Shown here: piece by piece, positions 1 through 64,000 of the stretch | Numbering within the stretch: the first letter of the stretch is position 1 | Layout: the number at the start of each line of letters is the position of its first letter | Source of the DNA: a virus | IMG/VR virus record: IMGVR_UViG_3300010413_000017 | Location: 1-64,000 of that record | Strand: one strand, 5' to 3' | Length of the DNA: 64,000 nt | Program-made: the position numbers and the translations under genes | Notes under the pieces: model-generated | Seen by the model: only the letters and a program-made list of their open reading frames with translations | Databases searched by the model: none | What the model was told of the DNA's origin: nothing

Positions 1-3000
1 ACTGCTTGGGCCACTACTGATGCCACTGCCACTTATGGTGGAGCCAGCGACCTTTGGAGCTCTGGTTATTCCATCAGTGATATCAACGACTCTAGCTTTG
101 GTGTAGACTTATCTGCTACAAATGCTGATGGTAGTGCGGCTCGCGAAGCTAGAGTTGATGCTATTTGGATACGAGTAACTTATGATACTACTCCGACTCT
201 AACAGTCGCCAATACCTCGCATACTCATTCCTCCGAGGCTCCTACCTTATCACAGATAGAGCTAATAATCTCGCGAGTGTACCATTATTCTGCCAGCACA
301 AGCCAAGCATCGACAACTTCTACGAATTATGTCGATGCTCATTCATTAGCCTTTACTCCTGCTGCTAATTCTACTTATTTAATTTTTGGTTCGTGGTTTC
401 TGCGTACAAGTAATACAGGTTATGGTGCTTTTTCCAGATTAATTAATACTACCACCTCTACGACATTTACGGAAGTAAATTTAAATCCTAGGAATAGTGG
501 GAATTATTGGTCCTATGGAGCATTTGCTCAGCAAACATTTGGGGCGAGTCCTTCCACACATACATATAAAATCCAATATCGCCAGTATAGTTTTCTGGCT
601 AGGGCAGTTATTAAGCAATCGAGATTATTTGCTTTAAAACTGCAAGCAAGTGATGAGTTCGCTTCATCTGTAACCCAGTCCTCAACATCTAGTACTGCTT
701 GGCAAGATAAAACCACATTATCATTCACTCCTGCTTCTCCGGGCGATTATCTTTTATTAGCTTCGGCTGAACTTCGCAACAGTTCTGCAAGTTACGATTA
801 TCTCTGTCGCTTGGATGTAGACGGTACACAGTACGATACACAGAATACGAGTCCTAACTATGCTGGCTCTGAGGGCGACACAACTTGGGTTGTTGTTAAA
901 AAGGCCACTCTAACAACCGCGTCGCACACTATTAAAATACAATACAGAAGTGGGAGTGGCTCGGCTACAGCTTATATTCGTCGTGCTTATCTGACAGCTT
1001 TACGTTTAGATGATTTTCCTGGGTACGAATACGCAGAATCAGAGACTAGAAGTGCAACCCTCTCGACTGCTTGGCAAGACAAAACTAGCCTAACAACTTA
1101 CTGTGATGCTTATGACCGTATTGTTCTTGGTACTTGCGGTGGTGATGAAAATTACCATAACAATTCTGCCTGTCTCCGTAGACTCTTGCACGATTCTACT
1201 GATTTGGGTGAGATGGTTCATGAAGATAAAATTGATAACCAAAGACATCGCCCGTATGTAGCTCAAAATGTTTTTTCTTCAGCCGCCACCCATACTTGGA
1301 AATTCCAATACCGTACTAACAATACCTCTGCCACAGCTGGCATACAAGAAGCACGTATCTGTGTTTTACAACTTTACGGCTTAGGGTCGGCAGTCTTAGT
1401 TGTTTCAGACTCTCAGCATGACCACTCAGTTGAGTCTGTTAACTTAACTCAAAAATACAATCTAAGTATATCTTCTTGTTTACATAGCCAGACATCAACT
1501 AGCCCAACGCTGTCTCAACTCCACATTCTAGGTGTAGGTAGTAGTTTACACTCTCATGCGGCGATTAGCCCATTATTAGCACAACTTCATATTTTAAGTG
1601 CAGATAGTGGACTTCACAGTCATACAGCAACCAGCCCATCACTATCACAACTCCACGTTCTAAGTATAGCCGACGGTTTACATCCCCATACCTGTGAGTC
1701 TATAAACTTAATACAGCAGGTTAACTTGGTTGTAGATAATTGCTTACATACTCATATAACTGATAATATTTCCTTAATACAAAAGTATGTACTAGTAGTA
1801 GATAGTGCTCTACATGCTCATACAGCGGAAAGTCCTCTAGTCTCTTCGGTTACATTTATCTCCGAGGTCTACTCTGCTACACACGCTCACTCTGCTGAAT
1901 CTGCTACACTTACACAAGTACACAACCTAACTACGTCTAATGCAAACCATACACATACAGCAGAGAATGTAGTTTTAACTATTACCTATCTACTCGGTGT
2001 TGCTTCCAGTTTCCACAACCACTTAGCTGATTCTGTTTCGCTCTCCCAGACGCACAATCTTGTAGTTGCGAATTGTATTCACCAAACTACATCCCAATCG
2101 CTTATACTGTTTCAGCTTCATGTGCTAGTTGCTCAATTTGCTACTCATACCCATTCAGCCACATCTCTTGACATTTCTCAGCTCCATGTTCTTTTCGTTG
2201 GGAGCACTAGCCACATACACTCGGCTACTTCGGCTTCCCTTGCGCAAACGCATAATCTTGTTGCCAGTGATGCTAACCATCTGCACGTGGTTGATGGTGT
2301 CGAACTCTCCCTCTATTTAGTTATATCTAGTTCTGTCCATAGCCACGTAGTAACATCATTTGCTCTTGGATTCGGCTCCTTTTCTGATTTTATAGAGCCG
2401 AAGATACTCAATCATATTTTTAATGTTGAGTCGTACTCTCCTCCATCTACAGTCTATTTAGCTTTATCTTCAACGAATCCAACAGAAGATGCGAGTGGAT
2501 TGTCGGAGCCGATTGGGGGGGCTTATTCTCGTAAACCGATTACATTCGCAATGGCCGCACAACGACGAATAATACAAAATGCTACAGTCTTATTCGATAC
2601 AGCGACAGCTTCTTGGGGAACTATTAGCTACTGGGCCTTAATGGATTCTGAATCTGCCGGTAACATGATGGTGTATGGGGCGTTTAGCGCTCCTGTGACG
2701 ATTACAAGTGGTAGGGTGGCCGAGGTAAAATCTAGTGAGATAGTTGTTTCTGTGCTTCCACTGCTCACCGCCTCAAAAAACTTAACTGGTGGCTTTTTTA
2801 CCTCGTATGCTAACCTGATTTTAGACTGGTTGTTCAGAGCGCAATCATTATTTCAAAATTACGATATAAAGGTTAGTGCTTGCAATAATATTTCTGACGG
2901 ATGGTCCGAATGGTGGACTTCTCCGAGTGGTGGTGGGTACGCTCCAGTTATTCATAGTTCGTGGACAACCGCCTCTGTAGGCACGTGTTCCAATATTGGA

Positions 3001-3177
3001 ACAATAGCTTTTAATACAGCCACAGCTTCTTGGGGAACTATTACGGCGATAGCAGCGTACTCGATAGTATCACTAGGGTTTTTTAAAATTTGCTATAGTA
3101 CAATAACTCCCATATCAATAGGTACTGGAGACAAATTAATTATTACTAATGGTAACTTCCTAGTAACTGTGGACTAA
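1..3177 (+). CDS. Large tail-fibre-like protein with His-x-His repeats, cut at its 5' end
   Basis: The reading frame is open from the first base, so the true start lies left of the window; GTG at 277 is only an internal codon. Domains in order: one HTH-containing repeat unit near codon 75; three tandem copies of a domain of about 120 residues (each with a conserved TAWQDKT-like start and a THT.K.QYR motif); then about 14 units of a 24-residue repeat with an HxH pair followed by S..L.Q.H.L.V. The C-terminal third holds two copies of a domain with TVYLALS and F.TATASWGT motifs, a type common in phage structural proteins; the second copy is diverged. This suggests a long, beta-rich fibre or tail decoration protein. 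HxH motifs coordinate iron in the T4 gp37 fibre, but that role is only an analogy here. Confidence 0.75.
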   Translation, partial: TAWATTDATATYGGASDLWSSGYSISDINDSSFGVDLSATNADGSAAREARVDAIWIRVTYDTTPTLTVANTSHTHSSEAPTLSQIELIISRVYHYSASTSQASTTSTNYVDAHSLAFTPAANSTYLIFGSWFLRTSNTGYGAFSRLINTTTSTTFTEVNLNPRNSGNYWSYGAFAQQTFGASPSTHTYKIQYRQYSFLARAVIKQSRLFALKLQASDEFASSVTQSSTSSTAWQDKTTLSFTPASPGDYLLLASAELRNSSASYDYLCRLDVDGTQYDTQNTSPNYAGSEGDTTWVVVKKATLTTASHTIKIQYRSGSGSATAYIRRAYLTALRLDDFPGYEYAESETRSATLSTAWQDKTSLTTYCDAYDRIVLGTCGGDENYHNNSACLRRLLHDSTDLGEMVHEDKIDNQRHRPYVAQNVFSSAATHTWKFQYRTNNTSATAGIQEARICVLQLYGLGSAVLVVSDSQHDHSVESVNLTQKYNLSISSCLHSQTSTSPTLSQLHILGVGSSLHSHAAISPLLAQLHILSADSGLHSHTATSPSLSQLHVLSIADGLHPHTCESINLIQQVNLVVDNCLHTHITDNISLIQKYVLVVDSALHAHTAESPLVSSVTFISEVYSATHAHSAESATLTQVHNLTTSNANHTHTAENVVLTITYLLGVASSFHNHLADSVSLSQTHNLVVANCIHQTTSQSLILFQLHVLVAQFATHTHSATSLDISQLHVLFVGSTSHIHSATSASLAQTHNLVASDANHLHVVDGVELSLYLVISSSVHSHVVTSFALGFGSFSDFIEPKILNHIFNVESYSPPSTVYLALSSTNPTEDASGLSEPIGGAYSRKPITFAMAAQRRIIQNATVLFDTATASWGTISYWALMDSESAGNMMVYGAFSAPVTITSGRVAEVKSSEIVVSVLPLLTASKNLTGGFFTSYANLILDWLFRAQSLFQNYDIKVSACNNISDGWSEWWTSPSGGGYAPVIHSSWTTASVGTCSNIGTIAFNTATASWGTITAIAAYSIVSLGFFKICYSTITPISIGTGDKLIITNGNFLVTVD

Positions 3178-3237
3178 CCTTTAAAATATTTACAGTAGTT
3201 TTTGGGTTGGGTTTGGTGATTTCACTAGGCTAAAATT

Positions 3238-5433
3238 ATGGACTTGATTGTAGAAAACATACTCCACTCTCACGTAGCTACTAATGTTAATTTAGCACAA
3301 ACAAAAAGAGTGGGACCAACTCCTAAACTTACCGCTCAAGCGCGCTTTGCGGTTTTGTTAAAACCTTTTGGTCTGTATGTTGACAATGCTCTTCACGACC
3401 ACACAGCGACATCTCCTAGTCTTATCCAACAACACAATTTAGTTATTTCCAGCTGTTCGCACTACCATTTGGTTGAAAGTGCCGTCCTCTCGCAAACCCA
3501 TATTTTAACAGTAGCAAGTTGCGTACATAATCATACTGTAGAAAGTCCAGCCCTCTTTTCTGTCGATAACTGTTGGCACAGCCACTCAGTCGATGCTATT
3601 AGTCTGACTCAAGAACATTCCCTTGTTGTTAGTAATTGTTTACATTCGCATACAGCAGGTAGTATTTATTTAAGTGAATGGGATATCCTCACAGTTTCAT
3701 CTGCTACACATAGCCATACCGCAGGTAGTGTAAGCCTGTCCCAAAAACATATCCTTACAGTTTCTAATTGTGAGCACAGCCATACATCTGATAAAGTTTC
3801 ATTTGTTGTATGGTTGTATCCTAGTTCAGCATTCCACTCGCATTCAGCCGAAAATGTAGACTTAGTTCAAGAGCACAGCCTTTTTGCCAATAATGCGTTT
3901 CACACACACTCAGCTCAAAGTGTAAGTTTATTTCAATTACATACACTAAGCACCCAGAACTGTGCTCATCTGCACAGCACAAGCCCTGTAACTTTAACTC
4001 AGACGCACTCTCTAGTTGTTAGCCCTACTGCTCATTTACACTCAGCCGACTCTGTTAGCCTCTCCCAGTTGCATGTTCTTATTATCAGTGCGTGTACTCA
4101 TGCACACAGCTCGGAGAATGTGGCACTAGTCAAAATTAGTAGCCTAGCAGTTTCTCCAACACTTCATAGCCATACAGCGGAAAGTGTAACATTACTAGAA
4201 TGGGATATTCTCACAGTCTACGACTGTGTCCATTCGCATACAGCTGAATCTCCCATACTAACGCAGGTTCATAACCTTGCAGTTTCTAGTTCTATTCATT
4301 CGCACACAGCAACAAGAATAAGTCTTTCTGGAACAGGCTTTTTAGATGTTCGGAACGCGTTGCATTTTCACTCAACCGAGAGCGTTAGCCTGTCCCAAGC
4401 ACATACTCTTGTAGTTGCTGATAGTTTCCACTCCCATACTGCTGAAAACATCTCGCTGACAGTTTGGCTTAATGTATCATTAGCTTCTCACACCCATACA
4501 GCAGAGAGCATCACTCTAATTCAAGAGCATTCGCTTTCTGTTGAGAATTCCCTTCACTATCATACGGTTTTGAACGTAGAGCTTGGACAGGTCTACATTC
4601 TAGTCACAAGCTCTGCCTCACATGTTCATACTGTTCAGGGAATAGTTTTATCACAAACTCACATCCTTGAGGCTCAGTCTGGGTTAAGTCAGCACTACGC
4701 TTCTGCTCCGACAATATTCCAGATTCACTTTTTAAGCGTAGATAATACTGTACATCAACATACAGTCGATTCCCTTAGCCTATCTGGCGCTCAGTTTTTG
4801 GATGTTCTGGGATGCCTACATAGTCATTCTTCAACATCTCCAACTTTATCTCAGCTCCACATTATAGGTGTGGCGAACGGCTCCCATACTCACATCGCTA
4901 CGTCTTTAACGTTAACTCAAACACATTTACTTGACACAACCAGCGCGCTTCACGCTCACAGGGTCGACGGCATAGTTCTCTTAGAATGGGATATTCTAAC
5001 AGTTCAGGGCTGTAGCCATGGCCATACGGTCGACTCCACTGCATTGGTTCAGCTCCATAGCCTGCCTGTCAATGATGGAGTACATACCCATTCAGCACAG
5101 GCGGTTGCTCTAGGCCAGACACATAACCTACTTGTTTCAAGTCTCCTCCACAGTCATACCTGCTCATTACTTGTTTTAGTAGCGATTCTGGATTTAATTG
5201 TTGATAGTGGTCTGCATTCACATATTGCAGAGAGCCCGGAGGTAGAACTTGCCAGTTTAAGTGTAGGAAACTGTCTCCATTCGCTCGTTTCTGACGTTGT
5301 CGCCTTAACGCAAGAGCATCGTCTGTTGGTTGCTAACACACGACATGTACAGACAGCAGAATCTCTAGTTGTGGTGCATATACCAAGAGTTTTACCAGAA
5401 GTCGGGCTAATAGTTTATGTGGAAAGACGATGA
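3238..5433 (+). CDS. His-x-His repeat protein (fibre-like)
   Basis: Almost the whole 731-residue protein consists of roughly 25-30 degenerate units of about 24 residues with the pattern H.HTA.S..L.Q.H.L.V. This is the same repeat as in the preceding gene, without its other domains. Each unit looks like two or three beta strands with a histidine pair at the turn, which fits a trimeric fibre or an elongated decoration protein, possibly binding metal. There is no signal peptide or enzyme motif. The short C-terminus after the last unit is hydrophobic, with VLPEVGLIVYV. It is probably a virion protein; the exact location is unknown. Confidence 0.7.
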   Translation: MDLIVENILHSHVATNVNLAQTKRVGPTPKLTAQARFAVLLKPFGLYVDNALHDHTATSPSLIQQHNLVISSCSHYHLVESAVLSQTHILTVASCVHNHTVESPALFSVDNCWHSHSVDAISLTQEHSLVVSNCLHSHTAGSIYLSEWDILTVSSATHSHTAGSVSLSQKHILTVSNCEHSHTSDKVSFVVWLYPSSAFHSHSAENVDLVQEHSLFANNAFHTHSAQSVSLFQLHTLSTQNCAHLHSTSPVTLTQTHSLVVSPTAHLHSADSVSLSQLHVLIISACTHAHSSENVALVKISSLAVSPTLHSHTAESVTLLEWDILTVYDCVHSHTAESPILTQVHNLAVSSSIHSHTATRISLSGTGFLDVRNALHFHSTESVSLSQAHTLVVADSFHSHTAENISLTVWLNVSLASHTHTAESITLIQEHSLSVENSLHYHTVLNVELGQVYILVTSSASHVHTVQGIVLSQTHILEAQSGLSQHYASAPTIFQIHFLSVDNTVHQHTVDSLSLSGAQFLDVLGCLHSHSSTSPTLSQLHIIGVANGSHTHIATSLTLTQTHLLDTTSALHAHRVDGIVLLEWDILTVQGCSHGHTVDSTALVQLHSLPVNDGVHTHSAQAVALGQTHNLLVSSLLHSHTCSLLVLVAILDLIVDSGLHSHIAESPEVELASLSVGNCLHSLVSDVVALTQEHRLLVANTRHVQTAESLVVVHIPRVLPEVGLIVYVERR

Positions 5434-5527
5434 AGTATACTTTTATAACCATGATTGCTCAAACCATGATTTTCCTTGGCGTTTAACAAACTTGCCATTA
5501 TTATGTATGGAGAATGGACTATACTAG
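5417..5527 (+). CDS. Possible 36-residue protein
   Basis: An ATG-started frame overlaps the end of the HxH gene and the first codons of the next gene. It encodes a peptide rich in W, Y, D and H (MWKDDEVYFYNHDC at the start). It fills the otherwise empty 80-base gap and its composition is protein-like, but no good Shine-Dalgarno sequence precedes it. It may be a small coupled gene or chance. Confidence 0.25.
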   Translation: MWKDDEVYFYNHDCSNHDFPWRLTNLPLLCMENGLY

Positions 5528-5888
5528 CCTAAACTTGAAAGTTAGAGCGTTGATGCAAAGTTATGGAACAACATTGACCTTGCAACAGCCGACGTATAGC
5601 GCGTTTAGCCCAACACTCGGTCGGTATGTATCAAATGCGACTGTGAGCCACGAAGTAACCGGCCTTATTCGAGCGACGGACAGAATCTGGACAGGTGATA
5701 CTTATTGGGGGGCGGATGTTGTTGTTGAGGCGGGCGACAGAGAAATCGTTCTGGCTACTAAAGATGGCGTTGTCCCAGATGTAGGCGATGGACTGATAGT
5801 TGTGGGTGTTCCCTATAAAATTGTAGCGTGTAACGTTATTCAGCCCGGTGGGACTACTTTGCTTTATAAACTTCTGTTGAGAAAATAA
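5514..5888 (+). CDS. Head completion / head-tail stopper protein
   Basis: This 124-residue protein lies directly before an HK97 gp10-like gene and a tail-terminator gene, the usual slot for the head closure (stopper) protein. It is predicted to be all beta: a GLI, V.AGD and VGD.L.V.GV.YKIV pattern ending in L.Y.L.LRK is typical of the small beta-barrel head-tail joining family. It would bind the portal/adaptor ring and seal the filled capsid. The call rests on gene order and fold pattern rather than a diagnostic motif. The ATG has GGAG almost next to it, so the exact start is slightly uncertain. Confidence 0.6.
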   Translation: MDYTSLNLKVRALMQSYGTTLTLQQPTYSAFSPTLGRYVSNATVSHEVTGLIRATDRIWTGDTYWGADVVVEAGDREIVLATKDGVVPDVGDGLIVVGVPYKIVACNVIQPGGTTLLYKLLLRK

Positions 5889-5889
5889 T

Positions 5890-6411
5890 ATGGTTAACGT
5901 AGAGCTTGCTAACTTGGCAGAATTCGAGAAAGCTCTGGAAGACTTTCCTAAACGCGGGTACAGGCGTGCTAATATGGTCTTACGAGCTTCTGTGACGGAA
6001 TTGATGCGTCGAATACTGCGCGATACTCCTGTCAAGACGGGCAGGCTTAAAGGAGCATGGCGCGTAGGTGGAGCGGGCGGCGGAGCTGGATTTTCATCTG
6101 AGTTAGGTATACAGTCTCGTTCATTTGGATTATCCCAGAGACGTGAAACTAGCATGGAATTTGACAAAAGTGAGAGCGGTGACAAAACGTTGGCTAAATC
6201 CAAGGGCGCAATTAACTCGCTTAATCTTGAGAATGGAAACGTGTCAATCGAGATTTACAACAATACATATTATGCTGGGTTTGTTGAGTACGGGCGCGAA
6301 GGTCGTCCAGCTCGACACATGCTTACTCGGAACATAACTTCGTGGCCCGCCATCGTTGCCCAATTCGCGGGGATGGGAGGGTTGTCCGGGTACAGAGGCG
6401 GCGATAGATGA
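5890..6411 (+). CDS. HK97 gp10-like tail completion protein
   Basis: The 173-residue protein carries the hallmarks of the HK97 gp10 / minor tail completion family. An N-terminal helical part (LAEFEKALEDFPKRG) is followed by RDTPVKTGRLKGAWRV, where the TPV.TG.L..SW-like motif is the family signature. Near the C-terminus YYAGFVEYG is followed by PARHML. It joins the tail to the head-side connector. There is an insertion of about 50 residues between the TG.L motif and the C-terminal core. It overlaps the next gene by 4 bases (ATGA). Confidence 0.8.
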   Translation: MVNVELANLAEFEKALEDFPKRGYRRANMVLRASVTELMRRILRDTPVKTGRLKGAWRVGGAGGGAGFSSELGIQSRSFGLSQRRETSMEFDKSESGDKTLAKSKGAINSLNLENGNVSIEIYNNTYYAGFVEYGREGRPARHMLTRNITSWPAIVAQFAGMGGLSGYRGGDR

Positions 6412-6824
6412 CAACAACAAACGAAGACATAGCGCACGCCTTTTATAAGCACTACAGTACGTTTACAGCTTCAATCAGGATGGTAAGTGAGAACGAAAGT
6501 TACGAGCCCGCGTTGGGAACTCCATATTTACGCACATGGCACTCACCTGCTCAAACCGAGACTATCACACTAGGGCCGAACGGAGTGCACTGGTATATGG
6601 GAGTGTTCCAGATTAGTTGTTACTACCCACAAGCGTTTGGTTGGGCTGACGCAAAGGCGATGGCCGGAAGGTTAATTACTCATTTTTTTCGCGGAACTCA
6701 AGTAACGTACAATAATATTTCTGTGAAGGTGCGTCAGTCTTGGATGGTCCCGGGGTTTCAAGAAGACGCATGGTATCTTGTGCCAGTGATAGTGGAATAC
6801 TGGTGCTTCGACAATTCTAGCTAA
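6408..6824 (+). CDS. Tail terminator protein
   Basis: This 138-residue protein follows gp10 and precedes the tail tube gene, the conserved place of the tail terminator. The sequence fits the DUF4128-type terminator fold: an N-terminal helix (DIAHAFYKHY), a strand pair, a central W..AKAMAGRLITHFF helix and C-terminal strands ending in VPVIVEYWCF. The protein forms a ring that stops tube polymerisation and docks the tail to the head. The start overlaps the gp10 stop codon. Confidence 0.7.
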   Translation: MTTTNEDIAHAFYKHYSTFTASIRMVSENESYEPALGTPYLRTWHSPAQTETITLGPNGVHWYMGVFQISCYYPQAFGWADAKAMAGRLITHFFRGTQVTYNNISVKVRQSWMVPGFQEDAWYLVPVIVEYWCFDNSS

Positions 6825-6838
6825 GAGGTAAACAAGTC

Positions 6839-7978
6839 ATGACTTATATGTCTCAATTCGCGGCGGGGTCTGAACATGGACTTCGCTATTGCTCCGAAGC
6901 GACATGGGGGGTTACTCCTGGTTCCCCTAACATGATTTCGCTTCGTCATACTGGTTGCTCGTTGATTCTGAGTAAGGAGACTTTCCAGTCTGAGGAACTC
7001 AGAAACGACAGACAAATCACAGACTTTCGTCATGGAACATATCAAGTCGGGGGTGATTCTAACTTTGAGCTGTCGTATGGTGAATATGACGCTATCGTTA
7101 AGGGTGCCTTTTGCGGGACGTTCCAAACCCTTAAAAACGCAGTAACTGGGACAATGTCTTTTGGTAGCACCAGCAACCAAATCTATAGTTCCACTGTTAC
7201 TTTCACATCCTATGCAACTGGGGATTGTATTACTGTTTCAGGTAGTGTTAGCAATAACGGGTCGTATGTTGTCTCTGCCGCTCTACCTTATACACTTACT
7301 ATTCTGGCGAGCTTGGCCACAGAAGCATCTGTTTCTGCTACTGTGTCCCACAACATTGCTGTAAGTAATGGAACAGCGGATATGAGTTTCACTATCGAGC
7401 GCGCTCACGGTGATATTACTCAGTATCAGCAGTTCTCGGGTTGTCTAATCAACTCCCTCAGTCTCAGCATGAGACCCAACGGGATTGTCACAGGTGTGTT
7501 TGGTGTTATTGGCAAAAGCATTACTGTTACAAGTACTCCTTTGGACGCTAGCCCGACTGCTAGTCAGTCTGGTTCTCCCTACGACACATTCTCTGGATCA
7601 CTGCGGGAGGGCGGCAACCTTATCGCGACAATTACTGGTATCGACCTTGAGCTGGACAACGCTGGGGAAGCGACCTTTGTTATTGGTAGTCAAGTAGCAC
7701 AGAATGTTGTGCTGGGTCGTTGTAACATTACTGGAACTGTAGAAGCTTATTTCCAGAACATCACTTTGTTGAACAAGTTCATTAACGAAACAGAAACCAG
7801 TATTGAGGTTGATATCGGAGGAACATCTAACTACTACAAACTCTTTCTCCCGCGTGTCAAATATGGCGGGGGAGATACTTCCGTGGATGGCGAAGGTCCC
7901 ATCACTCTGAGTATGCCGTTCCAAGCACTTTATAGTTCAACATATGGCTACACGATTCGTTTAGCCAAAATCTCATAA
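6839..7978 (+). CDS. Major tail tube protein
   Basis: The 379-residue protein begins with a GSEHGLRYCSEATWGVTPGSP motif typical of phage tail tube proteins (E.TWG..P). It continues as an all-beta protein with a likely inserted Ig-like or beta-sandwich domain at about residues 100-175, rich in S, T, V and G. It lies between the terminator and the chaperones. An AAGAGG ribosome site sits 8 bases upstream. It would polymerise as stacked rings around the tape measure. Confidence 0.8.
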   Translation: MTYMSQFAAGSEHGLRYCSEATWGVTPGSPNMISLRHTGCSLILSKETFQSEELRNDRQITDFRHGTYQVGGDSNFELSYGEYDAIVKGAFCGTFQTLKNAVTGTMSFGSTSNQIYSSTVTFTSYATGDCITVSGSVSNNGSYVVSAALPYTLTILASLATEASVSATVSHNIAVSNGTADMSFTIERAHGDITQYQQFSGCLINSLSLSMRPNGIVTGVFGVIGKSITVTSTPLDASPTASQSGSPYDTFSGSLREGGNLIATITGIDLELDNAGEATFVIGSQVAQNVVLGRCNITGTVEAYFQNITLLNKFINETETSIEVDIGGTSNYYKLFLPRVKYGGGDTSVDGEGPITLSMPFQALYSSTYGYTIRLAKIS

Positions 7979-7994
7979 TAAGGGAATATATTTC

Positions 7995-8396
7995 ATGGAT
8001 TTAACCGACCTTAAATTAGCAAGCGCCAACGAAGAAGGCGTAAAAATGGAACTCTATCATCCGATAGAAGAGACATCTTTTGATCCTCCTGTGTATATCA
8101 CAGTTGTCGGGGTGGACTCTGAACGTTATCAAAAGGCACAGCTCGATTTACGGAACAAACAGTTCAAAAAGATGCAGAAGCGTAATCGTCTTCGTTTCGA
8201 GATGACAGCAGAAGAAACAGAAGAGAATGCGGTGGAGCTGTTGGCTAAGTGCATCTTGGGTTGGGAAAACATTGAGTGGGAAGGTAAGGAACTTCCTTAC
8301 AGCTATGAAAACACTAAAAAGTTACTCGGTGTACCTTGGATACGTGAACAAGTCGATATGTTTGTAGGCGACCGAGCTAACTTTATCTTGGACTGA
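7995..8396 (+). CDS. Tail assembly chaperone, short form (gpG-like)
   Basis: This 133-residue acidic, helical protein lies between the tail tube and the tape measure, where lambda has gene G. Its body has the typical pattern: early MELYHPIEE, a beta pair YITVVGVDSERY, then K..QKRNR...E and ENAVELLAKCILGWENIEW. It would coat the tape measure during tail assembly. The frame ends at TGA 8394-8396. A longer product is probably made by entering the -1 frame just before this stop (see next entry). An AAGGGAA site lies 9 bases before the ATG. Confidence 0.75.
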   Translation: MDLTDLKLASANEEGVKMELYHPIEETSFDPPVYITVVGVDSERYQKAQLDLRNKQFKKMQKRNRLRFEMTAEETEENAVELLAKCILGWENIEWEGKELPYSYENTKKLLGVPWIREQVDMFVGDRANFILD

Positions 8397-8770
8397 CTGA
8401 AGGGATAATTGAGGCACTCGAACGCACAGTAGAACTTGATTATCCCAAGCAGAATGGTACTACTCTGCGGGATCATCTAGAACAGGTAGAGCGTTCTACA
8501 CAAACGCCTCAACCTTGGCTAGAGGTGAAAGTCCCGGTTGAGGGCCAACATCTATGGGAGGTATTCTGGGAATTAAACTCTAGTCGGGGAAATTCGGGCT
8601 TTGGCCCGTCCCCGATTAGTTTTATGGAGATGGAGTCATGGTCGAGATTGACTAGAACTCCTCTTGCTTTGTGGGAAGTGGCCCTTTTGCGGCGCATGGA
8701 TTCTACGTATTTGACAAAAGCAGCAGAGATGCAAAAAAAGTACGAACCCAAATCTAAGGGTGGGAAGTAA
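8381..8770 (+). CDS. Tail assembly chaperone C-terminal extension (gpT-like), probably reached by frameshift
   Basis: The -1 frame relative to the short chaperone is open from 8381 to 8770 and reads as convincing protein (LTEGIIEALERTVELDY onward; then LWEVFWELNSSRG and LTRTPLALWEVALL). It has no ATG, GTG or TTG before GTG 8525, although the upstream 48 codons look coding. The two frames overlap only at 8381-8396. This is the layout of lambda gpG-gpGT, where -1 slippage yields a fused chaperone. No classical X-XXY-YYZ heptamer is visible in the overlap (codons AAC TTT ATC TTG GAC TGA), so the mechanism is open: an atypical slip site, CTG re-initiation overlapping TGA, or a sequence error. Confidence 0.65.
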   Translation, partial: LYLGLTEGIIEALERTVELDYPKQNGTTLRDHLEQVERSTQTPQPWLEVKVPVEGQHLWEVFWELNSSRGNSGFGPSPISFMEMESWSRLTRTPLALWEVALLRRMDSTYLTKAAEMQKKYEPKSKGGK

Positions 8771-8775
8771 AACAA

Positions 8776-11700
8776 ATGGCAGACGTTGCTGAACTTCGAC
8801 TTAGAATTAAAGCTCAAGCAGAACAGCTTCGCGAAGTACGTAGCCAGTTTAAGCTCTTACAGAAAGAGCTTCGAGCTTCGCAAAGCGCGTTTCAACAAGC
8901 CGCTGCTCAGGCCGAACGGTTTAAGGCTAGCGCTCAGAAAAGTCAGGCTCAAGTCCAAGCGCTCAGGCTCCAAATGAAGGGGCTAAACAACTCTATGCGT
9001 CAAAGTAAGGCGGCCTCAGAGGAGTTCAACAATAGCCTTTTGAAGTTTGGTCGTACCTTAGCCTCTTTTGCTGCCGTTTTTTACACGCTAAAGAATCTGT
9101 TAGGAGTTTTTAGGTATGGTATTGAGTTTAATAAGGTCATAGAAGACTCCAAAATTGGGCTGACAGCTTTGATTGCGGCAACTCATGACTACACAGACGC
9201 GACTGGGAAGACTGTAACAGGGATGACAGCGTTCAACGCCGCTCAAGAGGACGCAATCGGGCTACAGAAAGAGTTGAGAGTTGCGGCCCTGCGGACGGCG
9301 GCCACATATGAAGAGCTTGTTTATGCCCTCCAACAAGCCTTTGTACCTGCTACAGGAGCTGGGTTTCAACTAGACCAGTTGGTGGACTTTGCTCAACGTT
9401 TCGCTCAAATCATGCAAGTTGTAGGTATCCCGATGAACCAAATCGGGGAGGAGATGCGGAGCTTCTTAACAGCTACAGGTTCTCTGCGTACAACTCGAAC
9501 TTTGCCATTCTTTGAAGGACTTGGCTTGGGTCGCAAGGAAGTTAAAAAGCTGTTGGCCGAAGGCAAGCTTGCAGAAGAGTACTTTAAACGTACTTGGGCT
9601 GTTCAAATGATGGCGGCAGAGGCGTCTAAAACATGGACAGTATCCCTCTCAAACTTACAAGACGCTCTTCAGAATGTGATGGGGATTGGAACAGTAGAGA
9701 CGTTTGAGTTCCTAAAACAGACATTCTTGGATTTGACTAACTACGTGTTGCAGTATGATACGGCTACTCGGCACCTCTCTTTTAATCCAGCTGTGGTAGA
9801 CGCTGTCAGGGAACTCGATAGACGTATGGCTAACCTGCTTCTACGCACACGTGAGTTTATTGAAGCGCTAGCTAGGCTTAGAAACGAGTATCCTGTCGTA
9901 GCTCGCACAGCGTTTGAGATAGGTGACCTAGTCATCAATGTCGCGGCACTGGGGTTTGCATTCACAACAATTACTGGCTTTTTCAGATGGTTAGGAAGGA
10001 TGTCCTTTGTTAGACCATTCGAGATGGCGTACAACGCGTTCATGCGGTTTATTGCACTGTGGAAGAGATTGCCTGTTGTTGGGCGTGCTTCTCTTGTTGT
10101 GATAGGTGCTCTTTTAATCTATACGTTCAAAGACGCGATTGCAACTGTTGCACAGATGTTTTGGAACTGGCTAAAAGAGTTCCCCGTCTACGGTAAAACG
10201 ATTGGGGAGTGGGCCGAGGGCGTTAAACGTTATATTATTTTACAGTTCGCCAAGTTGGGGATTGACCTACCCGTTCTTTTGGAAAACATAGGATGGGCCG
10301 CCGGGAAAGCGTATAAAAAAGGTTGGGACGCGTCTGTTAAGGTCGAACAAATCAGGAAAGGTATAGTTCAGCGTGTTAAGGATTTTTATAGGTGGGAACT
10401 AGAAGGGGCTTTATGGATAATCGAAACTATAAAAAAGAAATTAACTGAGGCGTACCAGACGCGCCCTGATGTTGGGCAGTTACAACTTCCACGTATTAGC
10501 GCCACCCTTTTCGGTGTTGATGAGTTTGTAAGTGATGTTGAGACAGAGTGGGTTAGACTTAAGGACATCTGGAATGCTTTGTTGGAGGGATTGAAGACAA
10601 GCTGGGGGAACTTTACTAGTGCAGTAGAACGTGAGTGGGGAGACACCATTGATAGTTGGATTCGGGGTGTTAAACAGTTTGGAACTGATATGGTTAACTT
10701 GATTTGGCGGGCGTGGGAAGAGATAAAAAGCTGGCTTCCCTTTAGAATTCCTATAGAGTTGGATTTTTCTCTGCCAGATATTAACAAAATCATGGAACGT
10801 TCAAGGAAAGCTCTTGGATTAATGACTAAGGAGGAACAACAAAGAAAGATTGCTTCACTGAAGCCGATGGTGGGGCATGGCACAGAACTTGAGTACTTCA
10901 CAGGTCCTGAGCCGTTTTCTATGACGTGGACAGATTTGCTGAAAGGGCATGGATTGAAGCGTAAACCGAAGTCCGACGTAGGTCTAGGAGGGACAGGTGG
11001 AGGAAAAGGCGGAAAAGGCGGTGAAGCTGATAAAGAGAGTCGTCGTCTTCTGTCTTTGTATGACTCAATTTTGAAGCAATATTTAAGTCTCACTGAATCT
11101 ACATACGACGCAGAAGTTAGAAAACACAAAGAGATGATGGACAAAATCGTCGAAGGCAAAGAACGACAGGTAACGGCTGCGCAGGTAGTAGAGATGGAGG
11201 AGAAGCGTCATGCTGAAGCGGTTGCAAATATGCAACGTGATTACGACTTAATGGTTGCGAAGTCGTCTGGCGACAAGTTTGTAGAAATTGAGGAACAAGC
11301 CAAACAGTACATGGAGAAATGGGGGAACTTACAAGACAGAGATGTTGAAAAATGGGTTAAAGACTGGAAAACACGTCGAAAAGCCATGCTAGAGTTGGAG
11401 GGGCGCAACGATCTCCTTGCGGTCACAAATTCTATACTTAAGACCGCTGAAGACCTTACACCGAGTGTAAAGGCACAGTTAGACCTTCAGAAGCAACAAT
11501 TACTTGTCTCACAAGAAATTGAACGTAACGAGATGGAACGTAAGATTTTAAACGGTGACATAGATAAGACAATTAAAGATGAGTACCAGACACTTGTCCT
11601 TCAAAGGCAAGAACTAGAACGGCAAGTTCAGCTCCGTAAGGAATGGATGACCCAAGGTCCAATGGGCGGTATACGAGAAGGAATATACGAGAGAGTAGGA

Positions 11701-12702
11701 AAAGCAGATACATCGTCCGCGGAAGCAGCAAAAGAGTGGGTTTTGAGTCTGGAAGGGACAGTTACAGAGACAATTGCCGCCGGAATCGTTGGTGCCCTTA
11801 ACGGTTCTAGGACAGATTTCCAAAAGGTCGGGCGTGACATCGCTCAAGCTTTTGTTGAGCGCTCCATCAACATGTTGATGACTGAGTTGTGGAACGTCAT
11901 ATGGAGAGCTTTGGCTAACGCGTTCAATGCAACGATGCCAACGGCAGGCAACGCCATCACTCAGGCTACTACTACCGGTGGCCAAGTTTTGGTAACTTCC
12001 GGTATAAAAACAGGCGAGGCCATTTATCAGGGTTGTGCTAGAGGAGCAGCTGAATTTGACCGAGTGGTGGCCCAAGCCAACGTGAAAGGTGCGTCCAAGG
12101 GGATGTTCAAGAGTAGAGGTGGCGGAGGCGGGGCAGACGTTGAGGTCGAAGGCTTGCCCGGTGGAGATATTGCAGGGGCGAGACAGGCCGAGGGCGGCTT
12201 CTTCAAGGGATTTATTGACGGCTTTAAGAACATGTTTAAAACCATGTTCGATATGATGAAAAGTATGATGCAGGGACTAATGAAGATGCTTGGTGGGCTT
12301 TTAAAAAGCCTAGGTAACATCATCATGAAGCTTATCAGTAGCATAGTTAAAGGTATTGGTGGAATGTTCGGGGGTGGGATGCAATACGGTGGCTTTGTGA
12401 CAAGCCCGACTCTCGCTATGATAGGCGAAGCTGGTCCAGAGTTGGTTTTGCCTTTTAAGAAGGGAGGCAGAGGTAATATCAAACCGCTACCTGCCTATCT
12501 GGGTGATGGTGGAGATGTAAATGTCACAGTCATAAATGAAACAGGCGTCCCTGTCCAACCCGATGTTAAAATAAACGAGCGGGATATTATTGTTAGACTG
12601 AAACGTGAACTTGTGAGCGACATCAATCAGGGTGGAGACATTCCACGGGCGCTCAATCGCAACTATGTGATGAATCCAAGGCTGATGAGTAGGGGTGGAT
12701 AA
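8776..12702 (+). CDS. Tail tape measure protein
   Basis: At 1308 residues this is the longest gene in the window. An N-terminal coiled coil (LRLRIKAQAEQLREV, A..AERFKASAQKSQAQ) leads into hydrophobic helices at about 390-450. A long Lys/Glu coiled coil runs from about 760 to 960, followed by Met/Phe-rich amphipathic helices at about 1130-1190. The C-terminal motif GGFVTSPTLAMIGEAGPELV is typical of tape measure proteins. Length sets tail length: at about 0.15 nm per residue this implies a tail near 200 nm. Its stop overlaps the next start as TAATG. Confidence 0.92.
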   Translation: MADVAELRLRIKAQAEQLREVRSQFKLLQKELRASQSAFQQAAAQAERFKASAQKSQAQVQALRLQMKGLNNSMRQSKAASEEFNNSLLKFGRTLASFAAVFYTLKNLLGVFRYGIEFNKVIEDSKIGLTALIAATHDYTDATGKTVTGMTAFNAAQEDAIGLQKELRVAALRTAATYEELVYALQQAFVPATGAGFQLDQLVDFAQRFAQIMQVVGIPMNQIGEEMRSFLTATGSLRTTRTLPFFEGLGLGRKEVKKLLAEGKLAEEYFKRTWAVQMMAAEASKTWTVSLSNLQDALQNVMGIGTVETFEFLKQTFLDLTNYVLQYDTATRHLSFNPAVVDAVRELDRRMANLLLRTREFIEALARLRNEYPVVARTAFEIGDLVINVAALGFAFTTITGFFRWLGRMSFVRPFEMAYNAFMRFIALWKRLPVVGRASLVVIGALLIYTFKDAIATVAQMFWNWLKEFPVYGKTIGEWAEGVKRYIILQFAKLGIDLPVLLENIGWAAGKAYKKGWDASVKVEQIRKGIVQRVKDFYRWELEGALWIIETIKKKLTEAYQTRPDVGQLQLPRISATLFGVDEFVSDVETEWVRLKDIWNALLEGLKTSWGNFTSAVEREWGDTIDSWIRGVKQFGTDMVNLIWRAWEEIKSWLPFRIPIELDFSLPDINKIMERSRKALGLMTKEEQQRKIASLKPMVGHGTELEYFTGPEPFSMTWTDLLKGHGLKRKPKSDVGLGGTGGGKGGKGGEADKESRRLLSLYDSILKQYLSLTESTYDAEVRKHKEMMDKIVEGKERQVTAAQVVEMEEKRHAEAVANMQRDYDLMVAKSSGDKFVEIEEQAKQYMEKWGNLQDRDVEKWVKDWKTRRKAMLELEGRNDLLAVTNSILKTAEDLTPSVKAQLDLQKQQLLVSQEIERNEMERKILNGDIDKTIKDEYQTLVLQRQELERQVQLRKEWMTQGPMGGIREGIYERVGKADTSSAEAAKEWVLSLEGTVTETIAAGIVGALNGSRTDFQKVGRDIAQAFVERSINMLMTELWNVIWRALANAFNATMPTAGNAITQATTTGGQVLVTSGIKTGEAIYQGCARGAAEFDRVVAQANVKGASKGMFKSRGGGGGADVEVEGLPGGDIAGARQAEGGFFKGFIDGFKNMFKTMFDMMKSMMQGLMKMLGGLLKSLGNIIMKLISSIVKGIGGMFGGGMQYGGFVTSPTLAMIGEAGPELVLPFKKGGRGNIKPLPAYLGDGGDVNVTVINETGVPVQPDVKINERDIIVRLKRELVSDINQGGDIPRALNRNYVMNPRLMSRGG

Positions 12703-13724
12703 TGGGAGACAAAACCGACAATAATATTTTTTATAAGCCTGACTATAATGCAAGCGGGACCGGGGAAAAAGCCGCGTTTGACGCTGGGCTAGATATGGCG
12801 GACAAGATGATACTCCAAAGCGCTGCCCCCGGTGTTTTGGTTAATGGTAAACTGTCTGTTTCTTTTAGCTCAGGTACTTTGTATGTGGGTATCAAGACAG
12901 CTGACGGAGGAACTCCGTCTCCGACTAATCCCGTGTTTTGTAGGGTTGGGGCTAGGGTTGTAACAATAACTGCCGCCTTGGAGATGACAAAGACAGCCAG
13001 CGCATCGCTGGGGGCAGGCAACTCCTGGTTGCATTTGGCGCAACCTGCTATGAGTGGCTATGAAACGGACTTATTTGCCTATATAGGATATGATGAGATA
13101 GACGAAGAACCCACCCTATTTGTTTCGAGAAGTGGCTGGCACGACCGCCATGCTTTTAACTATGAAACCTCTGGGCACGGAGCGTTAACAAGCCAGACAT
13201 CTCTGCGTTCATATACAGGCGAAGAAATAGCAGTGTGCGGTAGATTTAATGCTATCCTAACGACTCCTAATGTTTGGTCGAGTCCTGCAACTCAAATTAT
13301 TATTCAAAAGCCGATTACTAACACACGTATGCTAGCGTGGAACCACATGATGTTTGCCCCCTATGGGGGGACCCTAGACCATACTTGGACTTTTTCCCTT
13401 TATCAAATGGAGGGTAAATTCTTTAACTACTATGTGTTCGGTTTCTTTGCCTATTCTGCGGCCCCTAACACATTAGCAAACTTCTTTGAGTTTACCTTGC
13501 CACTCTCATCTCAGTATCCAACTGCCTACATCTGGCAAGCGATGGGTAGGTACAAAGATTATGAAGCCGGTCCCGACCACGGAGTAGTGGTAGGTATATG
13601 TGAATATACAAACACACTACGTATTTGTAAACATACTTACGCGTCCTATAGCTTGGGAACTATTTTCCTAAGTTTTCATTTTAGACATTATATCCCAGGC
13701 ACTATAATTCACTTTGACTTATAA
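12702..13724 (+). CDS. Minor tail protein of unknown function, copy 1
   Basis: The 340-residue beta-rich protein begins MGDKTDNNIFYKPDYN and is closely similar over its whole length to the next gene (shared blocks include ILQSAAPGVLVNGKL, SRSGWHDRHAFN and GRFN). The two are a tandem duplication. They lie directly after the tape measure, where distal tail and tip-associated genes are found. VFCRVGARVVTI and WLHLAQPA..GYETDLFAYIGYDE suggest a carbohydrate-binding or jelly-roll-like fold, but I do not recognise the family. Start and tape-measure stop overlap by one base. Confidence 0.65.
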   Translation: MGDKTDNNIFYKPDYNASGTGEKAAFDAGLDMADKMILQSAAPGVLVNGKLSVSFSSGTLYVGIKTADGGTPSPTNPVFCRVGARVVTITAALEMTKTASASLGAGNSWLHLAQPAMSGYETDLFAYIGYDEIDEEPTLFVSRSGWHDRHAFNYETSGHGALTSQTSLRSYTGEEIAVCGRFNAILTTPNVWSSPATQIIIQKPITNTRMLAWNHMMFAPYGGTLDHTWTFSLYQMEGKFFNYYVFGFFAYSAAPNTLANFFEFTLPLSSQYPTAYIWQAMGRYKDYEAGPDHGVVVGICEYTNTLRICKHTYASYSLGTIFLSFHFRHYIPGTIIHFDL

Positions 13725-13733
13725 GGATGGGTA

Positions 13734-14753
13734 ATGGGCGACACAACTGAGAACAAAATTTTCTATAAACCAGACCACAATACCAGTGGAACTGGGGAGA
13801 AGGCATCTTTTGACGCTGGGTTAACATTGGCAGATAAGATGATTCTCCAAAGTGCTGCCCCAGGCGTTTTGGTCAACGGAAAACTAGCTGTCTCCTTTAA
13901 TTCCGGCACTCTATATGTAGGAATTAAAACAGCTGACGAAGGAACTCCGTCTCCGACCAATCCTGTATTTTGCAGAGTTGGAGCTAGGGTTGTAACAATA
14001 ACTTCTGCTCTAGAGATGAATAAAGCATCTAGTGGCCTAGGAGCAGGAAGTTCTTGGTTACATTTAGCACAACCTGCTACGAGTGGCTACGAGACAGATT
14101 TGTTTGCTTATATAGGATATGATGAAACAAACCAAGAGCCAATGTTGTTGGTTTCGAGAAGCGGATGGCACGACCGTCATGCTTTTAACTCCGAAACCTC
14201 TGGACGTGGTGCTTTAACCAGTCAAGCATCTTTAGCTACCTTTACAGGTGAAGATATTGCGGTATGTGGACGGTTTAATACCGTTCTTACTACGCCTAAT
14301 AATTGGTCTAGTCCGGCATCCCCATTGGTTGTCCAAAAACCCATTACCCAGACTCGTATGCTTAATTGGAACCCTATGTTTGTTGTCCCATACGGAGGTT
14401 CTCTGAGTCCCGGAACATATAACTTGGCTATTTACCAAATGGAAGGGAAATTTTTTAACTCTTATGTATTTGGTTACTTTAATTACTCAGCAGCCCCAAC
14501 TACCTTGGCAGACTATTTGGAACTTACCCTACCACATTCATCTCAGTCTCCAAATTTTTCTATTTGGCAAGCGCTGGGTAGGTACAGGGACTATGGGACG
14601 GGTGCTTATGGTATTGTGATAGGTATGTGTAGTGATACAAATACATGGCGGATACATAAGAGTGATTTAGCGTCATTCTCTCTTGGAACTATTTATTTGA
14701 GCTTTTATGTCCGACATTTTATTCCGGGTACTATATTTAAGTTTGACATATAA
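13734..14753 (+). CDS. Minor tail protein of unknown function, copy 2
   Basis: This 339-residue paralogue of the preceding gene is similar from end to end; copies are separated by 9 bases, with GGATGGGTA before the start. Differences cluster in loops and in the C-terminal third, as expected for duplicates diverging under selection, for example as two subunits of a tail-tip ring or alternative surface-binding proteins. It overlaps the next gene by one base (TAATG). Function is not identified from motifs. Confidence 0.65.
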   Translation: MGDTTENKIFYKPDHNTSGTGEKASFDAGLTLADKMILQSAAPGVLVNGKLAVSFNSGTLYVGIKTADEGTPSPTNPVFCRVGARVVTITSALEMNKASSGLGAGSSWLHLAQPATSGYETDLFAYIGYDETNQEPMLLVSRSGWHDRHAFNSETSGRGALTSQASLATFTGEDIAVCGRFNTVLTTPNNWSSPASPLVVQKPITQTRMLNWNPMFVVPYGGSLSPGTYNLAIYQMEGKFFNSYVFGYFNYSAAPTTLADYLELTLPHSSQSPNFSIWQALGRYRDYGTGAYGIVIGMCSDTNTWRIHKSDLASFSLGTIYLSFYVRHFIPGTIFKFDI

Positions 14754-15166
14754 TGGAAATTTGGCCTACGGCACTACCGAACTACCCTGACGACGGGGGG
14801 TTTACAGAGACTTTCAAGGCTAGCGCCTTTGTAAGTCCAATGGATGTCGGTCCACCTAAAGTCAGGCCTAGCGGAACTAAGTCTAGACAAATGGTATCTG
14901 CTAGTTATAAATTAACACGGTCGCAGATGCTTAGTTTTGATTTGTTTTTAAGCGATATTTCTGGTGGAGCGGACGCTTTTTATTGGCCACATCCACGACT
15001 TGCTCACTATGTAACAGCAAAAATGGTGAATACTCCAAATAGGAGCCATCTTCAATACCACTGGTATCAACTAAGCGTCGAGCTGGAAATTACAGACGCT
15101 ACTGACCCAGCTATCCTGTACGGCGCAGGTTGGTTTGTTAAGGGATGGTTTACGGATTGGTTCTAA
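14753..15166 (+). CDS. Minor tail protein, IWPTALPN family member 1
   Basis: This 137-residue protein starts MEIWPTALPNYPDDGGF and contains MDVGPPKVR, L...F and W..Y......L marks. The layout of PxLP near the start, then GP..R.R, then F.W.HPR..H is typical of small phage minor tail proteins beside the tip protein genes. The next gene has the same layout, so this is another paralogous pair. It probably joins the tube to the tip complex; no enzymatic motif is present. Confidence 0.6.
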   Translation: MEIWPTALPNYPDDGGFTETFKASAFVSPMDVGPPKVRPSGTKSRQMVSASYKLTRSQMLSFDLFLSDISGGADAFYWPHPRLAHYVTAKMVNTPNRSHLQYHWYQLSVELEITDATDPAILYGAGWFVKGWFTDWF

Positions 15167-15167
15167 G

Positions 15168-15548
15168 ATGAGCGGATACCCAACAGAAGAAGTGTGGCCT
15201 GCAAGTTTGCCCGTGAATCCTTTGATGTTTAACTACCAAGAGGATGTTTCTGACCAAGTTTTGAGGTCTGAATTTGAGTTAGGCCCAATCTCCATGCGTA
15301 GTAGAAGCGCGATGACCTTGACTCGTTTGGCAGTAACATTTGGCCTTACCCGAACCCAAGCAAATTCTCTGGTAAGCTTTTATGAGGATACTTTAGTTAG
15401 AGGTTCAAAGTCCTTTAGGTGGTATCATCCTAGAACAGGGGATGTGGTGGCCGCTCGATTTGTGTCACCACCCTCTCTAAGTGCGAAGTTTTTTGACTGG
15501 TACGAGGCTTCAGTTACACTTGAAACATTTTTATACATTGCGCCATAG
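15168..15548 (+). CDS. Minor tail protein, IWPTALPN family member 2
   Basis: I start this at ATG 15168, one base after the previous stop, giving 126 residues beginning MSGYPTEEVWPASLP. A longer frame exists upstream but would overlap the previous gene without a ribosome site. It shares E.WPASLP, ELGPISMRSRS, LTR.QA..L..F and SFRWYHPRTGDVVAARF with the previous gene (matching its YWPHPR block). It is probably a second subunit of the same distal tail structure. Confidence 0.6.
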   Translation: MSGYPTEEVWPASLPVNPLMFNYQEDVSDQVLRSEFELGPISMRSRSAMTLTRLAVTFGLTRTQANSLVSFYEDTLVRGSKSFRWYHPRTGDVVAARFVSPPSLSAKFFDWYEASVTLETFLYIAP

Positions 15549-15560
15549 GAGTAGCTAAAT

Positions 15561-16100
15561 ATGGCTTTTGAAACCAATACAGGTGTGAAGCGTTTTATGC
15601 GACTTGTGATGGACTCCACAAGTGCGACATATCCAGAGCGTATTACCTACCCACAGGATGTCTACGAGCATACGTCTACCCAGTTTTATACACAAGGTAC
15701 GGGTAATCAGCAATGTAATATGGGCCATCACATATATAGAAGTTTGCTGACTTTTTCTAATACGGATGTTAACCTATATGACTTAATATATTATCCAGAC
15801 AAATTTAATCGTAGAATACGATTCCAAACTATTAAGTGGATTTACATGAAGAACCACAGCGCTACATTATCTATAGATATTTTTCACGGCTCTGTGGCTG
15901 ATGTTTGGTCTAGTATGATTACTCCGTTTTCTGCTACCAGTGGAATAACTCTAGGGCCAAAGGGTGAATTCTTCATGTCTAAGCCCAATAGTGGTGGCAC
16001 AGTTTCGAGTGCGAATCGGAATATCAGAATAGTCAATTGGAGCCTATCAACAAGAGTGATGTTTGAAATGGCAATGGCTGGGCTTGGGACAATAATATAG
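15561..16100 (+). CDS. Tail-associated protein of unknown function, copy 1
   Basis: The 179-residue protein is paralogous to the next gene: both share GVKR.M near the start, YQ/QQCN.G.H.YRSL, WIYMKNHSAT or its variant, and a MA..GLGT C-terminus. A TAGGAG ribosome site lies 10 bases upstream. It looks beta-rich and lacks known motifs. Its place between minor tail genes and the DUF1833-like gene suggests a tail-tip component or an adhesin that binds the host surface. Confidence 0.55.
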   Translation: MAFETNTGVKRFMRLVMDSTSATYPERITYPQDVYEHTSTQFYTQGTGNQQCNMGHHIYRSLLTFSNTDVNLYDLIYYPDKFNRRIRFQTIKWIYMKNHSATLSIDIFHGSVADVWSSMITPFSATSGITLGPKGEFFMSKPNSGGTVSSANRNIRIVNWSLSTRVMFEMAMAGLGTII

Positions 16101-16112
16101 GGGGACTGTGAC

Positions 16113-16658
16113 ATGACCATCGAAACTCATGTTGGAGTCAAACGGTACATGAAAACTACTGCTTGGGCGGGAGTCTCTTCTGGGACGCTTTCTACTCCTA
16201 CTGATGAATACGACAGAAATGACCTTTGGCAATACTACTCTAATGGAACTGGAAACTATCAGTGTAATGTAGGGACGCACGTATATCGTTCCTTGGCTCC
16301 ATCCCAAACCCGAAGTCAGGACTTATACAATACCTCGACAGTTTCAGCCTTTTGGACAAATTTTGGCCAGAAAGTTCGTTTCACTGCCGTCAAATGGTTT
16401 TACGTTAAGAACCACAGTGCAACGTATTCGATGAACATCTTTCTTGATGCTCCAGCTACAGGTGTTTGGACAAGTTTGATAACCCCCTTGGGAGCGGCTG
16501 GGTTTGAGCTTGAACCGCAGGCAGAGTTTTATGCGTCTAAGCCTGTAGATGGCTTCCCTGTGAGCGGGACTAACCGTTGGTTTAGTGTTAGTAATATTTC
16601 TTCAACTAGGTCGATTGCTTATGAGATAGCAATAGCTGGACTCGGGACTCTGATGTAA
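16113..16658 (+). CDS. Tail-associated protein of unknown function, copy 2
   Basis: The 181-residue paralogue of the preceding gene has the same order of motifs (ETHVGVKRYM, YQCNVGTHVYRSL, WFYVKNHSATYSMNIF, IAIAGLGTLM). The pair are separated by 12 bases with a GGGGGA ribosome site. This is one of several side-by-side duplications in the tail module. It overlaps the next start by one base (TAATG). Function unknown. Confidence 0.55.
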   Translation: MTIETHVGVKRYMKTTAWAGVSSGTLSTPTDEYDRNDLWQYYSNGTGNYQCNVGTHVYRSLAPSQTRSQDLYNTSTVSAFWTNFGQKVRFTAVKWFYVKNHSATYSMNIFLDAPATGVWTSLITPLGAAGFELEPQAEFYASKPVDGFPVSGTNRWFSVSNISSTRSIAYEIAIAGLGTLM

Positions 16659-17122
16659 TGGTTGATGATATCTTCAAACAAGAGGCGTTTAAGCAATCAA
16701 CAGACGAAGTCATCCTAGAGTTGATTACAGTTACACATGATGATTTCTCTGTTCCGCTTAGGCTTGTGCGAAACAATGAAAACATTACAAGCCAAGGAGA
16801 GACTTTTGTCGCTTCGCAGTTTGAGCTGACTTGGCCCCAAGATAAGGAAAGCGAAGTTCCACGAGCTAGGATTAGGCACCAAAATATTAGTAGAGAACTT
16901 GTTGCCGCTGTGAGAGGTGTACGCACTCCGCCACAGGTAACAATGCAGGTTATTTTAGCTTCGGACCCTAATACAGTACAGTTTGAAGTAACTGGCATGA
17001 CTATGGGACGAGTAGATTACGACGCTAATGTGCTAAGCTTTGAACTAAATTTTGAACTATTATCGCAAACTCAGTTTCCAGGTAAGACGTTTAATCCGGC
17101 AAAATGGATAGGCTTATTCTAG
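16658..17122 (+). CDS. DUF1833-like minor tail protein
   Basis: The 154-residue protein matches the layout of DUF1833 minor tail proteins, which occupy the position of lambda gpL before the NlpC/P60 gene. Marks are LELITVTHDDFSVPLRLVRN, then the FVASQFELTWPQ pattern and RI.HQNISRELVAAVR. It would be part of the tail tip, bridging distal tail and J-like proteins. It overlaps the peptidase gene by 19 bases. Confidence 0.7.
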   Translation: MVDDIFKQEAFKQSTDEVILELITVTHDDFSVPLRLVRNNENITSQGETFVASQFELTWPQDKESEVPRARIRHQNISRELVAAVRGVRTPPQVTMQVILASDPNTVQFEVTGMTMGRVDYDANVLSFELNFELLSQTQFPGKTFNPAKWIGLF

Positions 17123-17508
17123 ACTTCGCAAATTCTGTAGTAGCAAAACCTGTGCCGTTTGTAGACAACGGCAGAACACAGGAAGGTTGGGATTGTTGGG
17201 GGCTTGTAGTATCTGCCTTTAAAATTATTGACATTGACCTAACTGCCTACGAAGAGGTTGCTACTAAAGACTTGAAACAGGCATATCTCACCTTGAGAGA
17301 GCAGGTGAAGCAATGGATTCCAGTACCTAGAGGAGAAGAGCAACCTTGGGATGTTATCCATTTGAGGCCCACGCATGTTGCCATTGTAGTGAAAAAGGGA
17401 GTGATGCTTCATACGATGGAAGGGGTCGGGACTTGCATTGTAAATTACAATAGCTATATGTGGGAAAAGCAGATTGAAGGAATTTACCGACATGCCAGAC
17501 TTAGCTGA
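17104..17508 (+). CDS. NlpC/P60-type tail tip peptidase (gpK-like)
   Basis: The 134-residue protein carries the NlpC/P60 cysteine motif GWDCWGLV (catalytic Cys31) and the partner His91 in THVAIVV, in a domain of normal size. In lambda the homologous gpK acts in tail tip assembly and may cut peptidoglycan cross-links during entry. Gene order (DUF1833-like, NlpC, J-like) matches lambda L-K-I-J. It overlaps both neighbours. Confidence 0.82.
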   Translation: MDRLILDFANSVVAKPVPFVDNGRTQEGWDCWGLVVSAFKIIDIDLTAYEEVATKDLKQAYLTLREQVKQWIPVPRGEEQPWDVIHLRPTHVAIVVKKGVMLHTMEGVGTCIVNYNSYMWEKQIEGIYRHARLS

Positions 17509-20500
17509 GAAAAATCTAATCCAAGTTGTAGCTTGTCCGAATCCGTTCACCCTAGACAGAATGGAGTTTTGTGAAGAGGCGCGGCTAAGTCTACAAGAGA
17601 TTTTAGAGCAAGTCCAGCCCAAGGCCCATCTGCGTCGAAGAGCGCGTATTGCAGTTAACGGCGAACCCATCGACCCCGATGACTGGCCCTTTTTCTTTCC
17701 TGCTCCGGGTTCGTATATTGATATCCGGGTAGTTCCCAAAGCCCCAATAGCTGCTATTTTTATCGGTATAGCGGCTATTGCCGCACAAGCCGGTATTGCT
17801 GGGGCAGTTGCTGCTCCGTGGGGAATGTTGCTGGGGGCGTTAGCGGCTACGGTGATTTCCGTTGTAGGGTATTTGTTGTTGGGAGCATTCGTCAAGCCTC
17901 CTTCTCTACAAGGACCTGGGCAACCTGCAACTGAGTCTACTGAAGATACCCCAACTAGATACTTAACTGGTGCTAGGAATAGGGCTGTTCCCTACGGTGT
18001 CGTTCCTAGAGTCTACGGCAGGATTCGTATGACTCCTCCGCTAGCCGCTATGTATTACACAGAGTTGAGTAATGTTACCAGCGCCAACGCTATAGCTTAC
18101 AAGTGGAGACATTCGTCTGACTATTGGGCACCTACTCCTAAAACACAAACAAATCCAGATGAGTATTTAGCGCGTTCTCAGCATTTTCAAACTTCGTCAG
18201 GCGAGCGTACAGGTGAAGAGCAGTGGCTACGTATGTTAGTTACTTGGGGACTGGGGCCATTAGAAGTCACTGATATAAAGATTGCTGATACAGATTTGTA
18301 TGAATTTCAGGGTGTAGAATACGATTTCAGACCTGGGTATCACGAGGATAACCGAATCGGCCTATATACCAATGATTATTACGAAGAATCACTAAATATT
18401 GCTTTAACAAACGCTGGCGGGAGACAATATAGAACGACAGCAGATGATACAGATGAGTTTAGTATAGATATCGTCTTCAATGGACTGTATTCAATAGACA
18501 AGCAATACGGTGGGAAAAACCTTGTTAATGTTAGCTTCAATATTTGGTATCGTAAAGAAGGTACTACCAACGATGTTTGGGCAGGGGCACTGTCTGTTAC
18601 GTGCGCCAAGATGGGAGCCATTCGTCGTGGCTTTAGATTTATCTTACCTGAGCCTGGAAAATATACTATTGGAGTAGAGCGTACAACAGCGGACTCGGAC
18701 GACGAAAATGTAGTTGATGAATCCTATTGGGGCGCTCTACGGTCAGTTAAATACGAATATCCAGTTAAAGAGACAGGTGTTGCGTTATCGGCTGTCAGGA
18801 TTAAAGCTTCTGACCAGTTAAGCGGAGCGGTGGATGAGCTTAACGGAATAGCGTATAGTATTATCAGGGACTGGGACCGCTATTCTCAGCAATGGGTTAG
18901 ACGTAAAACAAAAAATCCAGCTTCTCACTATTTGCATATTTTGACAGATGAGGATGCAAATCCTGATGCTATACCTGACGCTAGGGTAGATTTTACCAGC
19001 TTACAAGAATTCCATGAGTTTTGCGAAGACAACGAGTTTGATTGTAATATTGTTTTCGATTCCAGAATCAGCGCCCAATCAGCTTTAGACTTAGTAGCCG
19101 CTTGTGGTCGAGCTGTTAGGGCGATGCCTTCCGGTAAGCACGGTGTTGTGATCGACAAACCGAGGGAAATTATTGCCCAACATTTTACTCCCAGAAACAG
19201 TTGGGACTTTAGTGCTAGCCAAGCATTCATCAACGAAGTACACGGTTTTCGTTGCCCATTCACAGACGAGAATAACAACTGGCAGGAAACTGAAGTCACT
19301 GTTTACGCCGATGGCTATAGTGAAAACAATGCAACCAAATTTGAAGAACTAAAGCTGGAAGGTATTACAAAATACGAACAGGTTTATAAACTGGCACGTT
19401 ATTACTTGGCGGTTGCTGAGTACCAGCGTGAGATTGTTACATTCAAATCCGATTTCGAGTATTTAACTTGCGAGAGGGGCAGTAGAATTGTCTTTTCGCA
19501 CGATGTGATGCTCATTGGGTTGAAAGCCGGCAGGCTGAAAGAGGTCCATACTAATCCCGTTTCGACATATGTTGATTGGCTCTACTTTGATGACCCTGTT
19601 ACTGTAGAACCTGGGAGTAGTTATAGTGTGCAAGTTAGGCTCTATGACGGCGAGTCGTTAATAATTCCTGTTACAAATCCAGCTACAACTAGTACAATTA
19701 CTGTAGACAATTTAGAGATAACAACTCCAATTAATCCTGCTATACAGACAGAACCCAGAGTAGGGGATTTGTTTTCTTTTGGGGAAAGTGGACTTGTTAC
19801 CCAAGAGCTTTTGGTATTAGGAATTGAGCCTCATCCAGATTTGACAGCGACGCTTACTTGTACTATTTACGACCCTGTTGTTTATACTGCGGCTGACGGG
19901 CCTATCCCTAAATATACTCCGAAAATCAGCGTTCCGGTAGAGTGGAACACACCTACCGTTGCTGGGATTTATTCAGATGGCTCTGTGCTCTATTGGGCTC
20001 AAGGTTCTTGGCAAAGCAGGATTTTGGTGACGTTTAGCTACCCACCTATCATGCCCGGATATTGGGGAATTGAGGGGCAGATTCGTCGGTATGGGGAGGA
20101 CGAAGGTTCGTGGCAGAGTGTGGAAGCCCCGCTGACAGAGGGAGAAATTAGTTTTAAAGACGTTGAGGATGGTAAGACATACGAGATGCGTTTTAGGTAC
20201 ATTAAAACTTCTGGATTTCGTCAAGGCATGCCTTGGACAGACTCAGTTACTCATACAGTTTTAGGTAAAACAGCACCGCCTGCTGATGTAACGGGTTTTC
20301 ATGTATACCAGGACCACGGCGTCGTTGTGCTAAAATGGTCTGAGGTCAATGAGCATGACCTCAAAGAATACATCTTAAAGTACGCTGGGGCAGGGTATGC
20401 GAATTGGGATACTGCCGGATACCTAACGACTGCCGCCAAGGGGACAAACAGGACAGATAAAAGCCTGCCCCAAGGGATATACGACTTTTTTATTAAAGCT

Positions 20501-21355
20501 AAAGACCTATCTGGAAATGTGTCTGTTAATGCAACCGTTGTTCGGAATGTTAGAATTTTAGAATACTACATGCCCACATCTCAAGACTATATAGGTGATT
20601 ACGATAACGGTACGCAGTTTTCAATCTCTGGTTCATCTTTTTCATTGGCTGAAAGTTATGCAACTGTAACTAACATGCACTTTGACTATGCTAGAAATAG
20701 ATACAGACCAGTATCTAAGAACACAGCTAACTTCATTGATTCTATGTATCCTCTTAGTTATTATTGTTGGAATCCAGCTACCCCAATGGAAATTGGAATG
20801 TATAGCAACCAAGCTAATTTCACTACCTGTAGAGTTTGGGTAAGTGCCGAAGGCGGCGTGCCTGAAGTGTCGTGGTATAAGGATTATGGCGCGGGTGTAT
20901 GGAATCCAACATATTATACTAAAGTTTGGGAGGTTGGTGGGGCAGAAACAGACTGGGACGAGCAACAAATGGGTGTGTACGGGACAAGTGAAGTTGGGTG
21001 GTATAATTGGAAAACTAAAATGAAGTTAGCTGACCCTCTAGATGAAGATGGAGAAGGATGCGTCTATGTGCAGAATTATACCCAATCAGCCGATATACCT
21101 ATGGAAGCTATTAATGATATAGCAACAATTGCAGTGGGTGGGAGTTATATACATTTCTACAAGTATATTGGAAACTTCCCCAGAGTTACAGCTACAATAA
21201 GTTCTGGGGATGGTTACTCTGTCAAACTAAGTGACATTACGAGTGAAGGCTTTGCTTGCACAATCTATGACGAGGACGGTATTGATGTAGGTGGGTCAGT
21301 CCACTGGAAGGCAACTACTGGGCTGGGGATTGTTGCACCTGGAGGTTATACATAA
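17492..21355 (+). CDS. Tail tip / host specificity protein (gpI-gpJ-like)
   Basis: The start is taken at ATG 17492, which has AAGGA 10 bases upstream, giving 1287 residues. The N-terminal 90 residues resemble a gpI-like ubiquitin-type domain; a hydrophobic Ala/Gly segment at about 85-135 follows, as in lambda gpI. The J-like core begins with RNAVPYGVVPRVYGR and includes LRMLVTWGLGPLEVTDIKIAD and the ISAQSALDLVAACGRAV region. A fibronectin type III domain lies at about 920-1010 (PADVTGFHVYQDHGVVVLKW), then a beta-rich C-terminus for receptor contact. It forms the central tail tip. Confidence 0.85.
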   Translation: MPDLAEKNLIQVVACPNPFTLDRMEFCEEARLSLQEILEQVQPKAHLRRRARIAVNGEPIDPDDWPFFFPAPGSYIDIRVVPKAPIAAIFIGIAAIAAQAGIAGAVAAPWGMLLGALAATVISVVGYLLLGAFVKPPSLQGPGQPATESTEDTPTRYLTGARNRAVPYGVVPRVYGRIRMTPPLAAMYYTELSNVTSANAIAYKWRHSSDYWAPTPKTQTNPDEYLARSQHFQTSSGERTGEEQWLRMLVTWGLGPLEVTDIKIADTDLYEFQGVEYDFRPGYHEDNRIGLYTNDYYEESLNIALTNAGGRQYRTTADDTDEFSIDIVFNGLYSIDKQYGGKNLVNVSFNIWYRKEGTTNDVWAGALSVTCAKMGAIRRGFRFILPEPGKYTIGVERTTADSDDENVVDESYWGALRSVKYEYPVKETGVALSAVRIKASDQLSGAVDELNGIAYSIIRDWDRYSQQWVRRKTKNPASHYLHILTDEDANPDAIPDARVDFTSLQEFHEFCEDNEFDCNIVFDSRISAQSALDLVAACGRAVRAMPSGKHGVVIDKPREIIAQHFTPRNSWDFSASQAFINEVHGFRCPFTDENNNWQETEVTVYADGYSENNATKFEELKLEGITKYEQVYKLARYYLAVAEYQREIVTFKSDFEYLTCERGSRIVFSHDVMLIGLKAGRLKEVHTNPVSTYVDWLYFDDPVTVEPGSSYSVQVRLYDGESLIIPVTNPATTSTITVDNLEITTPINPAIQTEPRVGDLFSFGESGLVTQELLVLGIEPHPDLTATLTCTIYDPVVYTAADGPIPKYTPKISVPVEWNTPTVAGIYSDGSVLYWAQGSWQSRILVTFSYPPIMPGYWGIEGQIRRYGEDEGSWQSVEAPLTEGEISFKDVEDGKTYEMRFRYIKTSGFRQGMPWTDSVTHTVLGKTAPPADVTGFHVYQDHGVVVLKWSEVNEHDLKEYILKYAGAGYANWDTAGYLTTAAKGTNRTDKSLPQGIYDFFIKAKDLSGNVSVNATVVRNVRILEYYMPTSQDYIGDYDNGTQFSISGSSFSLAESYATVTNMHFDYARNRYRPVSKNTANFIDSMYPLSYYCWNPATPMEIGMYSNQANFTTCRVWVSAEGGVPEVSWYKDYGAGVWNPTYYTKVWEVGGAETDWDEQQMGVYGTSEVGWYNWKTKMKLADPLDEDGEGCVYVQNYTQSADIPMEAINDIATIAVGGSYIHFYKYIGNFPRVTATISSGDGYSVKLSDITSEGFACTIYDEDGIDVGGSVHWKATTGLGIVAPGGYT

Positions 21356-22993
21356 ATGGCTTTACATTATCCAATCTGGGCTACGCCTATGTGGATTACC
21401 ACACAAGCGACTCACACAGCTATGCTGGCGAACATGAACTGCTTACAGCCAAATATGAAGCCGTGGACTTTATTTACAGACTTGGGTGGTGCTGTTACTG
21501 TTACATATTATGGTGGTGGTGGATGTTCCCTTAGTGATAACTTTGGTTGGATAAATTGCAACGTAACTAATGGTGGTAGCACTGTTGATGATGTGAGCTT
21601 TCGCCAGTCAGCTAATCTGTTTGGCGAAGGTATAAGGATGCAAAAGGATAATACTTATCTTGTTCTTGCATACGTGAAGCCTAGCTCGGCGGCCAAACAA
21701 GTTCGTCTTGACGTCTACTCTCCTGACTTTGGACTTCATACTAGCGGCTTACTAACAGGCTGGACTCCTGCCACTTGGAGCATTGCGGCATTTTACTGTA
21801 CTCCTAGCACGTCCACCCGCAATGCGGAAGTTAGGTTTTGTATAGGCGGCAATACTGGTCAGATTGGATTAACCTTATTTTGGCTTCGTCCAGAGGTTAA
21901 TAACTACACCAAATTGGGGATTGACGACGCTTTCACCCGTCTAACAAAATTTAGTCACTTTAATGTCTACGGCAAACCGATTGGTACGACATTTCTGAAT
22001 GTTGTAAAATGTTGTGTAGCATCAGGCACTTATTTTAAAGAATCTACACGCACTATATCAACGAAATCTAGACAAGAGGTGACGTTTACTTTTGACACTG
22101 TACGGCGCGGCTGGCGTTACAACCAAGTTTATATATCGCAAGAGACAGGAGCGGCTGGATATGCAAAGGGAACAGTCTCCTTCTATCCTGTTGAACCAGA
22201 ACTGCCTGACTTACCTTCGGCTGGAGGTATTCCTTTGGCGGCAGTGCGTTGGATGTCAACTCAGTACGGTATTTCTGGTCCTGACGTCACAGATAACAGA
22301 TGTGTGTCAACTCTAGGGGAAGAAATATCGGGTACAGGTAGTACCCAAACTTTTGCTTCTTCAGGCTCGTTTACTGTCCCACACGACGGTTGGTACATTG
22401 TTCGCCTGCTTGGAGGTGGTGGAGGAGGTGGGGCAGGTAGTTCGTCTGCTACTTGTGGCGGAGGTGGTGGTGGAGGCTCGCCTCTGTACGGTTATGTTGT
22501 AGAACTCTCAGAGGGTGACATATATAATGTTTTACTTGGCCCAGGTGGTACAGGAGGTTCTGGTGCTGGTTCTAACGGTGCTGATGGAACAACGACGTCC
22601 TTTTTACGCCACTCGGGAGTAGGAGCTAATCAAGCAACTCTTTATGGGTGGGGAGGTTATGGAGGTAAAGGGGCAGGCGCGAATCCGGGCACGGGTGGGG
22701 TAGGTGATGTACTTAGTGTAGGTGGTTCTACTACTGTTTGTCGCAAACTCTTTACTTATTCCCTAGGAGAGACTGGGGAAGACGGCTTCGGTGCTTCCGG
22801 TAGTGGTTATGGAGGCGATGGCGGTAACAGTGGGGCGCGCCAAGGAAACGGAGGTTCTGGTGGGTCTCCTGGGGTTGGAGGCGCTGGCTCGAACTATGGT
22901 GCTGGCGGCGGTGCGGGTAGTGGTAGTGTTGGTTCGGGCTTAAATGGCGCAGGAGGTAGTCCCGGTTGGGCTTCAGTAGCATGGCTTTTATAG
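21356..22993 (+). CDS. Tail fibre / adhesin with glycine-rich C-terminal domain 1
   Basis: The 545-residue protein follows the tip gene with a TAA-ATG junction. Residues 1-320 look like beta sandwich modules (FASSGSFTVPHDGWYIV marks the last). From about 340 to the end it is dominated by long glycine runs in the GGGGGGGAG style. Such runs form polyglycine type II sheets in phage adhesins such as S16 gp38, with variable loops between runs contacting the receptor. A related glycine-rich tip is repeated in the next two genes, so this is probably one of three co-existing receptor-binding proteins. Confidence 0.7.
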   Translation: MALHYPIWATPMWITTQATHTAMLANMNCLQPNMKPWTLFTDLGGAVTVTYYGGGGCSLSDNFGWINCNVTNGGSTVDDVSFRQSANLFGEGIRMQKDNTYLVLAYVKPSSAAKQVRLDVYSPDFGLHTSGLLTGWTPATWSIAAFYCTPSTSTRNAEVRFCIGGNTGQIGLTLFWLRPEVNNYTKLGIDDAFTRLTKFSHFNVYGKPIGTTFLNVVKCCVASGTYFKESTRTISTKSRQEVTFTFDTVRRGWRYNQVYISQETGAAGYAKGTVSFYPVEPELPDLPSAGGIPLAAVRWMSTQYGISGPDVTDNRCVSTLGEEISGTGSTQTFASSGSFTVPHDGWYIVRLLGGGGGGGAGSSSATCGGGGGGGSPLYGYVVELSEGDIYNVLLGPGGTGGSGAGSNGADGTTTSFLRHSGVGANQATLYGWGGYGGKGAGANPGTGGVGDVLSVGGSTTVCRKLFTYSLGETGEDGFGASGSGYGGDGGNSGARQGNGGSGGSPGVGGAGSNYGAGGGAGSGSVGSGLNGAGGSPGWASVAWLL

Positions 22994-23005
22994 GAGTTAA
23001 TATCA

Positions 23006-24076
23006 ATGGGTAATAGTGGTCTTTGGCAAATACCTGACAGGTGTATAGACGAACCAGTTATCTGCCAAGTCAAGGTAGAAAATTGTTTACAAGTCTTAGG
23101 CAATCAATATTTAAGATTTTGCGTAGAGCAGTCTTTGCCAACTGCGAGTCGAACTCTATACATAAGTGGCGGTTACATCTATAAAACAGTAGACAGAACC
23201 ATTAACTCCATAAGCGCAACATACGTAACCTTAGCGACAGGAGATGCTACCTTTGCTCGGCGTGATTTGATTCAAATGAATAACTCAGGCACTATTAGTG
23301 TTAAGCAGGGTACGCCTGCCGCCTCGCCACAGTATGCTACAGTCACTACTGGATATTTCCCTCTAGCTGGAATTTACGTACCTGCAAACGCAACAACTCT
23401 TGGGGCACAAAGAATAACTGATTTACGTTTCATAGATAGGATTGGGTTACAAAGTGAAGATTCTGGTATAACTACCTTTGCCGGTAATGGAACTTTCACC
23501 GCTGTTAAAACAGGACCACACTATATCACTATGATTGGAGGTGGTGGAGGAGGAGGAGGCGGCACAAGAGTTTCTGCGGCTACTCATTCTGGCGGCGCTG
23601 GTGGAGGTGGTGGAGGACAAGCTAGTTGGGTGTTAGACTTATCACAGGGAGTGCAATATACTATTACTATCGGTGCTGGTGGTAGCGGAGGGGGAGTAGG
23701 TGCAGACGGGAGTCCGGGTCAAGCCACAAACTTTAAACAGGGTGCTACCTCACTGGCATCGGTTCATGGTGGTGGACAAGGGCAAAGAGGTATGTGGCCT
23801 GCTAATGCTGCTGGTGGGTACGGAGGCTATGCTCAGCCGAATAGTAAAGCCTCTCATCATGCACGAGGATATACAGGAGACGGCTGTTTGGCGGGTGGAT
23901 GGACAGGCGGAGATGGTGGCAACGCAGGTGCCAGATTTGGTACTGGAGGCTCGGGTGGGACACATTACGTCGGTGGAAGCAATGGCGCGGCCTACGGCGG
24001 TGGTGGTGGTGGCGGAGGCGGAGACTGGACTTCGGGCGGAGATGGCGCGAGTGGATACGTCAGAATTATTTATTGA
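23006..24076 (+). CDS. Tail fibre / adhesin with glycine-rich C-terminal domain 2
   Basis: The 356-residue protein starts MGNSGLWQIPDRCIDEP after a TAGGAG site. Residues 1-160 form a base domain (GYIYKTVDRTI, FARRDLIQMN, GYFPLAGIYVPA), also present in the next gene and probably a fibre-attachment module. F.GNGTFTAVKTGPHYITMIGGGGG opens the glycine-rich tip, built from long G runs with variable loops. The two neighbouring copies share the base domain closely but differ in loop sequence, which fits receptor-range variation. Confidence 0.7.
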   Translation: MGNSGLWQIPDRCIDEPVICQVKVENCLQVLGNQYLRFCVEQSLPTASRTLYISGGYIYKTVDRTINSISATYVTLATGDATFARRDLIQMNNSGTISVKQGTPAASPQYATVTTGYFPLAGIYVPANATTLGAQRITDLRFIDRIGLQSEDSGITTFAGNGTFTAVKTGPHYITMIGGGGGGGGGTRVSAATHSGGAGGGGGGQASWVLDLSQGVQYTITIGAGGSGGGVGADGSPGQATNFKQGATSLASVHGGGQGQRGMWPANAAGGYGGYAQPNSKASHHARGYTGDGCLAGGWTGGDGGNAGARFGTGGSGGTHYVGGSNGAAYGGGGGGGGGDWTSGGDGASGYVRIIY

Positions 24077-24087
24077 GGTAAGAAGAT

Positions 24088-25131
24088 ATGGGTGGAATTT
24101 GGCATTTACCTGACAGCACAACGCAGGATTGCTCTCTCTGGGCGATTAACATAGAAAATTGTTTAGTCACACTTGAACGCTATGGCTCGTGGCTATTAGT
24201 TCAACCTACATCACCTGTAGATATGAAAGTTAGAGTGTTACCTGGCTACATATTCAAGAGCGGAGACAGGAGCCTGACAGAAGTCAGTAGCGCTACACTT
24301 ACCATTTCTGCTGCTCATGCTACTAATCCTAGGCAGGACGTTATTGAAATTAATGCTGAAGGCACTATACAAGTTAAGAGTGGTACAGCGGCGTCACCTG
24401 CTTTGTTCCCCACTCTTACTACTGGATTTCATCCATTGGCAGTTATCTACGTTCCTGCTCAGGCTACTTTAATTCACTTAGATAACATTCTTGATTTGCG
24501 CTTGTTAGGGGGGCTAGGTTATCAGCAAGCCGCGATAGGTGTAGAAGAATTTACTGCGGTAGGTACATATGTTTTTACCGCTAAGAAAACTAGCCCACAT
24601 GTAATAACCTGTGTAGGTGGGGGCGGTGGTGGCGGAGCTGCGGGCGGTGTAAGTTACGCTACAGGAGGCGGTGGAGGAGGTGGAGGCGAAACGACTACAG
24701 CCATCATACAACTCACAGAAGGGGTAAACTATACAGTAGTTGTTGGACTAAAGGGTTTTAGTAGTAGTGGTGCCGCCTCTAACGGAAACTCATCCTCGCT
24801 GGCTTCGGGTGCAACTACTTTCATATATGCGTCAGGTGGAGTAGGTGGGAGGTCAGGATGGGAGTCGCCCAACGGCGGTGCTGGTGGCGGCCCACCTGGG
24901 ATTGACAGAGATAGACTTTCAACTAGTAATGGGGCAGATGGTGGGAACGGCACTGCCTCTGTAGGTGGAAATGGAGGTGGCTCGGGGGCTTTTGTGGGCT
25001 CAGGGGGTAGTGGCGCGTCAGGCCACGGAGACAATGCTACAGGTTATGGCGGTGGCGGCGGAGGTGGCTGTCCAGGCGGAGCCTACGGAGGCGGTAATGG
25101 TACAGACGGTTATGTGAGGATTTCATACTAA
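24088..25131 (+). CDS. Tail fibre / adhesin with glycine-rich C-terminal domain 3
   Basis: The 347-residue paralogue of the previous gene has the same base domain (GIWHLPDSTTQDC, GYIFKSGDRSLTEV, RQDVIEIN, FHPLAVIYVPAQAT) and the same junction (GTYVFTAKKTSPHVITCVGGGG). Its glycine-rich tip differs in loop composition. A GAGGTAAGA ribosome site precedes it, and its stop overlaps the next start (TAATG). The tandem arrangement looks like a recent duplication that gives the phage alternative tips. Confidence 0.7.
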   Translation: MGGIWHLPDSTTQDCSLWAINIENCLVTLERYGSWLLVQPTSPVDMKVRVLPGYIFKSGDRSLTEVSSATLTISAAHATNPRQDVIEINAEGTIQVKSGTAASPALFPTLTTGFHPLAVIYVPAQATLIHLDNILDLRLLGGLGYQQAAIGVEEFTAVGTYVFTAKKTSPHVITCVGGGGGGGAAGGVSYATGGGGGGGGETTTAIIQLTEGVNYTVVVGLKGFSSSGAASNGNSSSLASGATTFIYASGGVGGRSGWESPNGGAGGGPPGIDRDRLSTSNGADGGNGTASVGGNGGGSGAFVGSGGSGASGHGDNATGYGGGGGGGCPGGAYGGGNGTDGYVRISY

Positions 25132-25559
25132 TGCGTCAGTTTGTTAAGATTAATAAACAAGGTATTGTTGATGAAGTCATTTCCGAGTTCATCCCCGAAC
25201 AGGGTGTAGATTTTGAGTTCTTGGAAGTGTCACCTGAGCTTGCTAGCCGCATTAAGAAGAAACCCAGAAACTGGCGAGTTGAGAAAGGCAAGCTTTTTAA
25301 ACAAGAATCTGACAACCTGAGTGAGAAGCCGGAATTGAGTAAACGGCTTAAACGGGATTTTACTAATTTCGCTGTTGTGGAAGCACTAGGCCAGTTTATT
25401 TCTACTCCGGCTTTTTTGGCCTTTCGAACTCAATGGAGAGTATACATTAGGACTCTAGTCAAGGCTGTGCGTAAGGGGGAATATGACGATTTGCCTACTT
25501 CCCCACTACCTGCCGAAGAGGTGTTACTAAGAATTTCTTTAGATGAGGGATGGACATGA
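25131..25559 (+). CDS. Small protein after the fibre genes, possible fibre assembly factor
   Basis: The 142-residue protein is charged and mostly helical (LASRIKKKPRNWRVEKGKLF, LSKRLKRDFTNFAVVEALG, WRVYIRTLVKAVRKGEYDDLP). Its place directly after the last fibre gene, coupled by TAATG, is the usual slot of a fibre chaperone. The C-terminal W..Y...L..........LP pattern resembles tail fibre assembly proteins, but similarity is too weak to be sure. Confidence 0.5.
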   Translation: MRQFVKINKQGIVDEVISEFIPEQGVDFEFLEVSPELASRIKKKPRNWRVEKGKLFKQESDNLSEKPELSKRLKRDFTNFAVVEALGQFISTPAFLAFRTQWRVYIRTLVKAVRKGEYDDLPTSPLPAEEVLLRISLDEGWT

Positions 25560-25562
25560 ACA

Positions 25563-25931
25563 ATGATGAATCTTGGCGAAAAAGAATTTGTAGCGGGTTG
25601 GACATTCGACGGCTGGGTAACTGCCGAGGAGCTAACAAAGGTCCTCCTTGATACAGTAGTATATGTCGAAATGACTGTTTTTGATGACCCTGTGGTACGA
25701 GACTTCCCCACATCCGATGGCAAGGGAGGTGAAGGGTCTATGGCTTTTGTTATGTTGCACGAATCTGGAATAATGGGGAACACATACCAATACGTCAAAC
25801 ATGACAAAACAGAAAAACGTGTGAGAATCCTCTTAGCATCCTGCAAGCAGTTTATGGCTTACGATGTGGGGGTCTTTTTAAAGAATAGATTAGACCTGCC
25901 GATGATATGTCGGGGACAATTCACTTATTAA
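25563..25931 (+). CDS. Hypothetical protein
   Basis: The 122-residue protein is soluble with a mixed alpha/beta profile (FVAGWTFDGWVTAEEL, VVYVEMTVFDDPVV, KRVRILLASCKQFMAYDVGVFL). ATG 25563 is followed by a second in-frame ATG, so the start may be one codon later. It lies in the group of small genes between fibres and the end of the rightward operon. Family not recognised. Confidence 0.55.
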   Translation: MMNLGEKEFVAGWTFDGWVTAEELTKVLLDTVVYVEMTVFDDPVVRDFPTSDGKGGEGSMAFVMLHESGIMGNTYQYVKHDKTEKRVRILLASCKQFMAYDVGVFLKNRLDLPMICRGQFTY

Positions 25932-25941
25932 AAGGAATAAT

Positions 25942-26490
25942 ATGAGCGACTTAATAGACAGAATAAATAAAATTCCTGGGAATAAGATTATTGTTCCCAA
26001 TGGTAGTACAAAAGCAATTATTAAAGCTATTCTTGTGATGCTAATTGCTACTACTTTATTCTTTTTTGGCGTTTCCTTTTGGCCATATAAAATCTTTGAT
26101 AAAGCTATAGCAACAGCTGTCCCTGATAATGGTGCTACATTCAATCCTGGCTGTCCTATAAGGTGGTCTGTTGAATACGTCTTACCCACTGAATTACCAA
26201 CGTCGCACAGAATCCAATTAATTGTTGAATATCCAGGACCAGACTGGATAATTACATATCAATCGCATGAGGGCACTATACACGGAGCAGAGCGAGATAA
26301 AACTGGCCGAAGTGATGTTATAGAAGTTGGTACTATAACACTACCAAGAGGTAAGATTTTGGAGAATAGACGGTTTAAAATTAAGCATATCTATAAAACC
26401 CAACTGTGGTGGCGGCCAATTTTCCAAGAAGTCGAAACGCCGTGGTATTTGTCTGGTAAATTTGACATGCAGGAGGACGAATGTGAGTAA
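25942..26490 (+). CDS. Membrane-anchored hypothetical protein
   Basis: The 182-residue protein has one N-terminal transmembrane segment at about residues 24-46 (AIIKAILVMLIATTLFFFGV). The remainder looks like a beta-sandwich ectodomain (FNPGCPIRWSVEYVL, HRIQLIVEYPGPDWIITY). An AAAGGAATAAT site lies before the ATG. A single-pass protein with an external beta domain near other small membrane proteins could act in lysis, entry or superinfection exclusion, but nothing is diagnostic. It overlaps the next gene by 8 bases. Confidence 0.6.
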   Translation: MSDLIDRINKIPGNKIIVPNGSTKAIIKAILVMLIATTLFFFGVSFWPYKIFDKAIATAVPDNGATFNPGCPIRWSVEYVLPTELPTSHRIQLIVEYPGPDWIITYQSHEGTIHGAERDKTGRSDVIEVGTITLPRGKILENRRFKIKHIYKTQLWWRPIFQEVETPWYLSGKFDMQEDECE

Positions 26491-26746
26491 TGTTGGTGTT
26501 GGTGTTGATTTAGTTGAGCATATCGGTACTCTTTTAGGCATTTTATCCGCCCTGCTAGCTGTTTCAGTATATTTGTTTTGGCGTACTTTTGTCAGTGTCG
26601 AGAACAAATGCGCAGAGGTTGAACGTATTGTTAAGGAGATGCTCATTGGTGACCATTTTGCAAAAAATAAAGATTTGGACAGAGAAATAGCAGAGTTGTG
26701 GAAAGCTGTAAATGAGGTTAGGAGAGGGGAGTGGTCGCAAAAATGA
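26483..26746 (+). CDS. Small single-pass membrane protein with coiled coil
   Basis: The start is GTG 26483, preceded by a strong AGGAGG, giving 87 residues. A transmembrane helix at about residues 15-36 (LGILSALLAVSVYLFWRTFV) is followed by a charged coiled coil (VENKCAEVERIVKEML, LDREIAELWKAVNEV). Topology is like holin partners or inner-membrane spanins, but there is no endolysin next door, so I leave the role open. The frame ends inside a duplicated 13-base sequence that also carries the next gene's ribosome site. Confidence 0.6.
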   Translation: MSNVGVGVDLVEHIGTLLGILSALLAVSVYLFWRTFVSVENKCAEVERIVKEMLIGDHFAKNKDLDREIAELWKAVNEVRRGEWSQK

Positions 26747-26770
26747 GGTACTTAAGTGAGGTGCTTAAGT
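26745..26770 (+). repeat. Tandem 13-base duplication covering a stop codon and the next ribosome site
   Basis: GAGGTACTTAAGT and GAGGTGCTTAAGT lie head to tail with one mismatch. The first overlaps the stop of the upstream gene. The second supplies GAGGTG as ribosome site, and its end supplies the first two bases of the GTG start at 26769. The duplication looks like the event that created or improved translation of the downstream 53-residue gene. Confidence 0.8.
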
Positions 26771-26930
26771 GCAACGACAGGCGGAAGTAATAGAGAAAAT
26801 ACTAGCATATTCCGTAGAAAGGTTGGCAAAAGAGAGAGCAAAGCTGCGGCATAGGCTTTTAGCTATTATTGCGATGAATGTGGTGGAGATAGCGCTAATT
26901 ATAGCGGTTTTATTAAAGCTCTACTTTTAA
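26769..26930 (+). CDS. 53-residue membrane protein
   Basis: A GTG-started frame of 54 codons has GAGGTG at 5 bases spacing. The product has an amphipathic, charged N-terminal helix (VIEKILAYSVERLAKERAKL) and a C-terminal transmembrane helix (LLAIIAMNVVEIALIIAVLL) ending KLYF. It is the third membrane protein in a row, suggesting a membrane-acting cassette at the end of the rightward operon (holin-like or exclusion). Family not recognised. Confidence 0.6.
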   Translation: MQRQAEVIEKILAYSVERLAKERAKLRHRLLAIIAMNVVEIALIIAVLLKLYF

Positions 26931-27027
26931 AATGTTAAAGTATCTTTTCTCTTCCTGCTATCTTTAGGGCAACCACTGCCACGCTAGGTCGTTCACAAAG
27001 ATGCGAAGGAAACTAAGTGAGGTAAAT

Positions 27028-27198
27028 ATGGGTGATGTAATCGAGTTTAAAATTACAGATAAGATTTTAAGAAAACGATTAGAACATGAACGAAGAGAGA
27101 TGTTGAACAATTTGTATCATGTAACACGTGGATTTCAGTTCCCCGGACAGGACGAAGAGACAAGAACTCAGTTCGAAGAGGGGTATTTTGAGCTTTGA
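27028..27198 (+). CDS. Small hypothetical protein at the end of the rightward operon
   Basis: I start at ATG 27028, which has GAGG 6 bases upstream, rather than at the earlier in-frame ATG 27001; this gives 56 residues. The protein is charged and helical (GDVIEFKITDKILRKRLEHERREML) with an acidic C-terminus. Its stop codon lies inside the inverted repeat that ends the operon. The preceding 97 bases (26931-27027) hold nothing I can recognise. Confidence 0.5.
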   Translation: MGDVIEFKITDKILRKRLEHERREMLNNLYHVTRGFQFPGQDEETRTQFEEGYFEL

Positions 27199-27220
27199 TA
27201 CGTTGTTGCTCAAAACACCC
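27181..27220. terminator. Hairpin at the point where the two gene blocks converge
   Basis: A 13-pair inverted repeat (GGGTATTTTGAGC with GCTCAAAACACCC, one mismatch) with a 14-base loop overlaps the last codons of the rightward operon, 75 bases before the end of the leftward block. There is no U run on either side, so it may act as a bidirectional or Rho-aided stop, or protect the 3' ends. Confidence 0.5.
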
Positions 27221-27294
27221 CTATCATAAATTATCTACTTGTTAAAAACTCCCGTTAGACGCCGACTCAGAAGCTCAAAATGCTAGAGTGCGGG

Positions 27295-27549
27295 TTATTC
27301 TTCGTCTGTAAGCTCGTCGAGGGGTATTCCTGTTCCATGTAAGAACCTGTCGTGCGCAAGTCCTGTAATAATTCCATACCATTCCAACGAGTCAGAAAGT
27401 CCTCCTGTCAAAATCCGCCTGTCCATGTGCCCAGCCTCTGTACGCACAGTGAAGATAACGCAAATCTCGTCGATGTCATTACTTAGAGCGTCGAGTCGAC
27501 GTAGCACCTTTTGTACAGAGTTCTTATCCAAGTGAACCACTTTTGCCAT
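27295..27549 (-). CDS. Hypothetical protein
   Basis: The 84-residue protein is last in the leftward block. It starts MAKVVHLDKNSVQKVLRRLDAL and has a strand-rich centre (ICVIFTVRTEAGHMDRRILTGG). It looks like a small alpha/beta protein of the kind that binds nucleic acid or partners, but no family is recognised. It overlaps the glycosyltransferase upstream by 26 bases, with AGGAGG ahead of the start inside that gene. Confidence 0.55.
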   Translation of the reverse strand: MAKVVHLDKNSVQKVLRRLDALSNDIDEICVIFTVRTEAGHMDRRILTGGLSDSLEWYGIITGLAHDRFLHGTGIPLDELTDEE

Positions 27550-28555
27550 ACAACAAACCTCCTTTTAGTAGTGCGGTTAGAAATGGGTCACACACAAGTG
27601 TGGAACGCAGGTTGTCCAATTTCCATTCAAACGGATACTCATTCAACGTAGAAACATAAGCATCAAGGTGCTCTTTCATATCTGGGTGGGACGCAACGAA
27701 CCGGTTCAGAAGAACGAATAAGGCGTTGAGCCACGCCTCTCTGTTATAGAACTGTTCCGCGGTATATGGGTCTAGCCCTCCTCTGATGAGATAACGCAGG
27801 ACAATGCGCTTGACAATTTTCTCTGATTGTATATACTCGTCATTACAGAAATCAGACAAGGACGTTACCGGATGTAGAAACGAGTCTTGGCCGTGTAGCC
27901 TGACAAGTGTACTATACTTTGTTTGTTTGAGCGCATCTCGGATTCTGCCACTCGAGACAGATATGCATGAAGGGAGTACTTCTGTTGCTAGCCATCTGTT
28001 GGGTATCATATTAGCATATTTGAACATCTGCCGCCAAGTTCCTACCCTATGGACGTAGTGGATGGTACATACTCTAGAGCGGAGATATGACAGCAGACGT
28101 TCTGTTACATAATGCGATTCTACTTCCAGACAACGAGTACTGAATATCCCAACGTTGTCTCCACACTGTAGGCGAGTTCCTCTTGTCCCCCCTGCCGCTA
28201 CGTATGACGGATTTTTATCTAGTACGTTTACACACTCGATGATTCCGCCTTTTATAGCTCTGTCACCATCGCAACAATACATAACATACGGAGTTCTAAT
28301 GGACTTGTTGACGTTCTTGATGGCTTCCCCTTCGTGTGCGGCTGTTGGACAACATTCTAACTTGAGGTTTAAGTTAGAGTGCTGGAAGTCCTCTACAACA
28401 TTACGTGTGGCTCTAATACTTCTGCCTGTACTTAGGTCTGCTATGATGATAAGCCCAGCAAAGCGTTTTTGGTTGTAATATTGAAGGGCTGTTCTAAGTT
28501 TTGGGGAACCGTTCTTCGTTGTAATAATGAGTGTTATTTTCTTGTCTGCGCTCAT
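27524..28555 (-). CDS. GT-A glycosyltransferase (TIGR00180-type), paralogue 1
   Basis: The 343-residue protein has the GT-A N-terminus (ITLIITTKNGSPKLRTALQYY), a metal/sugar-nucleotide motif DGD at 96-98 in CCDGDRA, and AHEGEAI before it. Two further paralogues are in this window (30821-31864 and 57109-58065). The C-terminal half (NRWLATEVLPSCISVSSGRIRDAL) is shared with them. Such proteins transfer sugars from nucleotide donors. In this phage they may modify DNA bases, virion proteins or host glycans. The canonical DDD of the paralogues is DGD here. Confidence 0.75.
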   Translation of the reverse strand: MSADKKITLIITTKNGSPKLRTALQYYNQKRFAGLIIIADLSTGRSIRATRNVVEDFQHSNLNLKLECCPTAAHEGEAIKNVNKSIRTPYVMYCCDGDRAIKGGIIECVNVLDKNPSYVAAGGTRGTRLQCGDNVGIFSTRCLEVESHYVTERLLSYLRSRVCTIHYVHRVGTWRQMFKYANMIPNRWLATEVLPSCISVSSGRIRDALKQTKYSTLVRLHGQDSFLHPVTSLSDFCNDEYIQSEKIVKRIVLRYLIRGGLDPYTAEQFYNREAWLNALFVLLNRFVASHPDMKEHLDAYVSTLNEYPFEWKLDNLRSTLVCDPFLTALLKGGLLYGKSGSLG

Positions 28556-28562
28556 TCAAATC

Positions 28563-29405
28563 TCACGTTTTTGTTTGGTGTGTAACCAAACATGTTTTTA
28601 AATAAGTGGCTAACTCTCCTTTTGGACAACAGGCGTGCCAAGAAGGGTCATCACAAATATCTTCTATACCTTTGCCTTTTACTGTATGAGCAACCAGAGC
28701 AAACGGCTGACTGTAGTGCCTAGAATTAATATACTTGAATGCTTCAAGAAGTGAGGCAAAGTCATGTCCGTCGCATACGGCCGTCCTCCACCCAAAAGCG
28801 GAAAACTTTTCTTGGATGTTGTCTAGCGGTATAAAGTTGTCTGTAAAATCTGTCGCACATATTCCATTCCTGTCTATGATCGCTACTAGGTTGTTCAACC
28901 TGTGAGCGGCGGCGAAATCTGCGGCTTCCCATATTTGTCCCTCGTAGCACTCTCCATCACCTAGAAGAGCGAACACAGTATTGTTTTTTCTGTCAAGCTT
29001 TAACGCCTTGGCCATCCCACACGCATATGAGAGTCCATGCCCGAGACTTCCGGTTGTAAATTCGACTCCGGGCACGTCATGTTGCAAATGAACTCCAAAT
29101 TTCCCCCCTGCTTGACAGAACGTATCTGTCCAATTACGTGGAAAGAACGCGAGGTCGGACAGAACGGCGTAAAGAATTGGAGAGGCTTGTCCTTTACTCA
29201 ACACAAAGTAGTCACGCTTATCAGAATCTACACTAACTTCTCGCATGACTTGGTAATACAATGCCACAAGAATTTCCACGCAGGAAAACGAGCTTGTAAT
29301 ATGCCCTGTTTCTGCTTGGCAACACATATCATACGTCACTGTGCGTAAATGGTGAGCCTTTTCTGTCAAGTATTCTGTGAGCTGTTTGTGGAGTTCGTTC
29401 GTCAT
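28563..29405 (-). CDS. Transketolase-like, N-terminal (thiamine diphosphate-binding) subunit
   Basis: The 280-residue protein corresponds to the first third of transketolase. It has GHITSSFSCVEIL, LSKGQASPILYA, TTGSLGHGLS and the diphosphate/Mg site GDGECYEGQIWEA (149-161) with IIDRNG about 28 residues later. Together with the separate C-terminal subunit at 31861-32748 it should form one enzyme moving two-carbon ketol units, for example making sedoheptulose 7-phosphate or extending a sugar. Split transketolases are common in sugar and antibiotic pathways. Coupled to the radical SAM gene by ATGA. Confidence 0.85.
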   Translation of the reverse strand: MTNELHKQLTEYLTEKAHHLRTVTYDMCCQAETGHITSSFSCVEILVALYYQVMREVSVDSDKRDYFVLSKGQASPILYAVLSDLAFFPRNWTDTFCQAGGKFGVHLQHDVPGVEFTTGSLGHGLSYACGMAKALKLDRKNNTVFALLGDGECYEGQIWEAADFAAAHRLNNLVAIIDRNGICATDFTDNFIPLDNIQEKFSAFGWRTAVCDGHDFASLLEAFKYINSRHYSQPFALVAHTVKGKGIEDICDDPSWHACCPKGELATYLKTCLVTHQTKT

Positions 29406-30820
29406 GTGAGTAGATTCCTTTCCAAAGTCTGTGTTGTCATAAATTCAATGTGCTCCTTTGTATCACGCCCAAATCCATACTCTACTAGTCTTAGGTAGTA
29501 GGGGTTAGTGAAGTATGTTGTGAAAGCATAATCTCTAAACGCTAGAACATCTCTAGCCGCTAGTGTTTCTGTAGGTAGGGGTAACGTTTCTTTGGCGTAT
29601 TGGCTGTAGCCTTGCCACGTCTTGGGTAAGTCGAGCGCTTGCTCGACTGCTTGTAGATGGAGTTGGCTACCCGGGTAGGCCATCGCACAATAGAAATTAG
29701 CCCACTCAGAACATATGTACTGTGCCAAGTGGAGAGTTTGTAACATGGTGTCCCATGTATCTTGGGGAAAGCCGAACATCCAATTAGCATTAATACAAAT
29801 TCCTGCCTCGTGGGTTAGGTTAGACACCTCTACTATTTTGTTTGTCCAATTACCCGCGCTCTTTGTCTTTCCCGTTTCGTACGCTATTTTGTTGTTACCA
29901 GTTTCAAACCCGTAACACAGCCACTTAATTCCTATACTGCGTATGTTCTGTAGCATAGCGGAATCAACTGTATCAACACTTGCGTAGGCCCAGATGTTCA
30001 GTTCGTCAAGGTCAAACTTTTCTTGTTCAGCTTTATGTTTTACAGCGGCACAGATGTCACTGACATGTTTTTTGTTAAGGGTGAAGTTTTCATCTAGGAT
30101 GCGAATGTTGTAGATATCTTGCTTCACCCATTCAAAAAGCTCGTCCGCTACAACTTGGGGTGACTTGTACCTAACTTGCCTAGAACCCCTAAACATAGCA
30201 TGAATTACGCAGAAAGAGCATTTTCTCGGGCAACCCAAGGAGGTAAAGAGAACTCCGTATGGGCTTCTGTCATAAATGCGTCCAAAGCAGTGCCAGTTGT
30301 GGGCACGATATTCCACCAAGGGTAATAAATCCCACGCAGGACGTGGAAGCAGGTCCAGCTCAGGAAAGTTCTCGCTGTAGACGACTCCAGATAACTCATG
30401 GGCTTGGACTATAACATCGAATCCTTCTCCGACTATAACAGCGTCAGCGTTTGTTTTAAGAAGGGTTAGTTCTGGGAGTGCGGAGGGATGAAGCCCGTGA
30501 ATGATAGTTTTAATGCCATAATGAGTGAGAGGGAAGGAGATGTGTGGGACACTAACCATGCTTTGTGTGGAGGCAGAAGGATTGTGGCCACACACAGAAA
30601 TAACAACTGCTGTCGGTTTGAGTTCTAGGATTCTCCACAACAACTCGCTGTATGTTAGGTTCTCCACTTCATTGTCGATGAGAGCAACATCAACGCCTCT
30701 CTGACGACACTGGGCGGCAAGTAGAGCCGCCCAAATAGGAGGCTCTATGGCTGTTAGATTAAAATCATCTAAGACTCCGTACACTTGTTTTTTGCTTGAG
30801 GGTCTGACTATAACTATCAT
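29402..30820 (-). CDS. Radical SAM protein with B12-binding-like N-terminus
   Basis: The 472-residue protein has the [4Fe-4S] cysteines C197, C201 and C204 in GCPRKCSFCV, followed by the usual GFETG-type and LDENF motifs of the radical SAM barrel. The N-terminal 140 residues look like the cobalamin-binding Rossmann domain of B12 radical SAM enzymes (AALLAAQCRQRGVDVALID, LKPTAVVISVCG), but the DxHxxG motif is absent, so cobalamin may not be bound. Lying between transketolase and glycosyltransferase genes, it may methylate or rearrange a sugar or lipid intermediate. Substrate unknown. Confidence 0.8.
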   Translation of the reverse strand: MIVIVRPSSKKQVYGVLDDFNLTAIEPPIWAALLAAQCRQRGVDVALIDNEVENLTYSELLWRILELKPTAVVISVCGHNPSASTQSMVSVPHISFPLTHYGIKTIIHGLHPSALPELTLLKTNADAVIVGEGFDVIVQAHELSGVVYSENFPELDLLPRPAWDLLPLVEYRAHNWHCFGRIYDRSPYGVLFTSLGCPRKCSFCVIHAMFRGSRQVRYKSPQVVADELFEWVKQDIYNIRILDENFTLNKKHVSDICAAVKHKAEQEKFDLDELNIWAYASVDTVDSAMLQNIRSIGIKWLCYGFETGNNKIAYETGKTKSAGNWTNKIVEVSNLTHEAGICINANWMFGFPQDTWDTMLQTLHLAQYICSEWANFYCAMAYPGSQLHLQAVEQALDLPKTWQGYSQYAKETLPLPTETLAARDVLAFRDYAFTTYFTNPYYLRLVEYGFGRDTKEHIEFMTTQTLERNLLT

Positions 30821-31864
30821 TTAACCTTCCTGAGTATCAGTTCTTTGGATGTTGTTCAGTTGTTCGAGTTTATTGAACAAATGTTCGTCGCCTATAATGG
30901 CGTCGGACATTGTTGGTCTAAGCCACTCAAATGGATACGATTCTAGGCTTTGGCTGTACATGTCAATCACCTGTTTAAGGTGCGGATAGCGTTCAACGAA
31001 CCTGTTAAGTAACAACGCTACTGTAGACAGCCACATCTCCTTGTCGTATATTTTTTCGGCTAGCGCTTCGGAAATACCATCTTGGACTAAGTACGGAACG
31101 ACGACTTCTTTCATGATGCCGAGAGAGTCAACATAATCGTGGGAAAACATCATGTCAAACAAACTCACATTCTGAATCCATGATTCCTTGGTATCAATCC
31201 GGTAGATGGCAAGCGTAGTCCTGTCTGATAGAGCGTCCTTAATCTTTCCGCTCATGACTGATATACAGCAGGGCAAAACTTCTCCGCCTAACCATCTGTT
31301 TGGCATTCTGTCGGCGTGTTCGAACATCGCTATCCACGTTGGTGTTCTGTGTACATAATATGTTGTACAGATACGTGCGCGAATGTATGAAGCGAAACGT
31401 TCCACAACAGAATCGGCCTCTACTTGTAGGCACGATGTATACTGAACTTGTGACCTATTTTGGTTTCCGACTTCTGTGCCTTTCACTCCGCTAGCGGCTG
31501 TATATTCCGGGTTGTGTTCTAGGAACTTTACGCACTCCATGACCCCGCTTTGAACAGCAATGTCGTCGTCTCCACAATACATAGCATAGTCTGTATTTAT
31601 GAGATTGTTCGCTTTTTTAACGGCGTCTCCGTCGTGCATTTGCTCTATGCACTTACATAGACGTATGTTCAGCCCGTTTGTGGAGGCAGACTGCACAAGC
31701 TCATCAACATCAGAGGCTTGTTCTGTGCTTGAGTCAGCTACAATCACATCGCCCTTAAACTCTGTACGTGTATAATAGTCAAGAGTTTTAGCTAACTTTG
31801 AGGCTCGTTCCTTTGTGGGGATGACGATTGTGACTTTTTTATCGAGAGTAGAGTCTTGCGTCAT
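30821..31864 (-). CDS. GT-A glycosyltransferase (TIGR00180-type), paralogue 2
   Basis: The 347-residue protein has VTIVIPTKERASKLAKTLDYY, VADSSTEQ and the GDDD motif at 98-101, with HDGDAVKKAN before it; these are the nucleotide-sugar binding elements of GT-A enzymes. Clear similarity to the 27524-28555 protein continues through RMPNRWLGGEVLPCCISV. The two flank the transketolase-N and radical SAM genes, which points to gene duplication inside one pathway cluster. It overlaps the transketolase-C gene by ATGA. Confidence 0.8.
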   Translation of the reverse strand: MTQDSTLDKKVTIVIPTKERASKLAKTLDYYTRTEFKGDVIVADSSTEQASDVDELVQSASTNGLNIRLCKCIEQMHDGDAVKKANNLINTDYAMYCGDDDIAVQSGVMECVKFLEHNPEYTAASGVKGTEVGNQNRSQVQYTSCLQVEADSVVERFASYIRARICTTYYVHRTPTWIAMFEHADRMPNRWLGGEVLPCCISVMSGKIKDALSDRTTLAIYRIDTKESWIQNVSLFDMMFSHDYVDSLGIMKEVVVPYLVQDGISEALAEKIYDKEMWLSTVALLLNRFVERYPHLKQVIDMYSQSLESYPFEWLRPTMSDAIIGDEHLFNKLEQLNNIQRTDTQEG

Positions 31865-32748
31865 GATTCATAGCATAGAGCAAGGAGGCTCGCTTTGTCG
31901 AGACCGTAGTGCGAACGTAATTGCTCTCTTCCTCCGTAGTCATAGTTATACCCGGAAGCTCTTGTCACTTTGATGTGACGATACGGGGGAATTTTCAGCA
32001 CCGAAACAATGGGCTCATACAGGCCGCCGAAACTCTCCTCAAGAAGAATGTACGGAAATCGACATACTATCGGGTGGAAAATCCTGCCGAATTGTCTAAC
32101 GTCAAAAGGAAGAGAGAATACATCTACATAAGGTCTTCCGGTATCCTTGACAGAGTGAATAAGGTCACCTTGAGTTATAAAAAACGGACTCTTAACCCTT
32201 GCCTCCCAGTTGAAAAAGCTAAACCCACGTTCGAGTACGGGCAACTTCTCTGTATAGACAGGTTCGCGTGTAGCTCTGTCTAAACGAATGTAGGTAGGCC
32301 CACTCGAAACCCTAGCCAAAGCTTCAGCCATGACAGAGTCAGTCACAGTAATCACAGTCATGTTAGGAAGTGCGGACATAATGGCTACATCTTCTAAGGT
32401 GTGATGCGTTGGCCCCGAGTCCTCATAGCTGAAGCCTGCTCCTACACCTACTAAGGTTATAGGAAGGTTGTGTGCACATGGACCCAACTTTACCTGTTCA
32501 TAACAGCGCAGAGAGATGAAAGGGGCGATTGCGTACACAAAGACCTTTTTCCCTAACTTGGCCAAACCTGTAGCAATACTAACAGCATTGGCCTCGGCTA
32601 TTCCGACGTTTAAGTACTGGCTAGGTAGGTCGAGTCTCCATTGGTCGAGAGAGGGTGCCCCCATGTCAGCCGAGACCAGCACGATGTTCCTGTCTTGTTT
32701 GGCAAGTAAAAAGAGCGCGTTGAAGAAAGCATCACGTTGGGAAATCAC
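31861..32748 (-). CDS. Transketolase-like, C-terminal (pyrimidine-binding) subunit
   Basis: The 295-residue protein holds the pyrimidine-binding domain with catalytic Glu52 in YLNVGIAEANAV, the GAGFSYEDSGPTHHTLEDVA motif and the C-terminal domain. It is the partner of the 28563-29405 subunit, separated from it by a glycosyltransferase and a radical SAM gene, so the enzyme is encoded as an interrupted pair in one operon. Length and motif order are normal for this half. Confidence 0.87.
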   Translation of the reverse strand: MISQRDAFFNALFLLAKQDRNIVLVSADMGAPSLDQWRLDLPSQYLNVGIAEANAVSIATGLAKLGKKVFVYAIAPFISLRCYEQVKLGPCAHNLPITLVGVGAGFSYEDSGPTHHTLEDVAIMSALPNMTVITVTDSVMAEALARVSSGPTYIRLDRATREPVYTEKLPVLERGFSFFNWEARVKSPFFITQGDLIHSVKDTGRPYVDVFSLPFDVRQFGRIFHPIVCRFPYILLEESFGGLYEPIVSVLKIPPYRHIKVTRASGYNYDYGGREQLRSHYGLDKASLLALCYES

Positions 32749-33740
32749 TCAGTTTCCTCCTCAAGTTCCCATCCTAACTTAGTTAGCACAGTTGTCCACC
32801 AATGATGAGCTGTGTACTTGTGATGGGCCAGTCCGTGCCCGTTCGTTGCCACCATAATACGCTCCCCTGGAAGAGCGAGGAAGTAATGAAGTTGCTCAGC
32901 TAGGTCGTCGTAATCGGGCTCATCTCCGTTCATTTTGTATGTGATGTAGTGAACCTTTGGAACAAACCAGCGGTTAATTTGTGATGTCTCCGCCGCTACT
33001 AGAAGCGCTCCGCATAGTGTTGTTTCCCAAGCTCTACCCTTATGAAGGACAGGGGTGAAATCCAACATGATTTGGCTTTGGCGAAACTGCTCTGCATAGG
33101 CTTCTCTAGACAGGGCGTCCTCCTTTTGTCCCCCGGCATGTGTGACTTCAATACCTCGCTTGCCAAGCTCCTCCAAAGCCTTGACTCGCTCGGGTCTGTT
33201 GTCCAACCTTCCAGCATGGGCAACTCTGACAGGGCGTTCAGAGCGCGGATCGCCATAATACAACCTAGGACTTTGTGGTGTCCACAGTGGCATTATTTTG
33301 TCCGGAGCGCTCTCGAACGAATAGTCGATTGTCAAGTGCAAATCTATTACGTTGTAAAGAACCTGAATCATTTGTTGGCTCACTGTCCACGCCGAGTCCC
33401 ACCATACCGCACATATTTTGACATTCGGATTTATCCGTTTAAGTCTGTCAAAAGTTCTTACACTTGGGTTGAACGGGCCGAAGAAGTCTGTAGGAGCACT
33501 TGGGCTGACTAACCAAGTCCAAACAACAACATCTATACCCTCAGCTACCAGTGTGAGCAACTCCTCAGTCGCTACTTCGGCGTGGGTTTGAAACCATTGG
33601 TCTGGGTGAAGAATAGCAATTGTTTCGGCTAGACCTGTAGTATCAAGTGAATCGAACAGATTATGGTAAGAGTTTGTTAGACCAAACTCAGGATTATTCG
33701 ACGGCCATTTTTCAGTAACAAACAGAACTCTAGGTTTCAT
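32745..33740 (-). CDS. GT-B-like glycosyltransferase
   Basis: The start is ATG 33740, which has a perfect AGGAGG 5 bases upstream, giving 331 residues. The N-terminus MKPRVLFVTEKWP and the C-terminal block (VRVAHAGRLDNR, MLDFTPVLHKGRAWETTLCGALLVA, AHHKYTAHHWW) fit the Glyco_trans_1_2 family with the E in KGRAWE as donor contact. It is probably a transferase using a nucleotide sugar from the pathway encoded to the right. Coupled by ATGA to the transketolase-C gene. Confidence 0.7.
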   Translation of the reverse strand: MKPRVLFVTEKWPSNNPEFGLTNSYHNLFDSLDTTGLAETIAILHPDQWFQTHAEVATEELLTLVAEGIDVVVWTWLVSPSAPTDFFGPFNPSVRTFDRLKRINPNVKICAVWWDSAWTVSQQMIQVLYNVIDLHLTIDYSFESAPDKIMPLWTPQSPRLYYGDPRSERPVRVAHAGRLDNRPERVKALEELGKRGIEVTHAGGQKEDALSREAYAEQFRQSQIMLDFTPVLHKGRAWETTLCGALLVAAETSQINRWFVPKVHYITYKMNGDEPDYDDLAEQLHYFLALPGERIMVATNGHGLAHHKYTAHHWWTTVLTKLGWELEEETE

Positions 33741-33747
33741 GCTCCTC

Positions 33748-34176
33748 CTAGTTAAATGTATAGAATGTAACGCCCCCCAATACTTCTTGGCAGATTGCTT
33801 CACTCAAGGGCTTTTCCCAAACTTCTCCTTTTCCGTGGATAAAAACTTGAAGGGAGACAATGCATTGAAGTATCAGTGAAATAGGATAAGTAATATAGTA
33901 AATGATTCTTGACGAGTCCTTAAGTGAAGCCTTAGATAATCTCCAAATTAGTGCTAAGTTGTGGGCACCGTAGACACAAACCTTGTCTGGGGCAAGGGCC
34001 GCAACAGTGGCAAAGGCTCCGTCGTCCCAGTATCTAATCGCAACATGACCACATCGGCATGAACCGACCTGCGTCTCGACTTGTTCATCAACTACGTTGT
34101 CCCCATCATATTTGTGAGTATGACAAACCTTACTCAAAACAAGACTGCGGCAAATCTGACAATAAGCTACTTTCAT
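33748..34176 (-). CDS. Cysteine-containing hypothetical protein
   Basis: The 142-residue protein has CQICRSLVLSKVCHTH near the start and SCRCGH at about 40, giving enough Cys/His for one zinc site. A hydrophobic stretch (IIYYITYPISLILQCIVSLQVF) in the second half may be a membrane helix. It is coupled by ATGA to the EEP gene upstream. It could be a zinc-ribbon membrane-associated protein; no family assigned. Confidence 0.55.
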   Translation of the reverse strand: MKVAYCQICRSLVLSKVCHTHKYDGDNVVDEQVETQVGSCRCGHVAIRYWDDGAFATVAALAPDKVCVYGAHNLALIWRLSKASLKDSSRIIYYITYPISLILQCIVSLQVFIHGKGEVWEKPLSEAICQEVLGGVTFYTFN

Positions 34177-34799
34177 AGCGTAACAAGTACTCCGTTATGT
34201 ACGTCAGAAGCTCCTTGTAAAACGACTTCAGGTTGTGGGGCTAAAGAAGCTTTACTCCGTACCCATATACCGTCTACGCCGTCCCAACCCACAGCAGAAA
34301 AACCTTCGTTTTTCAAAACATTCCAAGCATAACCGTTTTCTTTATAGTTAAAGTCCCCTCCGATAATCTCAAAGACAGGATAGCGGGTTGGAAGGCTGTC
34401 TAAAAACGATAACGTTTTCTGTATCTGTTCTAAGTGTTGCGAGTGGCCGAGATGAACAGAAACAGCCTTTATCCCTCCGTTAAGGCACGCCCCAAGGATA
34501 CTCCTGCGCCATCCGTTAGCATCGGGATAACCCAATACGTATTCGTCCCAGTGCATAATTTTAAACTTACTTAATATCCCTAGTTTCCAACCCCCCCAAA
34601 ACCGCTTTTCCATTCTGATAGTACGACAGTCCCATCCTGTACTTATTGATTCGATGGAGTCCCACCCGAATAGACCCACTCCCTCTTGGAGAAGAGCGAT
34701 GTCCACTCCTCGTGCAAGCATAAGATTTCGTGTTTTCCCTGTGCTTCCATGCTTGATTACGCCTACTAAATGCGCCATATTGAAAGTTAGTATCTTCAT
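34173..34799 (-). CDS. Endonuclease/exonuclease/phosphatase (EEP) fold protein
   Basis: The 208-residue protein carries the EEP motifs in order: LTFNMAH (metal Asn7), LLQEGVG (metal Glu), GILSK, VSVHLGH, GGDFN and near the C-terminus ASDVHNGVLV, matching the SDH-type end with the His shifted by one. Enzymes of this fold cleave phosphodiesters in DNA, RNA, lipids or nucleotides. The small size argues for a minimal catalytic domain. It lies between the polybasic peptide and glycosyltransferase genes. Confidence 0.72.
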   Translation of the reverse strand: MKILTFNMAHLVGVIKHGSTGKTRNLMLARGVDIALLQEGVGLFGWDSIESISTGWDCRTIRMEKRFWGGWKLGILSKFKIMHWDEYVLGYPDANGWRRSILGACLNGGIKAVSVHLGHSQHLEQIQKTLSFLDSLPTRYPVFEIIGGDFNYKENGYAWNVLKNEGFSAVGWDGVDGIWVRSKASLAPQPEVVLQGASDVHNGVLVTL

Positions 34800-34891
34800 T
34801 TTTTCTTCCTTTTGCGTCTGTGTCTACGTCTGCGTTGAGCCCTGCGCTTTTTGCTACCTTGTTTGCGTCTTCCTTTACCTCTTTTTCTCAT
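34796..34891 (-). CDS. 31-residue polybasic peptide
   Basis: A 32-codon frame encodes a peptide in which about 24 of 31 residues are Lys or Arg (MRKRGKGRRKQGSKK, ending RRKRKKK). Both ends are fixed by 4-base ATGA overlaps: its ATG overlaps the stop of the NADAR gene and its TGA overlaps the ATG of the EEP gene. This strongly supports real translation. The composition suggests nucleic-acid binding or condensation, or masking of a ribosome or membrane surface. Nothing known to me matches it. A chance frame would be unlikely to keep both couplings. Confidence 0.7.
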   Translation of the reverse strand: MRKRGKGRRKQGSKKRRAQRRRRHRRKRKKK

Positions 34892-35334
34892 TGGCTGGAC
34901 TCTCTGCGAAGTTGCATGAGTAGAGTGCCTAGTACATTTTTGCCCTCTACATCTTTACACTTAGCACATACACAATTCCCCCAAAAATTGTCATGCCAAG
35001 TATTACCTTCAATAAGGGTAGCCGAGTTTGTAGCAAGTAATTGTTTCTTAAGTTTGGGTAGCCAGAATTTAGATTTTAAAATTTGGTACATAATATCGAC
35101 TTTGATGTTGTCCCAATCTGGACGTAGGGTAACAGACCGCCCTATTCGTTTAGCCTTGGCGGGAGTTGGGGCGGCAATAATCCAAGCGCGTTCTGACCAG
35201 TTATTTGTTTTCGCCGCTTGATAGGCATGTTCAACTGACGGATAAACAATACCTTGGAACAACACCTCGCACTCGTAGAAGTTACTCAAAAACCTATACT
35301 TGCCAGTAAATGACGCTATGACTTTATCCGTCAA
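34888..35334 (-). CDS. NADAR-family protein (YbiA-like N-glycosidase fold)
   Basis: The 148-residue protein shows the full NADAR layout: FTGKYRFLSNFYECEV, YPSVEHAYQAAK, A..A..P..AK.IGR, W...K...M, F...LK..LLATN, LIEGN..HDNFWGNC and GKNVLGTLLMQLR. Members act on ADP-ribose-linked substrates or riboflavin intermediates, and some reverse DNA ADP-ribosylation by DarT toxins. In a phage it may counter such host defence or process modified nucleotides. The insertion CVCAKCKDVEG is longer than usual. Confidence 0.85.
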   Translation of the reverse strand: MTDKVIASFTGKYRFLSNFYECEVLFQGIVYPSVEHAYQAAKTNNWSERAWIIAAPTPAKAKRIGRSVTLRPDWDNIKVDIMYQILKSKFWLPKLKKQLLATNSATLIEGNTWHDNFWGNCVCAKCKDVEGKNVLGTLLMQLRRESSQ

Positions 35335-35536
35335 CAGACCGTTCTCCTATAAGCGAAATAGCGAATGTACCGAAACATTCCAGACAGGCTACTTTGAGGT
35401 CAACAGTACATTCGCTGTGCTTGAGGGTGTAGTCTCCATCAATGATACGTAGATAACCTTGGCATGTTGGGCAACTAGGCACGTGCTCTTTTAGGTGGTT
35501 CATCTCTGTAGTGCTTAACGTTGATATCTTAGGCAT
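35324..35536 (-). CDS. Zinc-ribbon small protein
   Basis: The 70-residue protein has CPTCQG at about 22-25 and CLECFG at about 51-54, with strands between, as in a four-cysteine zinc ribbon. It overlaps the NADAR start by 11 bases and shares one base with the stop of the upstream gene (TAATG). Probably a nucleic-acid or protein binding adaptor; function unknown. Confidence 0.6.
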   Translation of the reverse strand: MPKISTLSTTEMNHLKEHVPSCPTCQGYLRIIDGDYTLKHSECTVDLKVACLECFGTFAISLIGERSVDG

Positions 35537-35721
35537 TACCTGTCAGTTACTCCCTTTTGGTAGAAGGACGGTTCACCCAAGAGACTAGCAGTGAGTGATA
35601 GAGCGTCAACTAAGTTCTTGGCTTCCTCTTTGTGCACATGCCCGTCAAGGGAGTACTGATAGGAGACGCAGTACTTCCCTTCTCTACGTTCAATACAGAC
35701 ATTCATGGGCTGAAGTGCCAT
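35536..35721 (-). CDS. Small hypothetical protein
   Basis: The 61-residue protein reads as two beta strands plus a helix (VCIERREGKYCVSYQYSLDG, AKNLVDALSLTASLLG). It has no known motif. Tight packing with neighbours on both sides (4-base gap, 1-base overlap) supports expression. Confidence 0.5.
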   Translation of the reverse strand: MALQPMNVCIERREGKYCVSYQYSLDGHVHKEEAKNLVDALSLTASLLGEPSFYQKGVTDR

Positions 35722-35724
35722 ATA

Positions 35725-36501
35725 CTATACCTCTAACCAACCACTCCTTAAAACAGCCCAGAAGTCGCTACACTGGTTGTTTTCAAAGTACCAGTTAGGT
35801 ATATATCCATATCCACGGTCGCCCCATCCTGTCCCCCAAGAATTGCGAATGATAATGTGCTCGGAGTCGTAGCCGATAGCTGAGACTGCGTGGCCTCCGA
35901 CTGTGCGTTCTCCTGCTTTCGGAACAGGAATTATCCCGGCTGACCCTACAGAGTCGATGCTTTCGTAACATGTGAACCCAAACGCTACAGGAAGACTGAT
36001 GCGCAAAAAGGACTTAATGTGTTCTAAGGTTTCAAGCTTCACGTAGAACAGCCCTTTGTACGTTTGAGCCAGCGAATAGGCATCTGAGGGCGGTTCATCG
36101 TCGTAACGGGCAATATCGTATGGCCAAATCCATTCAGGAGGACAACCGAAAGCGGCTAGGGCTTTGATAGTTGTTCGAATTTCGCAACCTGTGTCTCCTA
36201 CTAGAACTTCACCTTGAGCTTTAAAATACAATTTTCGAGAAGCTCTGTATAGGAAAAGTCTGGAGTGGTCAATATAGTTACCATGTGTTTTACGTTCAAG
36301 ATATTCAACGATACCCACCACCGCTTGCGCGGTACACGAGCCGAGCTGTCCTTGGTCTTCAATAGGCGAAAAAAATCCTGTTTCTCGAAGATCAACCCGC
36401 TCGGGACGATAGCCAGCCCGCAACAGCGGGGCTGTTGTAGTGTGACCAACAGCCCCGAAGTCGCGAAAATCCGGTTTGTCTGGAATCCAACCAAACTTCA
36501 T
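35725..36501 (-). CDS. Papain-like (C1A) cysteine protease
   Basis: The 258-residue protein has the papain catalytic set: Gln50 and Cys56 in DQGQLGSCTA, His204 in GGHAVSAIGY and Asn220 in RNSWGTGWGDRGYGYI. There is no signal peptide or long propeptide, so it should be active as made. C1 proteases are rare in phages. Possible roles are maturation of virion or fibre proteins, or degradation of host envelope proteins at lysis. Coupled by ATGA to a lipoprotein gene upstream. Confidence 0.88.
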   Translation of the reverse strand: MKFGWIPDKPDFRDFGAVGHTTTAPLLRAGYRPERVDLRETGFFSPIEDQGQLGSCTAQAVVGIVEYLERKTHGNYIDHSRLFLYRASRKLYFKAQGEVLVGDTGCEIRTTIKALAAFGCPPEWIWPYDIARYDDEPPSDAYSLAQTYKGLFYVKLETLEHIKSFLRISLPVAFGFTCYESIDSVGSAGIIPVPKAGERTVGGHAVSAIGYDSEHIIIRNSWGTGWGDRGYGYIPNWYFENNQCSDFWAVLRSGWLEV

Positions 36502-36899
36502 TTGCTTTTCTCCGCCCTTGCCATCTTCATCGCTTTAGTAGTAACAGCTGTCATCGCCTCAGCCTGTACTTCCAACACACCTAAGGCTTCCAGCTCAGGG
36601 CAAGCAACCTCGTAGACGAGATGATAAGCCGCTTCCATTACCACTGTTGCTATGCTGATAGCTCCAGTTAACGCTACAACAACAACAGCATTCGTACTCT
36701 CGTCAAGTAGAGCAGTTAACGTGTCAATTGTTAATTTAGCATTGTGCATGATTACCTTAGCTTGCGTTTTTACATGCAGTGCCGTTTCTTGATTTTCACA
36801 CACAACTGTGACAGGTTTCTTTATCCAAGACGGACACGCAGGAAGAAAACACAAGCTCGCCACAACCAAACACGCCATGTACTTCTTAATTCCGTTCAT
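36498..36899 (-). CDS. Lipoprotein
   Basis: The 133-residue protein starts with a lipoprotein signal peptide: MNGIKKYMACLVVASLCFLPAC with lipobox LPAC, cleaved before Cys22. The mature part is helical, with Ala/Val-rich segments (VVVVALTGAISIATVVMEAA). Between a small membrane protein and the papain-like protease it may be an outer-membrane spanin-like or exclusion lipoprotein, but proline richness typical of o-spanins is absent. Confidence 0.65.
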   Translation of the reverse strand: MNGIKKYMACLVVASLCFLPACPSWIKKPVTVVCENQETALHVKTQAKVIMHNAKLTIDTLTALLDESTNAVVVVALTGAISIATVVMEAAYHLVYEVACPELEALGVLEVQAEAMTAVTTKAMKMARAEKSK

Positions 36900-37120
36900 T
36901 TGTTCTCCTTGCTGAGTTTAAGGTTAAACTGTTTGATGGGTCGGGCTGTCTTCAGATTGCGTACAAGTACCATACCTATCATAGCAATCAATCCTACCAC
37001 GCCGTTAGGGAGAGTCGAACCAGTTAACCAGTTAATCAGTTCAACAACTCCACCTCCAAAGGCTATCCAGTTTTCGTAGGAAGTCCACCAGTCCTTTGGG
37101 TCACCTATTATATTACTCAT
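36896..37120 (-). CDS. Small membrane protein, holin candidate
   Basis: The 74-residue protein has an aromatic N-terminus (DPKDWWTSYENWIAFGGGVVELINW), a transmembrane helix (VVGLIAMIGMVLVRNL) and a basic tail (KTARPIKQFNLKLSKENK). AGGAGA precedes the start. Size, one or two helices and a charged tail fit a holin. It is coupled to the lipoprotein gene and lies near the protease and polysaccharide lyase. No experimental family link. Confidence 0.5.
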   Translation of the reverse strand: MSNIIGDPKDWWTSYENWIAFGGGVVELINWLTGSTLPNGVVGLIAMIGMVLVRNLKTARPIKQFNLKLSKENK

Positions 37121-37141
37121 GTTAATTTTCTCCTGTTAACG

Positions 37142-37804
37142 TCATGTCTTGACTTTTTGTTTGTACCAAAGAGTAGAGTCTTCTACTCGGTCGTATTTCC
37201 CTTTGAATACTTCATGTACCGCTTTAATAATTCCCGGGTGGAGCGAGTGCTTGCCAGAATACTCCTGTTCAATCTCTTCGTCCACTTCTTTTCTCTTTTC
37301 TGGGTAATCGTAAAGCAGATTTCTACCGCAAATTATACCTTTGTTTTTTAGCTTCTTCCAAGACTCTTTGAGGGCAAATTTCATAGGCTCATATCTGTTG
37401 TCAGCGTCTATGAAGATAAAATCAAAGAAGTTAGCTGGAAGAATAGTAGTAGCCTGCTCAAGCGATGTGGCTATAAGACTAACTGCTGATTGCCAAGCAT
37501 GTATCATCTTCATGTTGCGTACAAAAATGGCTTGGATGTCGGCGTGCTCAGCCACCTTTGCACTTGCTGTATTCGGTGAGCCTAGAAAATGATCAACGCA
37601 CCAAACCACGCCTCTTTCTTGAACTGTCACGATGGACAGACAGGCTGTCGATTTACCTTTCCAGGGTCCTATTTCTAAGAAGTTGCACTTAGGTTTAGTT
37701 GCCTTTTTAGCCAACTGTATGAGCGCTAGTGCATCCTTGTCTGTTAGGTTGCCGTCGTGAATGTCAAATGCTTGTAATTGTTTTAAGAACTCTTCAGGTT
37801 TCAC
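37142..37804 (-). CDS. Class I SAM-dependent methyltransferase
   Basis: The 220-residue protein has motif I FLEIGPWKGKST (43-54), a WCVDHF acidic loop, and FIFIDADNRYEPM as motif IV with metal-binding Asp residues, as in the Methyltransf_24 / CmcI-type O-methyltransferases. These often methylate sugars or small molecules. Close to the RmlC-like epimerase and sugar genes, it may methylate a phage-made sugar. Confidence 0.75.
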   Translation of the reverse strand: MKPEEFLKQLQAFDIHDGNLTDKDALALIQLAKKATKPKCNFLEIGPWKGKSTACLSIVTVQERGVVWCVDHFLGSPNTASAKVAEHADIQAIFVRNMKMIHAWQSAVSLIATSLEQATTILPANFFDFIFIDADNRYEPMKFALKESWKKLKNKGIICGRNLLYDYPEKRKEVDEEIEQEYSGKHSLHPGIIKAVHEVFKGKYDRVEDSTLWYKQKVKT

Positions 37805-37849
37805 GTTTTATTTCCCACTTGGATTTTTACTGTTGAAGTACACCATGGC

Positions 37850-38002
37850 TTACCAGTTGAACCAACCTCCGCCTGACGGTCCAGGCGGGCCTTGAATTCC
37901 GGGTGGACCTTGAGGCCCGGGTGGACCTTGAGGCCCGGGCGGACAACTACAGCATCCGCCCAACATTAAAAACACCAGAATAACAGTGCACAGTTTATAC
38001 AC
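37850..38002 (-). CDS. Collagen-like small lipoprotein
   Basis: The start is GTG 38002, overlapping the end of the lyase gene by 8 bases, giving 50 residues; a longer frame upstream only shadows the lyase. A signal sequence (MYKLCTVILVFLMLGGC) with lipobox-like LGGC is followed by CSC and a run of collagen triplets (GPQGPPGPQGPPGIQGPPGPSG) ending GGGWFNW. It is probably a lipid-anchored collagen-like trimer on the outer surface of the host envelope, perhaps acting in superinfection exclusion or lysis. Confidence 0.65.
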   Translation of the reverse strand: MYKLCTVILVFLMLGGCCSCPPGPQGPPGPQGPPGIQGPPGPSGGGWFNW

Positions 38003-38843
38003 CGGTGAAATAAGCCTCCCTAAAAATGTGGACGCCGCCTTGCAACGGCCTGTTGGCATAGTCCTTCCATCGTTGGTTGTCGAACTCTTGGCCTGCGGCA
38101 AGAAAAAGATTAGCAGGCCAATCGTTAGTTCTAGGTAACTGAAGAGCATCAGCATGTGGATAAACAATGTTTTGAAGCCACCCTAGGATTCCTGTCATGG
38201 GTCTATACGGCCAGCGATGTGGGTATTTAGAATAATAGAAAAGCCACAGCAGTGGACTTTCTAAGCGTTTTATTAGGGGCGAGTTTAATAGCTGACACGC
38301 CCTCAACATCGGTGCCAAAGAGAAGTAACTATACCAGATGCCTGAATTTGTACGTTTTATTTCATGTGTCATTACACCTACTGAGTCCCACGACTGGTCC
38401 ATGTGATCAGCAAGTCGAGCTTCATGCCTTTTACAGTTCCTGTTTAGGATTTTGTCGGATAGGATACAACCTAGAATCCCCCATGAACCGTGATTGTTGT
38501 TTTTCCAGTATGATTGTTCGGCACATTCGCGGTAGATAATATCAACCCACGGAAGGAACACGCCGCTGTTCCAACTTTCCGGGTCTAAGTTGAGATAAGT
38601 CTCTAAGAAGAGATGCCCGATAAACGTCATAGTGAACTTTGCTTCTTTGTTAACGACCTCGCTACATTGAAGTGCCCAGTCAAGTAAAATTGTTGATGCT
38701 ACCTTTTCATTCATCCCCCCTGATTGTTTCGATGCGTCATAAGCGGTGTGGGCGTCAACACGTAGCGGCTCCACATCCCTGTCATGTTGTGTATTATCTT
38801 TATAGTAGGGCGTAACATAAAAAGAACTCGGAACATGCATCAT
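37995..38843 (-). CDS. Alginate-lyase-like polysaccharide lyase
   Basis: The 282-residue, mainly helical protein has the NNNHGSW motif (115-121), matching the catalytic NNH..W of PL5-type alginate lyases. It then has SGIWYSYFSLAPMLRACQLL and YRPMTGILGW, typical of the alpha/alpha toroid. There is no signal peptide. It could cut uronic-acid polymers of the host capsule or biofilm, either released at lysis or in virions. The family match is by motif and fold pattern only. Confidence 0.65.
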   Translation of the reverse strand: MMHVPSSFYVTPYYKDNTQHDRDVEPLRVDAHTAYDASKQSGGMNEKVASTILLDWALQCSEVVNKEAKFTMTFIGHLFLETYLNLDPESWNSGVFLPWVDIIYRECAEQSYWKNNNHGSWGILGCILSDKILNRNCKRHEARLADHMDQSWDSVGVMTHEIKRTNSGIWYSYFSLAPMLRACQLLNSPLIKRLESPLLWLFYYSKYPHRWPYRPMTGILGWLQNIVYPHADALQLPRTNDWPANLFLAAGQEFDNQRWKDYANRPLQGGVHIFREAYFTGV

Positions 38844-39361
38844 TTTACAGTCCCCAAAAACGGAGCGTTTTTATCTCTTTCACTCAGTATAGGGTTCTTT
38901 ATCGGCCACGGAACACAGAGTGCCGGGTCGAGTGGATGAATGGTGAACTGATTTTGTGCCCCCAGATAGAGCTGGGATTGTTTATACCAAAATAGAGCTT
39001 CGTCGCTTAGTACCTGATGAGCAAGGCCATACTTAGGAGGAATAAAAAGTTGCTTTCTATTAAACTCGTCAATTTGGAACATCTCCCACTTCAAGTAGTG
39101 TTTATTTTTTGGGTCGGCTACAACAACGACGACTACTAAGCTACCCAATAAACACGAGACCAACTTGTATGTGCTCTCGTCTCCGTGAAACCCACGGATG
39201 ACCCCATGTTTCGATTTGCTTAAATCGTCCTCTTTCCAGTGCGCATCGAGCCCAACAGGAGTTTTGGCGTTCCACAAGTTAACATACTCCCCTCTGTGGT
39301 CCTTAAAGATTTCAGGGGTGAGTATTAGGACTCCGGGCAGTAACGTTTTTCTAATCTTCAT
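38840..39361 (-). CDS. RmlC-like sugar 3,5-epimerase (cupin)
   Basis: The 173-residue protein has the dTDP-4-dehydrorhamnose 3,5-epimerase layout: LTPEIFKDHRGEYVNLWN, the catalytic His59 in VIRGFHG, then KLVSCLLGSLVVVVV and LFIPPKYGLAHQVLS. It acts on a nucleotide-linked 4-keto sugar. With the kinase, nucleotidyltransferase and SDR genes it fits a modified heptose or deoxyhexose route. Length is normal. Coupled by ATGA to the lyase. Confidence 0.82.
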   Translation of the reverse strand: MKIRKTLLPGVLILTPEIFKDHRGEYVNLWNAKTPVGLDAHWKEDDLSKSKHGVIRGFHGDESTYKLVSCLLGSLVVVVVVADPKNKHYLKWEMFQIDEFNRKQLFIPPKYGLAHQVLSDEALFWYKQSQLYLGAQNQFTIHPLDPALCVPWPIKNPILSERDKNAPFLGTVK

Positions 39362-39533
39362 CCATCACCTGTTCGTTTAAGTTGTCTGTGTAAGTAAACA
39401 GGGCAGAATAGGCTGACTGCTTTGTTAAGTACGGACCTAACACTCTTCCGTGTTGGCCAGTAAACCACCACTTGTTGTCGTGGAAATAGACTTCCGCCAT
39501 TTCCCAAGTCCACTTTTCTTTTTTTTGGTACAT
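39351..39533 (-). CDS. Small hypothetical protein
   Basis: The 60-residue protein is rich in Trp, Tyr and Lys (KKEKWTWEMAEVYFHDNKWWFTGQHGR) and ends acidic (NEQVMDED). It looks like a small beta protein (KWWFTG...GPY.TK..A), a pattern seen in DUF-type phage proteins. It overlaps the epimerase gene by 11 bases. Confidence 0.45.
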   Translation of the reverse strand: MYQKKEKWTWEMAEVYFHDNKWWFTGQHGRVLGPYLTKQSAYSALFTYTDNLNEQVMDED

Positions 39534-39536
39534 TTT

Positions 39537-39803
39537 TTAGTGTCTTGTGAATGTATCGAACGCCGACGCTTCTGCTCTAGCTTTTTCAAGGAAAGCTTGT
39601 ATTTCCTCTTCACCGAACAGCTGTTCTAGCACTACAGAGCAACCTAGAATTGCAGTCATATACGCTGTCACGACAAGCTCGAGTCCGGGTGATCGTTCTC
39701 CTGAAAACCAGTGTGAGATAGGAGTTAGGAGTTCCTTCGCAATTTCCTGTGACATAGCGTGAGCGGCTTCAATTAATTCGGATTTTGTAAGTGTGTCTGT
39801 CAT
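39537..39803 (-). CDS. Small helical hypothetical protein
   Basis: The 88-residue helical protein (TKSELIEAAHAMSQEIAKELL, LVVTAYMTAILGCSVVLEQLF, IQAFLEKARAEAS) starts with an ATG overlapping the upstream TGA. No motif recognised; may be a small regulator or inhibitor. Confidence 0.5.
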   Translation of the reverse strand: MTDTLTKSELIEAAHAMSQEIAKELLTPISHWFSGERSPGLELVVTAYMTAILGCSVVLEQLFGEEEIQAFLEKARAEASAFDTFTRH

Positions 39804-39973
39804 TCATTTTCTCCTGTGTCTTTGATAAAACACAAATCTCGCTCATTTGTATGCGAGTCCATTCCTACCGAGTAAAGCGTCCAGTCGTTTTGAATCAGAA
39901 GATTTTTTAGACGTAGTTCTAAGTCCGACTCGATTGGACCGTCATAGAGCACTACCAGTCTGCGTTCTGTCAT
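39800..39973 (-). CDS. 57-residue hypothetical protein
   Basis: A 58-codon frame is fixed by ATGA overlaps at both ends: with the sugar kinase stop upstream and the next ATG downstream. The product (MTERRLVVLYDGPIESDLEL, then LKNLLIQNDWTLYSVGMD) reads like a small alpha/beta protein. Coupling on both sides is good evidence for translation; no family known. Confidence 0.65.
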   Translation of the reverse strand: MTERRLVVLYDGPIESDLELRLKNLLIQNDWTLYSVGMDSHTNERDLCFIKDTGENE

Positions 39974-40944
39974 GTCACAACCACCCTACTCCCAAAGAAT
40001 TCAAGTTTAAGTGGGATTTGTATGTAATCGTGCAGAGCTGAGACAAGTGACTGTCTCTTTTCGGGAGGGACGCAGAATAGGAAGAAACCACCGCCGCCAG
40101 CTCCTAGAAGTTTCCCGCCTACTGCCCCTGCTTTGAGTCCCTGTTCATAAAGGGCGTCAATTTCGTCTGTCGTTGTCGCGGGGCTGAGTTTCTTCTTGTG
40201 TTGCCAACTTAGGTCTAGCAACTCACCAATCATCACCGGGTTATCTGCGTGGAGAGCTTTAACTCCAGCATCGACGTATTCTGTTAAGATACTCATATCT
40301 ACCTTTGGGTCATACGAGCTAGCTACGTCGCTGGCTATCTTCGGGCGAAGTCCTGCAAAAATAAGAAGCAGATGGTTCTCCAAATTGCGTATCTTTTGAA
40401 GTGGAGCCAGCACAGGCTCGACTTCGAACTCGAAGCCATCGTCACCGCTCTGAAAAAAGGAGATTTTGTTAAGTCCTCCAAACGCAACAGCAACTTGGTC
40501 TTGGTTCCCTACCTTTTCTCCCAACACATTACGTTCGATGTGAATAGCTTCAGAGGCCAGTAACTTTGGATGAGGTTGGTATCCGCCTGTCAGATTGTAC
40601 ATAGCGTTCACCATTCCAACTGTGAAGGCAGAACTGCTACCTAGCCCACCTCCGGCAGGCAAGTCTCCGTGGTGGAAAACCTCTACTCCGTTTACTTGGT
40701 AGTACTGTAGTACACCCCTGACTACTGGGTGCTGAATCTCCTCGGGTGTATTTGTTGTTTCCATGCGCGAGTATACGACTTTGTTCTTGTAGGGGAACAT
40801 CTGTGGCAACCAACGCAACAGAATATAACAGTACTTGTCAATGGTAAAGCTTAACACTCTACCCCCGTGTTGCTTGTACCAGTCAGGATAGTCAGTTCCT
40901 CCACCCAACAACGAAACCCTATACGGTGTCTTGGAAAGTATCAT
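39970..40944 (-). CDS. hddA: GHMP sugar kinase, HddA-like (heptose 7-phosphate kinase)
   Basis: The start is placed at ATG 40944, because family members begin MI..KTP.R.S..GGGTD as seen here (MILSKTPYRVSLLGGGTDYP); this gives 324 residues. The ATP loop GGGLGSSSA lies at about 98-106 and the C-terminal GAGGGGFFLF motif is present. The closest pattern is D-glycero-D-manno-heptose 7-phosphate kinase, with fucokinase-like enzymes as alternative. The adjacent nucleotidyltransferase is the matching next step (HddC-like). Confidence 0.8.
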   Translation of the reverse strand: MILSKTPYRVSLLGGGTDYPDWYKQHGGRVLSFTIDKYCYILLRWLPQMFPYKNKVVYSRMETTNTPEEIQHPVVRGVLQYYQVNGVEVFHHGDLPAGGGLGSSSAFTVGMVNAMYNLTGGYQPHPKLLASEAIHIERNVLGEKVGNQDQVAVAFGGLNKISFFQSGDDGFEFEVEPVLAPLQKIRNLENHLLLIFAGLRPKIASDVASSYDPKVDMSILTEYVDAGVKALHADNPVMIGELLDLSWQHKKKLSPATTTDEIDALYEQGLKAGAVGGKLLGAGGGGFFLFCVPPEKRQSLVSALHDYIQIPLKLEFFGSRVVVT

Positions 40945-41569
40945 ACGCCTGTTGTAGTCCCTCCGGGGTACCAATGTCAATAAAGTGCGGGCCTTCGTAC
41001 AGAGCAATATCTGCCGGAATAAGTTCCTCCCTGTCCGTGCCCCCTAAGTTAACTATGTCATGGAAGACGTCAGAATACATCAGCCAGATGCCCGCGTTCA
41101 CTCCTTTATGACTGACAATTGTCCATTCCTGACTAGCTTCTCTGTGCCAGTTTTCCAACACATCCAAATCAATCGGACAGAAGGTATCTCCGTTTATCAC
41201 CAAAAGCAAGTCTTCGGAGAGGTAGGGTAATGCTTCACGTATCCCAGAAACTGTGCCGCTACGCTCACCTTCTGTAAAAACCACGGGCGTTCCTCGACGG
41301 AATAGTGTTGGGGAAGGTCGGTCTAAGTTGTTAACTGTCCAAGTATACCTGTCTGGAAAATAAGATACAAGAGCGTTCCTGACTCGCTTTGTTTTGTCGC
41401 TACAGCAAAAAACGAAACCCCTAACATCAAAGCTACTTAAGTGATCTACCATATACAGAACAAAAGGCTTTCCGTGAACAGGATAAACACACTTTGGAAT
41501 GTCGGCCGTAATATGCTTGAGACGAGTTCCTTCTCCTCCGCAAAGGATAATCACTTGGACGCTAGACAT
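40919..41569 (-). CDS. hddC: Sugar-1-phosphate nucleotidyltransferase, HddC-like
   Basis: The 216-residue protein has the nucleotidyltransferase signature VIILCGGEGTRL (8-17), with PK at 25-26, LLLVINGDTFCPID (metal Asp) and FIDIGTPEGL near the end. This layout is typical of HddC/GmhD-type enzymes that activate heptose 1-phosphate with GTP or CTP. It overlaps the kinase gene by 26 bases and the SDR gene by 8, so the three are translated together. Confidence 0.8.
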   Translation of the reverse strand: MSSVQVIILCGGEGTRLKHITADIPKCVYPVHGKPFVLYMVDHLSSFDVRGFVFCCSDKTKRVRNALVSYFPDRYTWTVNNLDRPSPTLFRRGTPVVFTEGERSGTVSGIREALPYLSEDLLLVINGDTFCPIDLDVLENWHREASQEWTIVSHKGVNAGIWLMYSDVFHDIVNLGGTDREELIPADIALYEGPHFIDIGTPEGLQQAYDTFQDTV

Positions 41570-42488
41570 TACGCCAAACCTCTGTTTGGGGCATCATGCT
41601 GTACGCCACCATCAGTTCCTGAATTCCATCCTCCAAACAGTATATAGCTGTGAAACCGGCTTTTTGAAGCTTCTTGTTCGATACAACATAATTACGTTTA
41701 TCTGGGTCGATTGTTCGCGCCGAGGTAAATATTTCACATTTTGTGTAGAATTTAACAATTTCGGCCAGTTCGAGCTTGGAAAGGTTAGCTGCTTCTAGCC
41801 CCACATTATATGCCTGACCAATCATACGCTCCCAGTTCTTGAGACAAAAGAGCAAGCAACCGACTACATCCTTAATATGAACATAGTTTCTTTTGTAATG
41901 CGGCTCGTATAAAACAACGCTCCTTAAACGCATGGCGTCGTAAACAAGTCCATTAACAAGTAAGTCCCACCGCATTCTTGCAGAGGGACCGAAGACTGTT
42001 GCTAAGCGCAAAGATATTGTTTTTGGATGGTATTGTAACAGAAAGCGTTCCGCCTCTACTTTATGAAGGCCATACTCCGAGATGGGTTCGAGGGGAGTTT
42101 CCTCTGTACAATGCTTCACACCTGATTTTGCACCATAACCACTATTTGTATTTGGATAAACAATTAACGTGTCTTTTAGTCCAACAAGATGTTCTACAGC
42201 ATCCTTGTTAATAGCTTCACTTAAGTCTGGATCCTTTCGACAAGCAGGGGCTCCAACAATACCTGCTAGGGGAATAATTATATCGGCTGATTGATAGAGT
42301 GGCTCTACTTGTCTATCCCTAACATCTAGCTTATAGAAAGAAAAGGACGGGTTGTCTACATGCCCAAGTAGACTTGTTTGATTGTAGAGTAGAGAATCAA
42401 CAGCAATTACTGTATAATTCTCCTGAAGGAGTTTCGGAACAAGGACAGACCCAATGTAACCAGCGGCTCCAGTAACTAATACCCTCAT
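41562..42488 (-). CDS. NAD-dependent epimerase/dehydratase (extended SDR)
   Basis: The 308-residue protein has the Rossmann motif GAAGYIG (7-13), NTNSGYG with the catalytic Ser, and YGLHK (Tyr139, Lys143). It modifies a nucleotide-activated sugar by 4-epimerisation, dehydration or reduction. Coupled upstream by ATGA to the split-SMC gene and downstream to the nucleotidyltransferase, it belongs to the sugar cassette by function although translated with its neighbours. Confidence 0.83.
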   Translation of the reverse strand: MRVLVTGAAGYIGSVLVPKLLQENYTVIAVDSLLYNQTSLLGHVDNPSFSFYKLDVRDRQVEPLYQSADIIIPLAGIVGAPACRKDPDLSEAINKDAVEHLVGLKDTLIVYPNTNSGYGAKSGVKHCTEETPLEPISEYGLHKVEAERFLLQYHPKTISLRLATVFGPSARMRWDLLVNGLVYDAMRLRSVVLYEPHYKRNYVHIKDVVGCLLFCLKNWERMIGQAYNVGLEAANLSKLELAEIVKFYTKCEIFTSARTIDPDKRNYVVSNKKLQKAGFTAIYCLEDGIQELMVAYSMMPQTEVWRNV

Positions 42489-43081
42489 GCGATAGATGAG
42501 ACTCCGTTATGTTGATGTACTTTGAACACTTTGTCTGCTCCCTCTGTAAGCTCACGAGAGTGGGAAATCATAATTATTTGTATATTGAGTTTATATGCTA
42601 ACTGTTTTAACATTGCAAGTGATTTCTGATGTAAATCCCCAGATAAATGCTTAAAAGGCTCATCCAACACCAGAACAGGTCTGTTTTTGTTAAGGGACCA
42701 CAAACTCAATCTGAGTCCAAATGATGCTACATCAATTGGACCGCCCCCCGTGGCGTCTGTAGGTCTGATTAAGTATCCGTTTTTCTCAAACCATAGGTCG
42801 CACTCTGTTTTACCGCGCCGAAGGACAAATTCAGTTTTAAACTTATAAGGATTATCGAAGACCGTTTCCAAGGCAAGTGAGACTATATCAGAGATAAAAA
42901 ACTCAAGTTGCTGTTGGGTTTGCTGAGCTATAAGACGCAGAATCTCTTTTGCTTGCTCAATGTCCTCCTGCTGAAGTTTTAGGTTTTTTAGTTCTGCGTT
43001 GAGTTCGCGACGTTCTTGGATGAGCCTGTTGAACTTGCCGCGTTCTTGTTCAACCTCTTGCCTGAGCTGATTGAGCATCAC
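42485..43081 (-). CDS. Rad50/SbcC-like ATPase, C-terminal half
   Basis: The 198-residue protein begins with a coiled coil (QEVEQERGKFNRLIQERREL). It continues as the C-lobe of an SMC/Rad50 ATPase: signature-like TGGGPIDVASFGLRLSL (111-127), Walker B RPVLVLDEPF (134-143) and the switch His in MISHSREL. It has no Walker A. The N-lobe with Walker A and zinc hook is encoded 4.2 kb upstream at 47317-48261, next to the Mre11-like gene. The two would assemble one nuclease-associated ATPase for recombination and end processing. Confidence 0.82.
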   Translation of the reverse strand: MMLNQLRQEVEQERGKFNRLIQERRELNAELKNLKLQQEDIEQAKEILRLIAQQTQQQLEFFISDIVSLALETVFDNPYKFKTEFVLRRGKTECDLWFEKNGYLIRPTDATGGGPIDVASFGLRLSLWSLNKNRPVLVLDEPFKHLSGDLHQKSLAMLKQLAYKLNIQIIMISHSRELTEGADKVFKVHQHNGVSSIA

Positions 43082-43260
43082 TCTCCGGTTCCACCTTCGT
43101 CTCTGTTTGCCCTAGATTCATCAGAAGGACGTTTAAACATGGTACACCATTTTTCCACTTGGCGCTCAGAAACGACCAAGTAAACATCTTTCTCTACCTC
43201 TAGGGCCACCTCTGGGCCAGAGAACATCGTGGTAGCGAGAAATTTAAAATAATCAGCCAT
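43078..43260 (-). CDS. Small hypothetical protein
   Basis: The 60-residue protein (MADYFKFLATTMFSGPEVALEVEKDVYLVVSER, charged tail) is coupled on both sides: ATGA into the Rad50 C-half and TAATG from the small membrane gene. No motif is recognised. Confidence 0.5.
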   Translation of the reverse strand: MADYFKFLATTMFSGPEVALEVEKDVYLVVSERQVEKWCTMFKRPSDESRANRDEGGTGE

Positions 43261-43400
43261 TAGTCAAACTCACCAGCACGGTACCAGCTCGGATAAACAA
43301 TAGCAACAACTACCGCTCCCCAAAACAAATACATAGGGGCTTTAGGAAACATAAGGCTTAGCAGAGCAGATACTATTACTCCAAGTAGAAAGTTTTTCAT
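43260..43400 (-). CDS. 46-residue two-helix membrane protein
   Basis: A 47-codon frame lies between the TS-like gene (4-base overlap at its start) and the next gene (TAATG). The product has two hydrophobic helices (NFLLGVIVSALLSLMF and MYLFWGAVVVAIVYP) with a short loop. The couplings support real translation. It could be a small inhibitor or pore-like protein. Confidence 0.6.
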   Translation of the reverse strand: MKNFLLGVIVSALLSLMFPKAPMYLFWGAVVVAIVYPSWYRAGEFD

Positions 43401-44227
43401 GTTCCCCTCCGCATTTGTGCTAGTTCCCAGACATACTTGTAGAGATGTAACCCTTTACTGCTCGCGACAATCTCACCATCCTCAACACCGACCTCGCTCG
43501 CCATGTACTCTTTTAGGACTTGAATTGCCGCTAAATTAGCCGGGAAGCCGCCCCACAAATCCCATGACCGGAAGTATGGAAAAAAGTGAAGCTTACCATC
43601 CTGAATGCGAGTATCAATATGCCGAAGGCAGGGTGGGTCTGTTAGAAGGATATCTTGGGGTTGTGCTATCTGGAGCACCATCTGGTTGTTACGATAACCG
43701 TGCTTTTTATAGGTTGTTATCACATGTTGAATCTGATCTACACTGTCAAGAGGGAGAATTCCTTTTTGTAGGTTGCTGTATTCTTCCACGTTTGAGCAGA
43801 GTTCAGTAGTTCCGCATAAGCATGGCCCATCACTGACACCTTTTGAGGAAAGCCGTTTGACGGCCTTATCGGATATGTACCTATGTCCACACAGTCTACT
43901 CCCGTAGGTGTAATCCTCGCCTTCTTCTTTGTGGCAAGACATGAGGTATTCGATGTACGGTCTACCCTTGTAGTCAGGATGGTCACCCAACACATAGCCG
44001 GGGTCAACTGGGTTGGGTATGCCGTAATGGGAAGGTATCTGAGGTTCAAGTGGACGAGTGTTAGGGTGGGTGATGTGCACAGTGATGTAATCGAACTCTA
44101 GGCGGTAATCTCCTGCATAACTCCCACGGTCAATCTTAAATTTCCGACCGTGGTCTAGAGCGGCGAACACACACTGGTGCCACGCATCGTTTAGGTCTGT
44201 GGCTTTTATGAAGACTGGGTTAAGCAT
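43397..44227 (-). CDS. Thymidylate synthase family protein
   Basis: The 276-residue protein has the TS core: YTYGSRL, catalytic Cys200 in DPPCLRHID, DGKLHFFPYFRSWDLWGGFP with the phosphate-binding RS.D, and Asn231 in PANLAAI, the position that selects dUMP over dCMP. The closest layout is the archaeal-type TS. It has a Cys-rich insertion at about 98-145 (CGH, CLCG, LC) that looks like a zinc site and is unusual. It may make dTMP or a modified base such as hydroxymethyl-dUMP. Confidence 0.8.
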   Translation of the reverse strand: MLNPVFIKATDLNDAWHQCVFAALDHGRKFKIDRGSYAGDYRLEFDYITVHITHPNTRPLEPQIPSHYGIPNPVDPGYVLGDHPDYKGRPYIEYLMSCHKEEGEDYTYGSRLCGHRYISDKAVKRLSSKGVSDGPCLCGTTELCSNVEEYSNLQKGILPLDSVDQIQHVITTYKKHGYRNNQMVLQIAQPQDILLTDPPCLRHIDTRIQDGKLHFFPYFRSWDLWGGFPANLAAIQVLKEYMASEVGVEDGEIVASSKGLHLYKYVWELAQMRRGT

Positions 44228-44424
44228 TACTCCTCCACAGGAAAGAATTCAGCGCACGCTGGAGTGTGAGAAAGCACTCGGCGGTAGAAGACTCTAAAGG
44301 GTTCAGACGCAGTCGTTGGAGGGAATCTTCTGCAATCCCCAAAGTAAGAACCGTCTGCGGCAACAAAGTAGTCACACACAACACATGTCTTGTCTTTCCA
44401 ACTTAACCTACTGATTGATAGCAC
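44227..44424 (-). CDS. Small Cys-rich protein
   Basis: The start is GTG 44424 with AAGGAGGAG upstream. The 65-residue protein has CVVCDYF, a single CRRF and a TPACAEFFP C-terminus. Four cysteines suggest a small metal site or disulfide fold. Its stop abuts the TS-like start. Family unknown. Confidence 0.5.
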   Translation of the reverse strand: MLSISRLSWKDKTCVVCDYFVAADGSYFGDCRRFPPTTASEPFRVFYRRVLSHTPACAEFFPVEE

Positions 44425-44434
44425 TGTCTCCTCC

Positions 44435-45127
44435 TTACAGTGAGACTCCTAGCGCATCCGCAGTTTGTGGTCCAACTTCACCATCCACAACAAGGCCGTT
44501 AACCTCTTGGAACCTGACAACAGCGTTGTGTGTCATCGGCCCAAAGACAGCGTCAATCTGACCTTCGTAGAACCCATCATCTCTGAGTTCCCTTTGAATG
44601 GCGGCAACAACGTCGCCTCTCATGTACGGAGTTGTCAGTCTGTAGATTTGAGTTTGCGGGGGTGTGATGTCGGGTATGTCTCCCTGAGTAGCATCATAGT
44701 TAATCCAAGGGATGAGGATTCCTGTTGTCCATCTTCGTCCAGCAATCACGTGTTGGATTACTCCGCGTTTGGAAGAGTAGGCTTCAATCGTCCCTCCCTT
44801 TCCATCAGAGATTGCTATGTGGCCGACTTTCGTACCTAGACGTAAAACAAATGCGCCTGGTGTTTTGGCGGCAAGTGCTATAGAGATTTTCGTTCCGAGG
44901 TTATCAGCATCTTCCCCCCACTTGCCTGTGAATGAATCTGCTGTTTCTGGCATTGTTCCAAAACACCCGTAGAGCCGTTGTGAGACTTGATAAACAGCCC
45001 ACGAGCAGAATTCAGCACAGTCCCACGGACCGTGCCAGTTTGGGTCGTTCTTAGGCGCAACTGCCCCAAATACGTAGGCTTCGCCAATATGTGGCTCTGC
45101 CACTTCGATGATTTTGTTACTTGTCAT
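44435..45127 (-). CDS. Endolysin: NlpC/P60-CHAP-like peptidase plus peptidoglycan-binding domain
   Basis: The 230-residue protein has an N-terminal cysteine peptidase domain with Cys37 in PWDCAEFCSWAVYQ and His103 in KVGHIAISDG. A PG_binding_1 domain follows at about 168-228 (DVVAAIQRELRDDGFYEGQID, FGPMTHNAVVRFQ, VDGEVGPQT). There is no signal peptide, so a holin is needed. It would cut peptide cross-links of host peptidoglycan at lysis. It overlaps the DUF2493-like gene by 11 bases. Confidence 0.85.
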   Translation of the reverse strand: MTSNKIIEVAEPHIGEAYVFGAVAPKNDPNWHGPWDCAEFCSWAVYQVSQRLYGCFGTMPETADSFTGKWGEDADNLGTKISIALAAKTPGAFVLRLGTKVGHIAISDGKGGTIEAYSSKRGVIQHVIAGRRWTTGILIPWINYDATQGDIPDITPPQTQIYRLTTPYMRGDVVAAIQRELRDDGFYEGQIDAVFGPMTHNAVVRFQEVNGLVVDGEVGPQTADALGVSL

Positions 45128-45485
45128 TGGTAGCGTCTCCTTGCTCGTATTTGACTAGCCAAGTCGGTTTTCTCGACTTGATCATTATATTTAACATGCT
45201 TTTGGTTCCTTTGCTTTGTCCATCCCAGATGATTATAGCCGCGTCTGCGTATTGTTCCATCTCCTTGTTGCGGATAGGGCCAGCTCTTTTTCCGTATTTC
45301 TCCCAGTCCGCAGGGAATTCTTTCACTGGAATCCCGTTCTCTTTGGCCCATTTATACCCCAACATATCAACCCCCCGAGCCATTCCACAGACAACTTCTG
45401 TAATCTCGGAAGGGTATTTTTTAATTATAGAATGGAAAATCCGTTCCGATGTAAACGACCTCGGACCAGCAATTATTGTTTTCAT
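45117..45485 (-). CDS. DUF2493 / SLOG-like nucleotide-binding protein
   Basis: The 122-residue protein has IIAGPRSFTS at the start, CGMARGVDMLGYKWA and GPIRNKEMEQYADAAIIIWDG, the marks of the SLOG-type Rossmann family (YspA/cpYpsA-related). Such proteins bind nucleotides or ADP-ribose-like ligands and occur widely in phages. Its role here is not clear. Coupled by ATGA to the upstream zinc-ribbon gene. Confidence 0.78.
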   Translation of the reverse strand: MKTIIAGPRSFTSERIFHSIIKKYPSEITEVVCGMARGVDMLGYKWAKENGIPVKEFPADWEKYGKRAGPIRNKEMEQYADAAIIIWDGQSKGTKSMLNIMIKSRKPTWLVKYEQGDATNDK

Positions 45486-45820
45486 TCCTGTCCTCGCACT
45501 GTTGTTACAGCAGCGGCATGTTCTCCAAAGTCCCTAAATCCAGCACATTGGTAGTATGAGGTGTTGCATTTATCGCACAATATGGTTATTGAGTCGTAAC
45601 TTTCATAGCTGGACAGACAGTCAACTTCATTACAAGCAGGGCATTTAAGGCTTCCAAGAACGAAACCTAGGAGCTTACACCGGAAAGACGTCACGCTCCA
45701 TTTGTCCTGCATTGGAAACGACTTAATATTCCATGTTTTCTTACGACAAATTTCTTGCATCATGTGAAATATAGAAGGATACAGAAACAACCGCCAAAGT
45801 AGTCCTTTCTTCTTGTTCAC
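45482..45820 (-). CDS. Zinc-ribbon protein
   Basis: The 112-residue protein has CPACNEVDC and CDKCNTSYYQC in the centre, a likely zinc ribbon, with a basic, hydrophobic N-terminus (KKKGLLWRLFLYPSIFHMM). It may bind nucleic acid. Function unknown. Confidence 0.5.
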   Translation of the reverse strand: MNKKKGLLWRLFLYPSIFHMMQEICRKKTWNIKSFPMQDKWSVTSFRCKLLGFVLGSLKCPACNEVDCLSSYESYDSITILCDKCNTSYYQCAGFRDFGEHAAAVTTVRGQE

Positions 45821-45829
45821 CGCTTTTCC

Positions 45830-46060
45830 TCACTGCCAAGTATAGACTAGCCAAGCCGCACCGAAACACAGCCCAATCAGGACAGCTCCAGTGATTGCTC
45901 CAACCAACGCTTTTTTCCACAGCGGCCAGTCCTCCCCTGAGATGAAGACTATAGCGCCGACGACCCAAAGTATATTAGCTACATACAGCATACCTGCTTG
46001 AATGTGTTTTTTAACTTTTTCTTTGTTTATCCATTCAGGTTTCTGGATTAGGTTCATCAT
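45830..46060 (-). CDS. Two-helix membrane protein, holin candidate
   Basis: From ATG 46060 (GAAGGA upstream; a TTG one codon earlier is possible) the protein is 76 residues. A charged N-terminus (PEWINKEKVKKHIQ) is followed by two transmembrane helices (GMLYVANILWVVGAIVFISG and ALVGAITGAVLIGLCFGAAWLVY) with a short WPLWKK loop. Class II holin-like topology near the endolysin (two genes away) makes it the best holin candidate in the window. Confidence 0.6.
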   Translation of the reverse strand: MMNLIQKPEWINKEKVKKHIQAGMLYVANILWVVGAIVFISGEDWPLWKKALVGAITGAVLIGLCFGAAWLVYTWQ

Positions 46061-46205
46061 CAATCCTTCTTTGGCAGTTCTCTAAACATTGCTGGCACGT
46101 TACCCGTGTCAAATCCGTAGTCATACGCAGGGGTCTATGGAACAAACTACGTTTGTCACACCAAGTGACAAAGTCGTCTTTAATATAATGAACGAGTGCC
46201 GCCAA
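46035..46205 (-). CDS. 56-residue Cys-containing protein
   Basis: A TTG-started frame (GAGAAAGGA just upstream) overlaps both neighbours by 26 bases. The product reads as a compact protein: LVHYIKDDFVTWCDKRSLF, then MTTDLTRVTCQQCLENCQ. The W-C...VTC..C pattern is like small zinc proteins often seen in actinophages. It fills a 119-base gap that otherwise has no gene. The start codon is uncertain because no ATG precedes the conserved part. Confidence 0.5.
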   Translation of the reverse strand: MAALVHYIKDDFVTWCDKRSLFHRPLRMTTDLTRVTCQQCLENCQRRIDDEPNPET

Positions 46206-46440
46206 GTTCCTTTCTCACTTCTTCGATGGCTTTTTCAATTTGGGTTTTAAGTTCTTCAACTTCTTGGCTGAGTTCTTTTGCGTATTCTTCCGCTTCCTCT
46301 TTGCTATCGCAATCATAGTTAGCGAGTTGTCTGTAGAGCTCATCTAAGCGTCCTTTTGCTTCTGCTTGAGCAAGCTTTTTTTGTTCAAGCTGTTCTTTTA
46401 GGTTGAGTAGTTTTGTGGCTAAGACTTTCGAGTGTGTCAC
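46180..46440 (-). CDS. Coiled-coil protein
   Basis: The start is GTG 46440 with AAGGAG 9 bases upstream. The 86-residue protein is one long heptad helix (LLNLKEQLEQKKLAQAEAKGRL, LSQEVEELKTQIEKAIEEVRKEL). It overlaps the end of the Mre11-like gene by 56 bases. It may bridge subunits of the nearby split Rad50 complex, or be unrelated. Confidence 0.6.
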   Translation of the reverse strand: MTHSKVLATKLLNLKEQLEQKKLAQAEAKGRLDELYRQLANYDCDSKEEAEEYAKELSQEVEELKTQIEKAIEEVRKELGGTRSLY

Positions 46441-47320
46441 CCAAGCATCTCCTTACAAGTGTTTGAACTGAATCTGAGACAGAGTTATGTGCAAGAAAGA
46501 TTTCTAAGTTGCGCTCAAAACTTACACCTACTTCGTAACCTGTTTGTAGGTGTTCTATAAAACTGGCTATCCGAGCCTCACGTTCGGCTTTGCTAACAGA
46601 CTGTGTCATGTCGAAGACATCATCGTCGATGGGTAAGTAGATAAATTTGTTCTGTTCCACATCATAAACACAGGGCTTGTGGTCTACTTGGTCAATAGAC
46701 ATTCTCATCATGCTCCCTGGATTGATGTGGCGGCGTTTACGCGTTGTTTCGATAAAGGTTTGATGATTGTCCCCTGTTATAACTAAATCATACTGTCTGA
46801 GGCGTCTCAGCACCTGTCCGGCAATTGTAGCCTTTTGGCCAGGCCAAAGTTCTTCCCCTTTACGAATAACCAAGTGGTGCCAGATTAGCACCTTAGTAAA
46901 GTTTGAAATATCACCTTCAATCTCAGAGGAAGGGTTTTTACCAAATGGACAACCAAACAAGGCGTACTGTTCATAGAAGTAGGGCTCGCTAGGATGAATT
47001 AAAATGTTTACGAGTCCAGCTGCCTGTAGAATACCTAGGCCGCTATCGTCCAACCTGTTCAGTGAGTGGTAGGGCATATCGTGCTGGCCCGGTATGACAA
47101 TAGGAACAACATCGTAGTGAATGAGCGCGTCGATAACCCACCGAATAAGAGGAATGGGTGGTCTAGCCTTGTGGAAGAAGTCTCCTGCTACAACAAGAGG
47201 CGAGTTCTGTCTAGCTAATTCTAGGAGAGTAAAAAACTTCTTTTCTTGGGCTTGCCAGTAATCATCCTTTCGAGCTGTGGGTTTATCGTGTCGAAGGTGG
47301 ATATCAGCAACGGCAATCAC
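46385..47320 (-). CDS. Mre11/SbcD-like nuclease (gp47-like)
   Basis: The 311-residue metallophosphoesterase has the five motifs in order: DIH (6-8), GDFFH (46-50), GQHD (78-81, normally GNHD), HH (148-149) and GDNH (183-186, normally GHxH). It would cut DNA ends together with the Rad50-like subunits, as T4 gp46/gp47 do in recombination and host DNA breakdown. Coupled by ATGA to the Rad50 N-half gene. The GQHD and GDNH changes keep the metal-binding residues. Confidence 0.85.
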   Translation of the reverse strand: MIAVADIHLRHDKPTARKDDYWQAQEKKFFTLLELARQNSPLVVAGDFFHKARPPIPLIRWVIDALIHYDVVPIVIPGQHDMPYHSLNRLDDSGLGILQAAGLVNILIHPSEPYFYEQYALFGCPFGKNPSSEIEGDISNFTKVLIWHHLVIRKGEELWPGQKATIAGQVLRRLRQYDLVITGDNHQTFIETTRKRRHINPGSMMRMSIDQVDHKPCVYDVEQNKFIYLPIDDDVFDMTQSVSKAEREARIASFIEHLQTGYEVGVSFERNLEIFLAHNSVSDSVQTLVRRCLGDTLESLSHKTTQPKRTA

Positions 47321-48261
47321 AGTTTCACCGCCTTCTGTTTATTCGCTCCACCACTAGCAAACAGGGTTGGGTTTATTGTATGCCCACACAAAGGACATAG
47401 ATTTGGGCACAACGACTTTAATCTGTTTTGGTATGTAACAAATTCCCCTTTTAGTCTCTCGAGTTCGGCATCTTGTTTTTGCATGTGTTGGAGTAGTGAA
47501 ACAAGGCGTTGATATTGTGCCTCTTTGTGTTGCAGTTGTTCAAGTTTAAGTTCTATGTCGGAGAGGCTAATGTCAGGCACACATATATTATCCAGTTTAT
47601 CCGTACAGATTTCAATCTCTTTTATGAGTTTAACTATTTCGCTAGCAGTTTTTTGGCTGTTGGTTTGTTTTGTATGAGCGTTAGATATAACTGTCAACTG
47701 CGTATCAATCCACCCAAAGTCTGGCGACTTGGCAATCTCCTCATTGCGTTGTTCAATTTCTTTTTGGACGTGAGTTAACTTAGTTTTTGTGTCAGTTTCA
47801 AGCTTCTGTATCTGGGAAAGAGATTCATCTATCTTATCTAGGCTGACTACCCTGTTCAATGTTCTTGCAACAAAACCCGGACTTTCATCAAGTAGAAACG
47901 GACTGTCTAGTTGATATTGAATGTTGCGCTCGTCTATCTGAGTAAGTTCAACTATTTCAGACGGAACTTCCTGTCCAAACCCAACAAGCTCCTGCTCGTT
48001 GATAACATAACAGTTTCGTGCCTCGTTTCTAACCCTTGCTAATGTTATGTTATCTAGCACAACTTGAACAGAAGCAGTCTTAGCCCAGTGAGAAATGAAC
48101 TCAGCCCCAGCAGGTCTGTTGTGGAATACCCAACGGAGGGCACGTACAACAGAACTCTTGCCTACATCGCTCGAACCCACAATCACATTGACTCCTGGAC
48201 AGAAGGTCAGCGTAGAGGCTTTGTGAGACTGAAAATTATTCAGCGTCAGGGAGTGAATCAT
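47317..48261 (-). CDS. Rad50/SbcC-like ATPase, N-terminal half with zinc hook
   Basis: The 314-residue protein starts as an SMC N-lobe (MIHSLTLNNFQSHKAS, Walker A VGSSDVGKSS at 28-37, Q-loop region). It runs through a coiled coil from about 165 to 280 and ends soon after a zinc-hook motif CPLCG at about 288-292. A full Rad50 would continue through a second coil to the C-lobe; here the C-lobe is a separate gene at 42485-43081. The break is just past the hook, so the two chains could still pair along the coil. Confidence 0.83.
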   Translation of the reverse strand: MIHSLTLNNFQSHKASTLTFCPGVNVIVGSSDVGKSSVVRALRWVFHNRPAGAEFISHWAKTASVQVVLDNITLARVRNEARNCYVINEQELVGFGQEVPSEIVELTQIDERNIQYQLDSPFLLDESPGFVARTLNRVVSLDKIDESLSQIQKLETDTKTKLTHVQKEIEQRNEEIAKSPDFGWIDTQLTVISNAHTKQTNSQKTASEIVKLIKEIEICTDKLDNICVPDISLSDIELKLEQLQHKEAQYQRLVSLLQHMQKQDAELERLKGEFVTYQNRLKSLCPNLCPLCGHTINPTLFASGGANKQKAVKL

Positions 48262-48418
48262 CTATTTTTCCTGCTGTAAACAGATTTAGAATAGCGTTTT
48301 CTTTCCCACAATGTTCGCATCTGAACGTTGTGAAGTCTGACGACGGAGCGTAATAGACTTCTGAGTTCATATAGCCACAGTAAGCGCACTCTAGGTACAG
48401 AAACCATCGGTCACCCAT
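48236..48418 (-). CDS. Zinc-ribbon small protein
   Basis: The start is ATG 48418 with AAGGAG 7 bases upstream, giving 60 residues (MGDRWFLYLECAYCGYMNSE). CAYC and CEHCGKEN form a four-cysteine ribbon. It overlaps the start of the Rad50-N gene by 26 bases and may be co-expressed with the repair complex. Function unknown. Confidence 0.6.
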   Translation of the reverse strand: MGDRWFLYLECAYCGYMNSEVYYAPSSDFTTFRCEHCGKENAILNLFTAGKIDDSLPDAE

Positions 48419-48481
48419 TTTGTTCTCCTTTTCGTGTACAAAGTTGTCCGCCACGCCGAATCCGGTCAATCATATAAGGGG

Positions 48482-48552
48482 CAGGGGAATCTGGACTCGA
48501 ACCAGAAATGTGAGGTCCAAAACCTCACGTGTTACCTTTACACCATTCCCCT
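48482..48552 (-). tRNA. tRNA-Gln (TTG)
   Basis: A 71-base cloverleaf: acceptor AGGGGAA/TTCCCCT, D stem GTGT/ACAC, anticodon stem TGAGG/CCTCA with loop TTTTGGA (anticodon TTG), and T arm TCTGG-TTCGAGT-CCAGA. Discriminator G; CCA is not encoded. First of three tRNA genes in a cluster between the zinc-ribbon genes. Confidence 0.9.
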
Positions 48553-48560
48553 CTTTTAGT

Positions 48561-48637
48561 TGGTACGGGCAGAGGGATTCGAACCCCCGACAACGTGGCC
48601 CCAAACCACGCACTCTACCAGACTGAGCTATGCCCGT
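48561..48637 (-). tRNA. tRNA-Pro (TGG)
   Basis: A 77-base cloverleaf including encoded CCA: acceptor ACGGGCA/TGCCCGT, anticodon stem CGTGG/CCACG with loop TTTGGGG (anticodon TGG), T arm with GGGGG-TTCGAAT-CCC pairing. It lies 8 bases upstream of tRNA-Gln in the same direction, so the two are probably processed from one transcript. Confidence 0.93.
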
Positions 48638-48638
48638 A

Positions 48639-48758
48639 CTATCGTAGTAATCCACTGTCGAACAACTCAAGAATCCACTCTACGACCATGCTACCTACCA
48701 TGGCAGAGAGGAGTATGACAATTGTGACGATCAGGAAAAATCGTGTATAGTCTCTCAA
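48639..48758 (-). CDS. 39-residue membrane peptide inside the tRNA cluster
   Basis: A TTG-started frame (AAGGA about 9 bases upstream; another TTG lies two codons earlier) encodes a single hydrophobic helix (FFLIVTIVILLSAMVGSMVV) followed by EWILELFDSGLLR. It ends one base before tRNA-Pro. Hydrophobic composition and the ribosome site support it, but its location between two tRNA genes leaves doubt. Confidence 0.4.
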   Translation of the reverse strand: MRDYTRFFLIVTIVILLSAMVGSMVVEWILELFDSGLLR

Positions 48759-48760
48759 TT

Positions 48761-49006
48761 TCAACCGTCCTTGGAGCGGAACGAGGGATACGAACCCTCA
48801 TCTTTAGACGGGAAGTCTAACGTTTTACTTAAACTAGTTCCGCTTGGTTGTTCAATCGCTCGTTCGATGGCACACCTAACAAGAGGGATAAGTATGTCTA
48901 GACAACGTGTGCAATAGAGGTCAGGTAAATCGTAGCCTTGTTCAGCTAATGCAACAACATCGTCAATTAAGTCCCCGCAACCTTGGCAAAAAACATTTAT
49001 GGTCAT
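48761..49006 (-). CDS. Zinc-ribbon protein whose 3' end runs through a tRNA gene
   Basis: The 81-residue protein has CQGCGDLIDDVVALAEQGYD and LYCTRCLDILIPLV, a normal small zinc ribbon. The last 27 residues are read from the tRNA-Gly gene and its flank, on the same strand, before a stop is met. The original protein probably ended near ERAIEQ, and a tRNA took the place of its 3' end. The start ATG overlaps the resolvase-like stop (ATGA). Confidence 0.6.
   Translation of the reverse strand: MTINVFCQGCGDLIDDVVALAEQGYDLPDLYCTRCLDILIPLVRCAIERAIEQPSGTSLSKTLDFPSKDEGSYPSFRSKDG
48772..48843 (-). tRNA. tRNA-Gly (TCC)
   Basis: A 72-base sequence with encoded CCA: acceptor GCGGAAC/GTTCCGC, anticodon stem TTAGA/TCTAA with loop CTTCCCG (anticodon TCC), T arm GAGGG-TTCGTAT-CCCTC and discriminator T, as usual for bacterial tRNA-Gly. 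The D arm is short (GTT TAAGTAA AAC). It overlaps the 3' part of the zinc-ribbon frame. Confidence 0.85.
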
Positions 49007-49401
49007 TTTACCCTCCCTAGTAAAGCGAAAAACACCTTCGCATCTAATACAACGACTTCTTCAGTGCGTTCCTCTTTTTTCCGTCCGCTACGCTTCATAA
49101 CCAACAACCAATCTGTGTCTGGATAACAGTTTGCCTTCGCTTGTTCAATCCACTCTAAAAGTGACCACCTCTTTTGGTTTTTACACTCTACTGTAAAGGG
49201 GAATAACTTACGAGCTTTAACTGAAAGTATAACATCAGGCCCGCGTTGACCCATCGGTCGAGGCTTGATTTCAGCGTCATCGCTTTTGCCCCAAGGAACA
49301 TTTATGGCTTGTGAGATACACTCACATGCCCAGTCTTGTAATGCTCTGCCCTTCGCCTTTCGGCTCGCAACGGAGATTGTCTTGCTTTTCTTTTTGGCCA
49401 T
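49003..49401 (-). CDS. PD-(D/E)XK nuclease, Holliday-junction-resolvase-like
   Basis: The 132-residue protein has a basic N-terminus (KKKSKTISVASRKAKGRALQDW) and a PD-(D/E)XK core: GPDVILS (Asp56), FTVECKNQ (Glu72, Lys74), then W.L.EWI.QA...C. Phage proteins of this kind cut branched DNA or act as restriction-like nucleases. It overlaps the nucleotidase gene by 80 bases, an unusually long overlap. Confidence 0.72.
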   Translation of the reverse strand: MAKKKSKTISVASRKAKGRALQDWACECISQAINVPWGKSDDAEIKPRPMGQRGPDVILSVKARKLFPFTVECKNQKRWSLLEWIEQAKANCYPDTDWLLVMKRSGRKKEERTEEVVVLDAKVFFALLGRVK

Positions 49402-49936
49402 TAAGTATATCTCTCAAAGAATCAACTCGAACAACATCTGGGTGAGTCCATCTGCCCATGTTCCACGGTCGATTTATTAAATAACAGATAAGCCCTTTCT
49501 CCGCTACTTGGTTGGCTGTTTGGAGTCTGTCTTCCACAATCCCATCCAAACCAAGTTTAACAAGGAGGTCAGCTTTGTGCTTACTTCTAGACTGATAGAT
49601 GCGATAAACCAAACTTGGAAAGTTATGCTCTATCCAGCTTTGCGTAGCAGGTAAGAGGCCGTGCCTGCGTGCTGTAATGAAAGTAACAGGCTCGAACTCA
49701 GACAAGAGTTCAGTATCTGGGTAAGGCGCAATTCCAGTCCAGTGATGCTCTAGGATACTAAAGAAGTAGTCCAAGAACGGTTCAAAATATCCTACCTGAC
49801 AGATTTGCTCGAAGAAGTCATGACGACTTATCGTAGTAGGGTCAAAGGTAATACCCCAGTCTCTGCGCGCCCTCTGTCTTAGCGCCTGTATAACGTCTGC
49901 CAAAGTTCCATCAATATCAAAGGCTAGTTTTATCAT
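49322..49936 (-). CDS. HAD-family 5'-deoxynucleotidase-like phosphatase
   Basis: The start is ATG 49936 (GGAAG upstream), giving 204 residues. HAD motif I AFDIDGTLADV has nucleophile Asp7 and Asp9; TFITAR is motif II (Thr), and GIVEDR with upstream KADLL is the motif III/IV region. This fits NT5C-type 5'(3')-deoxyribonucleotidases, which dephosphorylate dUMP or dTMP. It may balance nucleotide pools with the TS-like protein, dCMP deaminase and RNR. Confidence 0.75.
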   Translation of the reverse strand: MIKLAFDIDGTLADVIQALRQRARRDWGITFDPTTISRHDFFEQICQVGYFEPFLDYFFSILEHHWTGIAPYPDTELLSEFEPVTFITARRHGLLPATQSWIEHNFPSLVYRIYQSRSKHKADLLVKLGLDGIVEDRLQTANQVAEKGLICYLINRPWNMGRWTHPDVVRVDSLRDILNGQKEKQDNLRCEPKGEGQSITRLGM

Positions 49937-49953
49937 CCTATCTTCCACAGGTC

Positions 49954-50094
49954 TCAGTTTGACTGTTGGAGCCGACGCTGGCATCCGCACGCGTCCAAAA
50001 GAGTACTAAAGTTACCGCAGGTCTCACAACGAAACCCAGGTGGCCATTTGGGTTTGATATGTTTGTTAATCCCTTTAGGAGTTTTATCTTTCAT
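49954..50094 (-). CDS. 46-residue zinc-binding protein
   Basis: A 47-codon ATG frame ends 17 bases before the nucleotidase start. The product is basic (MKDKTPKGINKHIKPKWPPG) with FRCETCGN and DACGCQRR, enough for one zinc site. It fills what would otherwise be a 178-base gap between genes. Short zinc proteins of this style are frequent in the region. Confidence 0.55.
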   Translation of the reverse strand: MKDKTPKGINKHIKPKWPPGFRCETCGNFSTLLDACGCQRRLQQSN

Positions 50095-50114
50095 AGCTTC
50101 ATCTGAACCTTATG

Positions 50115-50393
50115 TCAATGTTTTATAGCTGTTAGGTGCTCATCCTCTCGATGTAACCTAGCAACAATTTTGTTCTGAACAGTTATACCGGTGAAAGAAT
50201 AGCTTGTTACATATCCGCGAATCTTCTCGTTAAATTCCTCTACAAGATGTTGCCAGCTGTCCTCGTAAATGCAACAACCTTGCGGAGTAAGCTCAACTGC
50301 GTTGGTGTCAATTTCAAGTTCGAACCTAACTTCGCCTTTTAGGCCGGAACTAACATATATATGACCGTGAAGCATTACTGTTTGTTTGTCCAC
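50115..50393 (-). CDS. Hypothetical protein
   Basis: The 92-residue protein is beta-rich (LHGHIYVSSGLKGEVRFELEI) with a helical middle (SWQHLVEEFNEKIRGY). No motif recognised. Spacing to its neighbours is short (30 bases upstream), consistent with one operon. Confidence 0.5.
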   Translation of the reverse strand: MDKQTVMLHGHIYVSSGLKGEVRFELEIDTNAVELTPQGCCIYEDSWQHLVEEFNEKIRGYVTSYSFTGITVQNKIVARLHREDEHLTAIKH

Positions 50394-50422
50394 ACTACTT
50401 CTCCTATGGGTTTCCTTTCGTA

Positions 50423-50647
50423 TTATTCCTCTACAGTTATGATGAACCCACGTTCTATATCGTCTGGTATAGACTTGAAGATGTCACTTGGATAGACGTT
50501 GTAAAGGTGTGGATGGAAATCGTTCCTATCAAATTCCTCATCGGGTTCTCTGTTTATCAAGGCAATGTAGATTTCTTTTGTAACGGCCCAGACAAAGCAC
50601 TCATAATCGCCACTCATTATTCCCCTAAAGTGGACATGCTTTAACAT
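50423..50647 (-). CDS. Hypothetical protein
   Basis: The 74-residue acidic protein (GDYECFVWAVTKEIYIALIN, EFDRNDFHPHLYNVYPSDIF) is likely a small alpha/beta fold. It starts directly after the stop of the membrane protein upstream. No family recognised. Confidence 0.5.
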   Translation of the reverse strand: MLKHVHFRGIMSGDYECFVWAVTKEIYIALINREPDEEFDRNDFHPHLYNVYPSDIFKSIPDDIERGFIITVEE

Positions 50648-51037
50648 TTAGTCCTCCTTGTTTTTACTGCCGTTGTTGCTTTCCCTTTTCTTACTTACTG
50701 CCATATTGTACTTAGTTGCCAGTTCATCGTAAGCTACTCCTGTATCATCAGACATCTCAGAAAGTTGCACCTCTTCCGAACTCCAAAGGCGTCCTGCGTT
50801 GTTCTCGTGTTTTGTTACAAGTGCGAATACTACAATCGCCGCTAGAAAAATTAAAAAAATCGTTTTTGCGCTGTCCGGACCGCTACCGGGAAGGTCTGAA
50901 TAGAGAGCAAAAAATGAAAACACAGACCCTAGTACAGCGAGTAGGACTACCCCAAACCAGAACTCAGGGACACAGTGTTCGTCCCAAGTGACTTTACGTG
51001 GCTTCCCAAACTCATCAAGTTTGCGTACTCTCTTCAT
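50648..51037 (-). CDS. Two-helix membrane protein
   Basis: The 129-residue protein has a basic N-terminus, two transmembrane helices (EFWFGVVLLAVLGSVFSFFALY and TIFLIFLAAIVVFALV) and a charged C-terminal tail (KKRESNNGSKNKED). It shares one base with the stop of the upstream gene. Role unknown; holin-like but with a long cytoplasmic tail and far from the endolysin. Confidence 0.55.
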   Translation of the reverse strand: MKRVRKLDEFGKPRKVTWDEHCVPEFWFGVVLLAVLGSVFSFFALYSDLPGSGPDSAKTIFLIFLAAIVVFALVTKHENNAGRLWSSEEVQLSEMSDDTGVAYDELATKYNMAVSKKRESNNGSKNKED

Positions 51038-51243
51038 CAGTCTTCCTCTTTTTGTTTACTGCCCTGCGGATTTGTCATAGGCGTACCGTCAGGGAACAGT
51101 ACGAAATCTTCCTTTTGTTTAACCCAGTTGCACGGGCCATACTGACGTTCGAATTCGCGTATAAATTCGCGCCTGTCCTGTTCTTCAAGATGACGAAAGA
51201 ACGCGTCAGTCCACTTCTTCCAGAGCTTCTTAATTTTATCCAC
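51037..51243 (-). CDS. Small charged hypothetical protein
   Basis: The start is GTG 51243, overlapping the RNR stop, with GGAG 5 bases upstream; this gives 68 residues (MDKIKKLWKKWTDAFFRHLEE). The rest is charged with W and F (VKQKEDFVLFPDGTP). A longer upstream frame would overlap RNR without a ribosome site. No motif recognised. Confidence 0.5.
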   Translation of the reverse strand: MDKIKKLWKKWTDAFFRHLEEQDRREFIREFERQYGPCNWVKQKEDFVLFPDGTPMTNPQGSKQKEED

Positions 51244-53509
51244 AGTTACTCCATCCACAAAAAGGATTAGGACAAGTTTCACATCCCTCTTTTGCTACCA
51301 AGATTTCTCCGCAATCTGGGCACATCTTAGCGTCCCCAGGTAGTACTCGGGTTGAGCGGTAGATTTCTAATTCATCCTCTGGAGCACTGGGGCTGGCGGC
51401 AGGAATCGAACCCGCGACCGTCTCATTACAAGTGAGGCGCTCTACCTGCTGAGCTACGCCAGCCCGTGCTTGTTGCTCTTGGGTTTGTTGGCTTTGTAAC
51501 TTTCTCTTGCGAATGACTTTTGCAATGCCGTCAGGGGGGGATAAGACTTGTTCTCCATTGTGGAACATTACACGCTCGCCGCCGATGCCCCGCAACTGCT
51601 TCTCGATGTCTTCCCACGACGCTCCATACTTAAGTGCAAGTGTCCCGAGGCGTCCGACAGCGTCGTTCATCGCCGCAATAGTTCTACCTGATTTAGAAAT
51701 CTGAGTCCACATTTCTTTAAACCCTGTATTAGAGTCTTCAAACAGATGCACCCAAAGAGTGCCGTCCCCAGTCTTAACTCTATCTCTGGACCCAGCTAGA
51801 AATTCAGGGGTTTCTAGAGTTACAGAAGACGTATATGACGCATGTTCTGCCTTTTTAGTATGGCGTAGGCTGGGTGGGAGAGATTTGATAATATCCCTGT
51901 ATGCTTTTGTATCTCGTTGGGCTTCCTCTTCTCGACTCCCCTGTCGGTAGAAAGTGATGCCCTTGCACCCAAGTTTATACGCGAGCCTGAAAGCTCTGTC
52001 CACTTCCTCGATAGTTACAGAACTGGGAGCGTTGATAGTCTTGCTTACAGCATTGTCTGTATATTTTTGGAAAGCGGCCTGCATCTTAACATGATGTTCG
52101 ATTGGGACGTCCTTAGATTCGATGAAATAGTCGGGACATTTTATCCCTTCATTGATGGCTTGCCAGTCCTCGTATAGAGGATGCATTACGACCAGCGTTT
52201 CATCTATTGCTTTTTTCTCGTAGACGAATGAGAATACTGGCTCAATCCCCGAGCTACACCCGGCTATTAAACTGAGTGTGCCTGTAGGAGCTATCGTTGT
52301 AACCGTCCCGTTTCTGCGGTCAATAAGGGGTGTATCCTTGCGCCCAGAAGGTAAGTCTGCCCAAGCTGGGTATCCTTTTTCCTTAGCTAACTCTGTAGAA
52401 CAGAGATGAGCTACGTCATTAACGAATTGCATCACCTGTTCAGCTAGGACTAGAGCCGTTTCCATGTCATAACGTATTCGCATCTTAATAAGCATGTCAG
52501 CCCAGCCCATAACACCTAGCCCTATTTTGCGGAACTTTGTTGTTTCTCGTTTTATTTCGATAATTGGGTAATTATTAACGTCAATTACGTTATCAAGAAA
52601 ACGGACGGCTGTTTGCACAACCTCCATGAGCCTGTCCCACTGGATTGCGGGGAATATTGTTCCGGTATCTTCATTTAGTAAAGGCTCAACAAAATTACTT
52701 AGATTGATGCTTCCTAAAACACAAGACTCATAAGGGGACAACGGTTGCTCCCCACAAGGATTTGTGGCTGTAATCTTTTGATACTTTCCGACAGGGTTAG
52801 TCTCGTTAACCTTGTCTATAAAGACAATGCCCGGTTCTCCGTTCTTCCATGCGCCGTCGATTATACTCGCCCAAATGTAATCTACGTGTGGATACCCTGT
52901 CAAGGCGACCTTATCCATGAAATCATCTGTTAAAGCAACCGAGATATTGAAATGTCTCAACTCTCCTTCTTTTTCTTTGCACTTAATAAACTCGAGAACA
53001 TCTGGATGGTCACAGCGTAGAATACCCATCTGCGCTCCTTTGCGAACTCCTCCCTGCTCAATTATTTCTCCTACAACAAAGTCAAAGACACGCATAAATC
53101 CAACAGGTCCAGAGGCTTTGCCTTTTGTTGTACTAATTAATGAACCGCGCGGTCGGAGATTCGAGAAATCGTAACCTGTGCCTCCACCGAAAGCCTGAAC
53201 TTCGACTGCGTCTGTGAGAGCTTTAAAAATAGACTGACGAGAATCTTCGATTGGGATAACAAAGCAGGCGGCTAAGTTACCGTGATTGGCTCCTGCGTTC
53301 CGCAGGGTGGGGGAGTTGGGAAGAAAATCCAAATTGGACATTACTGAGTAGAACTCTTGTTCCCAGTAGTCCTTGTCCTTTTCCACAGAGGCGATATGGC
53401 GTGCTACACGCCTGAACATCTCTTCCGGTGCTTCAATAACGTTGCCACGTGCATCCTGCTGTAGAATCCGCTTTTCTAAAACTCGAATCGCGTTAGCCGA
53501 CAGATTCAA
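51236..53509 (-). CDS. nrdJ: Class II (adenosylcobalamin-dependent) ribonucleotide reductase with a tRNA gene inside
   Basis: The start is TTG 53509 with GGAGG 7 bases upstream; 757 residues. Key residues are Cys82 (AACFVIPIED), Cys252 in NPCGE (250-254) and Cys263 (SCVLGSINL), with GGGTGYDFSNLRPRGS before them. There is no ATP cone. It makes deoxynucleotides using cobalamin. Residues about 683-708 are encoded by a complete tRNA-Thr gene on the same strand. The frame stays open and continues into the C-terminal cysteine domain (CPDCG, CETC, CGWSNCG) needed for re-reduction. A terminator lies just before its ribosome site. Confidence 0.9.
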   Translation of the reverse strand: MNLSANAIRVLEKRILQQDARGNVIEAPEEMFRRVARHIASVEKDKDYWEQEFYSVMSNLDFLPNSPTLRNAGANHGNLAACFVIPIEDSRQSIFKALTDAVEVQAFGGGTGYDFSNLRPRGSLISTTKGKASGPVGFMRVFDFVVGEIIEQGGVRKGAQMGILRCDHPDVLEFIKCKEKEGELRHFNISVALTDDFMDKVALTGYPHVDYIWASIIDGAWKNGEPGIVFIDKVNETNPVGKYQKITATNPCGEQPLSPYESCVLGSINLSNFVEPLLNEDTGTIFPAIQWDRLMEVVQTAVRFLDNVIDVNNYPIIEIKRETTKFRKIGLGVMGWADMLIKMRIRYDMETALVLAEQVMQFVNDVAHLCSTELAKEKGYPAWADLPSGRKDTPLIDRRNGTVTTIAPTGTLSLIAGCSSGIEPVFSFVYEKKAIDETLVVMHPLYEDWQAINEGIKCPDYFIESKDVPIEHHVKMQAAFQKYTDNAVSKTINAPSSVTIEEVDRAFRLAYKLGCKGITFYRQGSREEEAQRDTKAYRDIIKSLPPSLRHTKKAEHASYTSSVTLETPEFLAGSRDRVKTGDGTLWVHLFEDSNTGFKEMWTQISKSGRTIAAMNDAVGRLGTLALKYGASWEDIEKQLRGIGGERVMFHNGEQVLSPPDGIAKVIRKRKLQSQQTQEQQARAGVAQQVERLTCNETVAGSIPAASPSAPEDELEIYRSTRVLPGDAKMCPDCGEILVAKEGCETCPNPFCGWSNCG
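51388..51463 (-). tRNA. tRNA-Thr (TGT) nested in the RNR gene
   Basis: A 76-base cloverleaf with encoded CCA: acceptor GCTGGCG/CGCCAGC, D stem GCTC/GAGC with loop AGCAGGTA, anticodon loop CTTGTAA (anticodon TGT), variable CGGTC, T arm GCGGG-TTCGATT-CCTGC. All conserved tRNA positions are present. One outer anticodon pair is C-A. It lies entirely in frame inside nrdJ, in the same direction. Confidence 0.93.
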
Positions 53510-53521
53510 TAAACTACCTCC

Positions 53522-53550
53522 AAAAAGGGCACTAGTTTTTACTAGTGCCC
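53522..53550 (-). terminator. Rho-independent terminator directly ahead of the RNR gene
   Basis: Read on the - strand, a perfect 10-pair stem GGGCACTAGT/ACTAGTGCCC closes a TTTT/AAAA loop and is followed by TTTTT. It ends transcription of the 53560-54111 gene. Its U run stops only 12 bases before the RNR start codon, and the RNR ribosome site lies between, so RNR expression needs read-through or anti-termination. Confidence 0.88.
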
Positions 53551-53559
53551 TACTAAGAA

Positions 53560-54111
53560 CTACTCAACGCCAAAGGAAGGCTCGTCCCAGACGGCCAGAA
53601 CAGTCACATGCTCGTGCTCTCTCGAACCTTTTGGGATTGCCATAAGAAACGGGTCAGGGGTGAGTGCTCGATAATCTGTGACATAGAAGCCGAACTTTTG
53701 GCGCAACTCTTCAGGTATGTCTGCGATTAAACGCAGAACACGGATAGGAACCTCTTTTGTATACAGCGAAATCCTTAAGTCACCGTTGAACCGTCCCAAA
53801 GACTGGGAGTGATGCCCTCTGTTGTCTTCGGCGCGCAAGGGAAACCAATCCCAACCACAACCTTCTTTGCGGGCTACTGCGTCCATGTAGGCCCAAACCT
53901 CGTTTGTATCATAGACGGGCAAGCCTTTGTTAGCCAAGAATACGCGTAACTCATGAACAACTCGCGTGGGAGGTTCGTAGCCAATCTCTGCGGCAAGGTT
54001 GTCATATGTATCGAGGGCCACAACCTTTCCAACTAGCTTGGGTTTAGGTTGTAACGGATTACGTCGCCTCTCCCGTCGTTCGATGAAATCGTTTATTAAC
54101 TTAGGCAACAT
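53560..54111 (-). CDS. Hypothetical protein
   Basis: The 183-residue protein begins basic (NDFIERRERRRNPLQPKPK) and continues as an alpha/beta fold (LRVFLANKGLPVYDTNEVWAYMD, WFPLRAEDNRGHHSQSLG, DLRISLYTKEVPIRVLRLI). AAGGAG lies 7 bases before the ATG. It is followed by the strong terminator, so it ends a transcript. No family recognised. Confidence 0.6.
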   Translation of the reverse strand: MLPKLINDFIERRERRRNPLQPKPKLVGKVVALDTYDNLAAEIGYEPPTRVVHELRVFLANKGLPVYDTNEVWAYMDAVARKEGCGWDWFPLRAEDNRGHHSQSLGRFNGDLRISLYTKEVPIRVLRLIADIPEELRQKFGFYVTDYRALTPDPFLMAIPKGSREHEHVTVLAVWDEPSFGVE

Positions 54112-54140
54112 GTCAGTCTCCTTTTTTCAGGATAAAGAGG

Positions 54141-54167
54141 TGCCCGTCTATTCAGACCCGACGGGCA
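54141..54167. other. Hairpin ahead of the 53560-54111 gene
   Basis: A perfect 8-pair inverted repeat TGCCCGTC/GACGGGCA with an 11-base loop sits 30 bases before the ATG. No U run follows on the - strand. It may mark the end of the tRNA-like patch or control the leader of the gene. Confidence 0.5.
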
Positions 54168-54179
54168 GGGGCTACGTGA

Positions 54180-54250
54180 TGTCCCAATGGATAGACCGGC
54201 CGTCCTCCGAATGGGCCTGTGTGGGTTCGAATCCCATCGGGGGCATTGGA
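54180..54250 (+). pseudogene. tRNA-like sequence A (arginine-type, broken acceptor)
   Basis: On the + strand, CCCAATGGATAGACC resembles a D arm and GTGGG-TTCGAAT-CCCAT is a perfect T arm followed by CGGGGGCA, a normal 3' acceptor half. The matching 5' half (GCCCCCG) is missing, and the anticodon arm pairs poorly around CTCCGAA. It looks like a damaged tRNA-Arg, on the strand opposite to all genes here. Confidence 0.5.
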
Positions 54251-54323
54251 GTAGGTAGACAACGTTCACTTCCAATGAACTAGGGTGGCCGCCCCGTGCA
54301 GGTTCGAGTCCAGCCGCCAGCAC
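54243..54323 (+). pseudogene. tRNA-like sequence B (class II shape with glycine-type anticodon)
   Basis: GGAGTAGGTAGACAACG resembles a leucine-type D arm. A perfect stem GTTCA/TGAAC encloses CTTCCAA (anticodon TCC), then a long variable arm (AGGGTGGCCGCCCC) and GCAGG-TTCGAGT-CCAGC with one mismatch, then CGCCAGCACC. No 5' acceptor half pairs with it. It starts inside sequence A. It looks like a recombined or decayed tRNA. Confidence 0.5.
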
Positions 54324-54328
54324 CTAAA

Positions 54329-54383
54329 TGGGGGTCGCAGGTTTGCCGCGGGGGCTTTCCATCCAATTGAGCTACGACCCCCA
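54329..54383 (-). pseudogene. tRNA-like sequence C (55 bases, deleted)
   Basis: Read on the - strand, TGGGGGTCG/CGACCCCCA gives a perfect 9-pair acceptor-like stem enclosing TAGCTCAATTGGAT, a clear D-arm sequence. Only about 25 bases remain where anticodon and T arms should be. It is too short for a functional tRNA. Confidence 0.55.
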
Positions 54384-54431
54384 TGTTGGGTCGGCTTGGA
54401 TTCGAACCAAGATTTCCTGTTTATCAGTAGC
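54384..54431 (-). pseudogene. tRNA-like sequence D (3' half only)
   Basis: Read on the - strand, CTTGG-TTCGAAT-CCAAG is a perfect T arm followed by CCGACCC-A, a 3' acceptor half, and the loop CTGATAA is anticodon-like (GAT). Upstream there is no D arm or 5' acceptor because the VWA gene ends there. It is a 3' tRNA fragment placed directly before sequence C. Confidence 0.5.
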
Positions 54432-55091
54432 TTATTTGGACTTTTGTTTAGCCTTTGTCTTCGCACGCTTGCGTTGCTTAGCGTCGAAGGCCATACTCAT
54501 AGCAACCCCTGTCCTGTATGAGGTCAAGTTATCCGCCATAGACGCGAACGCTACTTGAGTCCCTACACCAGAAGGGTCATAGCTCAGAGTATTTGCGGCT
54601 TGGATACCATATCTGAAAGCGTCCTGTTCACAATGGATGTCGGACGACAGAAAGAGCACTTCCCATTTGTACACATCCTGCTGATGTTCAATCATCTCGC
54701 GGACTTTCTCCTCGGTGTACTCTTGGCTATCGTTCTCACGACCGTCAGTCATGATAGCGAAGACAACTTTAGACGGACGCTCTGCCTCAGGTAGAGCCGC
54801 TAAGCGTTCTCCGATTGTGTTCATCGTTTTGCCGATGGCATCCAAGAGACGTGTCATGCCTCTAGGCTGATAGTTTCTCTCGTTAAGAATCCGAGCATCA
54901 GCGATGTCTACACAGTCCTGTAGTAACTCGTAGCGATCATCGAATTGAGCCAGCGTATATGTCGCCTTTCCAGGTACTTGCTGTTGGGATTTGATAAATT
55001 CGTTGTAGCCACCGATAGTATCGTCTTTTACGCGTTGCATCGAACCAGACCTGTCCAGTACAAGTCCAATGTGTGTGTAGTCTTGTCGCAT
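54432..55091 (-). CDS. VWA (von Willebrand factor A) domain protein
   Basis: The 219-residue protein is one VWA domain with the MIDAS motif DRSGSM (13-18), a MTRLLDAIG Thr and VVFAIMTDGREND. The C-terminus is a Lys-rich tail (KQRKRAKTKAKQKSK). VWA proteins of this size bind partners through Mg and occur in phages with unknown roles. A GGAGG site precedes the start. The stop is followed directly by the tRNA-like patch. Confidence 0.85.
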   Translation of the reverse strand: MRQDYTHIGLVLDRSGSMQRVKDDTIGGYNEFIKSQQQVPGKATYTLAQFDDRYELLQDCVDIADARILNERNYQPRGMTRLLDAIGKTMNTIGERLAALPEAERPSKVVFAIMTDGRENDSQEYTEEKVREMIEHQQDVYKWEVLFLSSDIHCEQDAFRYGIQAANTLSYDPSGVGTQVAFASMADNLTSYRTGVAMSMAFDAKQRKRAKTKAKQKSK

Positions 55092-55103
55092 AGTACGACC
55101 TCC

Positions 55104-55310
55104 TTAGAAGATTTCTTTGCTGAGTTCAAGCGCCTGTTCTTCCGAGAACCCCTCGGCCAGAAGCGCGTCGTATTTGGCTCGAGTCATGCGGGCCTGAATT
55201 CCTAAAAACTCAATGAGAGCTTCCAAATTTGTCTTTAGGTCTTGCAGAGACTGCTTAACCTCCACAGGGTTCAACTTTGAAGGGAAGGGTTTAACATTGT
55301 CTTTAGTCAT
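55104..55310 (-). CDS. Small helical hypothetical protein
   Basis: The start is ATG 55310 (AGGAG upstream), giving 68 residues (MTKDNVKPFPSKLNPVEVKQ). It is helical, with ALIEFLGIQARMTRAKYDALLAEGFSEEQALEL; the last part resembles a UBA-like GFSEEQALEL helix pair. It may bind the VWA protein or serve as an adaptor. Function unknown. Confidence 0.55.
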   Translation of the reverse strand: MTKDNVKPFPSKLNPVEVKQSLQDLKTNLEALIEFLGIQARMTRAKYDALLAEGFSEEQALELSKEIF

Positions 55311-55321
55311 GGGGGTTACTC

Positions 55322-55525
55322 CTACGGCGAATTGATACTGACCAGCCATACACGTTTGTAGTTGTTGAAGTAGTGTCTTTCTCTTCGGTTAAGTCTCCGT
55401 TTAATTTTCTTGCGTCTTCCGGGTTTGTTGAGTAAAATGAACTTAACGCCATTGTTTACCAGCGCAATCTCGTCATGTTGCTTGATGAACATTCTCCGTC
55501 TGAGTGTCGGGTTCAGCACCATCAT
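55322..55525 (-). CDS. Small basic hypothetical protein
   Basis: The 67-residue protein is strongly basic (NKPGRRKKIKRRLNRRERHYF) with a beta start (IALVNNGVKFILLN). GGGAG lies 5 bases before ATG 55525; it overlaps the DUF1599-like gene by 53 bases. The basic stretch suggests binding to nucleic acid. Confidence 0.5.
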   Translation of the reverse strand: MMVLNPTLRRRMFIKQHDEIALVNNGVKFILLNKPGRRKKIKRRLNRRERHYFNNYKRVWLVSINSP

Positions 55526-55883
55526 ACATCTCCCTTAGTAAACAGACACCGATTAATGAGTATACGCCTTGGTCCATTAAGGTCTCGTCTATCGCTTCTC
55601 CTACCCTGTCGGGAATCCCGCTAGCGAGGTTTTTAATTCGGCTCCACTTGTCGGACAGCCTGACAAGCACACCCAACCAAGAAGGAATACCAAAGTCCTC
55701 ACACTCTCGAAAGTTTCTAAAGGGGTCACCGCCTATCCCAGCGTAGTTGTGGTTTTTCCTAGCGTGGAGTTCTGCCGCCTCGACTAGGACTTTGTAAAAG
55801 GGGGATGGACGGCTGTCCCCGACGTCGAGAGTAATATTCCCACAGAAATAAAGAGAGCCTTCTTGAGTTGTCTTAGGTTTCAT
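55473..55883 (-). CDS. DUF1599-like protein (nucleotide modification associated domain 1)
   Basis: The 136-residue helical protein has ARKNHNYAG, PFRNFRECEDFGIPSWLGVLVRL, DKWSRIKNLA and ETLMDQGVYSLI, the sequence style of DUF1599 (Nmad1). That family is linked to modified nucleotide metabolism in phages and has a fold related to all-alpha NTP pyrophosphatases. It may clear unmodified or modified nucleotides together with the TS-like protein and dCMP deaminase. Confidence 0.75.
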   Translation of the reverse strand: MKPKTTQEGSLYFCGNITLDVGDSRPSPFYKVLVEAAELHARKNHNYAGIGGDPFRNFRECEDFGIPSWLGVLVRLSDKWSRIKNLASGIPDRVGEAIDETLMDQGVYSLIGVCLLREMYDGAEPDTQTENVHQAT

Positions 55884-56173
55884 TTGTGTGTTTTCCTTAC
55901 CTCTACGACTTCGAGTTTGTTGTTTTTGTCAAATCCCAACCGGAAACATTGCTTCGCAGTGGGGAGCCAGATGTCAATCTTGCGCTTCTGATATGAAGGC
56001 ATTAGGTCCATAAAGACATAATAGCCATCGAATCCGTCGGTTCCAGTTAATCGAACTATACTCCCCCAACGTGATTGAAAGATAGACTTCCCTTTTGGAC
56101 ACAGACCCAGCTCGCGGACTAAATCGCGAGAGAGGGCGCACGCACCGGGGAAGACTCGTACACCAGAGGACAT
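55880..56173 (-). CDS. Double-psi beta-barrel (3D/RlpA-like) protein
   Basis: The start is ATG 56173, one base after the upstream stop with AAAGG ahead, giving 97 residues. CALSRDLVRELGL, DGFDGYYVFMDLM and KIDIWLPTAKQCFRLG follow the 3D-type barrel with its aspartates. Such domains occur in cell-wall lytic proteins. No signal peptide is present. Coupled by ATGA to the DUF1599-like gene. Confidence 0.55.
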   Translation of the reverse strand: MSSGVRVFPGACALSRDLVRELGLCPKGKSIFQSRWGSIVRLTGTDGFDGYYVFMDLMPSYQKRKIDIWLPTAKQCFRLGFDKNNKLEVVEVRKTHK

Positions 56174-56174
56174 C

Positions 56175-56402
56175 TTACCTTTTAGGCAGTAGCCTGTCGA
56201 CCTCACTTTCGAGGCTGTCGCTCCCTTTTTTGCGGTCGGAGAGGCTAATCTTGAACTTACCTTCCCGCCAGAGGCGCATAAAACGTTCGAAGTGCGTTTC
56301 ATTGGCAAGCACATAGCCAGTAGAATTACACCAATCACAGTTAACTTCAGTTGTTGAACCCTCCCACTCGTGATGACATTTTGAACAGTGAAACAGAGGC
56401 AT
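56175..56402 (-). CDS. Zinc-ribbon small protein
   Basis: The start is ATG 56402 with AAGG upstream, giving 75 residues. MPLFHCSKCHHEWEG and NCDWCNSTGYVL form a zinc ribbon like those of regulatory FmdB-type proteins. A helical part follows (FERFMRLWREGKF) with an acidic/basic tail. Longer frames in this area only read through the neighbouring small gene. Confidence 0.6.
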   Translation of the reverse strand: MPLFHCSKCHHEWEGSTTEVNCDWCNSTGYVLANETHFERFMRLWREGKFKISLSDRKKGSDSLESEVDRLLPKR

Positions 56403-56412
56403 CTTGACCTTC

Positions 56413-56577
56413 TTACGTAAAGTCTGGGCCTGTCCAAGAAATAGGACTATAGGATAACCATGTTCTACATTTTGGACACTGAATTTCCCGCGGTGGGTTC
56501 TTGTCAACAACATCCTTCCATCCACAAGAACACTTTGCTTCAAAAATAGTACGTTTAACCAATCGTTCGTACGTCAT
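56413..56577 (-). CDS. 54-residue zinc-ribbon protein
   Basis: A 55-codon frame has its ATG overlapping the dCMP deaminase TGA (ATGA) and ends 10 bases before the next start. The product has AKCSCGWKDVVD and IQCPKCRTWLSY, a complete four-cysteine ribbon. Coupling, ribbon motif and exact fit between neighbours support it as a real gene. Confidence 0.65.
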   Translation of the reverse strand: MTYERLVKRTIFEAKCSCGWKDVVDKNPPREIQCPKCRTWLSYSPISWTGPDFT

Positions 56578-57122
56578 GCTGTCTCCTTTCTTTTTTCAAT
56601 CTGCACAACTTCAATTCCTGCCTGTTCGAGAAGCCACATCGCCATGTTATCATAAGCAGGTCCAGAATAGCAAATGATTTTTGCGATGCCTGCATTGATA
56701 ATTTCTTTTGCACATTCAAAGCAGGGTAAAGGACAACTACATACCAAAAAACATCCTTTTGTCTTGATGCCCTCTCTAGCTGAGTTTATCAACGCATTCC
56801 TTTCGGCGTGACCAGCTGTACACAGATGAGTTCCTTCCCCGCTTTTAAATCCTACTATATATCTTGGACATGTTGTACCGAAACCGTTCTCTTTGAGAAA
56901 ATCACCAATGTTCCCAAAGAAACTCTTTTCAAGTTGCCCAACCAACCAGCTAAATCTTTCTTCCGAATCACAATGTGCTACTCTTCTGGGCGGGCCGTTA
57001 TAGCCTGTACCAACAATAGTTCCGTCGGGTGTAATTATGACGGCCCCGATTTTGCGCGAGAGACATTTCGACTTGTAAGCTACCCGTTCGGCTATGGCTA
57101 GCCAGTATTCATACTGATTCAT
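56574..57122 (-). CDS. Deoxycytidylate (dCMP) deaminase
   Basis: The start is ATG 57122, which removes an extension overlapping the glycosyltransferase; 182 residues. Zinc motifs are HAE (His105, Glu107) and PCFEC (Cys134, Cys137); AERVAYKSKCLSRKIGAVI and GYNGPPR are typical of ComEB/phage dCMP deaminases. It converts dCMP to dUMP, the substrate of the TS-like enzyme. An insertion at about 55-100 resembles the regulatory insert of T4 Cd. Confidence 0.85.
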   Translation of the reverse strand: MNQYEYWLAIAERVAYKSKCLSRKIGAVIITPDGTIVGTGYNGPPRRVAHCDSEERFSWLVGQLEKSFFGNIGDFLKENGFGTTCPRYIVGFKSGEGTHLCTAGHAERNALINSAREGIKTKGCFLVCSCPLPCFECAKEIINAGIAKIICYSGPAYDNMAMWLLEQAGIEVVQIEKRKETA

Positions 57123-58065
57123 CCAATATCTCACGAATAACACCGAGTAAATCGGAAATCTCAGGAGCAATCGCACCAAAGTCGTAGTCCACTTGACTTG
57201 CTTTATGTTGTTGCGGGAGTCCATAACGCATCTGAAACTGAGCGGCGAGGACTGAAATGATGTGATGGTCTAATTCTCGCTTCATCACCTGTATGTCAGG
57301 CTTTTCCATAAACTCAACTAGACGCGTTAACATATTGTTGTACGAAACATGCCAGTCTGGAGTATTAATCAAATCGAAGAGTTGAGTTTTGTCGAACGAG
57401 AAAACCCTATCAGGATTGTCTTGGTAAAACATAAATGAGATAACACCAGCCAGATATTTGACCTTGCCCAAAAGAGCTGTCGTGCACTCTTGTACAAGTT
57501 CTCCACCTAGGTAGCGGGTAGGAATTCGCATACACGGTTTATAACGCTCAATCCAAGCGTCTTTCCTGTGCAAATAACTCGCGAGTGCTATTCCTGTGCG
57601 CAGATAGTCTTGTAGACGATCTAACTGTGAGAATGAATCGTCCCAGTTGTAGCCATAGCGTACACCCAGTAGTTTAGGAACGTTGTTATGCAGAGCAAAG
57701 TTAACTCTGTGTCCGTGACACGCAACATAGTCTGGGTTGTTCTCCAAGAACTCTGCGCATTGTTTTAGCCCGTCACCAATGTGGAAATCATCGTCCCCTG
57801 AGAAAGCGACATACTTAACTGAGTCGTGAAGGTATTCGTTGACTTGGGCCACGGCCCCGCCGTCGTGCGGGGCCATTACCCAATGGTAGCTGATAAACAG
57901 AGAACCTCCGTATTCATCAACAACCGCTTTGTTGTTAGTGGCCTCTTCGTCGTCAGACGAATCGGCTATATATACAACACCGTCGAAATCGGTGCGTGCG
58001 TAAAACGACAATGCACGGCGTAAGTACCGACTTCGATTCAGTGTAGGGATGACGATGGCAATCAC
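57109..58065 (-). CDS. GT-A glycosyltransferase (TIGR00180-type), paralogue 3
   Basis: The 318-residue protein has IAIVIPTLNRSRYLRRALSFY, VYIADSSDDEE, PHDGGAVAQVN and FSGDDDFH (GDDD at 90-93). It is related to the two transferases at 27-32 kb but more distant, and lies between nucleotide enzymes and a zinc-ribbon gene. Its location near dCMP deaminase is suggestive of DNA base glycosylation, though this is inference. Confidence 0.78.
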   Translation of the reverse strand: MIAIVIPTLNRSRYLRRALSFYARTDFDGVVYIADSSDDEEATNNKAVVDEYGGSLFISYHWVMAPHDGGAVAQVNEYLHDSVKYVAFSGDDDFHIGDGLKQCAEFLENNPDYVACHGHRVNFALHNNVPKLLGVRYGYNWDDSFSQLDRLQDYLRTGIALASYLHRKDAWIERYKPCMRIPTRYLGGELVQECTTALLGKVKYLAGVISFMFYQDNPDRVFSFDKTQLFDLINTPDWHVSYNNMLTRLVEFMEKPDIQVMKRELDHHIISVLAAQFQMRYGLPQQHKASQVDYDFGAIAPEISDLLGVIREILDESV

Positions 58066-58425
58066 TTACTTCCTCCTGTTTCTGAGTCTGTTCAAGTACA
58101 CGTACATGTCACAGTCATGAACAGATTCTTTCCTGTCATTCCGTTGAATACGAAAGGTGCCACCAAGGACATTGATATCAACTTCGATATGTCCATGTCT
58201 GTCTGTATAAAGACGCGCAACCGGCCGTCCAGAAGACGCTTGTGCAAGCTCCTGTCTAAGCCTGCTGAGTAAGCTGTCGCCTCCGCATGAACATACGTCA
58301 CCCCTATACATGCTGGACGGTCTGTCTTCGTCAAACGACCTTGTAAACGCAGTCCCACAGCTTCTACAGAAGTTGTCGTCAGAACTTACTTCCCATCCAC
58401 AGTCAGTACAAATCATGTCGTCCAT
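58066..58425 (-). CDS. Zinc-ribbon protein
   Basis: The 119-residue protein has an N-terminal double ribbon (CTDCGWEVSSDDNFCRSCG, then CSCGG) of the kind seen in zinc_ribbon_2 adaptors. A strand-rich C-terminal part follows (PVARLYTDRHGHIEVDINVLGG, TFRIQRND). The start is preceded by AAAGGAG. Its stop abuts the glycosyltransferase start. The 131 bases before it hold no clear gene. Confidence 0.6.
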   Translation of the reverse strand: MDDMICTDCGWEVSSDDNFCRSCGTAFTRSFDEDRPSSMYRGDVCSCGGDSLLSRLRQELAQASSGRPVARLYTDRHGHIEVDINVLGGTFRIQRNDRKESVHDCDMYVYLNRLRNRRK

Positions 58426-58556
58426 AACTTTCTCCTTTTTTATGTTAGCAGTTCTGGTCTTCCGGTTATAATTTATTGTTTCGTTTCCCCTTGTTGTAGT
58501 GTTTAATGAATAAACGAAGGAGTTCGTGGGTATCTGTAATCGAGCCTCCTCCTTGT

Positions 58557-59630
58557 TTATCGTTTGGTGAACCTGCTTTTGCGTTTTGGTACTACAGCGG
58601 CCTCCACTTCTAGCCAGTCCTTCTCGGCAAGCGTTTTGAGTTCTGCTAAGTCTTCGGGAGAGTCCTCAAGGAATGAAATGAATGACTGGCGTTTAAACGT
58701 CTTGTCGCCCCACTTAATCTCTTTGTCCCCATACATATAGTCAATGAGGGAATTAATATCGTCTATGCCGTAGTCGAACAAAATGGAAAACTCGGCCATA
58801 CGAAACGGTTTTGCTACTTTGTTGCGTTTGAAATTAGCCTTGACTGTCACCCCATATGTGCGTTTCTGTCCACGAAACGTTTTATCCAGCTTGCCGGTGT
58901 GGGCTAACCAGCATACTTGGTGTGTATAAAAATCGAGGGCTTTGCCGCCAGTTCTATAGTGCTTCTCACCAAACATCTGCCCAATCTTTTCTCGTACTTG
59001 AGAAATACAAATAAGTGTGGAATCCTTGCCTTGCATACTTTTACACAGATGATTGAAAAAACCTGAGCTAAAAAACTTAGCCTTCTCTGCGCCCATAGAA
59101 CCGGGGGCTTTCTGTTCGTCAAGTATTTTTTGCATTCTGTCAGCCGCCGCGTCTGGCACAAGTGCGTCGACTGAATCTATAACATAAATCAGACACTGCC
59201 CGGGTGTGAGAGCGTTAACGCGCCTAAGATAATCTGTCCCGAAATCCTCCGCGATGGGTGTCTGAATCCATGTGACAGCGCTAACGAAGTCATCTCCATA
59301 CATGTCTTCGATGGGGAAGTCCATGACTCCTTCAACGTTGTTGTAAACGATGAAAAGCTCTTTTATGGGCGGATAGAGGGCAGAGGGTTTCGCTTTTAAG
59401 TTGTAAAAAGCGTGGGCGCAAGCCTCCAAGGAGAGGAGCGTTTTCCCGCTTGAGCCGTCTCCGACAATGTTAACAATCCTACCTCTGGCCCAACCTCCAC
59501 TTAGACCTCTTTGGGAGGCGGCGAGGTTGAGCAGGGTCGAGCCCGTATCAATGAACTCGACCCTTTCACCCCGCTCCACTGGCTTCCGTGCCAGCTTCTC
59601 TGTTTCCTCGACGATTGCTGATTTAGCCAT
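58557..59630 (-). CDS. RecA/UvsX-like recombinase
   Basis: The 357-residue protein has Walker A GDGSSGKT (57-64), YVIDSVDAL as Walker B and LICISQVREKIG as the loop 1 region, with SMGAEKAKFFS before it. It lacks the RecA C-terminal domain and has a basic tail (PKRKSRFTKR). It drives strand exchange in recombination and replication. It shares one base with the ssDNA-binding gene. Confidence 0.87.
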   Translation of the reverse strand: MAKSAIVEETEKLARKPVERGERVEFIDTGSTLLNLAASQRGLSGGWARGRIVNIVGDGSSGKTLLSLEACAHAFYNLKAKPSALYPPIKELFIVYNNVEGVMDFPIEDMYGDDFVSAVTWIQTPIAEDFGTDYLRRVNALTPGQCLIYVIDSVDALVPDAAADRMQKILDEQKAPGSMGAEKAKFFSSGFFNHLCKSMQGKDSTLICISQVREKIGQMFGEKHYRTGGKALDFYTHQVCWLAHTGKLDKTFRGQKRTYGVTVKANFKRNKVAKPFRMAEFSILFDYGIDDINSLIDYMYGDKEIKWGDKTFKRQSFISFLEDSPEDLAELKTLAEKDWLEVEAAVVPKRKSRFTKR

Positions 59631-60622
59631 TATCTACGCCGTCTCGGAGTTGGACGGGGAGCCTCTTCCTCTTCATACTCCTCATCAGGTTGTACCTCTT
59701 CTCTTTCGGCTTCTTCTTCTGCGTACTCTGACTGCCAAAGTTCATGGCAAGGATTGTAGAGTTCGCATCCGGACAAGCACTCTTCATACGCCTCAAACGA
59801 TTCTCCAAAGACCCCACCATGAGGACAGGTAGGAGAACTCTTTTTGAAGCTTCTGGGAGTCCCCGGCACAGTTTCAGCCGCCATATCCTCAACTTCCAGA
59901 CCAGCCCAGAACGCCTTTTTGACCTGCTCATAGGTCGGAATGTCGAGCAGTTCATCTAAGGTCGGAACGTTGTCGATGATTGAGTCAGGAATATCATCTT
60001 CACGCTCTGAGAACTGAAAGCCAGTCCACTGTTGCTGAGTTTTACTGCCTTTGATTTGGAAGGCGATGGAGCGTCCCTCTTCGGCAGTCGGGTCAGCAAA
60101 GGCGACAACCCCGCCAGTCCGAGGCTTTTTGCAGATGTTCATGACGTTATTCTGGAAGAACCAATGAGCCACAGTCCAGATTTGAATGCCTTTAGACTCG
60201 TTGTCTCTGTCCAGAATGGCGTAGACTGAATACCGCTTCGGACGTGCACTATCAATCTGGCCTTTAACATCGTCAGAGGGATTGTCTACCCGCCTTAACT
60301 TCTCGCGGTATTCGCAGATAGGACAGTTCTTGTTGTATGTCCTAAAGAGGCAGATGAAATCGTCCTCATTAGGTCCGATAAACCTATGGACATAGAGGTC
60401 GACAAGGTAAGTGGGTTCTCCCTCGTTCTTCACAGGGTCATTTGGGCCTGCGAAGTAGGGGAGGACATCAACAAGATGTTCGCCAATATCCGGGTTGAAG
60501 ATTGACAAGCTACCTAACTTGTTTCTGTCCAGAATCCCCCTTCGCCTGTCTTCTCGGGTGTCATAGGTTTCCTGCGTGCGTTGGCGTAAGCCCGCACTAA
60601 GTGCTTTTCTGCGATCTTTCAA
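59630..60622 (-). CDS. ssDNA-binding protein (gp32-like)
   Basis: The start is TTG 60622 with AGGAG upstream. The 330-residue protein has a basic N-terminus, an OB-fold-like core with LPYFAGP, HRFIGP and a zinc site around CPICEY (Cys100, Cys103). A second Cys cluster lies at about 270-297 (CPHGG, ECLSGC, PC) and a long Glu-rich tail ends in PRPTPRRRR. This matches gp32-type proteins that coat ssDNA. It is located between recombinase and a mediator candidate. Confidence 0.8.
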   Translation of the reverse strand: MKDRRKALSAGLRQRTQETYDTREDRRRGILDRNKLGSLSIFNPDIGEHLVDVLPYFAGPNDPVKNEGEPTYLVDLYVHRFIGPNEDDFICLFRTYNKNCPICEYREKLRRVDNPSDDVKGQIDSARPKRYSVYAILDRDNESKGIQIWTVAHWFFQNNVMNICKKPRTGGVVAFADPTAEEGRSIAFQIKGSKTQQQWTGFQFSEREDDIPDSIIDNVPTLDELLDIPTYEQVKKAFWAGLEVEDMAAETVPGTPRSFKKSSPTCPHGGVFGESFEAYEECLSGCELYNPCHELWQSEYAEEEAEREEVQPDEEYEEEEAPRPTPRRRR

Positions 60623-60660
60623 ACGGTTTTCTCCTGTATTAAATTTGTGTAGTTAGGGTG

Positions 60661-61152
60661 TTACTGCGCCGGAACAGCTGAACGGCTAGGACGCTTTTCT
60701 CCAAGCGCCTCCTTGAGTTTCTTACTGACCTGTTCCTGAACAAGGTCAGCACCAACAGTGCTACGCGGCTCGGAGAAGTAGCTGGTCAGGTGCAAATCAA
60801 CCAGCTTTTCCAAGCCCTTGCGCTTGTGTTCCAAAGCCCGAACGACGGCTCGGAGCATATTCAGCTCGTATTTAGCGAGGATGATTTCCTCTTCCAGTTC
60901 TTGGAATTCGGGCTGTCTGGCGATGAAGTTTTTGAGGACAGCTTCTGTGACACGTTCTGTTGCAGTTTCTCTGAGTTGTTGGTCGAGCTGAGCGATTAAG
61001 ACATCTTTCCTGAGTTCCAAGCGTGAGACTACACGCTCGGCTTCGACTGCCTGCTCGCTATAGCTCAACACGTTGCTAGGATGTTTTACCCATTCGTCGT
61101 CGAGGGCAAATTTGTCAATGCTGACATCTGCCTCTACCTGAGATTTGTCCAT
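60661..61152 (-). CDS. Helical protein, recombination mediator candidate
   Basis: The 163-residue protein is almost all helix/coiled coil (QAVEAERVVSRLELRKDVLIAQLDQQ, FQELEEEIILAKYELNMLRAVVRAL). It starts with GGAGG upstream and directly precedes the ssDNA-binding gene. By position and shape it could load the recombinase as UvsY does in T4; sequence alone does not prove this. Confidence 0.55.
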   Translation of the reverse strand: MDKSQVEADVSIDKFALDDEWVKHPSNVLSYSEQAVEAERVVSRLELRKDVLIAQLDQQLRETATERVTEAVLKNFIARQPEFQELEEEIILAKYELNMLRAVVRALEHKRKGLEKLVDLHLTSYFSEPRSTVGADLVQEQVSKKLKEALGEKRPSRSAVPAQ

Positions 61153-61171
61153 AATTCCTCCTTACTTTATT

Positions 61172-61189
61172 ATAGCCTGTACCGGCTAT
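61172..61189. other. Hairpin between array 1 and the coiled-coil gene
   Basis: ATAGCC-TGTACC-GGCTAT, a perfect 6-pair stem, lies 36 bases beyond the last regular repeat of array 1. It may end or process the array transcript. It is weak as a terminator. Confidence 0.4.
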
Positions 61190-61225
61190 TTTGGAAGTTA
61201 AAAGTGTGAGTGCGCTCAGCTTCTT

Positions 61226-61459
61226 TGGGTTCCTTATTGTTTTTGGCTCGCTTTTGGTGTTTGGTGTCCTTGGACAAGATAGCTCGCTTGCCACTTTTGG
61301 GTTTCTTAGAGTCAATGGCTCGCTTTCCTCTGATGGGTTTCTTATTATAACTGGCTCGCTTGCCACTTTTGGGTTTCTTAACCTATAGGACTCGCTTCTG
61401 GTTAATGGGTTTCTTTATGCAGGTGGCTCGCTTATATCTGATGGGTGCCTTGGGCGTGT
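61226..61459. repeat. TIGR-like array 1 (36-base period, two alternating repeats)
   Basis: On the + strand repeat B (consensus TGGGTTTCTT) starts at 61226, 61262, 61298, 61334, 61370, 61406 and 61442, and repeat A (TGGCTCGCTT) at 61244, 61280, 61316, 61352, 61388 and 61424, each with exactly 36-base spacing. All gaps between A and B are 8 bases and differ, except gccacttt, which occurs twice (61290 and 61362). End repeats are degenerate. On the - strand the units read AAGAAACCCA-N8-AAGCGAGCCA-N8. Two spacers per 36-base unit is the hallmark of tandem interspaced guide RNA arrays, not CRISPR. Confidence 0.9.
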
Positions 61460-61463
61460 TGAC

Positions 61464-62492
61464 TTAAGCCACATCGTCAGGTGAAACAGACTCTCGTCCG
61501 GCCTCTACAGGAACCGGTGTAGCGTCATAAACCCAGCCACGTTCCTCTGGCATAATCGTTCTGTGCGGCCCGTCTAGAACTGCCTCTGCGTATAGAGGTG
61601 AAGTAGGTAATCCCAAAAGTGTTCTGCCTACATACCAATAGTCCGCAAGGAAGTGCTTCATAATGACACGCAGTGCGGCCATGTGCCTGTGATTAGGAAC
61701 GGTCTCTTTCCATGGTTTCTCGACAAGCCTGTGCCGACCGTTATGTAAGCCAAATGTCTTAACAAGTTTCTCAGAGTTATCCAACTTGGAGCGCGTTTTG
61801 TCGTACAGATAACCATACGCGCTACCTTTGTTCCTCTGTTTCATCTGTGAGTTAGCCATAGTGAAGAGAGCAGTCCGAAGAGACCTGTTACCACCACTAG
61901 GTTCCCCCGGAGTATAGCGGGCGTGGGCGGGAGTGTGCAGTCCAGTGTACCTCCACAGACTGGAGGCGTGCTTCGCCTTTGCCAGATCTATGTAGACAAG
62001 GCAGTAAGCTATGGTCACAAAGCCAACAGAATGTACTCCCAATGCGGCTTGCACCAACGGGTTCGTTTGGGCAATCTCGTTAACCGTTTTTTTGAGTGCG
62101 TGCGTACGCTTGCTCAACAGAGACGTTAATTGGTCGAGTTGTATAGACAGAAACTCGGCTGTTTCTGGGTTAAGAGTATCTGTACGCCTTCGATACGCGC
62201 GTAACTGATTGCCGATTTTGGTGTGGAGTTTCAAGACTTGGTTCCTGTCATCCACTTGGGCTTTGAGACGTTCAAACAGTTCAGGACGCTCCCGAAAGAT
62301 GCCATGGTGCCGCATGTGAGTGATGGGGTCTACCACGCATGTGTTATCGGGAGTATACCTTCCACCTTTGCTTTTGGGTTTCAGCCTGTGTGTGTCGAAG
62401 CTTTCAGTAGGTTCACCTAGTGGTTGTCCAGTAAATGCGTCAACTCCAAGTTGTTTCTCCTTAGTCGTACGTTTCAGTTCTTCTTTTGCCAC
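61464..62492 (-). CDS. TasH-like protein: HNH nuclease fused to a Nop/Transposase_20-like RNA-binding region
   Basis: The start is GTG 62492 with AAAGGAGAG upstream; 342 residues. The N-terminal HNH motif has His35 (FDTHRLKPKSKGG), Asn50 (TPDN) and His62-His63 (MRHHG). A helical linker at about 75-145 leads to a C-terminal region with ALGVHSVGFVTIA, LWRYTGLHTPA and GGNRSLRTALFTMAN, the pattern of the IS110 Transposase_20 / Nop guide-RNA-binding fold. Arrays flank it on both sides. In TIGR-Tas systems such proteins bind 36-base guides and the HNH domain is the presumed DNA-cutting part. The RuvC-like DEDD domain of IS110 is absent. Confidence 0.85.
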   Translation of the reverse strand: MAKEELKRTTKEKQLGVDAFTGQPLGEPTESFDTHRLKPKSKGGRYTPDNTCVVDPITHMRHHGIFRERPELFERLKAQVDDRNQVLKLHTKIGNQLRAYRRRTDTLNPETAEFLSIQLDQLTSLLSKRTHALKKTVNEIAQTNPLVQAALGVHSVGFVTIAYCLVYIDLAKAKHASSLWRYTGLHTPAHARYTPGEPSGGNRSLRTALFTMANSQMKQRNKGSAYGYLYDKTRSKLDNSEKLVKTFGLHNGRHRLVEKPWKETVPNHRHMAALRVIMKHFLADYWYVGRTLLGLPTSPLYAEAVLDGPHRTIMPEERGWVYDATPVPVEAGRESVSPDDVA

Positions 62493-62527
62493 GCTGTGCT
62501 CTCCTTTTGAGATTCGTTACTAAACGC

Positions 62528-62663
62528 TGGGTTTCTTCAAACTGATGGCTCGCTTAAGGTTTTTGGGTTTCTTGAGTATGCTGACTCGCTTTCCAATGTT
62601 GGGTTTCTTAGATGATGTGGCTCACTTGGTATTTATGGGTTTCTTTCAGGGCTTGGCTCTTAC
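62528..62663. repeat. TIGR-like array 2 (36-base period), between polymerase and tasH-like gene
   Basis: Repeat B (TGGGTTTCTT, invariant) starts at 62528, 62564, 62600 and 62636. Repeat A starts at 62546 (TGGCTCGCTT), 62582 (TGACTCGCTT), 62618 (TGGCTCACTT) and, degenerate, 62654. The seven 8-base spacers in + orientation are caaactga, aaggtttt, gagtatgc, tccaatgt, agatgatg, ggtattta and tcagggct. None equals a spacer of array 1. The array fills the space from 6 bases before the polymerase stop to the ribosome-site region of the tasH-like gene. Confidence 0.9.
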
Positions 62664-62668
62664 CTAGT

Positions 62669-64000
62669 TTATAGCCCGTTGGGGGCGTACTTCCCATCTA
62701 AAAACTCAGTATAGGGAACCTTTTTCTTAGTTGACCAAGGAGCGTCGATATCACACAACTCGAACTCAACTTCGAGTGGCACGTTACACCAAGAATGTAC
62801 TTGCAACGCCCTTTCAGACATAATCCAGTTCGCCATAGTCACAACTCGATGAAGTTCCTCTGGCTGAACACTCAGCAAAATACAATCGTGAATCTGGCCG
62901 AGGATAACTGAACTTAGCCTGTCTTTTTTTAGAAACTTGCTGAGTTCTATCAGGCTCCACAGTAAGATATGAAAAGCTGTTCCCTGAATTGGAGTGTTCA
63001 AAATCTCATTCCTAGCCAAGTAGCCTTGGCGTCTGAACCCATATTTGAGGGGTACACGACCGGTCTTATAATAGCGTGCTACCCATTTTTCTTTCCATTT
63101 GGCGTAGGTAGAGAACTGTTTCCAGAACCTGTTCTCTTCTGCTTGAATGTGCTCTGTGAAAACATCCAAAGAAGTAAGCTTCTGGTTCATTAAATGTTCT
63201 CGTAAAGAAGAGCCGTCGGCAAGGAGTAGTTGCTCTCCGTCTTTCCAGAGTTTCTCAGCACAAGGTCTGTACCACGAGCCGTATAACTGAGCAAAAACAA
63301 ACGCTCCTTTAACAAGATTGCGTACAGCTTTTGTAATCTGGTCTCGGGGTAATAGGTATACTCGTTCGGTCTGGTCCCTGTGCATATCTGACGTGGGGTC
63401 TTTACAGTAACGAATAAGTTCAGGGTCTTGGGTGAACGTTGCCGCAATCCGGACTTCGTGCATTCCAAAGTCTATTTCAAGAAGTTGTTGGCCGTGATGA
63501 GGAAACATACCGCTTCGCACAAGCTGAGTCATACGCTCGTCGCGAGCTGGAATGTTTTGTAAATTAGGACGGCTCGATGAACCTCGATATGTTCTTACTC
63601 TGTGAAGATGGAAAAAGGGATGTAAAGTCTCCTTATAGATTTCACGGATAATCCCTTTTATATAGGTAGATTCAGTTTTAGTTGCACTACGGAGTCGAGT
63701 TACATCAATCAAGAAAGAGCGTAGACTCTGTTGTGGAAGAGTCCGAGAGAACTCCTCAATGTCCTCTTTGTCTAAGGTGGGATTTCCCTTCGCTGACTTC
63801 TTCCTAGGTTCGATCCCAACATAGTCAAAGAGAAGAGTTTTGAGTTGTGGAGCAGACCCGGGGTTAAGTGGAACGCCTGTCTTCTTTTCCCATAACCGAG
63901 CGTAGTGAGAGTCCATGACTCTCGCTTTTGCGGCCTTGCTCTCCTCTGAGATAGTGGTAAACGCTTCTTGGAATACCTCAGAGGAAGCTCTAAAGCCTGT
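62669..64000 (-). CDS. polA: DNA polymerase I family polymerase, 5' end outside the window
   Basis: The frame is open to the right edge with no stop, so ATG 63916 is probably internal. Family A motifs are motif A LLEIDFGMHEVRIAA, motif B RNLVKGAFVFAQLYG and motif C GQIHDCILL, where the usual HDE is HDC. RPNLQNIPARDERM precedes motif A. Only the palm/fingers/thumb part is visible; any exonuclease domain lies beyond the window. It replicates the phage genome and is followed by array 2. Confidence 0.9.
   Translation of the reverse strand, partial: TGFRASSEVFQEAFTTISEESKAAKARVMDSHYARLWEKKTGVPLNPGSAPQLKTLLFDYVGIEPRKKSAKGNPTLDKEDIEEFSRTLPQQSLRSFLIDVTRLRSATKTESTYIKGIIREIYKETLHPFFHLHRVRTYRGSSSRPNLQNIPARDERMTQLVRSGMFPHHGQQLLEIDFGMHEVRIAATFTQDPELIRYCKDPTSDMHRDQTERVYLLPRDQITKAVRNLVKGAFVFAQLYGSWYRPCAEKLWKDGEQLLLADGSSLREHLMNQKLTSLDVFTEHIQAEENRFWKQFSTYAKWKEKWVARYYKTGRVPLKYGFRRQGYLARNEILNTPIQGTAFHILLWSLIELSKFLKKDRLSSVILGQIHDCILLSVQPEELHRVVTMANWIMSERALQVHSWCNVPLEVEFELCDIDAPWSTKKKVPYTEFLDGKYAPNGL

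What the first reader, a model, noticed from the sequence alone, without database searches (positions are those of the whole stretch)
51236..53509. A complete tRNA-Thr gene lies in frame inside a class II ribonucleotide reductase
A normal cloverleaf with encoded CCA sits on the same strand within nrdJ. The frame stays open through the 76 bases, and the downstream part encodes the C-terminal cysteine motif needed for enzyme turnover. Either the tRNA-encoded 25 residues serve as a linker, or RNase P/Z processing cuts the mRNA so that tRNA maturation and full-length enzyme compete.
Basis: partly seen in the sequence, partly recalled or inferred. Interest (0 to 1): 0.88.

Follow-up and report, generated by a model that had tools for sequence, protein, structure and literature searches.

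The report
Complete tRNA gene inside phage nrdJ
An uncultured phage, and a second phage that has diverged from it, carry a complete threonine tRNA gene inside the reading frame of a DNA-precursor enzyme, so one stretch of DNA appears to be kept both as a tRNA and as a flexible linker in the enzyme.

Summary
tRNA-Thr(UGU) (51388-51463, minus) lies in frame inside a 757-codon class II ribonucleotide reductase gene (51236-53509, minus). It is not an isolated oddity or a misassembly: a second phage contig from another metagenome (L109; NrdJ 56% identical, syntenic) has tRNA-Thr(UGU) at the same place, directly after the shared residues DGIAKVIRKRKL. None of roughly 170 other NrdJ genes examined has one.

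Between the two phages the flanks differ largely by synonymous codons and all six C-terminal cysteines are kept. The tRNA itself changes like an RNA: identical acceptor and D stems, three double compensatory changes in the anticodon stem, G15-C48 against A15-U48. A one-base D-loop difference is offset by a shifted 5' junction, so the first half is read in different frames, yet both stay open. The tRNA and the open frame are conserved, not the peptide. It encodes a predicted disordered linker between enzyme core and redox tail.

Both embedded tRNAs carry G-1 and C73, a possible extra acceptor pair; 0 of 51 other tRNA-Thr genes have C73. Competition between tRNA release and full-length message is logical but unmeasured.

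The parts
51236..53509 (-). nrdJ, class II (B12-dependent) ribonucleotide reductase, 757 codons, TTG start
53517..53521 (-). GGAGG ribosome-binding site seven bases before the TTG start
   Evidence: sequence
51388..51463 (-). tRNA-Thr(UGU) with encoded CCA; codes for NrdJ residues 683-708
   Evidence: ARAGORN, Rfam RF00005 66.4 bits, covariation with L109
51428..51430 (-). anticodon UGU (reads ACA)
51391..51391 (-). discriminator C73, shared with L109, absent from 51 other tRNA-Thr genes
51464..51464 (-). G-1, able to pair with C73; shared with L109
51464..51496 (-). 33-base linker extension between KRKL and the tRNA, absent from L109 (which has one base)
51326..51387 (-). 62-base linker extension after the tRNA, absent from L109
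51239..51325 (-). C-terminal six-cysteine redox tail (residues 729-757), in frame after the tRNA
   Evidence: invariant cysteines; codon comparison
53264..53266 (-). C82, expected redox cysteine of the active site
   Evidence: invariant in 25 sequences; role from general knowledge of RNRs
52754..52756 (-). C252 in NPCGE, expected thiyl-radical cysteine
   Evidence: invariant; role from general knowledge
52721..52723 (-). C263, expected second redox cysteine
   Evidence: invariant; role from general knowledge

Best explanation
A real tRNA-Thr(UGU) gene entered the disordered linker of phage nrdJ in an ancestor of at least two phage lineages and has been kept there for two purposes. Read by ribosomes, it is about 25 codons of flexible linker that join the reductase core to its redox-active cysteine tail. 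Folded in the transcript, it is a tRNA precursor that host RNase P and 3' nucleases can release, supplying the phage's only tRNA-Thr. Each nrdJ transcript can therefore give either full-length enzyme (while ribosomes hold the tRNA open) or one tRNA plus a stop-less 5' message whose product lacks the redox tail. Shown here: in-frame embedding, conservation in a diverged phage, tRNA-type covariation, coding-type conservation of both flanks, and independence from the encoded peptide. Inferred: charging with Thr, release from the nrdJ mRNA, and the either/or outcome.
For: Same tRNA, same site, same frame-through in L109 within a syntenic block whose genes are mostly 50-69% identical. Embedded tRNAs 75% identical, against 61-68% for three free tRNA pairs of the same phages. 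Acceptor and D stems identical, three double compensatory changes in the anticodon stem, 95% of cells paired against 38-54% when slid; G15-C48 against A15-U48. Flanking codons: 42 synonymous against 33 replacement differences before the tRNA, all cysteines kept after it. Frames differ in the 5' half but both are open; L109 uses frame +2, open in only 5 of 51 other tRNA-Thr genes. Linker predicted disordered, pLDDT 33-52. Only tRNA-Thr on either record. ACA is the commonest Thr codon in the window phage, 41%.
Against: Only two members known. No RNA or protein data. Each tRNA has one non-standard pair (27-43 in the window, 50-64 in L109). Covariation with two sequences is weak statistically (40 of 500 shuffles reach it). 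In the L109 phage ACA is not the favoured Thr codon (29%). C73 is atypical for tRNA-Thr.
Confidence: 0.72

Rival explanations
1. Passive insertion: the tRNA gene landed in a tolerant linker and persists because the phage needs the tRNA. The enzyme merely tolerates about 25 odd residues, the tRNA is released rarely or from its own promoter, and there is no regulatory meaning.
For: Linker length varies from about 16 to 70 residues in other NrdJs and is predicted disordered, so the cost is low. The peptide is not conserved. This differs from the best explanation mainly in denying that the message/tRNA conflict matters.
Against: Promoter-like sites do not exceed shuffles here, so a private promoter is not supported. 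The shared G-1/C73 suggests adaptation to the site.
Confidence: 0.45
2. The element is a tRNA-like RNA device (for example an RNase P-sensitive regulator of nrdJ message stability) that is no longer used in decoding.
For: Both copies carry C73, absent from 51 other tRNA-Thr genes, and each has one mismatched pair.
Against: Anticodon loop CTTGTAA, acceptor stem, T-loop, CCA and the tertiary pair 15-48 are all kept; Rfam scores it as the best tRNA of the window; a relic would decay as the neighbouring tRNA-like remnants at 54170-54440 have.
Confidence: 0.12
3. Two independent insertions, or later replacement of the embedded tRNA by different tRNA-Thr genes, into a hotspot in the linker.
For: Each embedded tRNA is closer to other phages' free tRNA-Thr genes (88% and 84%) than to the other (75%).
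Against: Same isoacceptor, same site after KRKL, and shared G-1/C73 that free copies lack; none in roughly 170 other NrdJs.
Confidence: 0.15
4. Assembly or binning artefact that joins a tRNA repeat to two pieces of nrdJ.
For: Both records are metagenome assemblies and reads were not available.
Against: Two independent contigs agree in site and frame, and both sides continue the same protein. The tRNA occurs once on the window's record.
Confidence: 0.02

Closest known systems
Class II ribonucleotide reductase NrdJ (TIGR02504; Thermotoga maritima NrdJ, PDB 1XJE)
   Same: Domains, active-site cysteines, TSCPD-type region and C-terminal cysteine tail
   Different: The linker before the tail contains a complete tRNA gene; not seen in roughly 170 other NrdJs
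Phage-encoded tRNA-Thr(UGU), e.g. in Aeromonas phage TSW001
   Same: 88% identical, same anticodon loop, CCA encoded
   Different: Known copies stand free in tRNA clusters and have A73 or U73; these are inside an ORF and have C73 with G-1
Mixed tRNA-mRNA transcription units (for example E. coli thrU-tufB; general knowledge) and dicistronic tRNA-mRNA transcripts in plants (PMC13293983)
   Same: A tRNA and a message on one transcript, to be parted by RNase P and 3' nucleases
   Different: There the tRNA lies beside the coding sequence; here it is inside it, so release destroys the message for full-length protein
Overlapping tRNA genes of condensed mitochondrial genomes (PMC4284800)
   Same: Bases shared between a tRNA and another gene
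   Different: Those described overlap by one to six positions between neighbouring tRNA genes; here the whole tRNA is coding sequence in the sense frame
Bacterial tRNA-His
   Same: G-1 and C73 can form an eighth acceptor pair, before which RNase P cuts (PMC4284800)
   Different: Anticodon UGU and overall sequence are tRNA-Thr

Membership tests
Class II RNR (NrdJ) | NrdJ_Z family score above curated cut-off | tested here: met
   592 against 400 bits; L109 565 bits
Class II RNR (NrdJ) | Three active-site cysteines (C82, C252, C263) | tested here: met
   invariant in the 25-sequence alignment; roles from general knowledge
Class II RNR (NrdJ) | C-terminal redox cysteines | tested here: met
   six cysteines after the tRNA, invariant
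Class II RNR (NrdJ) | Adenosylcobalamin-dependent activity | not testable with these tools
   needs an enzyme assay
tRNA-Thr | Cloverleaf with standard pairing and tertiary contacts | tested here: met
   Rfam 66.4 bits; one non-standard pair in each copy; G15-C48 / A15-U48
tRNA-Thr | UGU anticodon with A37, and 3' CCA | tested here: met
tRNA-Thr | Usual discriminator base (A73 or U73) | tested here: not met
   C73 in both embedded copies; 25 A, 26 U, 0 C in 51 others. Not a universal identity rule, so it lowers the claim only a little
tRNA-Thr | Charged with threonine and used in decoding | not testable with these tools
   needs tRNA-seq and charging assays
Mixed tRNA-mRNA transcription unit | One transcript parted by RNase P and 3' nucleases | not testable with these tools
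   same strand and no promoter excess inside nrdJ; no RNA data
Bacterial tRNA-His | GUG anticodon with G-1:C73 | tested here: not met
   anticodon is UGU; G-1 and C73 are present

The most novel reading that the evidence does not exclude
The embedded tRNA is a built-in, tuned switch: the conserved G-1:C73 eighth acceptor pair (as in tRNA-His) slows or shifts RNase P, so that ribosome traffic decides, transcript by transcript, between reductase and tRNA. A stranger sub-case is that G-1:C73 lets histidyl-tRNA synthetase charge it, so that it would misread ACA codons as histidine.
Probability: 0.18. Interest if true: 0.92.

Novelty: new variant of a known kind. Interest (0 to 1): 0.83.

Why it matters
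Overlapping genes usually share protein with protein, or touch only at their edges. Here a structured, enzymatically processed RNA and a protein coding sequence appear to be kept in the same bases, in the middle of an enzyme gene, over long divergence, with indels balanced so that both survive. It is a natural system for asking whether RNase P acts on translated mRNA, how ribosomes pass a full tRNA fold, and whether a phage couples tRNA supply to dNTP supply. It is also a warning for annotation pipelines, which may discard or cut a coding call that overlaps a tRNA.

Tried and rejected
Closer relatives were sought and not found: one single-protein scan and three alignment scans of viral contigs, DNA patterns for a T-arm followed by a Cys motif at two spacings (only L109 had an embedded tRNA), a pattern for PDGIAKVIR (only L109), and a genome scan (best about 43% identity, none with a tRNA inside). 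megablast of 24 kb against cultured phages gave no match; the DNA polymerase is at most about 25% identical to those of cultured phages. L349 has a distant polymerase (32%) but neither nrdJ nor a tRNA on its fragment. ARAGORN with relaxed thresholds and introns gave only noise. Literature searches for an in-frame internal tRNA found no precedent; the library is open-access only and phrase searching is crude, so this is weak evidence of absence. 'Intein or intron remnant' was rejected: the insert is the tRNA plus a short linker. Folding energy was not used as evidence: the tRNA alone is only modestly better than shuffles (z -1.89), and with flanks L109 is not (z -0.59).

Full report
What was checked. 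The window is bases 1-64000 of a 73,860-base virus record. nrdJ runs from 53509 to 51236 on the minus strand, 757 codons, TTG start with GGAGG seven bases upstream. The protein is class II ribonucleotide reductase: Pfam all-alpha, barrel and TSCPD domains, NrdJ_Z above its curated cut-off, PHROG 84 over residues 8-756, nearest solved structure T. maritima NrdJ by sequence and by fold. ARAGORN and Rfam both find a tRNA-Thr with anticodon UGU at 51463-51388, encoded CCA included. It codes for residues 683-708. Nothing breaks the frame, and the six-cysteine tail follows at residues 730-756.

Not an isolated case. A scan of IMG/VR with a small NrdJ alignment gave L109, a 140-kb contig from another metagenome. 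Its nrdJ (2968-5226) has tRNA-Thr(UGU) at 5069-5143, in frame, directly after the codons for KVIRKRKL, the same place as in the window. Around it about 30 window ORFs have matches, largely in the same order and mostly at 40-69% identity; NrdJ itself is 56%. So the arrangement sits in two lineages of one phage group. Of roughly 170 further NrdJ ORFs from phages and prokaryote genomes (some are duplicates), none overlaps a tRNA.

Kept as RNA. The two embedded tRNAs are 75% identical, more than the three pairs of free-standing tRNAs compared between the same phages (Pro 61%, Gln 64%, Gly 68%). Acceptor and D stems are identical. In the anticodon stem all five pairs differ, three of them by changes on both sides; 95% of cloverleaf cells pair. 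Sliding the partners by 1-3 columns drops this to 38-54%. The column-shuffle control reaches the observed covariation in 40 of 500, as expected with only two sequences. Positions 15 and 48, the Levitt tertiary pair (general knowledge), are G-C in one and A-U in the other. This is the only tRNA-Thr on either record.

Kept as protein on both sides. In the 106 codons before the insertion 31 are identical, 42 differ synonymously and 33 change the residue; in 25 aligned codons after it the numbers are 11, 7 and 7, with every cysteine kept. Thus the tail is still translated in this frame in both lineages.

The peptide is not what is kept. The D-loop of L109 is one base shorter and its 5' junction is shifted by one base, so the 5' half is read in another frame (GVAQQVERL against WRSSTEEQ) while the 3' half is read alike (VAGSIPAASP against VAGSIPIASP). 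Invariant tRNA bases restrict the choice: U8-A9-G10 is a stop in frame +1, and U36-A37-A38 is a stop in frame +2 of the window's tRNA; the shorter D-loop of L109 moves that second stop into frame +1, which leaves +2 open. Among 51 other tRNA-Thr genes (nearly all from viral contigs) frame 0 is open in 32, +1 in 1 and +2 in 5. The window uses frame 0, L109 frame +2. Openness alone is weak evidence; two balanced indels with both functions preserved are better evidence.

Where it sits in the enzyme. Other NrdJs have a linker of about 16-70 residues (median 27, estimated by a motif search) before the Cys tail. An AlphaFold2 model from 25 sequences has mean pLDDT 84.7, but block means of 33-52 over residues 681-720 and below 50 for 690-724. 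The tRNA-coded stretch is therefore most likely a floppy tether. That the C-terminal cysteines of RNRs re-reduce the active site is established (general knowledge), and a long tether would suit it.

An unexpected shared trait. Both embedded tRNAs have C at the discriminator position 73 and G at -1, so an eighth acceptor pair is possible. A pattern that fixes only the 5' half brought in 42 free tRNA-Thr genes. Together with other fetched ones, 51 have A73 (25) or U73 (26) and none C73. C73 is not forced by the reading frame: A or T there would give Thr or Ser codons. In bacterial tRNA-His an encoded G-1:C73 makes RNase P cut one base early and matters for histidyl-tRNA synthetase (PMC4284800). 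In the window the leader AGCAC and trailer GTGCT can lengthen the stem further; L109 lacks that. This could slow processing and protect the message, but it is a hypothesis.

Mechanism. Shown: the anatomy and the double conservation. Inferred: nrdJ transcripts are translated through the tRNA to give full-length enzyme; where ribosomes leave the stretch free it folds, and RNase P plus 3' nucleases can excise it, ending that message's use for full-length NrdJ. The tRNA reads ACA, the commonest Thr codon of the window phage (41%) though not of the L109 phage (29%). No excess of promoter-like sites was found around nrdJ, so a private promoter for the tRNA is neither supported nor excluded.

Verdict. 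Its two alternatives are probably both true. I know of no precedent for a complete tRNA kept in the sense frame inside a conserved enzyme gene, and a crude literature search found none, but absence from an open-access library proves little. I call it a new variant of a known kind (gene overlap; tRNA-mRNA co-transcripts). Because only two members are known and nothing has been measured, regulation remains open.

Noticed in passing
48761-49006 (-) with 48772-48843 (-): A second tRNA, tRNA-Gly(UCC), lies in frame at the 3' end of an 81-codon ORF that starts at ATGA overlap with the gene before it and has CxxC motifs. The ORF has no match in the related phage, so it may be chance.
   Followed up: partly
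54170-54440: Decayed tRNA-like sequences on both strands (two weak tRNA-Gly calls on plus, a T-arm half and a cloverleaf without T-arm on minus), a tRNA graveyard upstream of nrdJ.
   Followed up: partly
53527-53550: Perfect 10-bp inverted repeat GGGCACTAGT...ACTAGTGCCC followed on the minus strand by five T, just before the nrdJ ribosome-binding site; a terminator or attenuator.
   Followed up: no
L221:11440-11515 (-): The related phage has a candidate tRNA with anticodon CUA (possible amber suppressor, called tRNA-Pyl by ARAGORN, 34 bits); TAG is still used as a stop in 5 of 33 ORFs.
   Followed up: partly
51383-51387 and 51466-51470: Sequences just outside the tRNA (AGCAC before, GTGCT after, minus strand) are complementary and could lengthen the acceptor helix; not present in L109.
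   Followed up: partly
L005:12313-13850 (record 72312-73849, outside the window): ORFs that by motif look like GTP cyclohydrolase I and a QueE-like radical SAM enzyme, which would fit 7-deazaguanine DNA modification; not tested with profiles.
   Followed up: no

What the first reader, a model, noticed from the sequence alone, without database searches (positions are those of the whole stretch)
61226..62663. A phage TIGR-Tas-type RNA-guided system with two arrays flanking a TasH-like nuclease
A HNH plus Nop/Transposase_20-like protein lies between two arrays with an exact 36-base period. Each unit holds two different 10-base repeats (A TGGCTCGCTT, B TGGGTTTCTT) and two 8-base spacers. This matches tandem interspaced guide RNA arrays with 36-base guides and tandem-spacer targeting, as described in 2025 for phages and parasitic bacteria. 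The subtype (HNH, arrays on both sides of the gene, next to polA and recombination genes) is little studied.
Basis: partly seen in the sequence, partly recalled or inferred. Interest (0 to 1): 0.97.

Follow-up and report, generated by a model that had tools for sequence, protein, structure and literature searches.

The report
Phage RNA-guided DNA-cutting system (TIGR-TasH)
This uncultivated phage carries a small RNA-guided DNA-cutting cassette of the recently described TIGR-Tas type: the finding is real and the family is already known, but the cassette's clean insertion next to DNA-replication genes and the way its guide arrays change bear on the open question of what these systems do.

Summary
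On the minus strand lie polA, array U (62510-62663, 4 units), a 342-aa HNH-Nop protein (61464-62492), array D (61208-61469, 7 units) and a UvsY-like gene. Each 36-nt unit is a 10-nt edge repeat (AAGCGAGCCA), an 8-nt spacer A, a 10-nt loop repeat (AAGAAACCCA) and an 8-nt spacer B. Each array starts with a 5'-degenerate edge and ends with a 3'-degenerate edge. The protein passes the NCBIfam TIGR-Tas model. It is 45% identical to SpTasH of Salicola phage CGphi29, and its predicted fold matches the solved TasH-tigRNA-dsDNA complex (Z 30.1). It is therefore a TIGR-TasH system, a new member of a known kind. Arrays on both sides are common (16 of 33 loci), and TasH has been tested biochemically and has solved structures. 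New here: (i) a relative with polA and the UvsY-like gene adjacent and no cassette, so the cassette is a discrete insertion; (ii) two sister phages share whole spacer-pair units but differ at others; (iii) single half-spacers recur in the same slot within an array, so halves seem to re-assort; (iv) no excess of targets in own or sister phage genomes. The natural target and biological role remain open.

The parts
62510..62663 (-). TIGR array U (upstream of tasH, just after the polA stop codon): 4 tigRNA units, spacer pairs AGCCCTGA/TAAATACC, CATCATCT/ACATTGGA, GCATACTC/AAAACCTT, TCAGTTTG/GCGTTTAG; first edge 5'-degenerate (GTAAGAGCCA), last edge 3'-degenerate (TAACGAATCT)
61464..62492 (-). tasH: 342 aa, GTG start preceded by AAAGGAG; HNH residues 1-64 with D33, H35, R36, N50, H59, H63 intact; long helices 71-143; Nop-like domain about 145-322
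61208..61469 (-). TIGR array D (downstream): 7 tigRNA units, spacer pairs ACACGCCC/TCAGATAT, CCTGCATA/TTAACCAG, TATAGGTT/AAAGTGGC, GTTATAAT/TCAGAGGA, TTGACTCT/AAAGTGGC, TCTTGTCC/AACACCAA, AAAACAAT/AAGAAGCT; first edge overlaps the tasH stop codon; units 3 and 5 share spacer B
62669..64000 (-). DNA polymerase I (polA), 903 aa in all, running beyond the window; left border of the cassette
   Evidence: Pfam DNA_pol_A; phrog_17; relative L180
60661..61152 (-). UvsY-like recombination mediator (weak match); right border of the cassette; lies directly after polA in the relative that lacks the cassette
58557..59630 (-). UvsX-like recombinase, part of the replication/recombination block into which the cassette is inserted

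Best explanation
This is a phage-borne TIGR-TasH system. Shown from sequence: the gene, both arrays, their common strand, the repeat boxes, the intact HNH residues and the fold. Inferred from the experimentally studied relative: the arrays are transcribed with the gene, cut in the middle of each edge repeat into 36-nt tigRNAs, and bound by a TasH dimer through matching boxes of edge and loop repeat. Spacer A then pairs with one strand and spacer B with the other strand of adjacent 8-bp half-sites (target read as A followed by the reverse complement of B, with a 0-2 bp gap), and the two HNH domains nick both strands. The cassette (array-gene-array, about 1.5 kb) is a discrete unit inserted between polA and a UvsY-like gene. 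Most likely role, inferred only (held at about 0.5, apart from the confidence given below for identity and mechanism): it cuts competing mobile DNA, such as rival phages, prophages or plasmids, in the shared host, favouring the carrier's inheritance, rather than regulating the carrier's own genes.
For: NCBIfam NF052498 TIGR_Tas_endo 102.3 bits against a cut-off of 100. TasH in PDB E 5.6e-82; Salicola phage CGphi29 protein 45.5% identical over 94%, the paper's named SpTasH. AF2 model pLDDT 90.7, pTM 0.85; 9w04 TasH-tigRNA-dsDNA Z 30.1, TasR Z 18.6, IS621 Z 15.2, T4 endonuclease VII Z 8.6 on residues 1-64. All loci of relatives examined carry a 36-nt dual-repeat array on the gene strand. Array ends match the published rule of a 5'-truncated first and 3'-truncated last edge. 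Empty site in relative L180. No own-genome targets above controls.
Against: No expression or processing data for this phage. No natural target was found, so cutting of competitors is inference; the 2025 paper saw plasmid loss but no block of conjugation or phage plaquing with the related TasR. The NCBIfam score passes by only 2 bits. No terminator-like site was found after array D on the minus strand, although published arrays typically end with one.
Confidence: 0.93

Rival explanations
1. An RNA-guided homing element: the cassette cuts cassette-free relatives near its own insertion site and is copied in by the phage's UvsX/UvsY recombination, as free-standing homing endonuclease genes are. 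(A rival about role, not about family.)
For: Discrete insertion between polA and the UvsY-like gene with an empty site in a syntenic relative that has no TasH match. Cassettes of relatives sit at different places: next to polA, UvsX, helicase, SSB or head genes. TasH makes double-strand breaks.
Against: None of the 11 guides matches the empty-site relative better than controls, at the site or genome-wide; the best match has 2 mismatches. The relative is only about 65% identical, so its sites may have diverged.
Confidence: 0.2
2. A guide system aimed at the host chromosome or resident prophages (host takeover or superinfection control). (A rival about role, not about family.)
For: Guides match neither their own nor sister phage genomes above controls, so targets lie elsewhere; the host of this phage is unknown.
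Against: No positive evidence; the host genome could not be identified or searched.
Confidence: 0.25
3. An IS110-type transposase with a chance tandem repeat.
For: Weak Pfam Transposase_20 match, NCBIfam IS110 match 29 bits, IS621 fold similarity Z 15.
Against: The IS110 match is far below its cut-off of 140 bits. An HNH replaces the DEDD nuclease domain. The array is conserved in every relative examined. TasH scores far above IS621.
Confidence: 0.01
4. A CRISPR-like or plain tandem repeat without guide function.
For: Regular short repeats next to a nuclease gene.
Against: Two different alternating 10-nt repeats with 8-nt spacers, no cas gene among the neighbours annotated, spacers at chance identity while repeats are 90% conserved, and the same layout in the loci of relatives.
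Confidence: 0.02

Closest known systems
SpTIGR-TasH of Salicola phage CGphi29 (Faure et al. 2025, PMC12045711; HQ634153)
   Same: HNH-Nop effector, 45.5% identity over 94%; 10-nt edge and loop repeats with 8-nt spacers and 36-nt units; edge consensus AAGCGAGCCA in both; loops AAGACAACCA and AAGAAACCCA
   Different: Here arrays flank the gene on both sides (Salicola: downstream only in our parse). Position 35 of the HNH motif is His here and Asp in Salicola. Inserted next to polA rather than downstream of structural genes such as the terminase.
TasR (9mty) and TIGR-TasR
   Same: Nop-like RNA-binding part, Z 18.6; dual-repeat arrays giving 36-nt guides
   Different: RuvC instead of HNH nuclease; 9-nt spacers; box D is UG in TasR, whereas TasH repeats here start with AAG
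IS110/IS621 bridge-RNA recombinases
   Same: Nop-like RNA-binding domain, Z 15.2
   Different: DEDD recombinase and single bridge RNA instead of HNH and guide arrays
Free-standing phage homing endonucleases
   Same: HNH gene cassette inserted between conserved replication genes, with an empty site in a relative
   Different: Specificity carried by RNA arrays; no matching target found at the empty site

Membership tests
TIGR-TasH | Nop-domain Tas protein of the TIGR-Tas sequence family | tested here: met
   NCBIfam NF052498 102.3 bits against 100; PDB TasH E 5.6e-82; fold Z 30.1 over 309 residues
TIGR-TasH | N-terminal HNH nuclease with catalytic residues | tested here: met
   D33, H35, R36, N50, H59, H63 present; residues 1-64 match T4 endonuclease VII Z 8.6. 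Activity itself not tested
TIGR-TasH | Array of alternating edge and loop repeats of 8-12 nt with short spacers, next to the gene | tested here: met
   36-nt units, 10+8+10+8
[quoted passage not shown]
   GTAAGAGCCA and TAACGAATCT in array U, GCTTAAGTCA and GAGCGCACTC in array D
TIGR-TasH | Rho-independent terminator after the array (typical, not defining) | tested here: inconclusive
   No minus-strand terminator-like site after array D; a short hairpin lies at about 61171-61190 but without a T run on that strand
TIGR-TasH | Processing into 36-nt tigRNAs | not testable with these tools
   Needs small-RNA sequencing
TIGR-TasH | Tandem-spacer DNA targeting and cleavage | not testable with these tools
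   Needs in vitro cleavage; natural target search was negative
IS110 transposase | IS110 sequence family at the curated cut-off | tested here: not met
   29.1 bits against a cut-off of 140; Pfam Transposase_20 15.6 against 21.3
Homing endonuclease cassette | Discrete insertion with an empty site in a relative | tested here: met
   L180: polA stop about 30 nt from the start of the UvsY-like gene, no tasH found in the 140-kb record
Homing endonuclease cassette | Cuts the cassette-free allele at or near the insertion site | tested here: inconclusive
   No guide matches G016 near the site or elsewhere above controls, but that relative is only about 65% identical

The most novel reading that the evidence does not exclude
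TIGR-TasH is a mobile inter-phage weapon whose guides evolve without adaptation genes: whole units are exchanged between sister phages, and single half-spacers are re-assorted within an array through the short repeats, so new target specificities arise by recombination, perhaps helped by the phage's own UvsX/UvsY machinery beside which this cassette sits.
Probability: 0.3. Interest if true: 0.75.

Novelty: new member of a known kind. Interest (0 to 1): 0.45.

Why it matters
TIGR-Tas is a young family with no known natural target, no known way of gaining spacers and no known role (stated as open in PMC12045711). This member adds a well-resolved TasH locus. More useful are the comparative leads: an insertion with an empty site in a syntenic relative, a pair of sister phages with partly different arrays, and reuse of single half-spacers. 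These make the questions of how arrays change and what they aim at testable with sister-phage sequencing and a simple cleavage assay.

Tried and rejected
Own-genome targets: 229 guides in 18 contigs, four pairing orders, 0-2 mismatches; A plus reverse-complement-B gave 0 exact, 1 single-mismatch and 29 two-mismatch own matches, against 0-1, 1-3 and 26-39 in the control orders. All 441 guides in 33 records (1.07 Mb): 1 exact foreign match (a low-complexity AT-rich pair at a doubtful array end) and 55 one-mismatch, against 0-2 and 43-53 in controls. One guide shared by two sister phages scanned in IMG/VR: 82 scattered hits, in line with what chance would give, none with a second target of the same arrays. 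Targets in the cassette-free relative: none better than 2 mismatches. The prokaryote genome collection gave no TasH relative with the two patterns used, so no host genome could be tested; this is not evidence of absence. No megablast match of the first 25 kb of the window to isolate phages, so the host is unknown.

Full report
CHECK OF THE OBSERVATION. The locus was read on both strands. Everything that belongs together is on the minus strand. In transcription order: polA (stop at 62669), array U (62510-62663), tasH (61464-62492, GTG start after AAAGGAG), array D (61208-61469), and a 163-aa gene (60661-61152). The unit is edge AAGCGAGCCA, spacer A (8 nt), loop AAGAAACCCA, spacer B (8 nt), 36 nt in all; array U has 4 units and array D has 7. 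Lag-36 identity peaks at 75 of 108 positions, against 49 elsewhere in the genome at that lag, 52 at any lag from 20 to 60, and at most 52 in 100 shuffles; repeats are about 90% identical between units while spacers are at chance.

WHAT THE PROTEIN IS. Pfam is nearly silent (Transposase_20 15.6 bits, below its cut-off). NCBIfam's TIGR_Tas_endo model passes (102.3 against 100 bits) while the IS110 model fails by far (29 against 140). The best isolate relative is the Salicola phage CGphi29 protein, 45.5% identical over 94% of the query, from the phage that Faure et al. 2025 name as the TasH example (PMC12045711). Eight PDB entries share a TasH sequence that matches at E 5.6e-82. An AlphaFold2 model from 31 sequences has mean pLDDT 90.7 and pTM 0.85. 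It aligns to the TasH-tigRNA-dsDNA complex 9w04 over 309 residues at Z 30.1, to TasR at Z 18.6 and to the IS621 bridge recombinase at Z 15.2; residues 1-64 match T4 endonuclease VII at Z 8.6. The HNH residues D33, H35, R36, N50, H59 and H63 are present.

RELATIVES. Two scans of IMG/VR and one search of isolate phages gave about 33 further loci. Every one examined has a 36-nt dual-repeat array on the gene's strand, including two distant solo-Nop proteins (26% identity, L096 and L097) and the TasA-like protein of Microcystis phage Mvi-JY20. Of 33 non-redundant loci, the window included, 16 have arrays on both sides. Repeats in nearly all share a 5' AAG-type box and a 3' CA or CCA box, in both edge and loop, as expected if a symmetric dimer binds both.

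HOW IT MOST LIKELY WORKS. The mechanism is inferred from SpTasH and TasR in PMC12045711: arrays are processed within edge repeats into 36-nt tigRNAs, Tas is needed for processing, spacers A and B pair with opposite strands of adjacent half-sites without a PAM, gaps up to 2 bp are tolerated, and TasH cuts in an HNH- and guide-dependent way. From the reported 8-nt 3' overhangs I deduced that a target reads spacer A followed by the reverse complement of spacer B; this is my inference, and three other orders served as controls.

TARGETS. No guide has an exact target in its own phage, and one-mismatch and two-mismatch own matches are no more frequent than in control orders. The same holds against sister phages and against a cassette-free relative. 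So these systems do not visibly aim at their own genes; what they do aim at remains unknown, as the 2025 paper also states.

INSERTION. A polA search found a 140-kb relative, L180/G016, with the same gene order at 54-69% protein identity (polA, UvsY-like, p330, UvsX, dCMP deaminase). There polA's stop codon is followed after about 30 nt by the UvsY-like gene, with no cassette, and no tasH match was found in the whole record. The array-gene-array cassette is thus a discrete insertion, or, less simply, a clean loss in the relative. In other phages it sits next to polA (L070, L084, L085), UvsX (L010), a helicase (L001), SSB (L087), an exonuclease (L015) or head genes (L071, L079, L090).

ARRAY EVOLUTION. 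G001 and G002 are sister phages from different samples, about 93% identical over most aligned stretches. Their arrays share eight units in the same order, mostly with both spacers unchanged, while other units differ (my count by eye). Spacer pairs are thus inherited as units and units are replaced in place. Within loci, identical spacers in the same slot occur 10 times in 6,914 comparisons, against 0 of 6,914 between A and B slots of the same loci and 1.6e-5 per comparison between loci. In at least five cases only one half is shared, including units D3 and D5 of this window (spacer B AAAGTGGC). This fits recombination through the short repeats. The event number is small and the parse of degenerate units is imperfect, so this is suggestive.

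VERDICT. It is a new member of a known kind. The claim that the layout is unusual is not supported. The biological role is unproven; cutting of competing mobile DNA is my preferred reading, held at about 0.5.

Noticed in passing
L004 (IMGVR_UViG_3300032163_000079) 2980-3933; L091 (IMGVR_UViG_3300033148_007360) 1829-2749: TasH relatives with decayed HNH motifs (DANR and RPRMKKQ in L004; deleted core in L091) but with regular arrays, so probably RNA-guided DNA binders without cleavage.
   Followed up: partly
TasH alignment A2, position 35 of the window protein: The likely general-base position of the HNH motif is His in 15 and Asp in 13 of 29 HNH-bearing proteins, with D33 invariant and R36 kept in all but one. 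Which residue acts as base in the Asp group is unclear.
   Followed up: no
L018 (PP438412.1, Microcystis phage Mvi-JY20) 3938-4693 with array after it: An isolate phage with a culturable cyanobacterial host encodes a TasA-like protein without HNH and a 36-nt dual-repeat array (ATGCGAGCCA/ACGAAACCCA); annotated only as hypothetical.
   Followed up: partly
L005 4045-4941: A ParB-like gene lies directly upstream of a TasH gene; the 2025 paper reports tasParB in operons with tasA.
   Followed up: no
window 27524-33803, minus strand: A run of six large genes, mostly without PHROG match among those tested and one radical-SAM-like, possibly a phage-borne biosynthesis cluster.
   Followed up: no
window 1516-1669: A 66-bp direct repeat of about 2.3 copies at 70% match near the structural genes.
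   Followed up: no
L019 9527-10663 (genome positions 69527-70663), minus strand: A queuine tRNA-ribosyltransferase-like gene, along with four tRNA genes and ribonucleotide reductase in this phage.
   Followed up: no

What the first reader, a model, noticed from the sequence alone, without database searches (positions are those of the whole stretch)
61226..61459. Array 1: thirteen 8-base spacers with one exact duplication
Repeat starts keep perfect 36-base spacing over seven units, showing that length is under selection. The spacer gccacttt occurs twice with the same flanking repeats (27 of 28 bases identical), evidence of unit duplication by recombination rather than adaptation of new spacers.
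Basis: seen in the sequence. Interest (0 to 1): 0.7.

Follow-up and report, generated by a model that had tools for sequence, protein, structure and literature searches.

The report
Phage TIGR-TasH guide-RNA array
This stretch of an uncultivated phage genome is a tandem-spacer guide-RNA (TIGR) array next to the gene for its RNA-guided HNH nuclease TasH, a new member of a system described in 2025; comparison with relatives shows that unit length is locked while the 8-base spacers are swapped one at a time.

Summary
The repeats at 61226-61459 are array 1 of a TIGR-Tas locus read on the minus strand: edge repeat AAGCGAGCCA, 8-nt spacer A, loop repeat AAGAAACCCA, 8-nt spacer B, giving 36-nt units. 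A second array of 4 units (62510-62663) lies upstream of the gene between them (61464-62492), which encodes TasH. TasH matches solved TasH structures (E 5.6e-82) and passes NCBIfam TIGR_Tas_endo. The biochemically tested Salicola phage CGphi29 system has the same edge repeat and the same 8+8 spacers.

In 33 loci spacer length is 8 in 400/402 (A) and 394/402 (B), so the length constraint is supported. The duplicated spacer is half a guide: B is shared, A is not, and the "27 of 28" is mostly consensus repeat. Spacer reuse within a locus is about 125-fold above background and always in register. Orthologous arrays also show wholesale replacement of single spacers with repeats and length intact, so "recombination rather than adaptation" is only half supported.

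No natural target was found: in TasH-phage DNA, true guides matched no better than decoys.

The parts
61464..62492 (-). tasH: 342-aa TIGR-associated nuclease (N-terminal HNH, then Nop/IS110-like RNA-binding domain); GTG start, stop TAA 61466-61464 overlaps the first truncated edge repeat of array 1
   Evidence: phmmer to PDB TasH 21kl_A E 5.6e-82 over residues 14-323; NCBIfam NF052498 TIGR_Tas_endo 102.3 bits, cut-off 100; alignment of 16 relatives with invariant D33, N50 and >=90% H59/H63 in the HNH part
61213..61464 (-). TIGR array 1, 7 units / 14 spacers of 8 nt, downstream of tasH; [quoted passage not shown]
61226..61459 (-).
61362..61369 (-). Spacer B of unit 3, AAAGTGGC (first copy of the duplicated spacer); unit's A spacer TATAGGTT
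61290..61297 (-). Spacer B of unit 5, AAAGTGGC (second copy); unit's A spacer TTGACTCT
61218..61225 (-).
62510..62663 (-). TIGR array 2, 4 units / 8 spacers, upstream of tasH, ending just before its ribosome-binding site

Best explanation
A TIGR-TasH system of an uncultivated tailed phage. The minus strand is transcribed through array 2, tasH and array 1. The pre-tigRNA is cut in the middle of each edge repeat into 36-nt tigRNAs (AGCCA, spacer A 8 nt, loop repeat 10 nt, spacer B 8 nt, AAGCG). A TasH dimer binds one tigRNA, spacer A pairs with one DNA strand and spacer B with the other, and the two HNH domains cut both strands of a 16-bp target written A followed by the reverse complement of B. 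The fixed 8+10+8+10 spacing is set by protein-RNA geometry, hence the exact 36-base period. Spacers turn over by short in-register copying of single spacers or units and by replacement with new sequence, while the repeats stay. The likely role is competition with other mobile DNA. Shown here: anatomy, homology, length conservation, turnover pattern. Shown in the literature for the homologous CGphi29 TasH: 36-nt processing and two-strand cutting. Inferred: that this copy is expressed and active, the role, and what its spacers target.
For: TasH homology: PDB E 5.6e-82, NCBIfam equivalog above cut-off. Same edge repeat AAGCGAGCCA and 8-nt spacers in Salicola phage CGphi29, for which PMC12045711 reports 16 nt of total spacer, 36-nt tigRNAs and HNH-dependent cutting. 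Arrays on the tas strand in all 33 records, flanking the gene. A blind scan for the repeat pattern alone, with no protein information, returned 51 stretches, of which 34 carry a Tas ORF and 7 more are pieces of contigs whose Tas lies on another piece. Spacer length 8 in 400/402 and 394/402. Spacers diverge far faster than repeats and flanks between close relatives.
Against: No expression data. No natural target: 414 guides against about 1.6 Mb of TasH-phage DNA gave 0 exact hits in the expected geometry, against 2 for decoys. No clear rho-independent terminator after array 1, although published arrays typically have one. TasH carries a C-terminal extension of about 20 aa that most relatives lack.
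Confidence: 0.96

Rival explanations
1. A CRISPR array or CRISPR-like adaptive array with an as yet unseen Cas module.
For: Regularly interspaced repeats with unique spacers.
Against: Two alternating 10-nt repeats and 8-nt spacers; the adjacent gene is TasH; PADLOC finds no defence family in it; no Cas gene among the neighbours examined.
Confidence: 0.01
2. A repetitive coding sequence or DNA-binding iterons (e.g. replication origin or regulator sites) that merely lie next to tasH.
For: 36 is a multiple of three, so long ORFs run through the array in several frames; the locus lies among replication genes.
Against: Between L015 and L016 the 8-nt blocks are 36% identical while repeats are 97% identical, which a conserved 12-residue protein repeat would not give; 1-nt length variants in relatives would shift the frame; strand and position follow tas in 33 records.
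Confidence: 0.02
3. The array is a TIGR array, but its spacers regulate or protect the phage's own genome rather than attacking other DNA.
For: Found in a phage; TasA-type relatives without nuclease exist with the same repeats.
Against: No guide matches its own contig exactly in the expected geometry, and self hits are not above decoys; this TasH keeps the HNH residues; spacers turn over between close relatives, unlike fixed regulatory sites.
Confidence: 0.12
4. Spacer changes are due only to whole-unit duplication and loss, with no source of new spacers.
For: In-register duplicates within loci; indels in whole units between L002 and L003.
Against: In 19 of 24 near-duplicate pairs the other half differs at >=4 of 8 positions; all eight spacers differ between L015 and L016 with equal unit number.
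Confidence: 0.2

Closest known systems
TIGR-TasH of Salicola phage CGphi29 (SpTIGR; Faure et al. 2025, PMC12045711)
   Same: About 45% identical TasH over most of its length; identical edge repeat AAGCGAGCCA; loop repeat AAGACAACCA against AAGAAACCCA; 8-nt spacers; truncated edge repeats at both ends; array directly downstream of tas.
   Different: Two arrays flanking the gene here, one (11 units) in CGphi29; the window's TasH lies among PolA/UvsY-like/gp32/UvsX genes, that of CGphi29 among head genes; window TasH has a C-terminal tail; a clear terminator-like hairpin with a T run only in CGphi29.
TIGR-TasR / TasA systems
   Same: Nop-type RNA-binding domain, dual-repeat array, 36-nt unit.
   Different: RuvC nuclease or no nuclease instead of HNH; the reported TaTIGR and FpTIGR arrays have 9-nt spacers (PMC12045711).
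IS110 transposases with bridge RNA (Pfam Transposase_20)
   Same: C-terminal domain weakly similar (Pfam E 0.021, below cut-off; NCBIfam IS110 29 bits against cut-off 140).
   Different: No DEDD transposase domain, an HNH instead; guide array instead of one bridge RNA.
CRISPR arrays
   Same: Interspaced repeats with unique spacers.
   Different: No Cas genes seen, no long repeats, two alternating short repeats, split 8+8 guide.

Membership tests
TIGR-Tas (TasH type) | Nop-domain Tas protein next to the array | tested here: met
   PDB TasH E 5.6e-82; NCBIfam NF052498 102.3 bits above cut-off 100
TIGR-Tas (TasH type) | N-terminal HNH nuclease with conserved motif residues | tested here: met
   Match to TasH starts at residue 14 and includes the HNH part; D33 and N50 invariant, H59 and H63 in >=90% of 16 relatives and present here
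TIGR-Tas (TasH type) | Two alternating 8-12-nt repeats (edge, loop) with short fixed spacers, 36-nt unit | tested here: met
   10-nt repeats, 8-nt spacers, 18-nt steps without exception
TIGR-Tas (TasH type) | Box C (CCA) at the 3' end of both repeats, with edge and loop ends covarying | tested here: met
   Both consensus repeats end CCA and begin AAG in the window and in most relatives
[quoted passage not shown]
   AGTCA...GAGCG for array 1; GAGCCA...TAACG for array 2
TIGR-Tas (TasH type) | Predicted rho-independent terminator after the array | tested here: inconclusive
   No minus-strand terminator called; only weak hairpins after array 1
TIGR-Tas (TasH type) | 36-nt tigRNAs processed in the edge repeat | not testable with these tools
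   Needs small-RNA sequencing; shown for CGphi29 TasH in PMC12045711
TIGR-Tas (TasH type) | RNA-guided cutting of both strands by spacers A and B | not testable with these tools
   Needs biochemistry; shown for CGphi29 TasH in PMC12045711
CRISPR-Cas | Single repeat type of 25-36 nt and Cas proteins | tested here: not met
   Two 10-nt repeats; neighbours are TasH, PolA, UvsY-like, gp32, UvsX
IS110 transposase | DEDD RuvC domain plus Transposase_20 above the curated cut-off | tested here: not met
   Pfam 15.6 bits against cut-off 21.3; NCBIfam 29.1 against 140

The most novel reading that the evidence does not exclude
TIGR arrays have a spacer-renewal process acting on single 8-nt spacers: new sequence is put between existing repeats without changing repeat sequence, unit number or the 36-nt period. 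Half a guide, not the unit, would then be the thing that is gained and shared, and the duplicated B spacer with two different A spacers seen here would be a trace of it.
Probability: 0.3. Interest if true: 0.8.

Novelty: new member of a known kind. Interest (0 to 1): 0.5.

Why it matters
TIGR-Tas was described in 2025 and the authors list the origin, upkeep and expansion of the arrays and their natural targets as open questions (PMC12045711). This locus is a clear TasH member with two arrays, and with its relatives it gives the first quantitative view, as far as I could find, of array change: length locked, repeats kept, single spacers copied in register or replaced outright. That makes the array-growth question testable with time series of phage populations, and it narrows the target question by showing that the guides do not match the TasH phages examined.

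Tried and rejected
1. Targets in the own 73.86-kb contig and in 382 kb, then about 1.6 Mb, of TasH-phage DNA, geometry A.rc(B) deduced from the published 8-nt 3' overhangs, gaps 0-2, 0-2 mismatches: no excess over decoys that re-pair A and B within a locus.
2. IMG/VR scans with the two guides that share spacer B (TATAGGTT-GCCACTTT and TTGACTCT-GCCACTTT): 27 and 57 contigs, scattered over unrelated genes with redundant copies, so they look like chance; no decoy scan of that collection was run.
3. Search for close relatives of this phage through its PolA: none in IMG/VR; megablast of 12 kb against phage records: none.
4. TasH relatives in 84,980 bacterial and archaeal genomes: no confirmed hit in one scan.
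5. Whole-unit duplication as the only process: rejected because the other half usually differs. Crossing-over between loop repeats should give B(i)=B(i+1) together with A(i+1)=A(i+2); this paired pattern does not appear in the list of near-duplicates.
7. No structure prediction was run, because solved TasH structures already match at E 5.6e-82.

Full report
What is there. On the minus strand, 61464-61213 reads as seven units of edge repeat (AAGCGAGCCA), 8-nt spacer A, loop repeat (AAGAAACCCA), 8-nt spacer B, at exact 18-nt steps. The first edge repeat is cut at its 5' side (AGTCA, overlapping the TAA stop of the gene before it) and the last at its 3' side (GAGCG). A second array of four units lies at 62663-62510. 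The gene between them, 62492-61464, encodes 342 residues.

Identity. The protein matches solved TasH structures (21kl and seven further entries; E 5.6e-82 over residues 14-323) and, more weakly, the entry 9mty annotated as an IS110 C-terminal-domain protein, whose 331 residues equal the length of TasR in the paper. It passes the curated NCBIfam model 'TIGR-Tas system RNA-guided endonuclease' (102.3 bits, cut-off 100) and fails the IS110 transposase model (29 against 140). Pfam's Transposase_20 is below its cut-off, and PHROGs files the protein under 'transposase', which is misleading. The published TasH system, Salicola phage CGphi29, has the same edge repeat and 8-nt spacers; PMC12045711 reports 16 nt of total spacer for it, 36-nt tigRNAs, and HNH- and tigRNA-dependent cutting. 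Membership therefore rests on protein family, domain make-up and array anatomy, all tested; RNA processing and cutting of this copy are inferred.

Relatives. Protein searches gave 31 IMG/VR loci plus CGphi29 and Microcystis phage Mvi-JY20. All carry arrays on the tas strand; 453 units were read, 402 of them cleanly. Spacer A is 8 nt in 400 and spacer B in 394. In 11 of 30 loci with a downstream array the first spacer starts 3-4 nt after the tas stop codon, so the stop lies inside the truncated edge repeat. A scan for the repeat pattern alone found 51 stretches, 34 with a Tas ORF and 7 more in contigs whose Tas is on another piece; several of these Tas proteins match only the Nop part, so the same repeats appear to serve nuclease-free Tas proteins too. 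No TasH relative was confirmed in 84,980 cellular genomes.

Is the length under selection? Yes, by two tests. First, the near-absence of length variants across loci whose spacers have nothing in common. Second, orthologous arrays. L002 and L003 (tas about 92% identical at DNA level) keep shared units in the same order at 36-nt spacing, with a two-unit indel; of 16 aligned spacers 11 are identical, 2 differ at one base and 3 are replaced (4, 6 and 6 mismatches), one of them B alone with A kept. L015 and L016 have four units each, no gaps, repeats 97% identical, neighbouring DNA about 90%, but spacers 36%. At >=99.7% genome identity the arrays compared are unchanged. A third pair, L200 and L219, shares one near-identical unit, one A spacer within one base, and one B spacer with a different A.

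Duplication. Within loci, exact in-register spacer identity is 9 of 5314 comparisons; between loci it is 2 of 147594; cross-register (A with B) it is 0 of 5314 within loci. Shuffled spacers give 0.15 on average and at most 2 in 300 shuffles. But in 19 of 24 near-duplicate pairs, the window's included, the other spacer differs at four or more positions. The thing copied or kept is often half a guide. Because orthologous arrays also show spacers replaced by unrelated sequence, new spacers do enter; the source is unknown, and exchange with unseen arrays of the same population is one possibility. 'Recombination rather than adaptation' therefore goes beyond the evidence.

Targets. The published cut geometry (8-nt 3' overhang, cutting 5' to the base paired with the fifth spacer base) implies a top strand of A followed by rc(B); the other order would leave 5' overhangs (my deduction). 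With this geometry and gaps of 0-2, 414 guides gave no exact and 78 one-mismatch hits in about 1.6 Mb of TasH-phage DNA, against 2 and 59 for re-paired decoys; self hits were not enriched. Two IMG/VR scans gave chance-like scatter. No guide was found to match its own genome or the TasH phages sampled beyond chance; what they target is unknown.

Setting. Downstream of array 1 follow, on the same strand, a UvsY-like protein, a gp32-like single-strand binding protein and a UvsX/RecA-like recombinase; upstream is a family-A DNA polymerase. PolA is also within about 5 kb of tasH in eight relatives, and L011 has gp32, tasH and UvsX in a row. CGphi29 has its system among head genes, so this setting is common but not required. 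No strong terminator follows array 1, so read-through into the recombination genes is possible.

Verdict. A sound observation of a new member of a published system. The interest lies in array evolution, where the relatives give clear numbers, not in the kind of system.

Noticed in passing
window 58557-64000 (minus strand): tasH and its arrays sit inside a replication/recombination module (PolA, UvsY-like, gp32-like, UvsX/RecA-like); PolA is near tasH in eight relatives too. Whether this is more than chance for genomes of this size was not tested.
   Followed up: partly
window 61464-61523: TasH has about 20 extra C-terminal residues (DATPVPVEAGRESVSPDDVA) absent from most relatives; the stop codon lies in the first truncated edge repeat.
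   Followed up: partly
L028 (3601-8879): One phage contig with six short TIGR arrays of 2-5 units scattered over about 5 kb around a single tasH.
   Followed up: no
L207 (1205-4593): A contig with two Tas-like genes lacking the HNH part and three arrays, related to L203.
   Followed up: no
L076 (16130-16283): A four-unit array in contig G021 some distance from its tas gene, the only distant array found in about 1.6 Mb.
   Followed up: no
L195, L219, L200: Tas proteins of about 290 residues matching only the Nop part use the same edge and loop repeats as TasH systems; repeat type does not predict nuclease presence.
   Followed up: partly
window 48482-48843 and 51391-51463: Four tRNA genes on the minus strand.
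   Followed up: no
window 1516-1669 and 37890-37944: Other tandem repeats: 2.3 copies of a 66-base unit and 3.1 copies of an 18-base unit.
   Followed up: no
window 61464-62492 (phrog_4285, phrog_2199): PHROGs names Tas-like proteins 'transposase'; annotation pipelines will mislabel TIGR-Tas genes.
   Followed up: no
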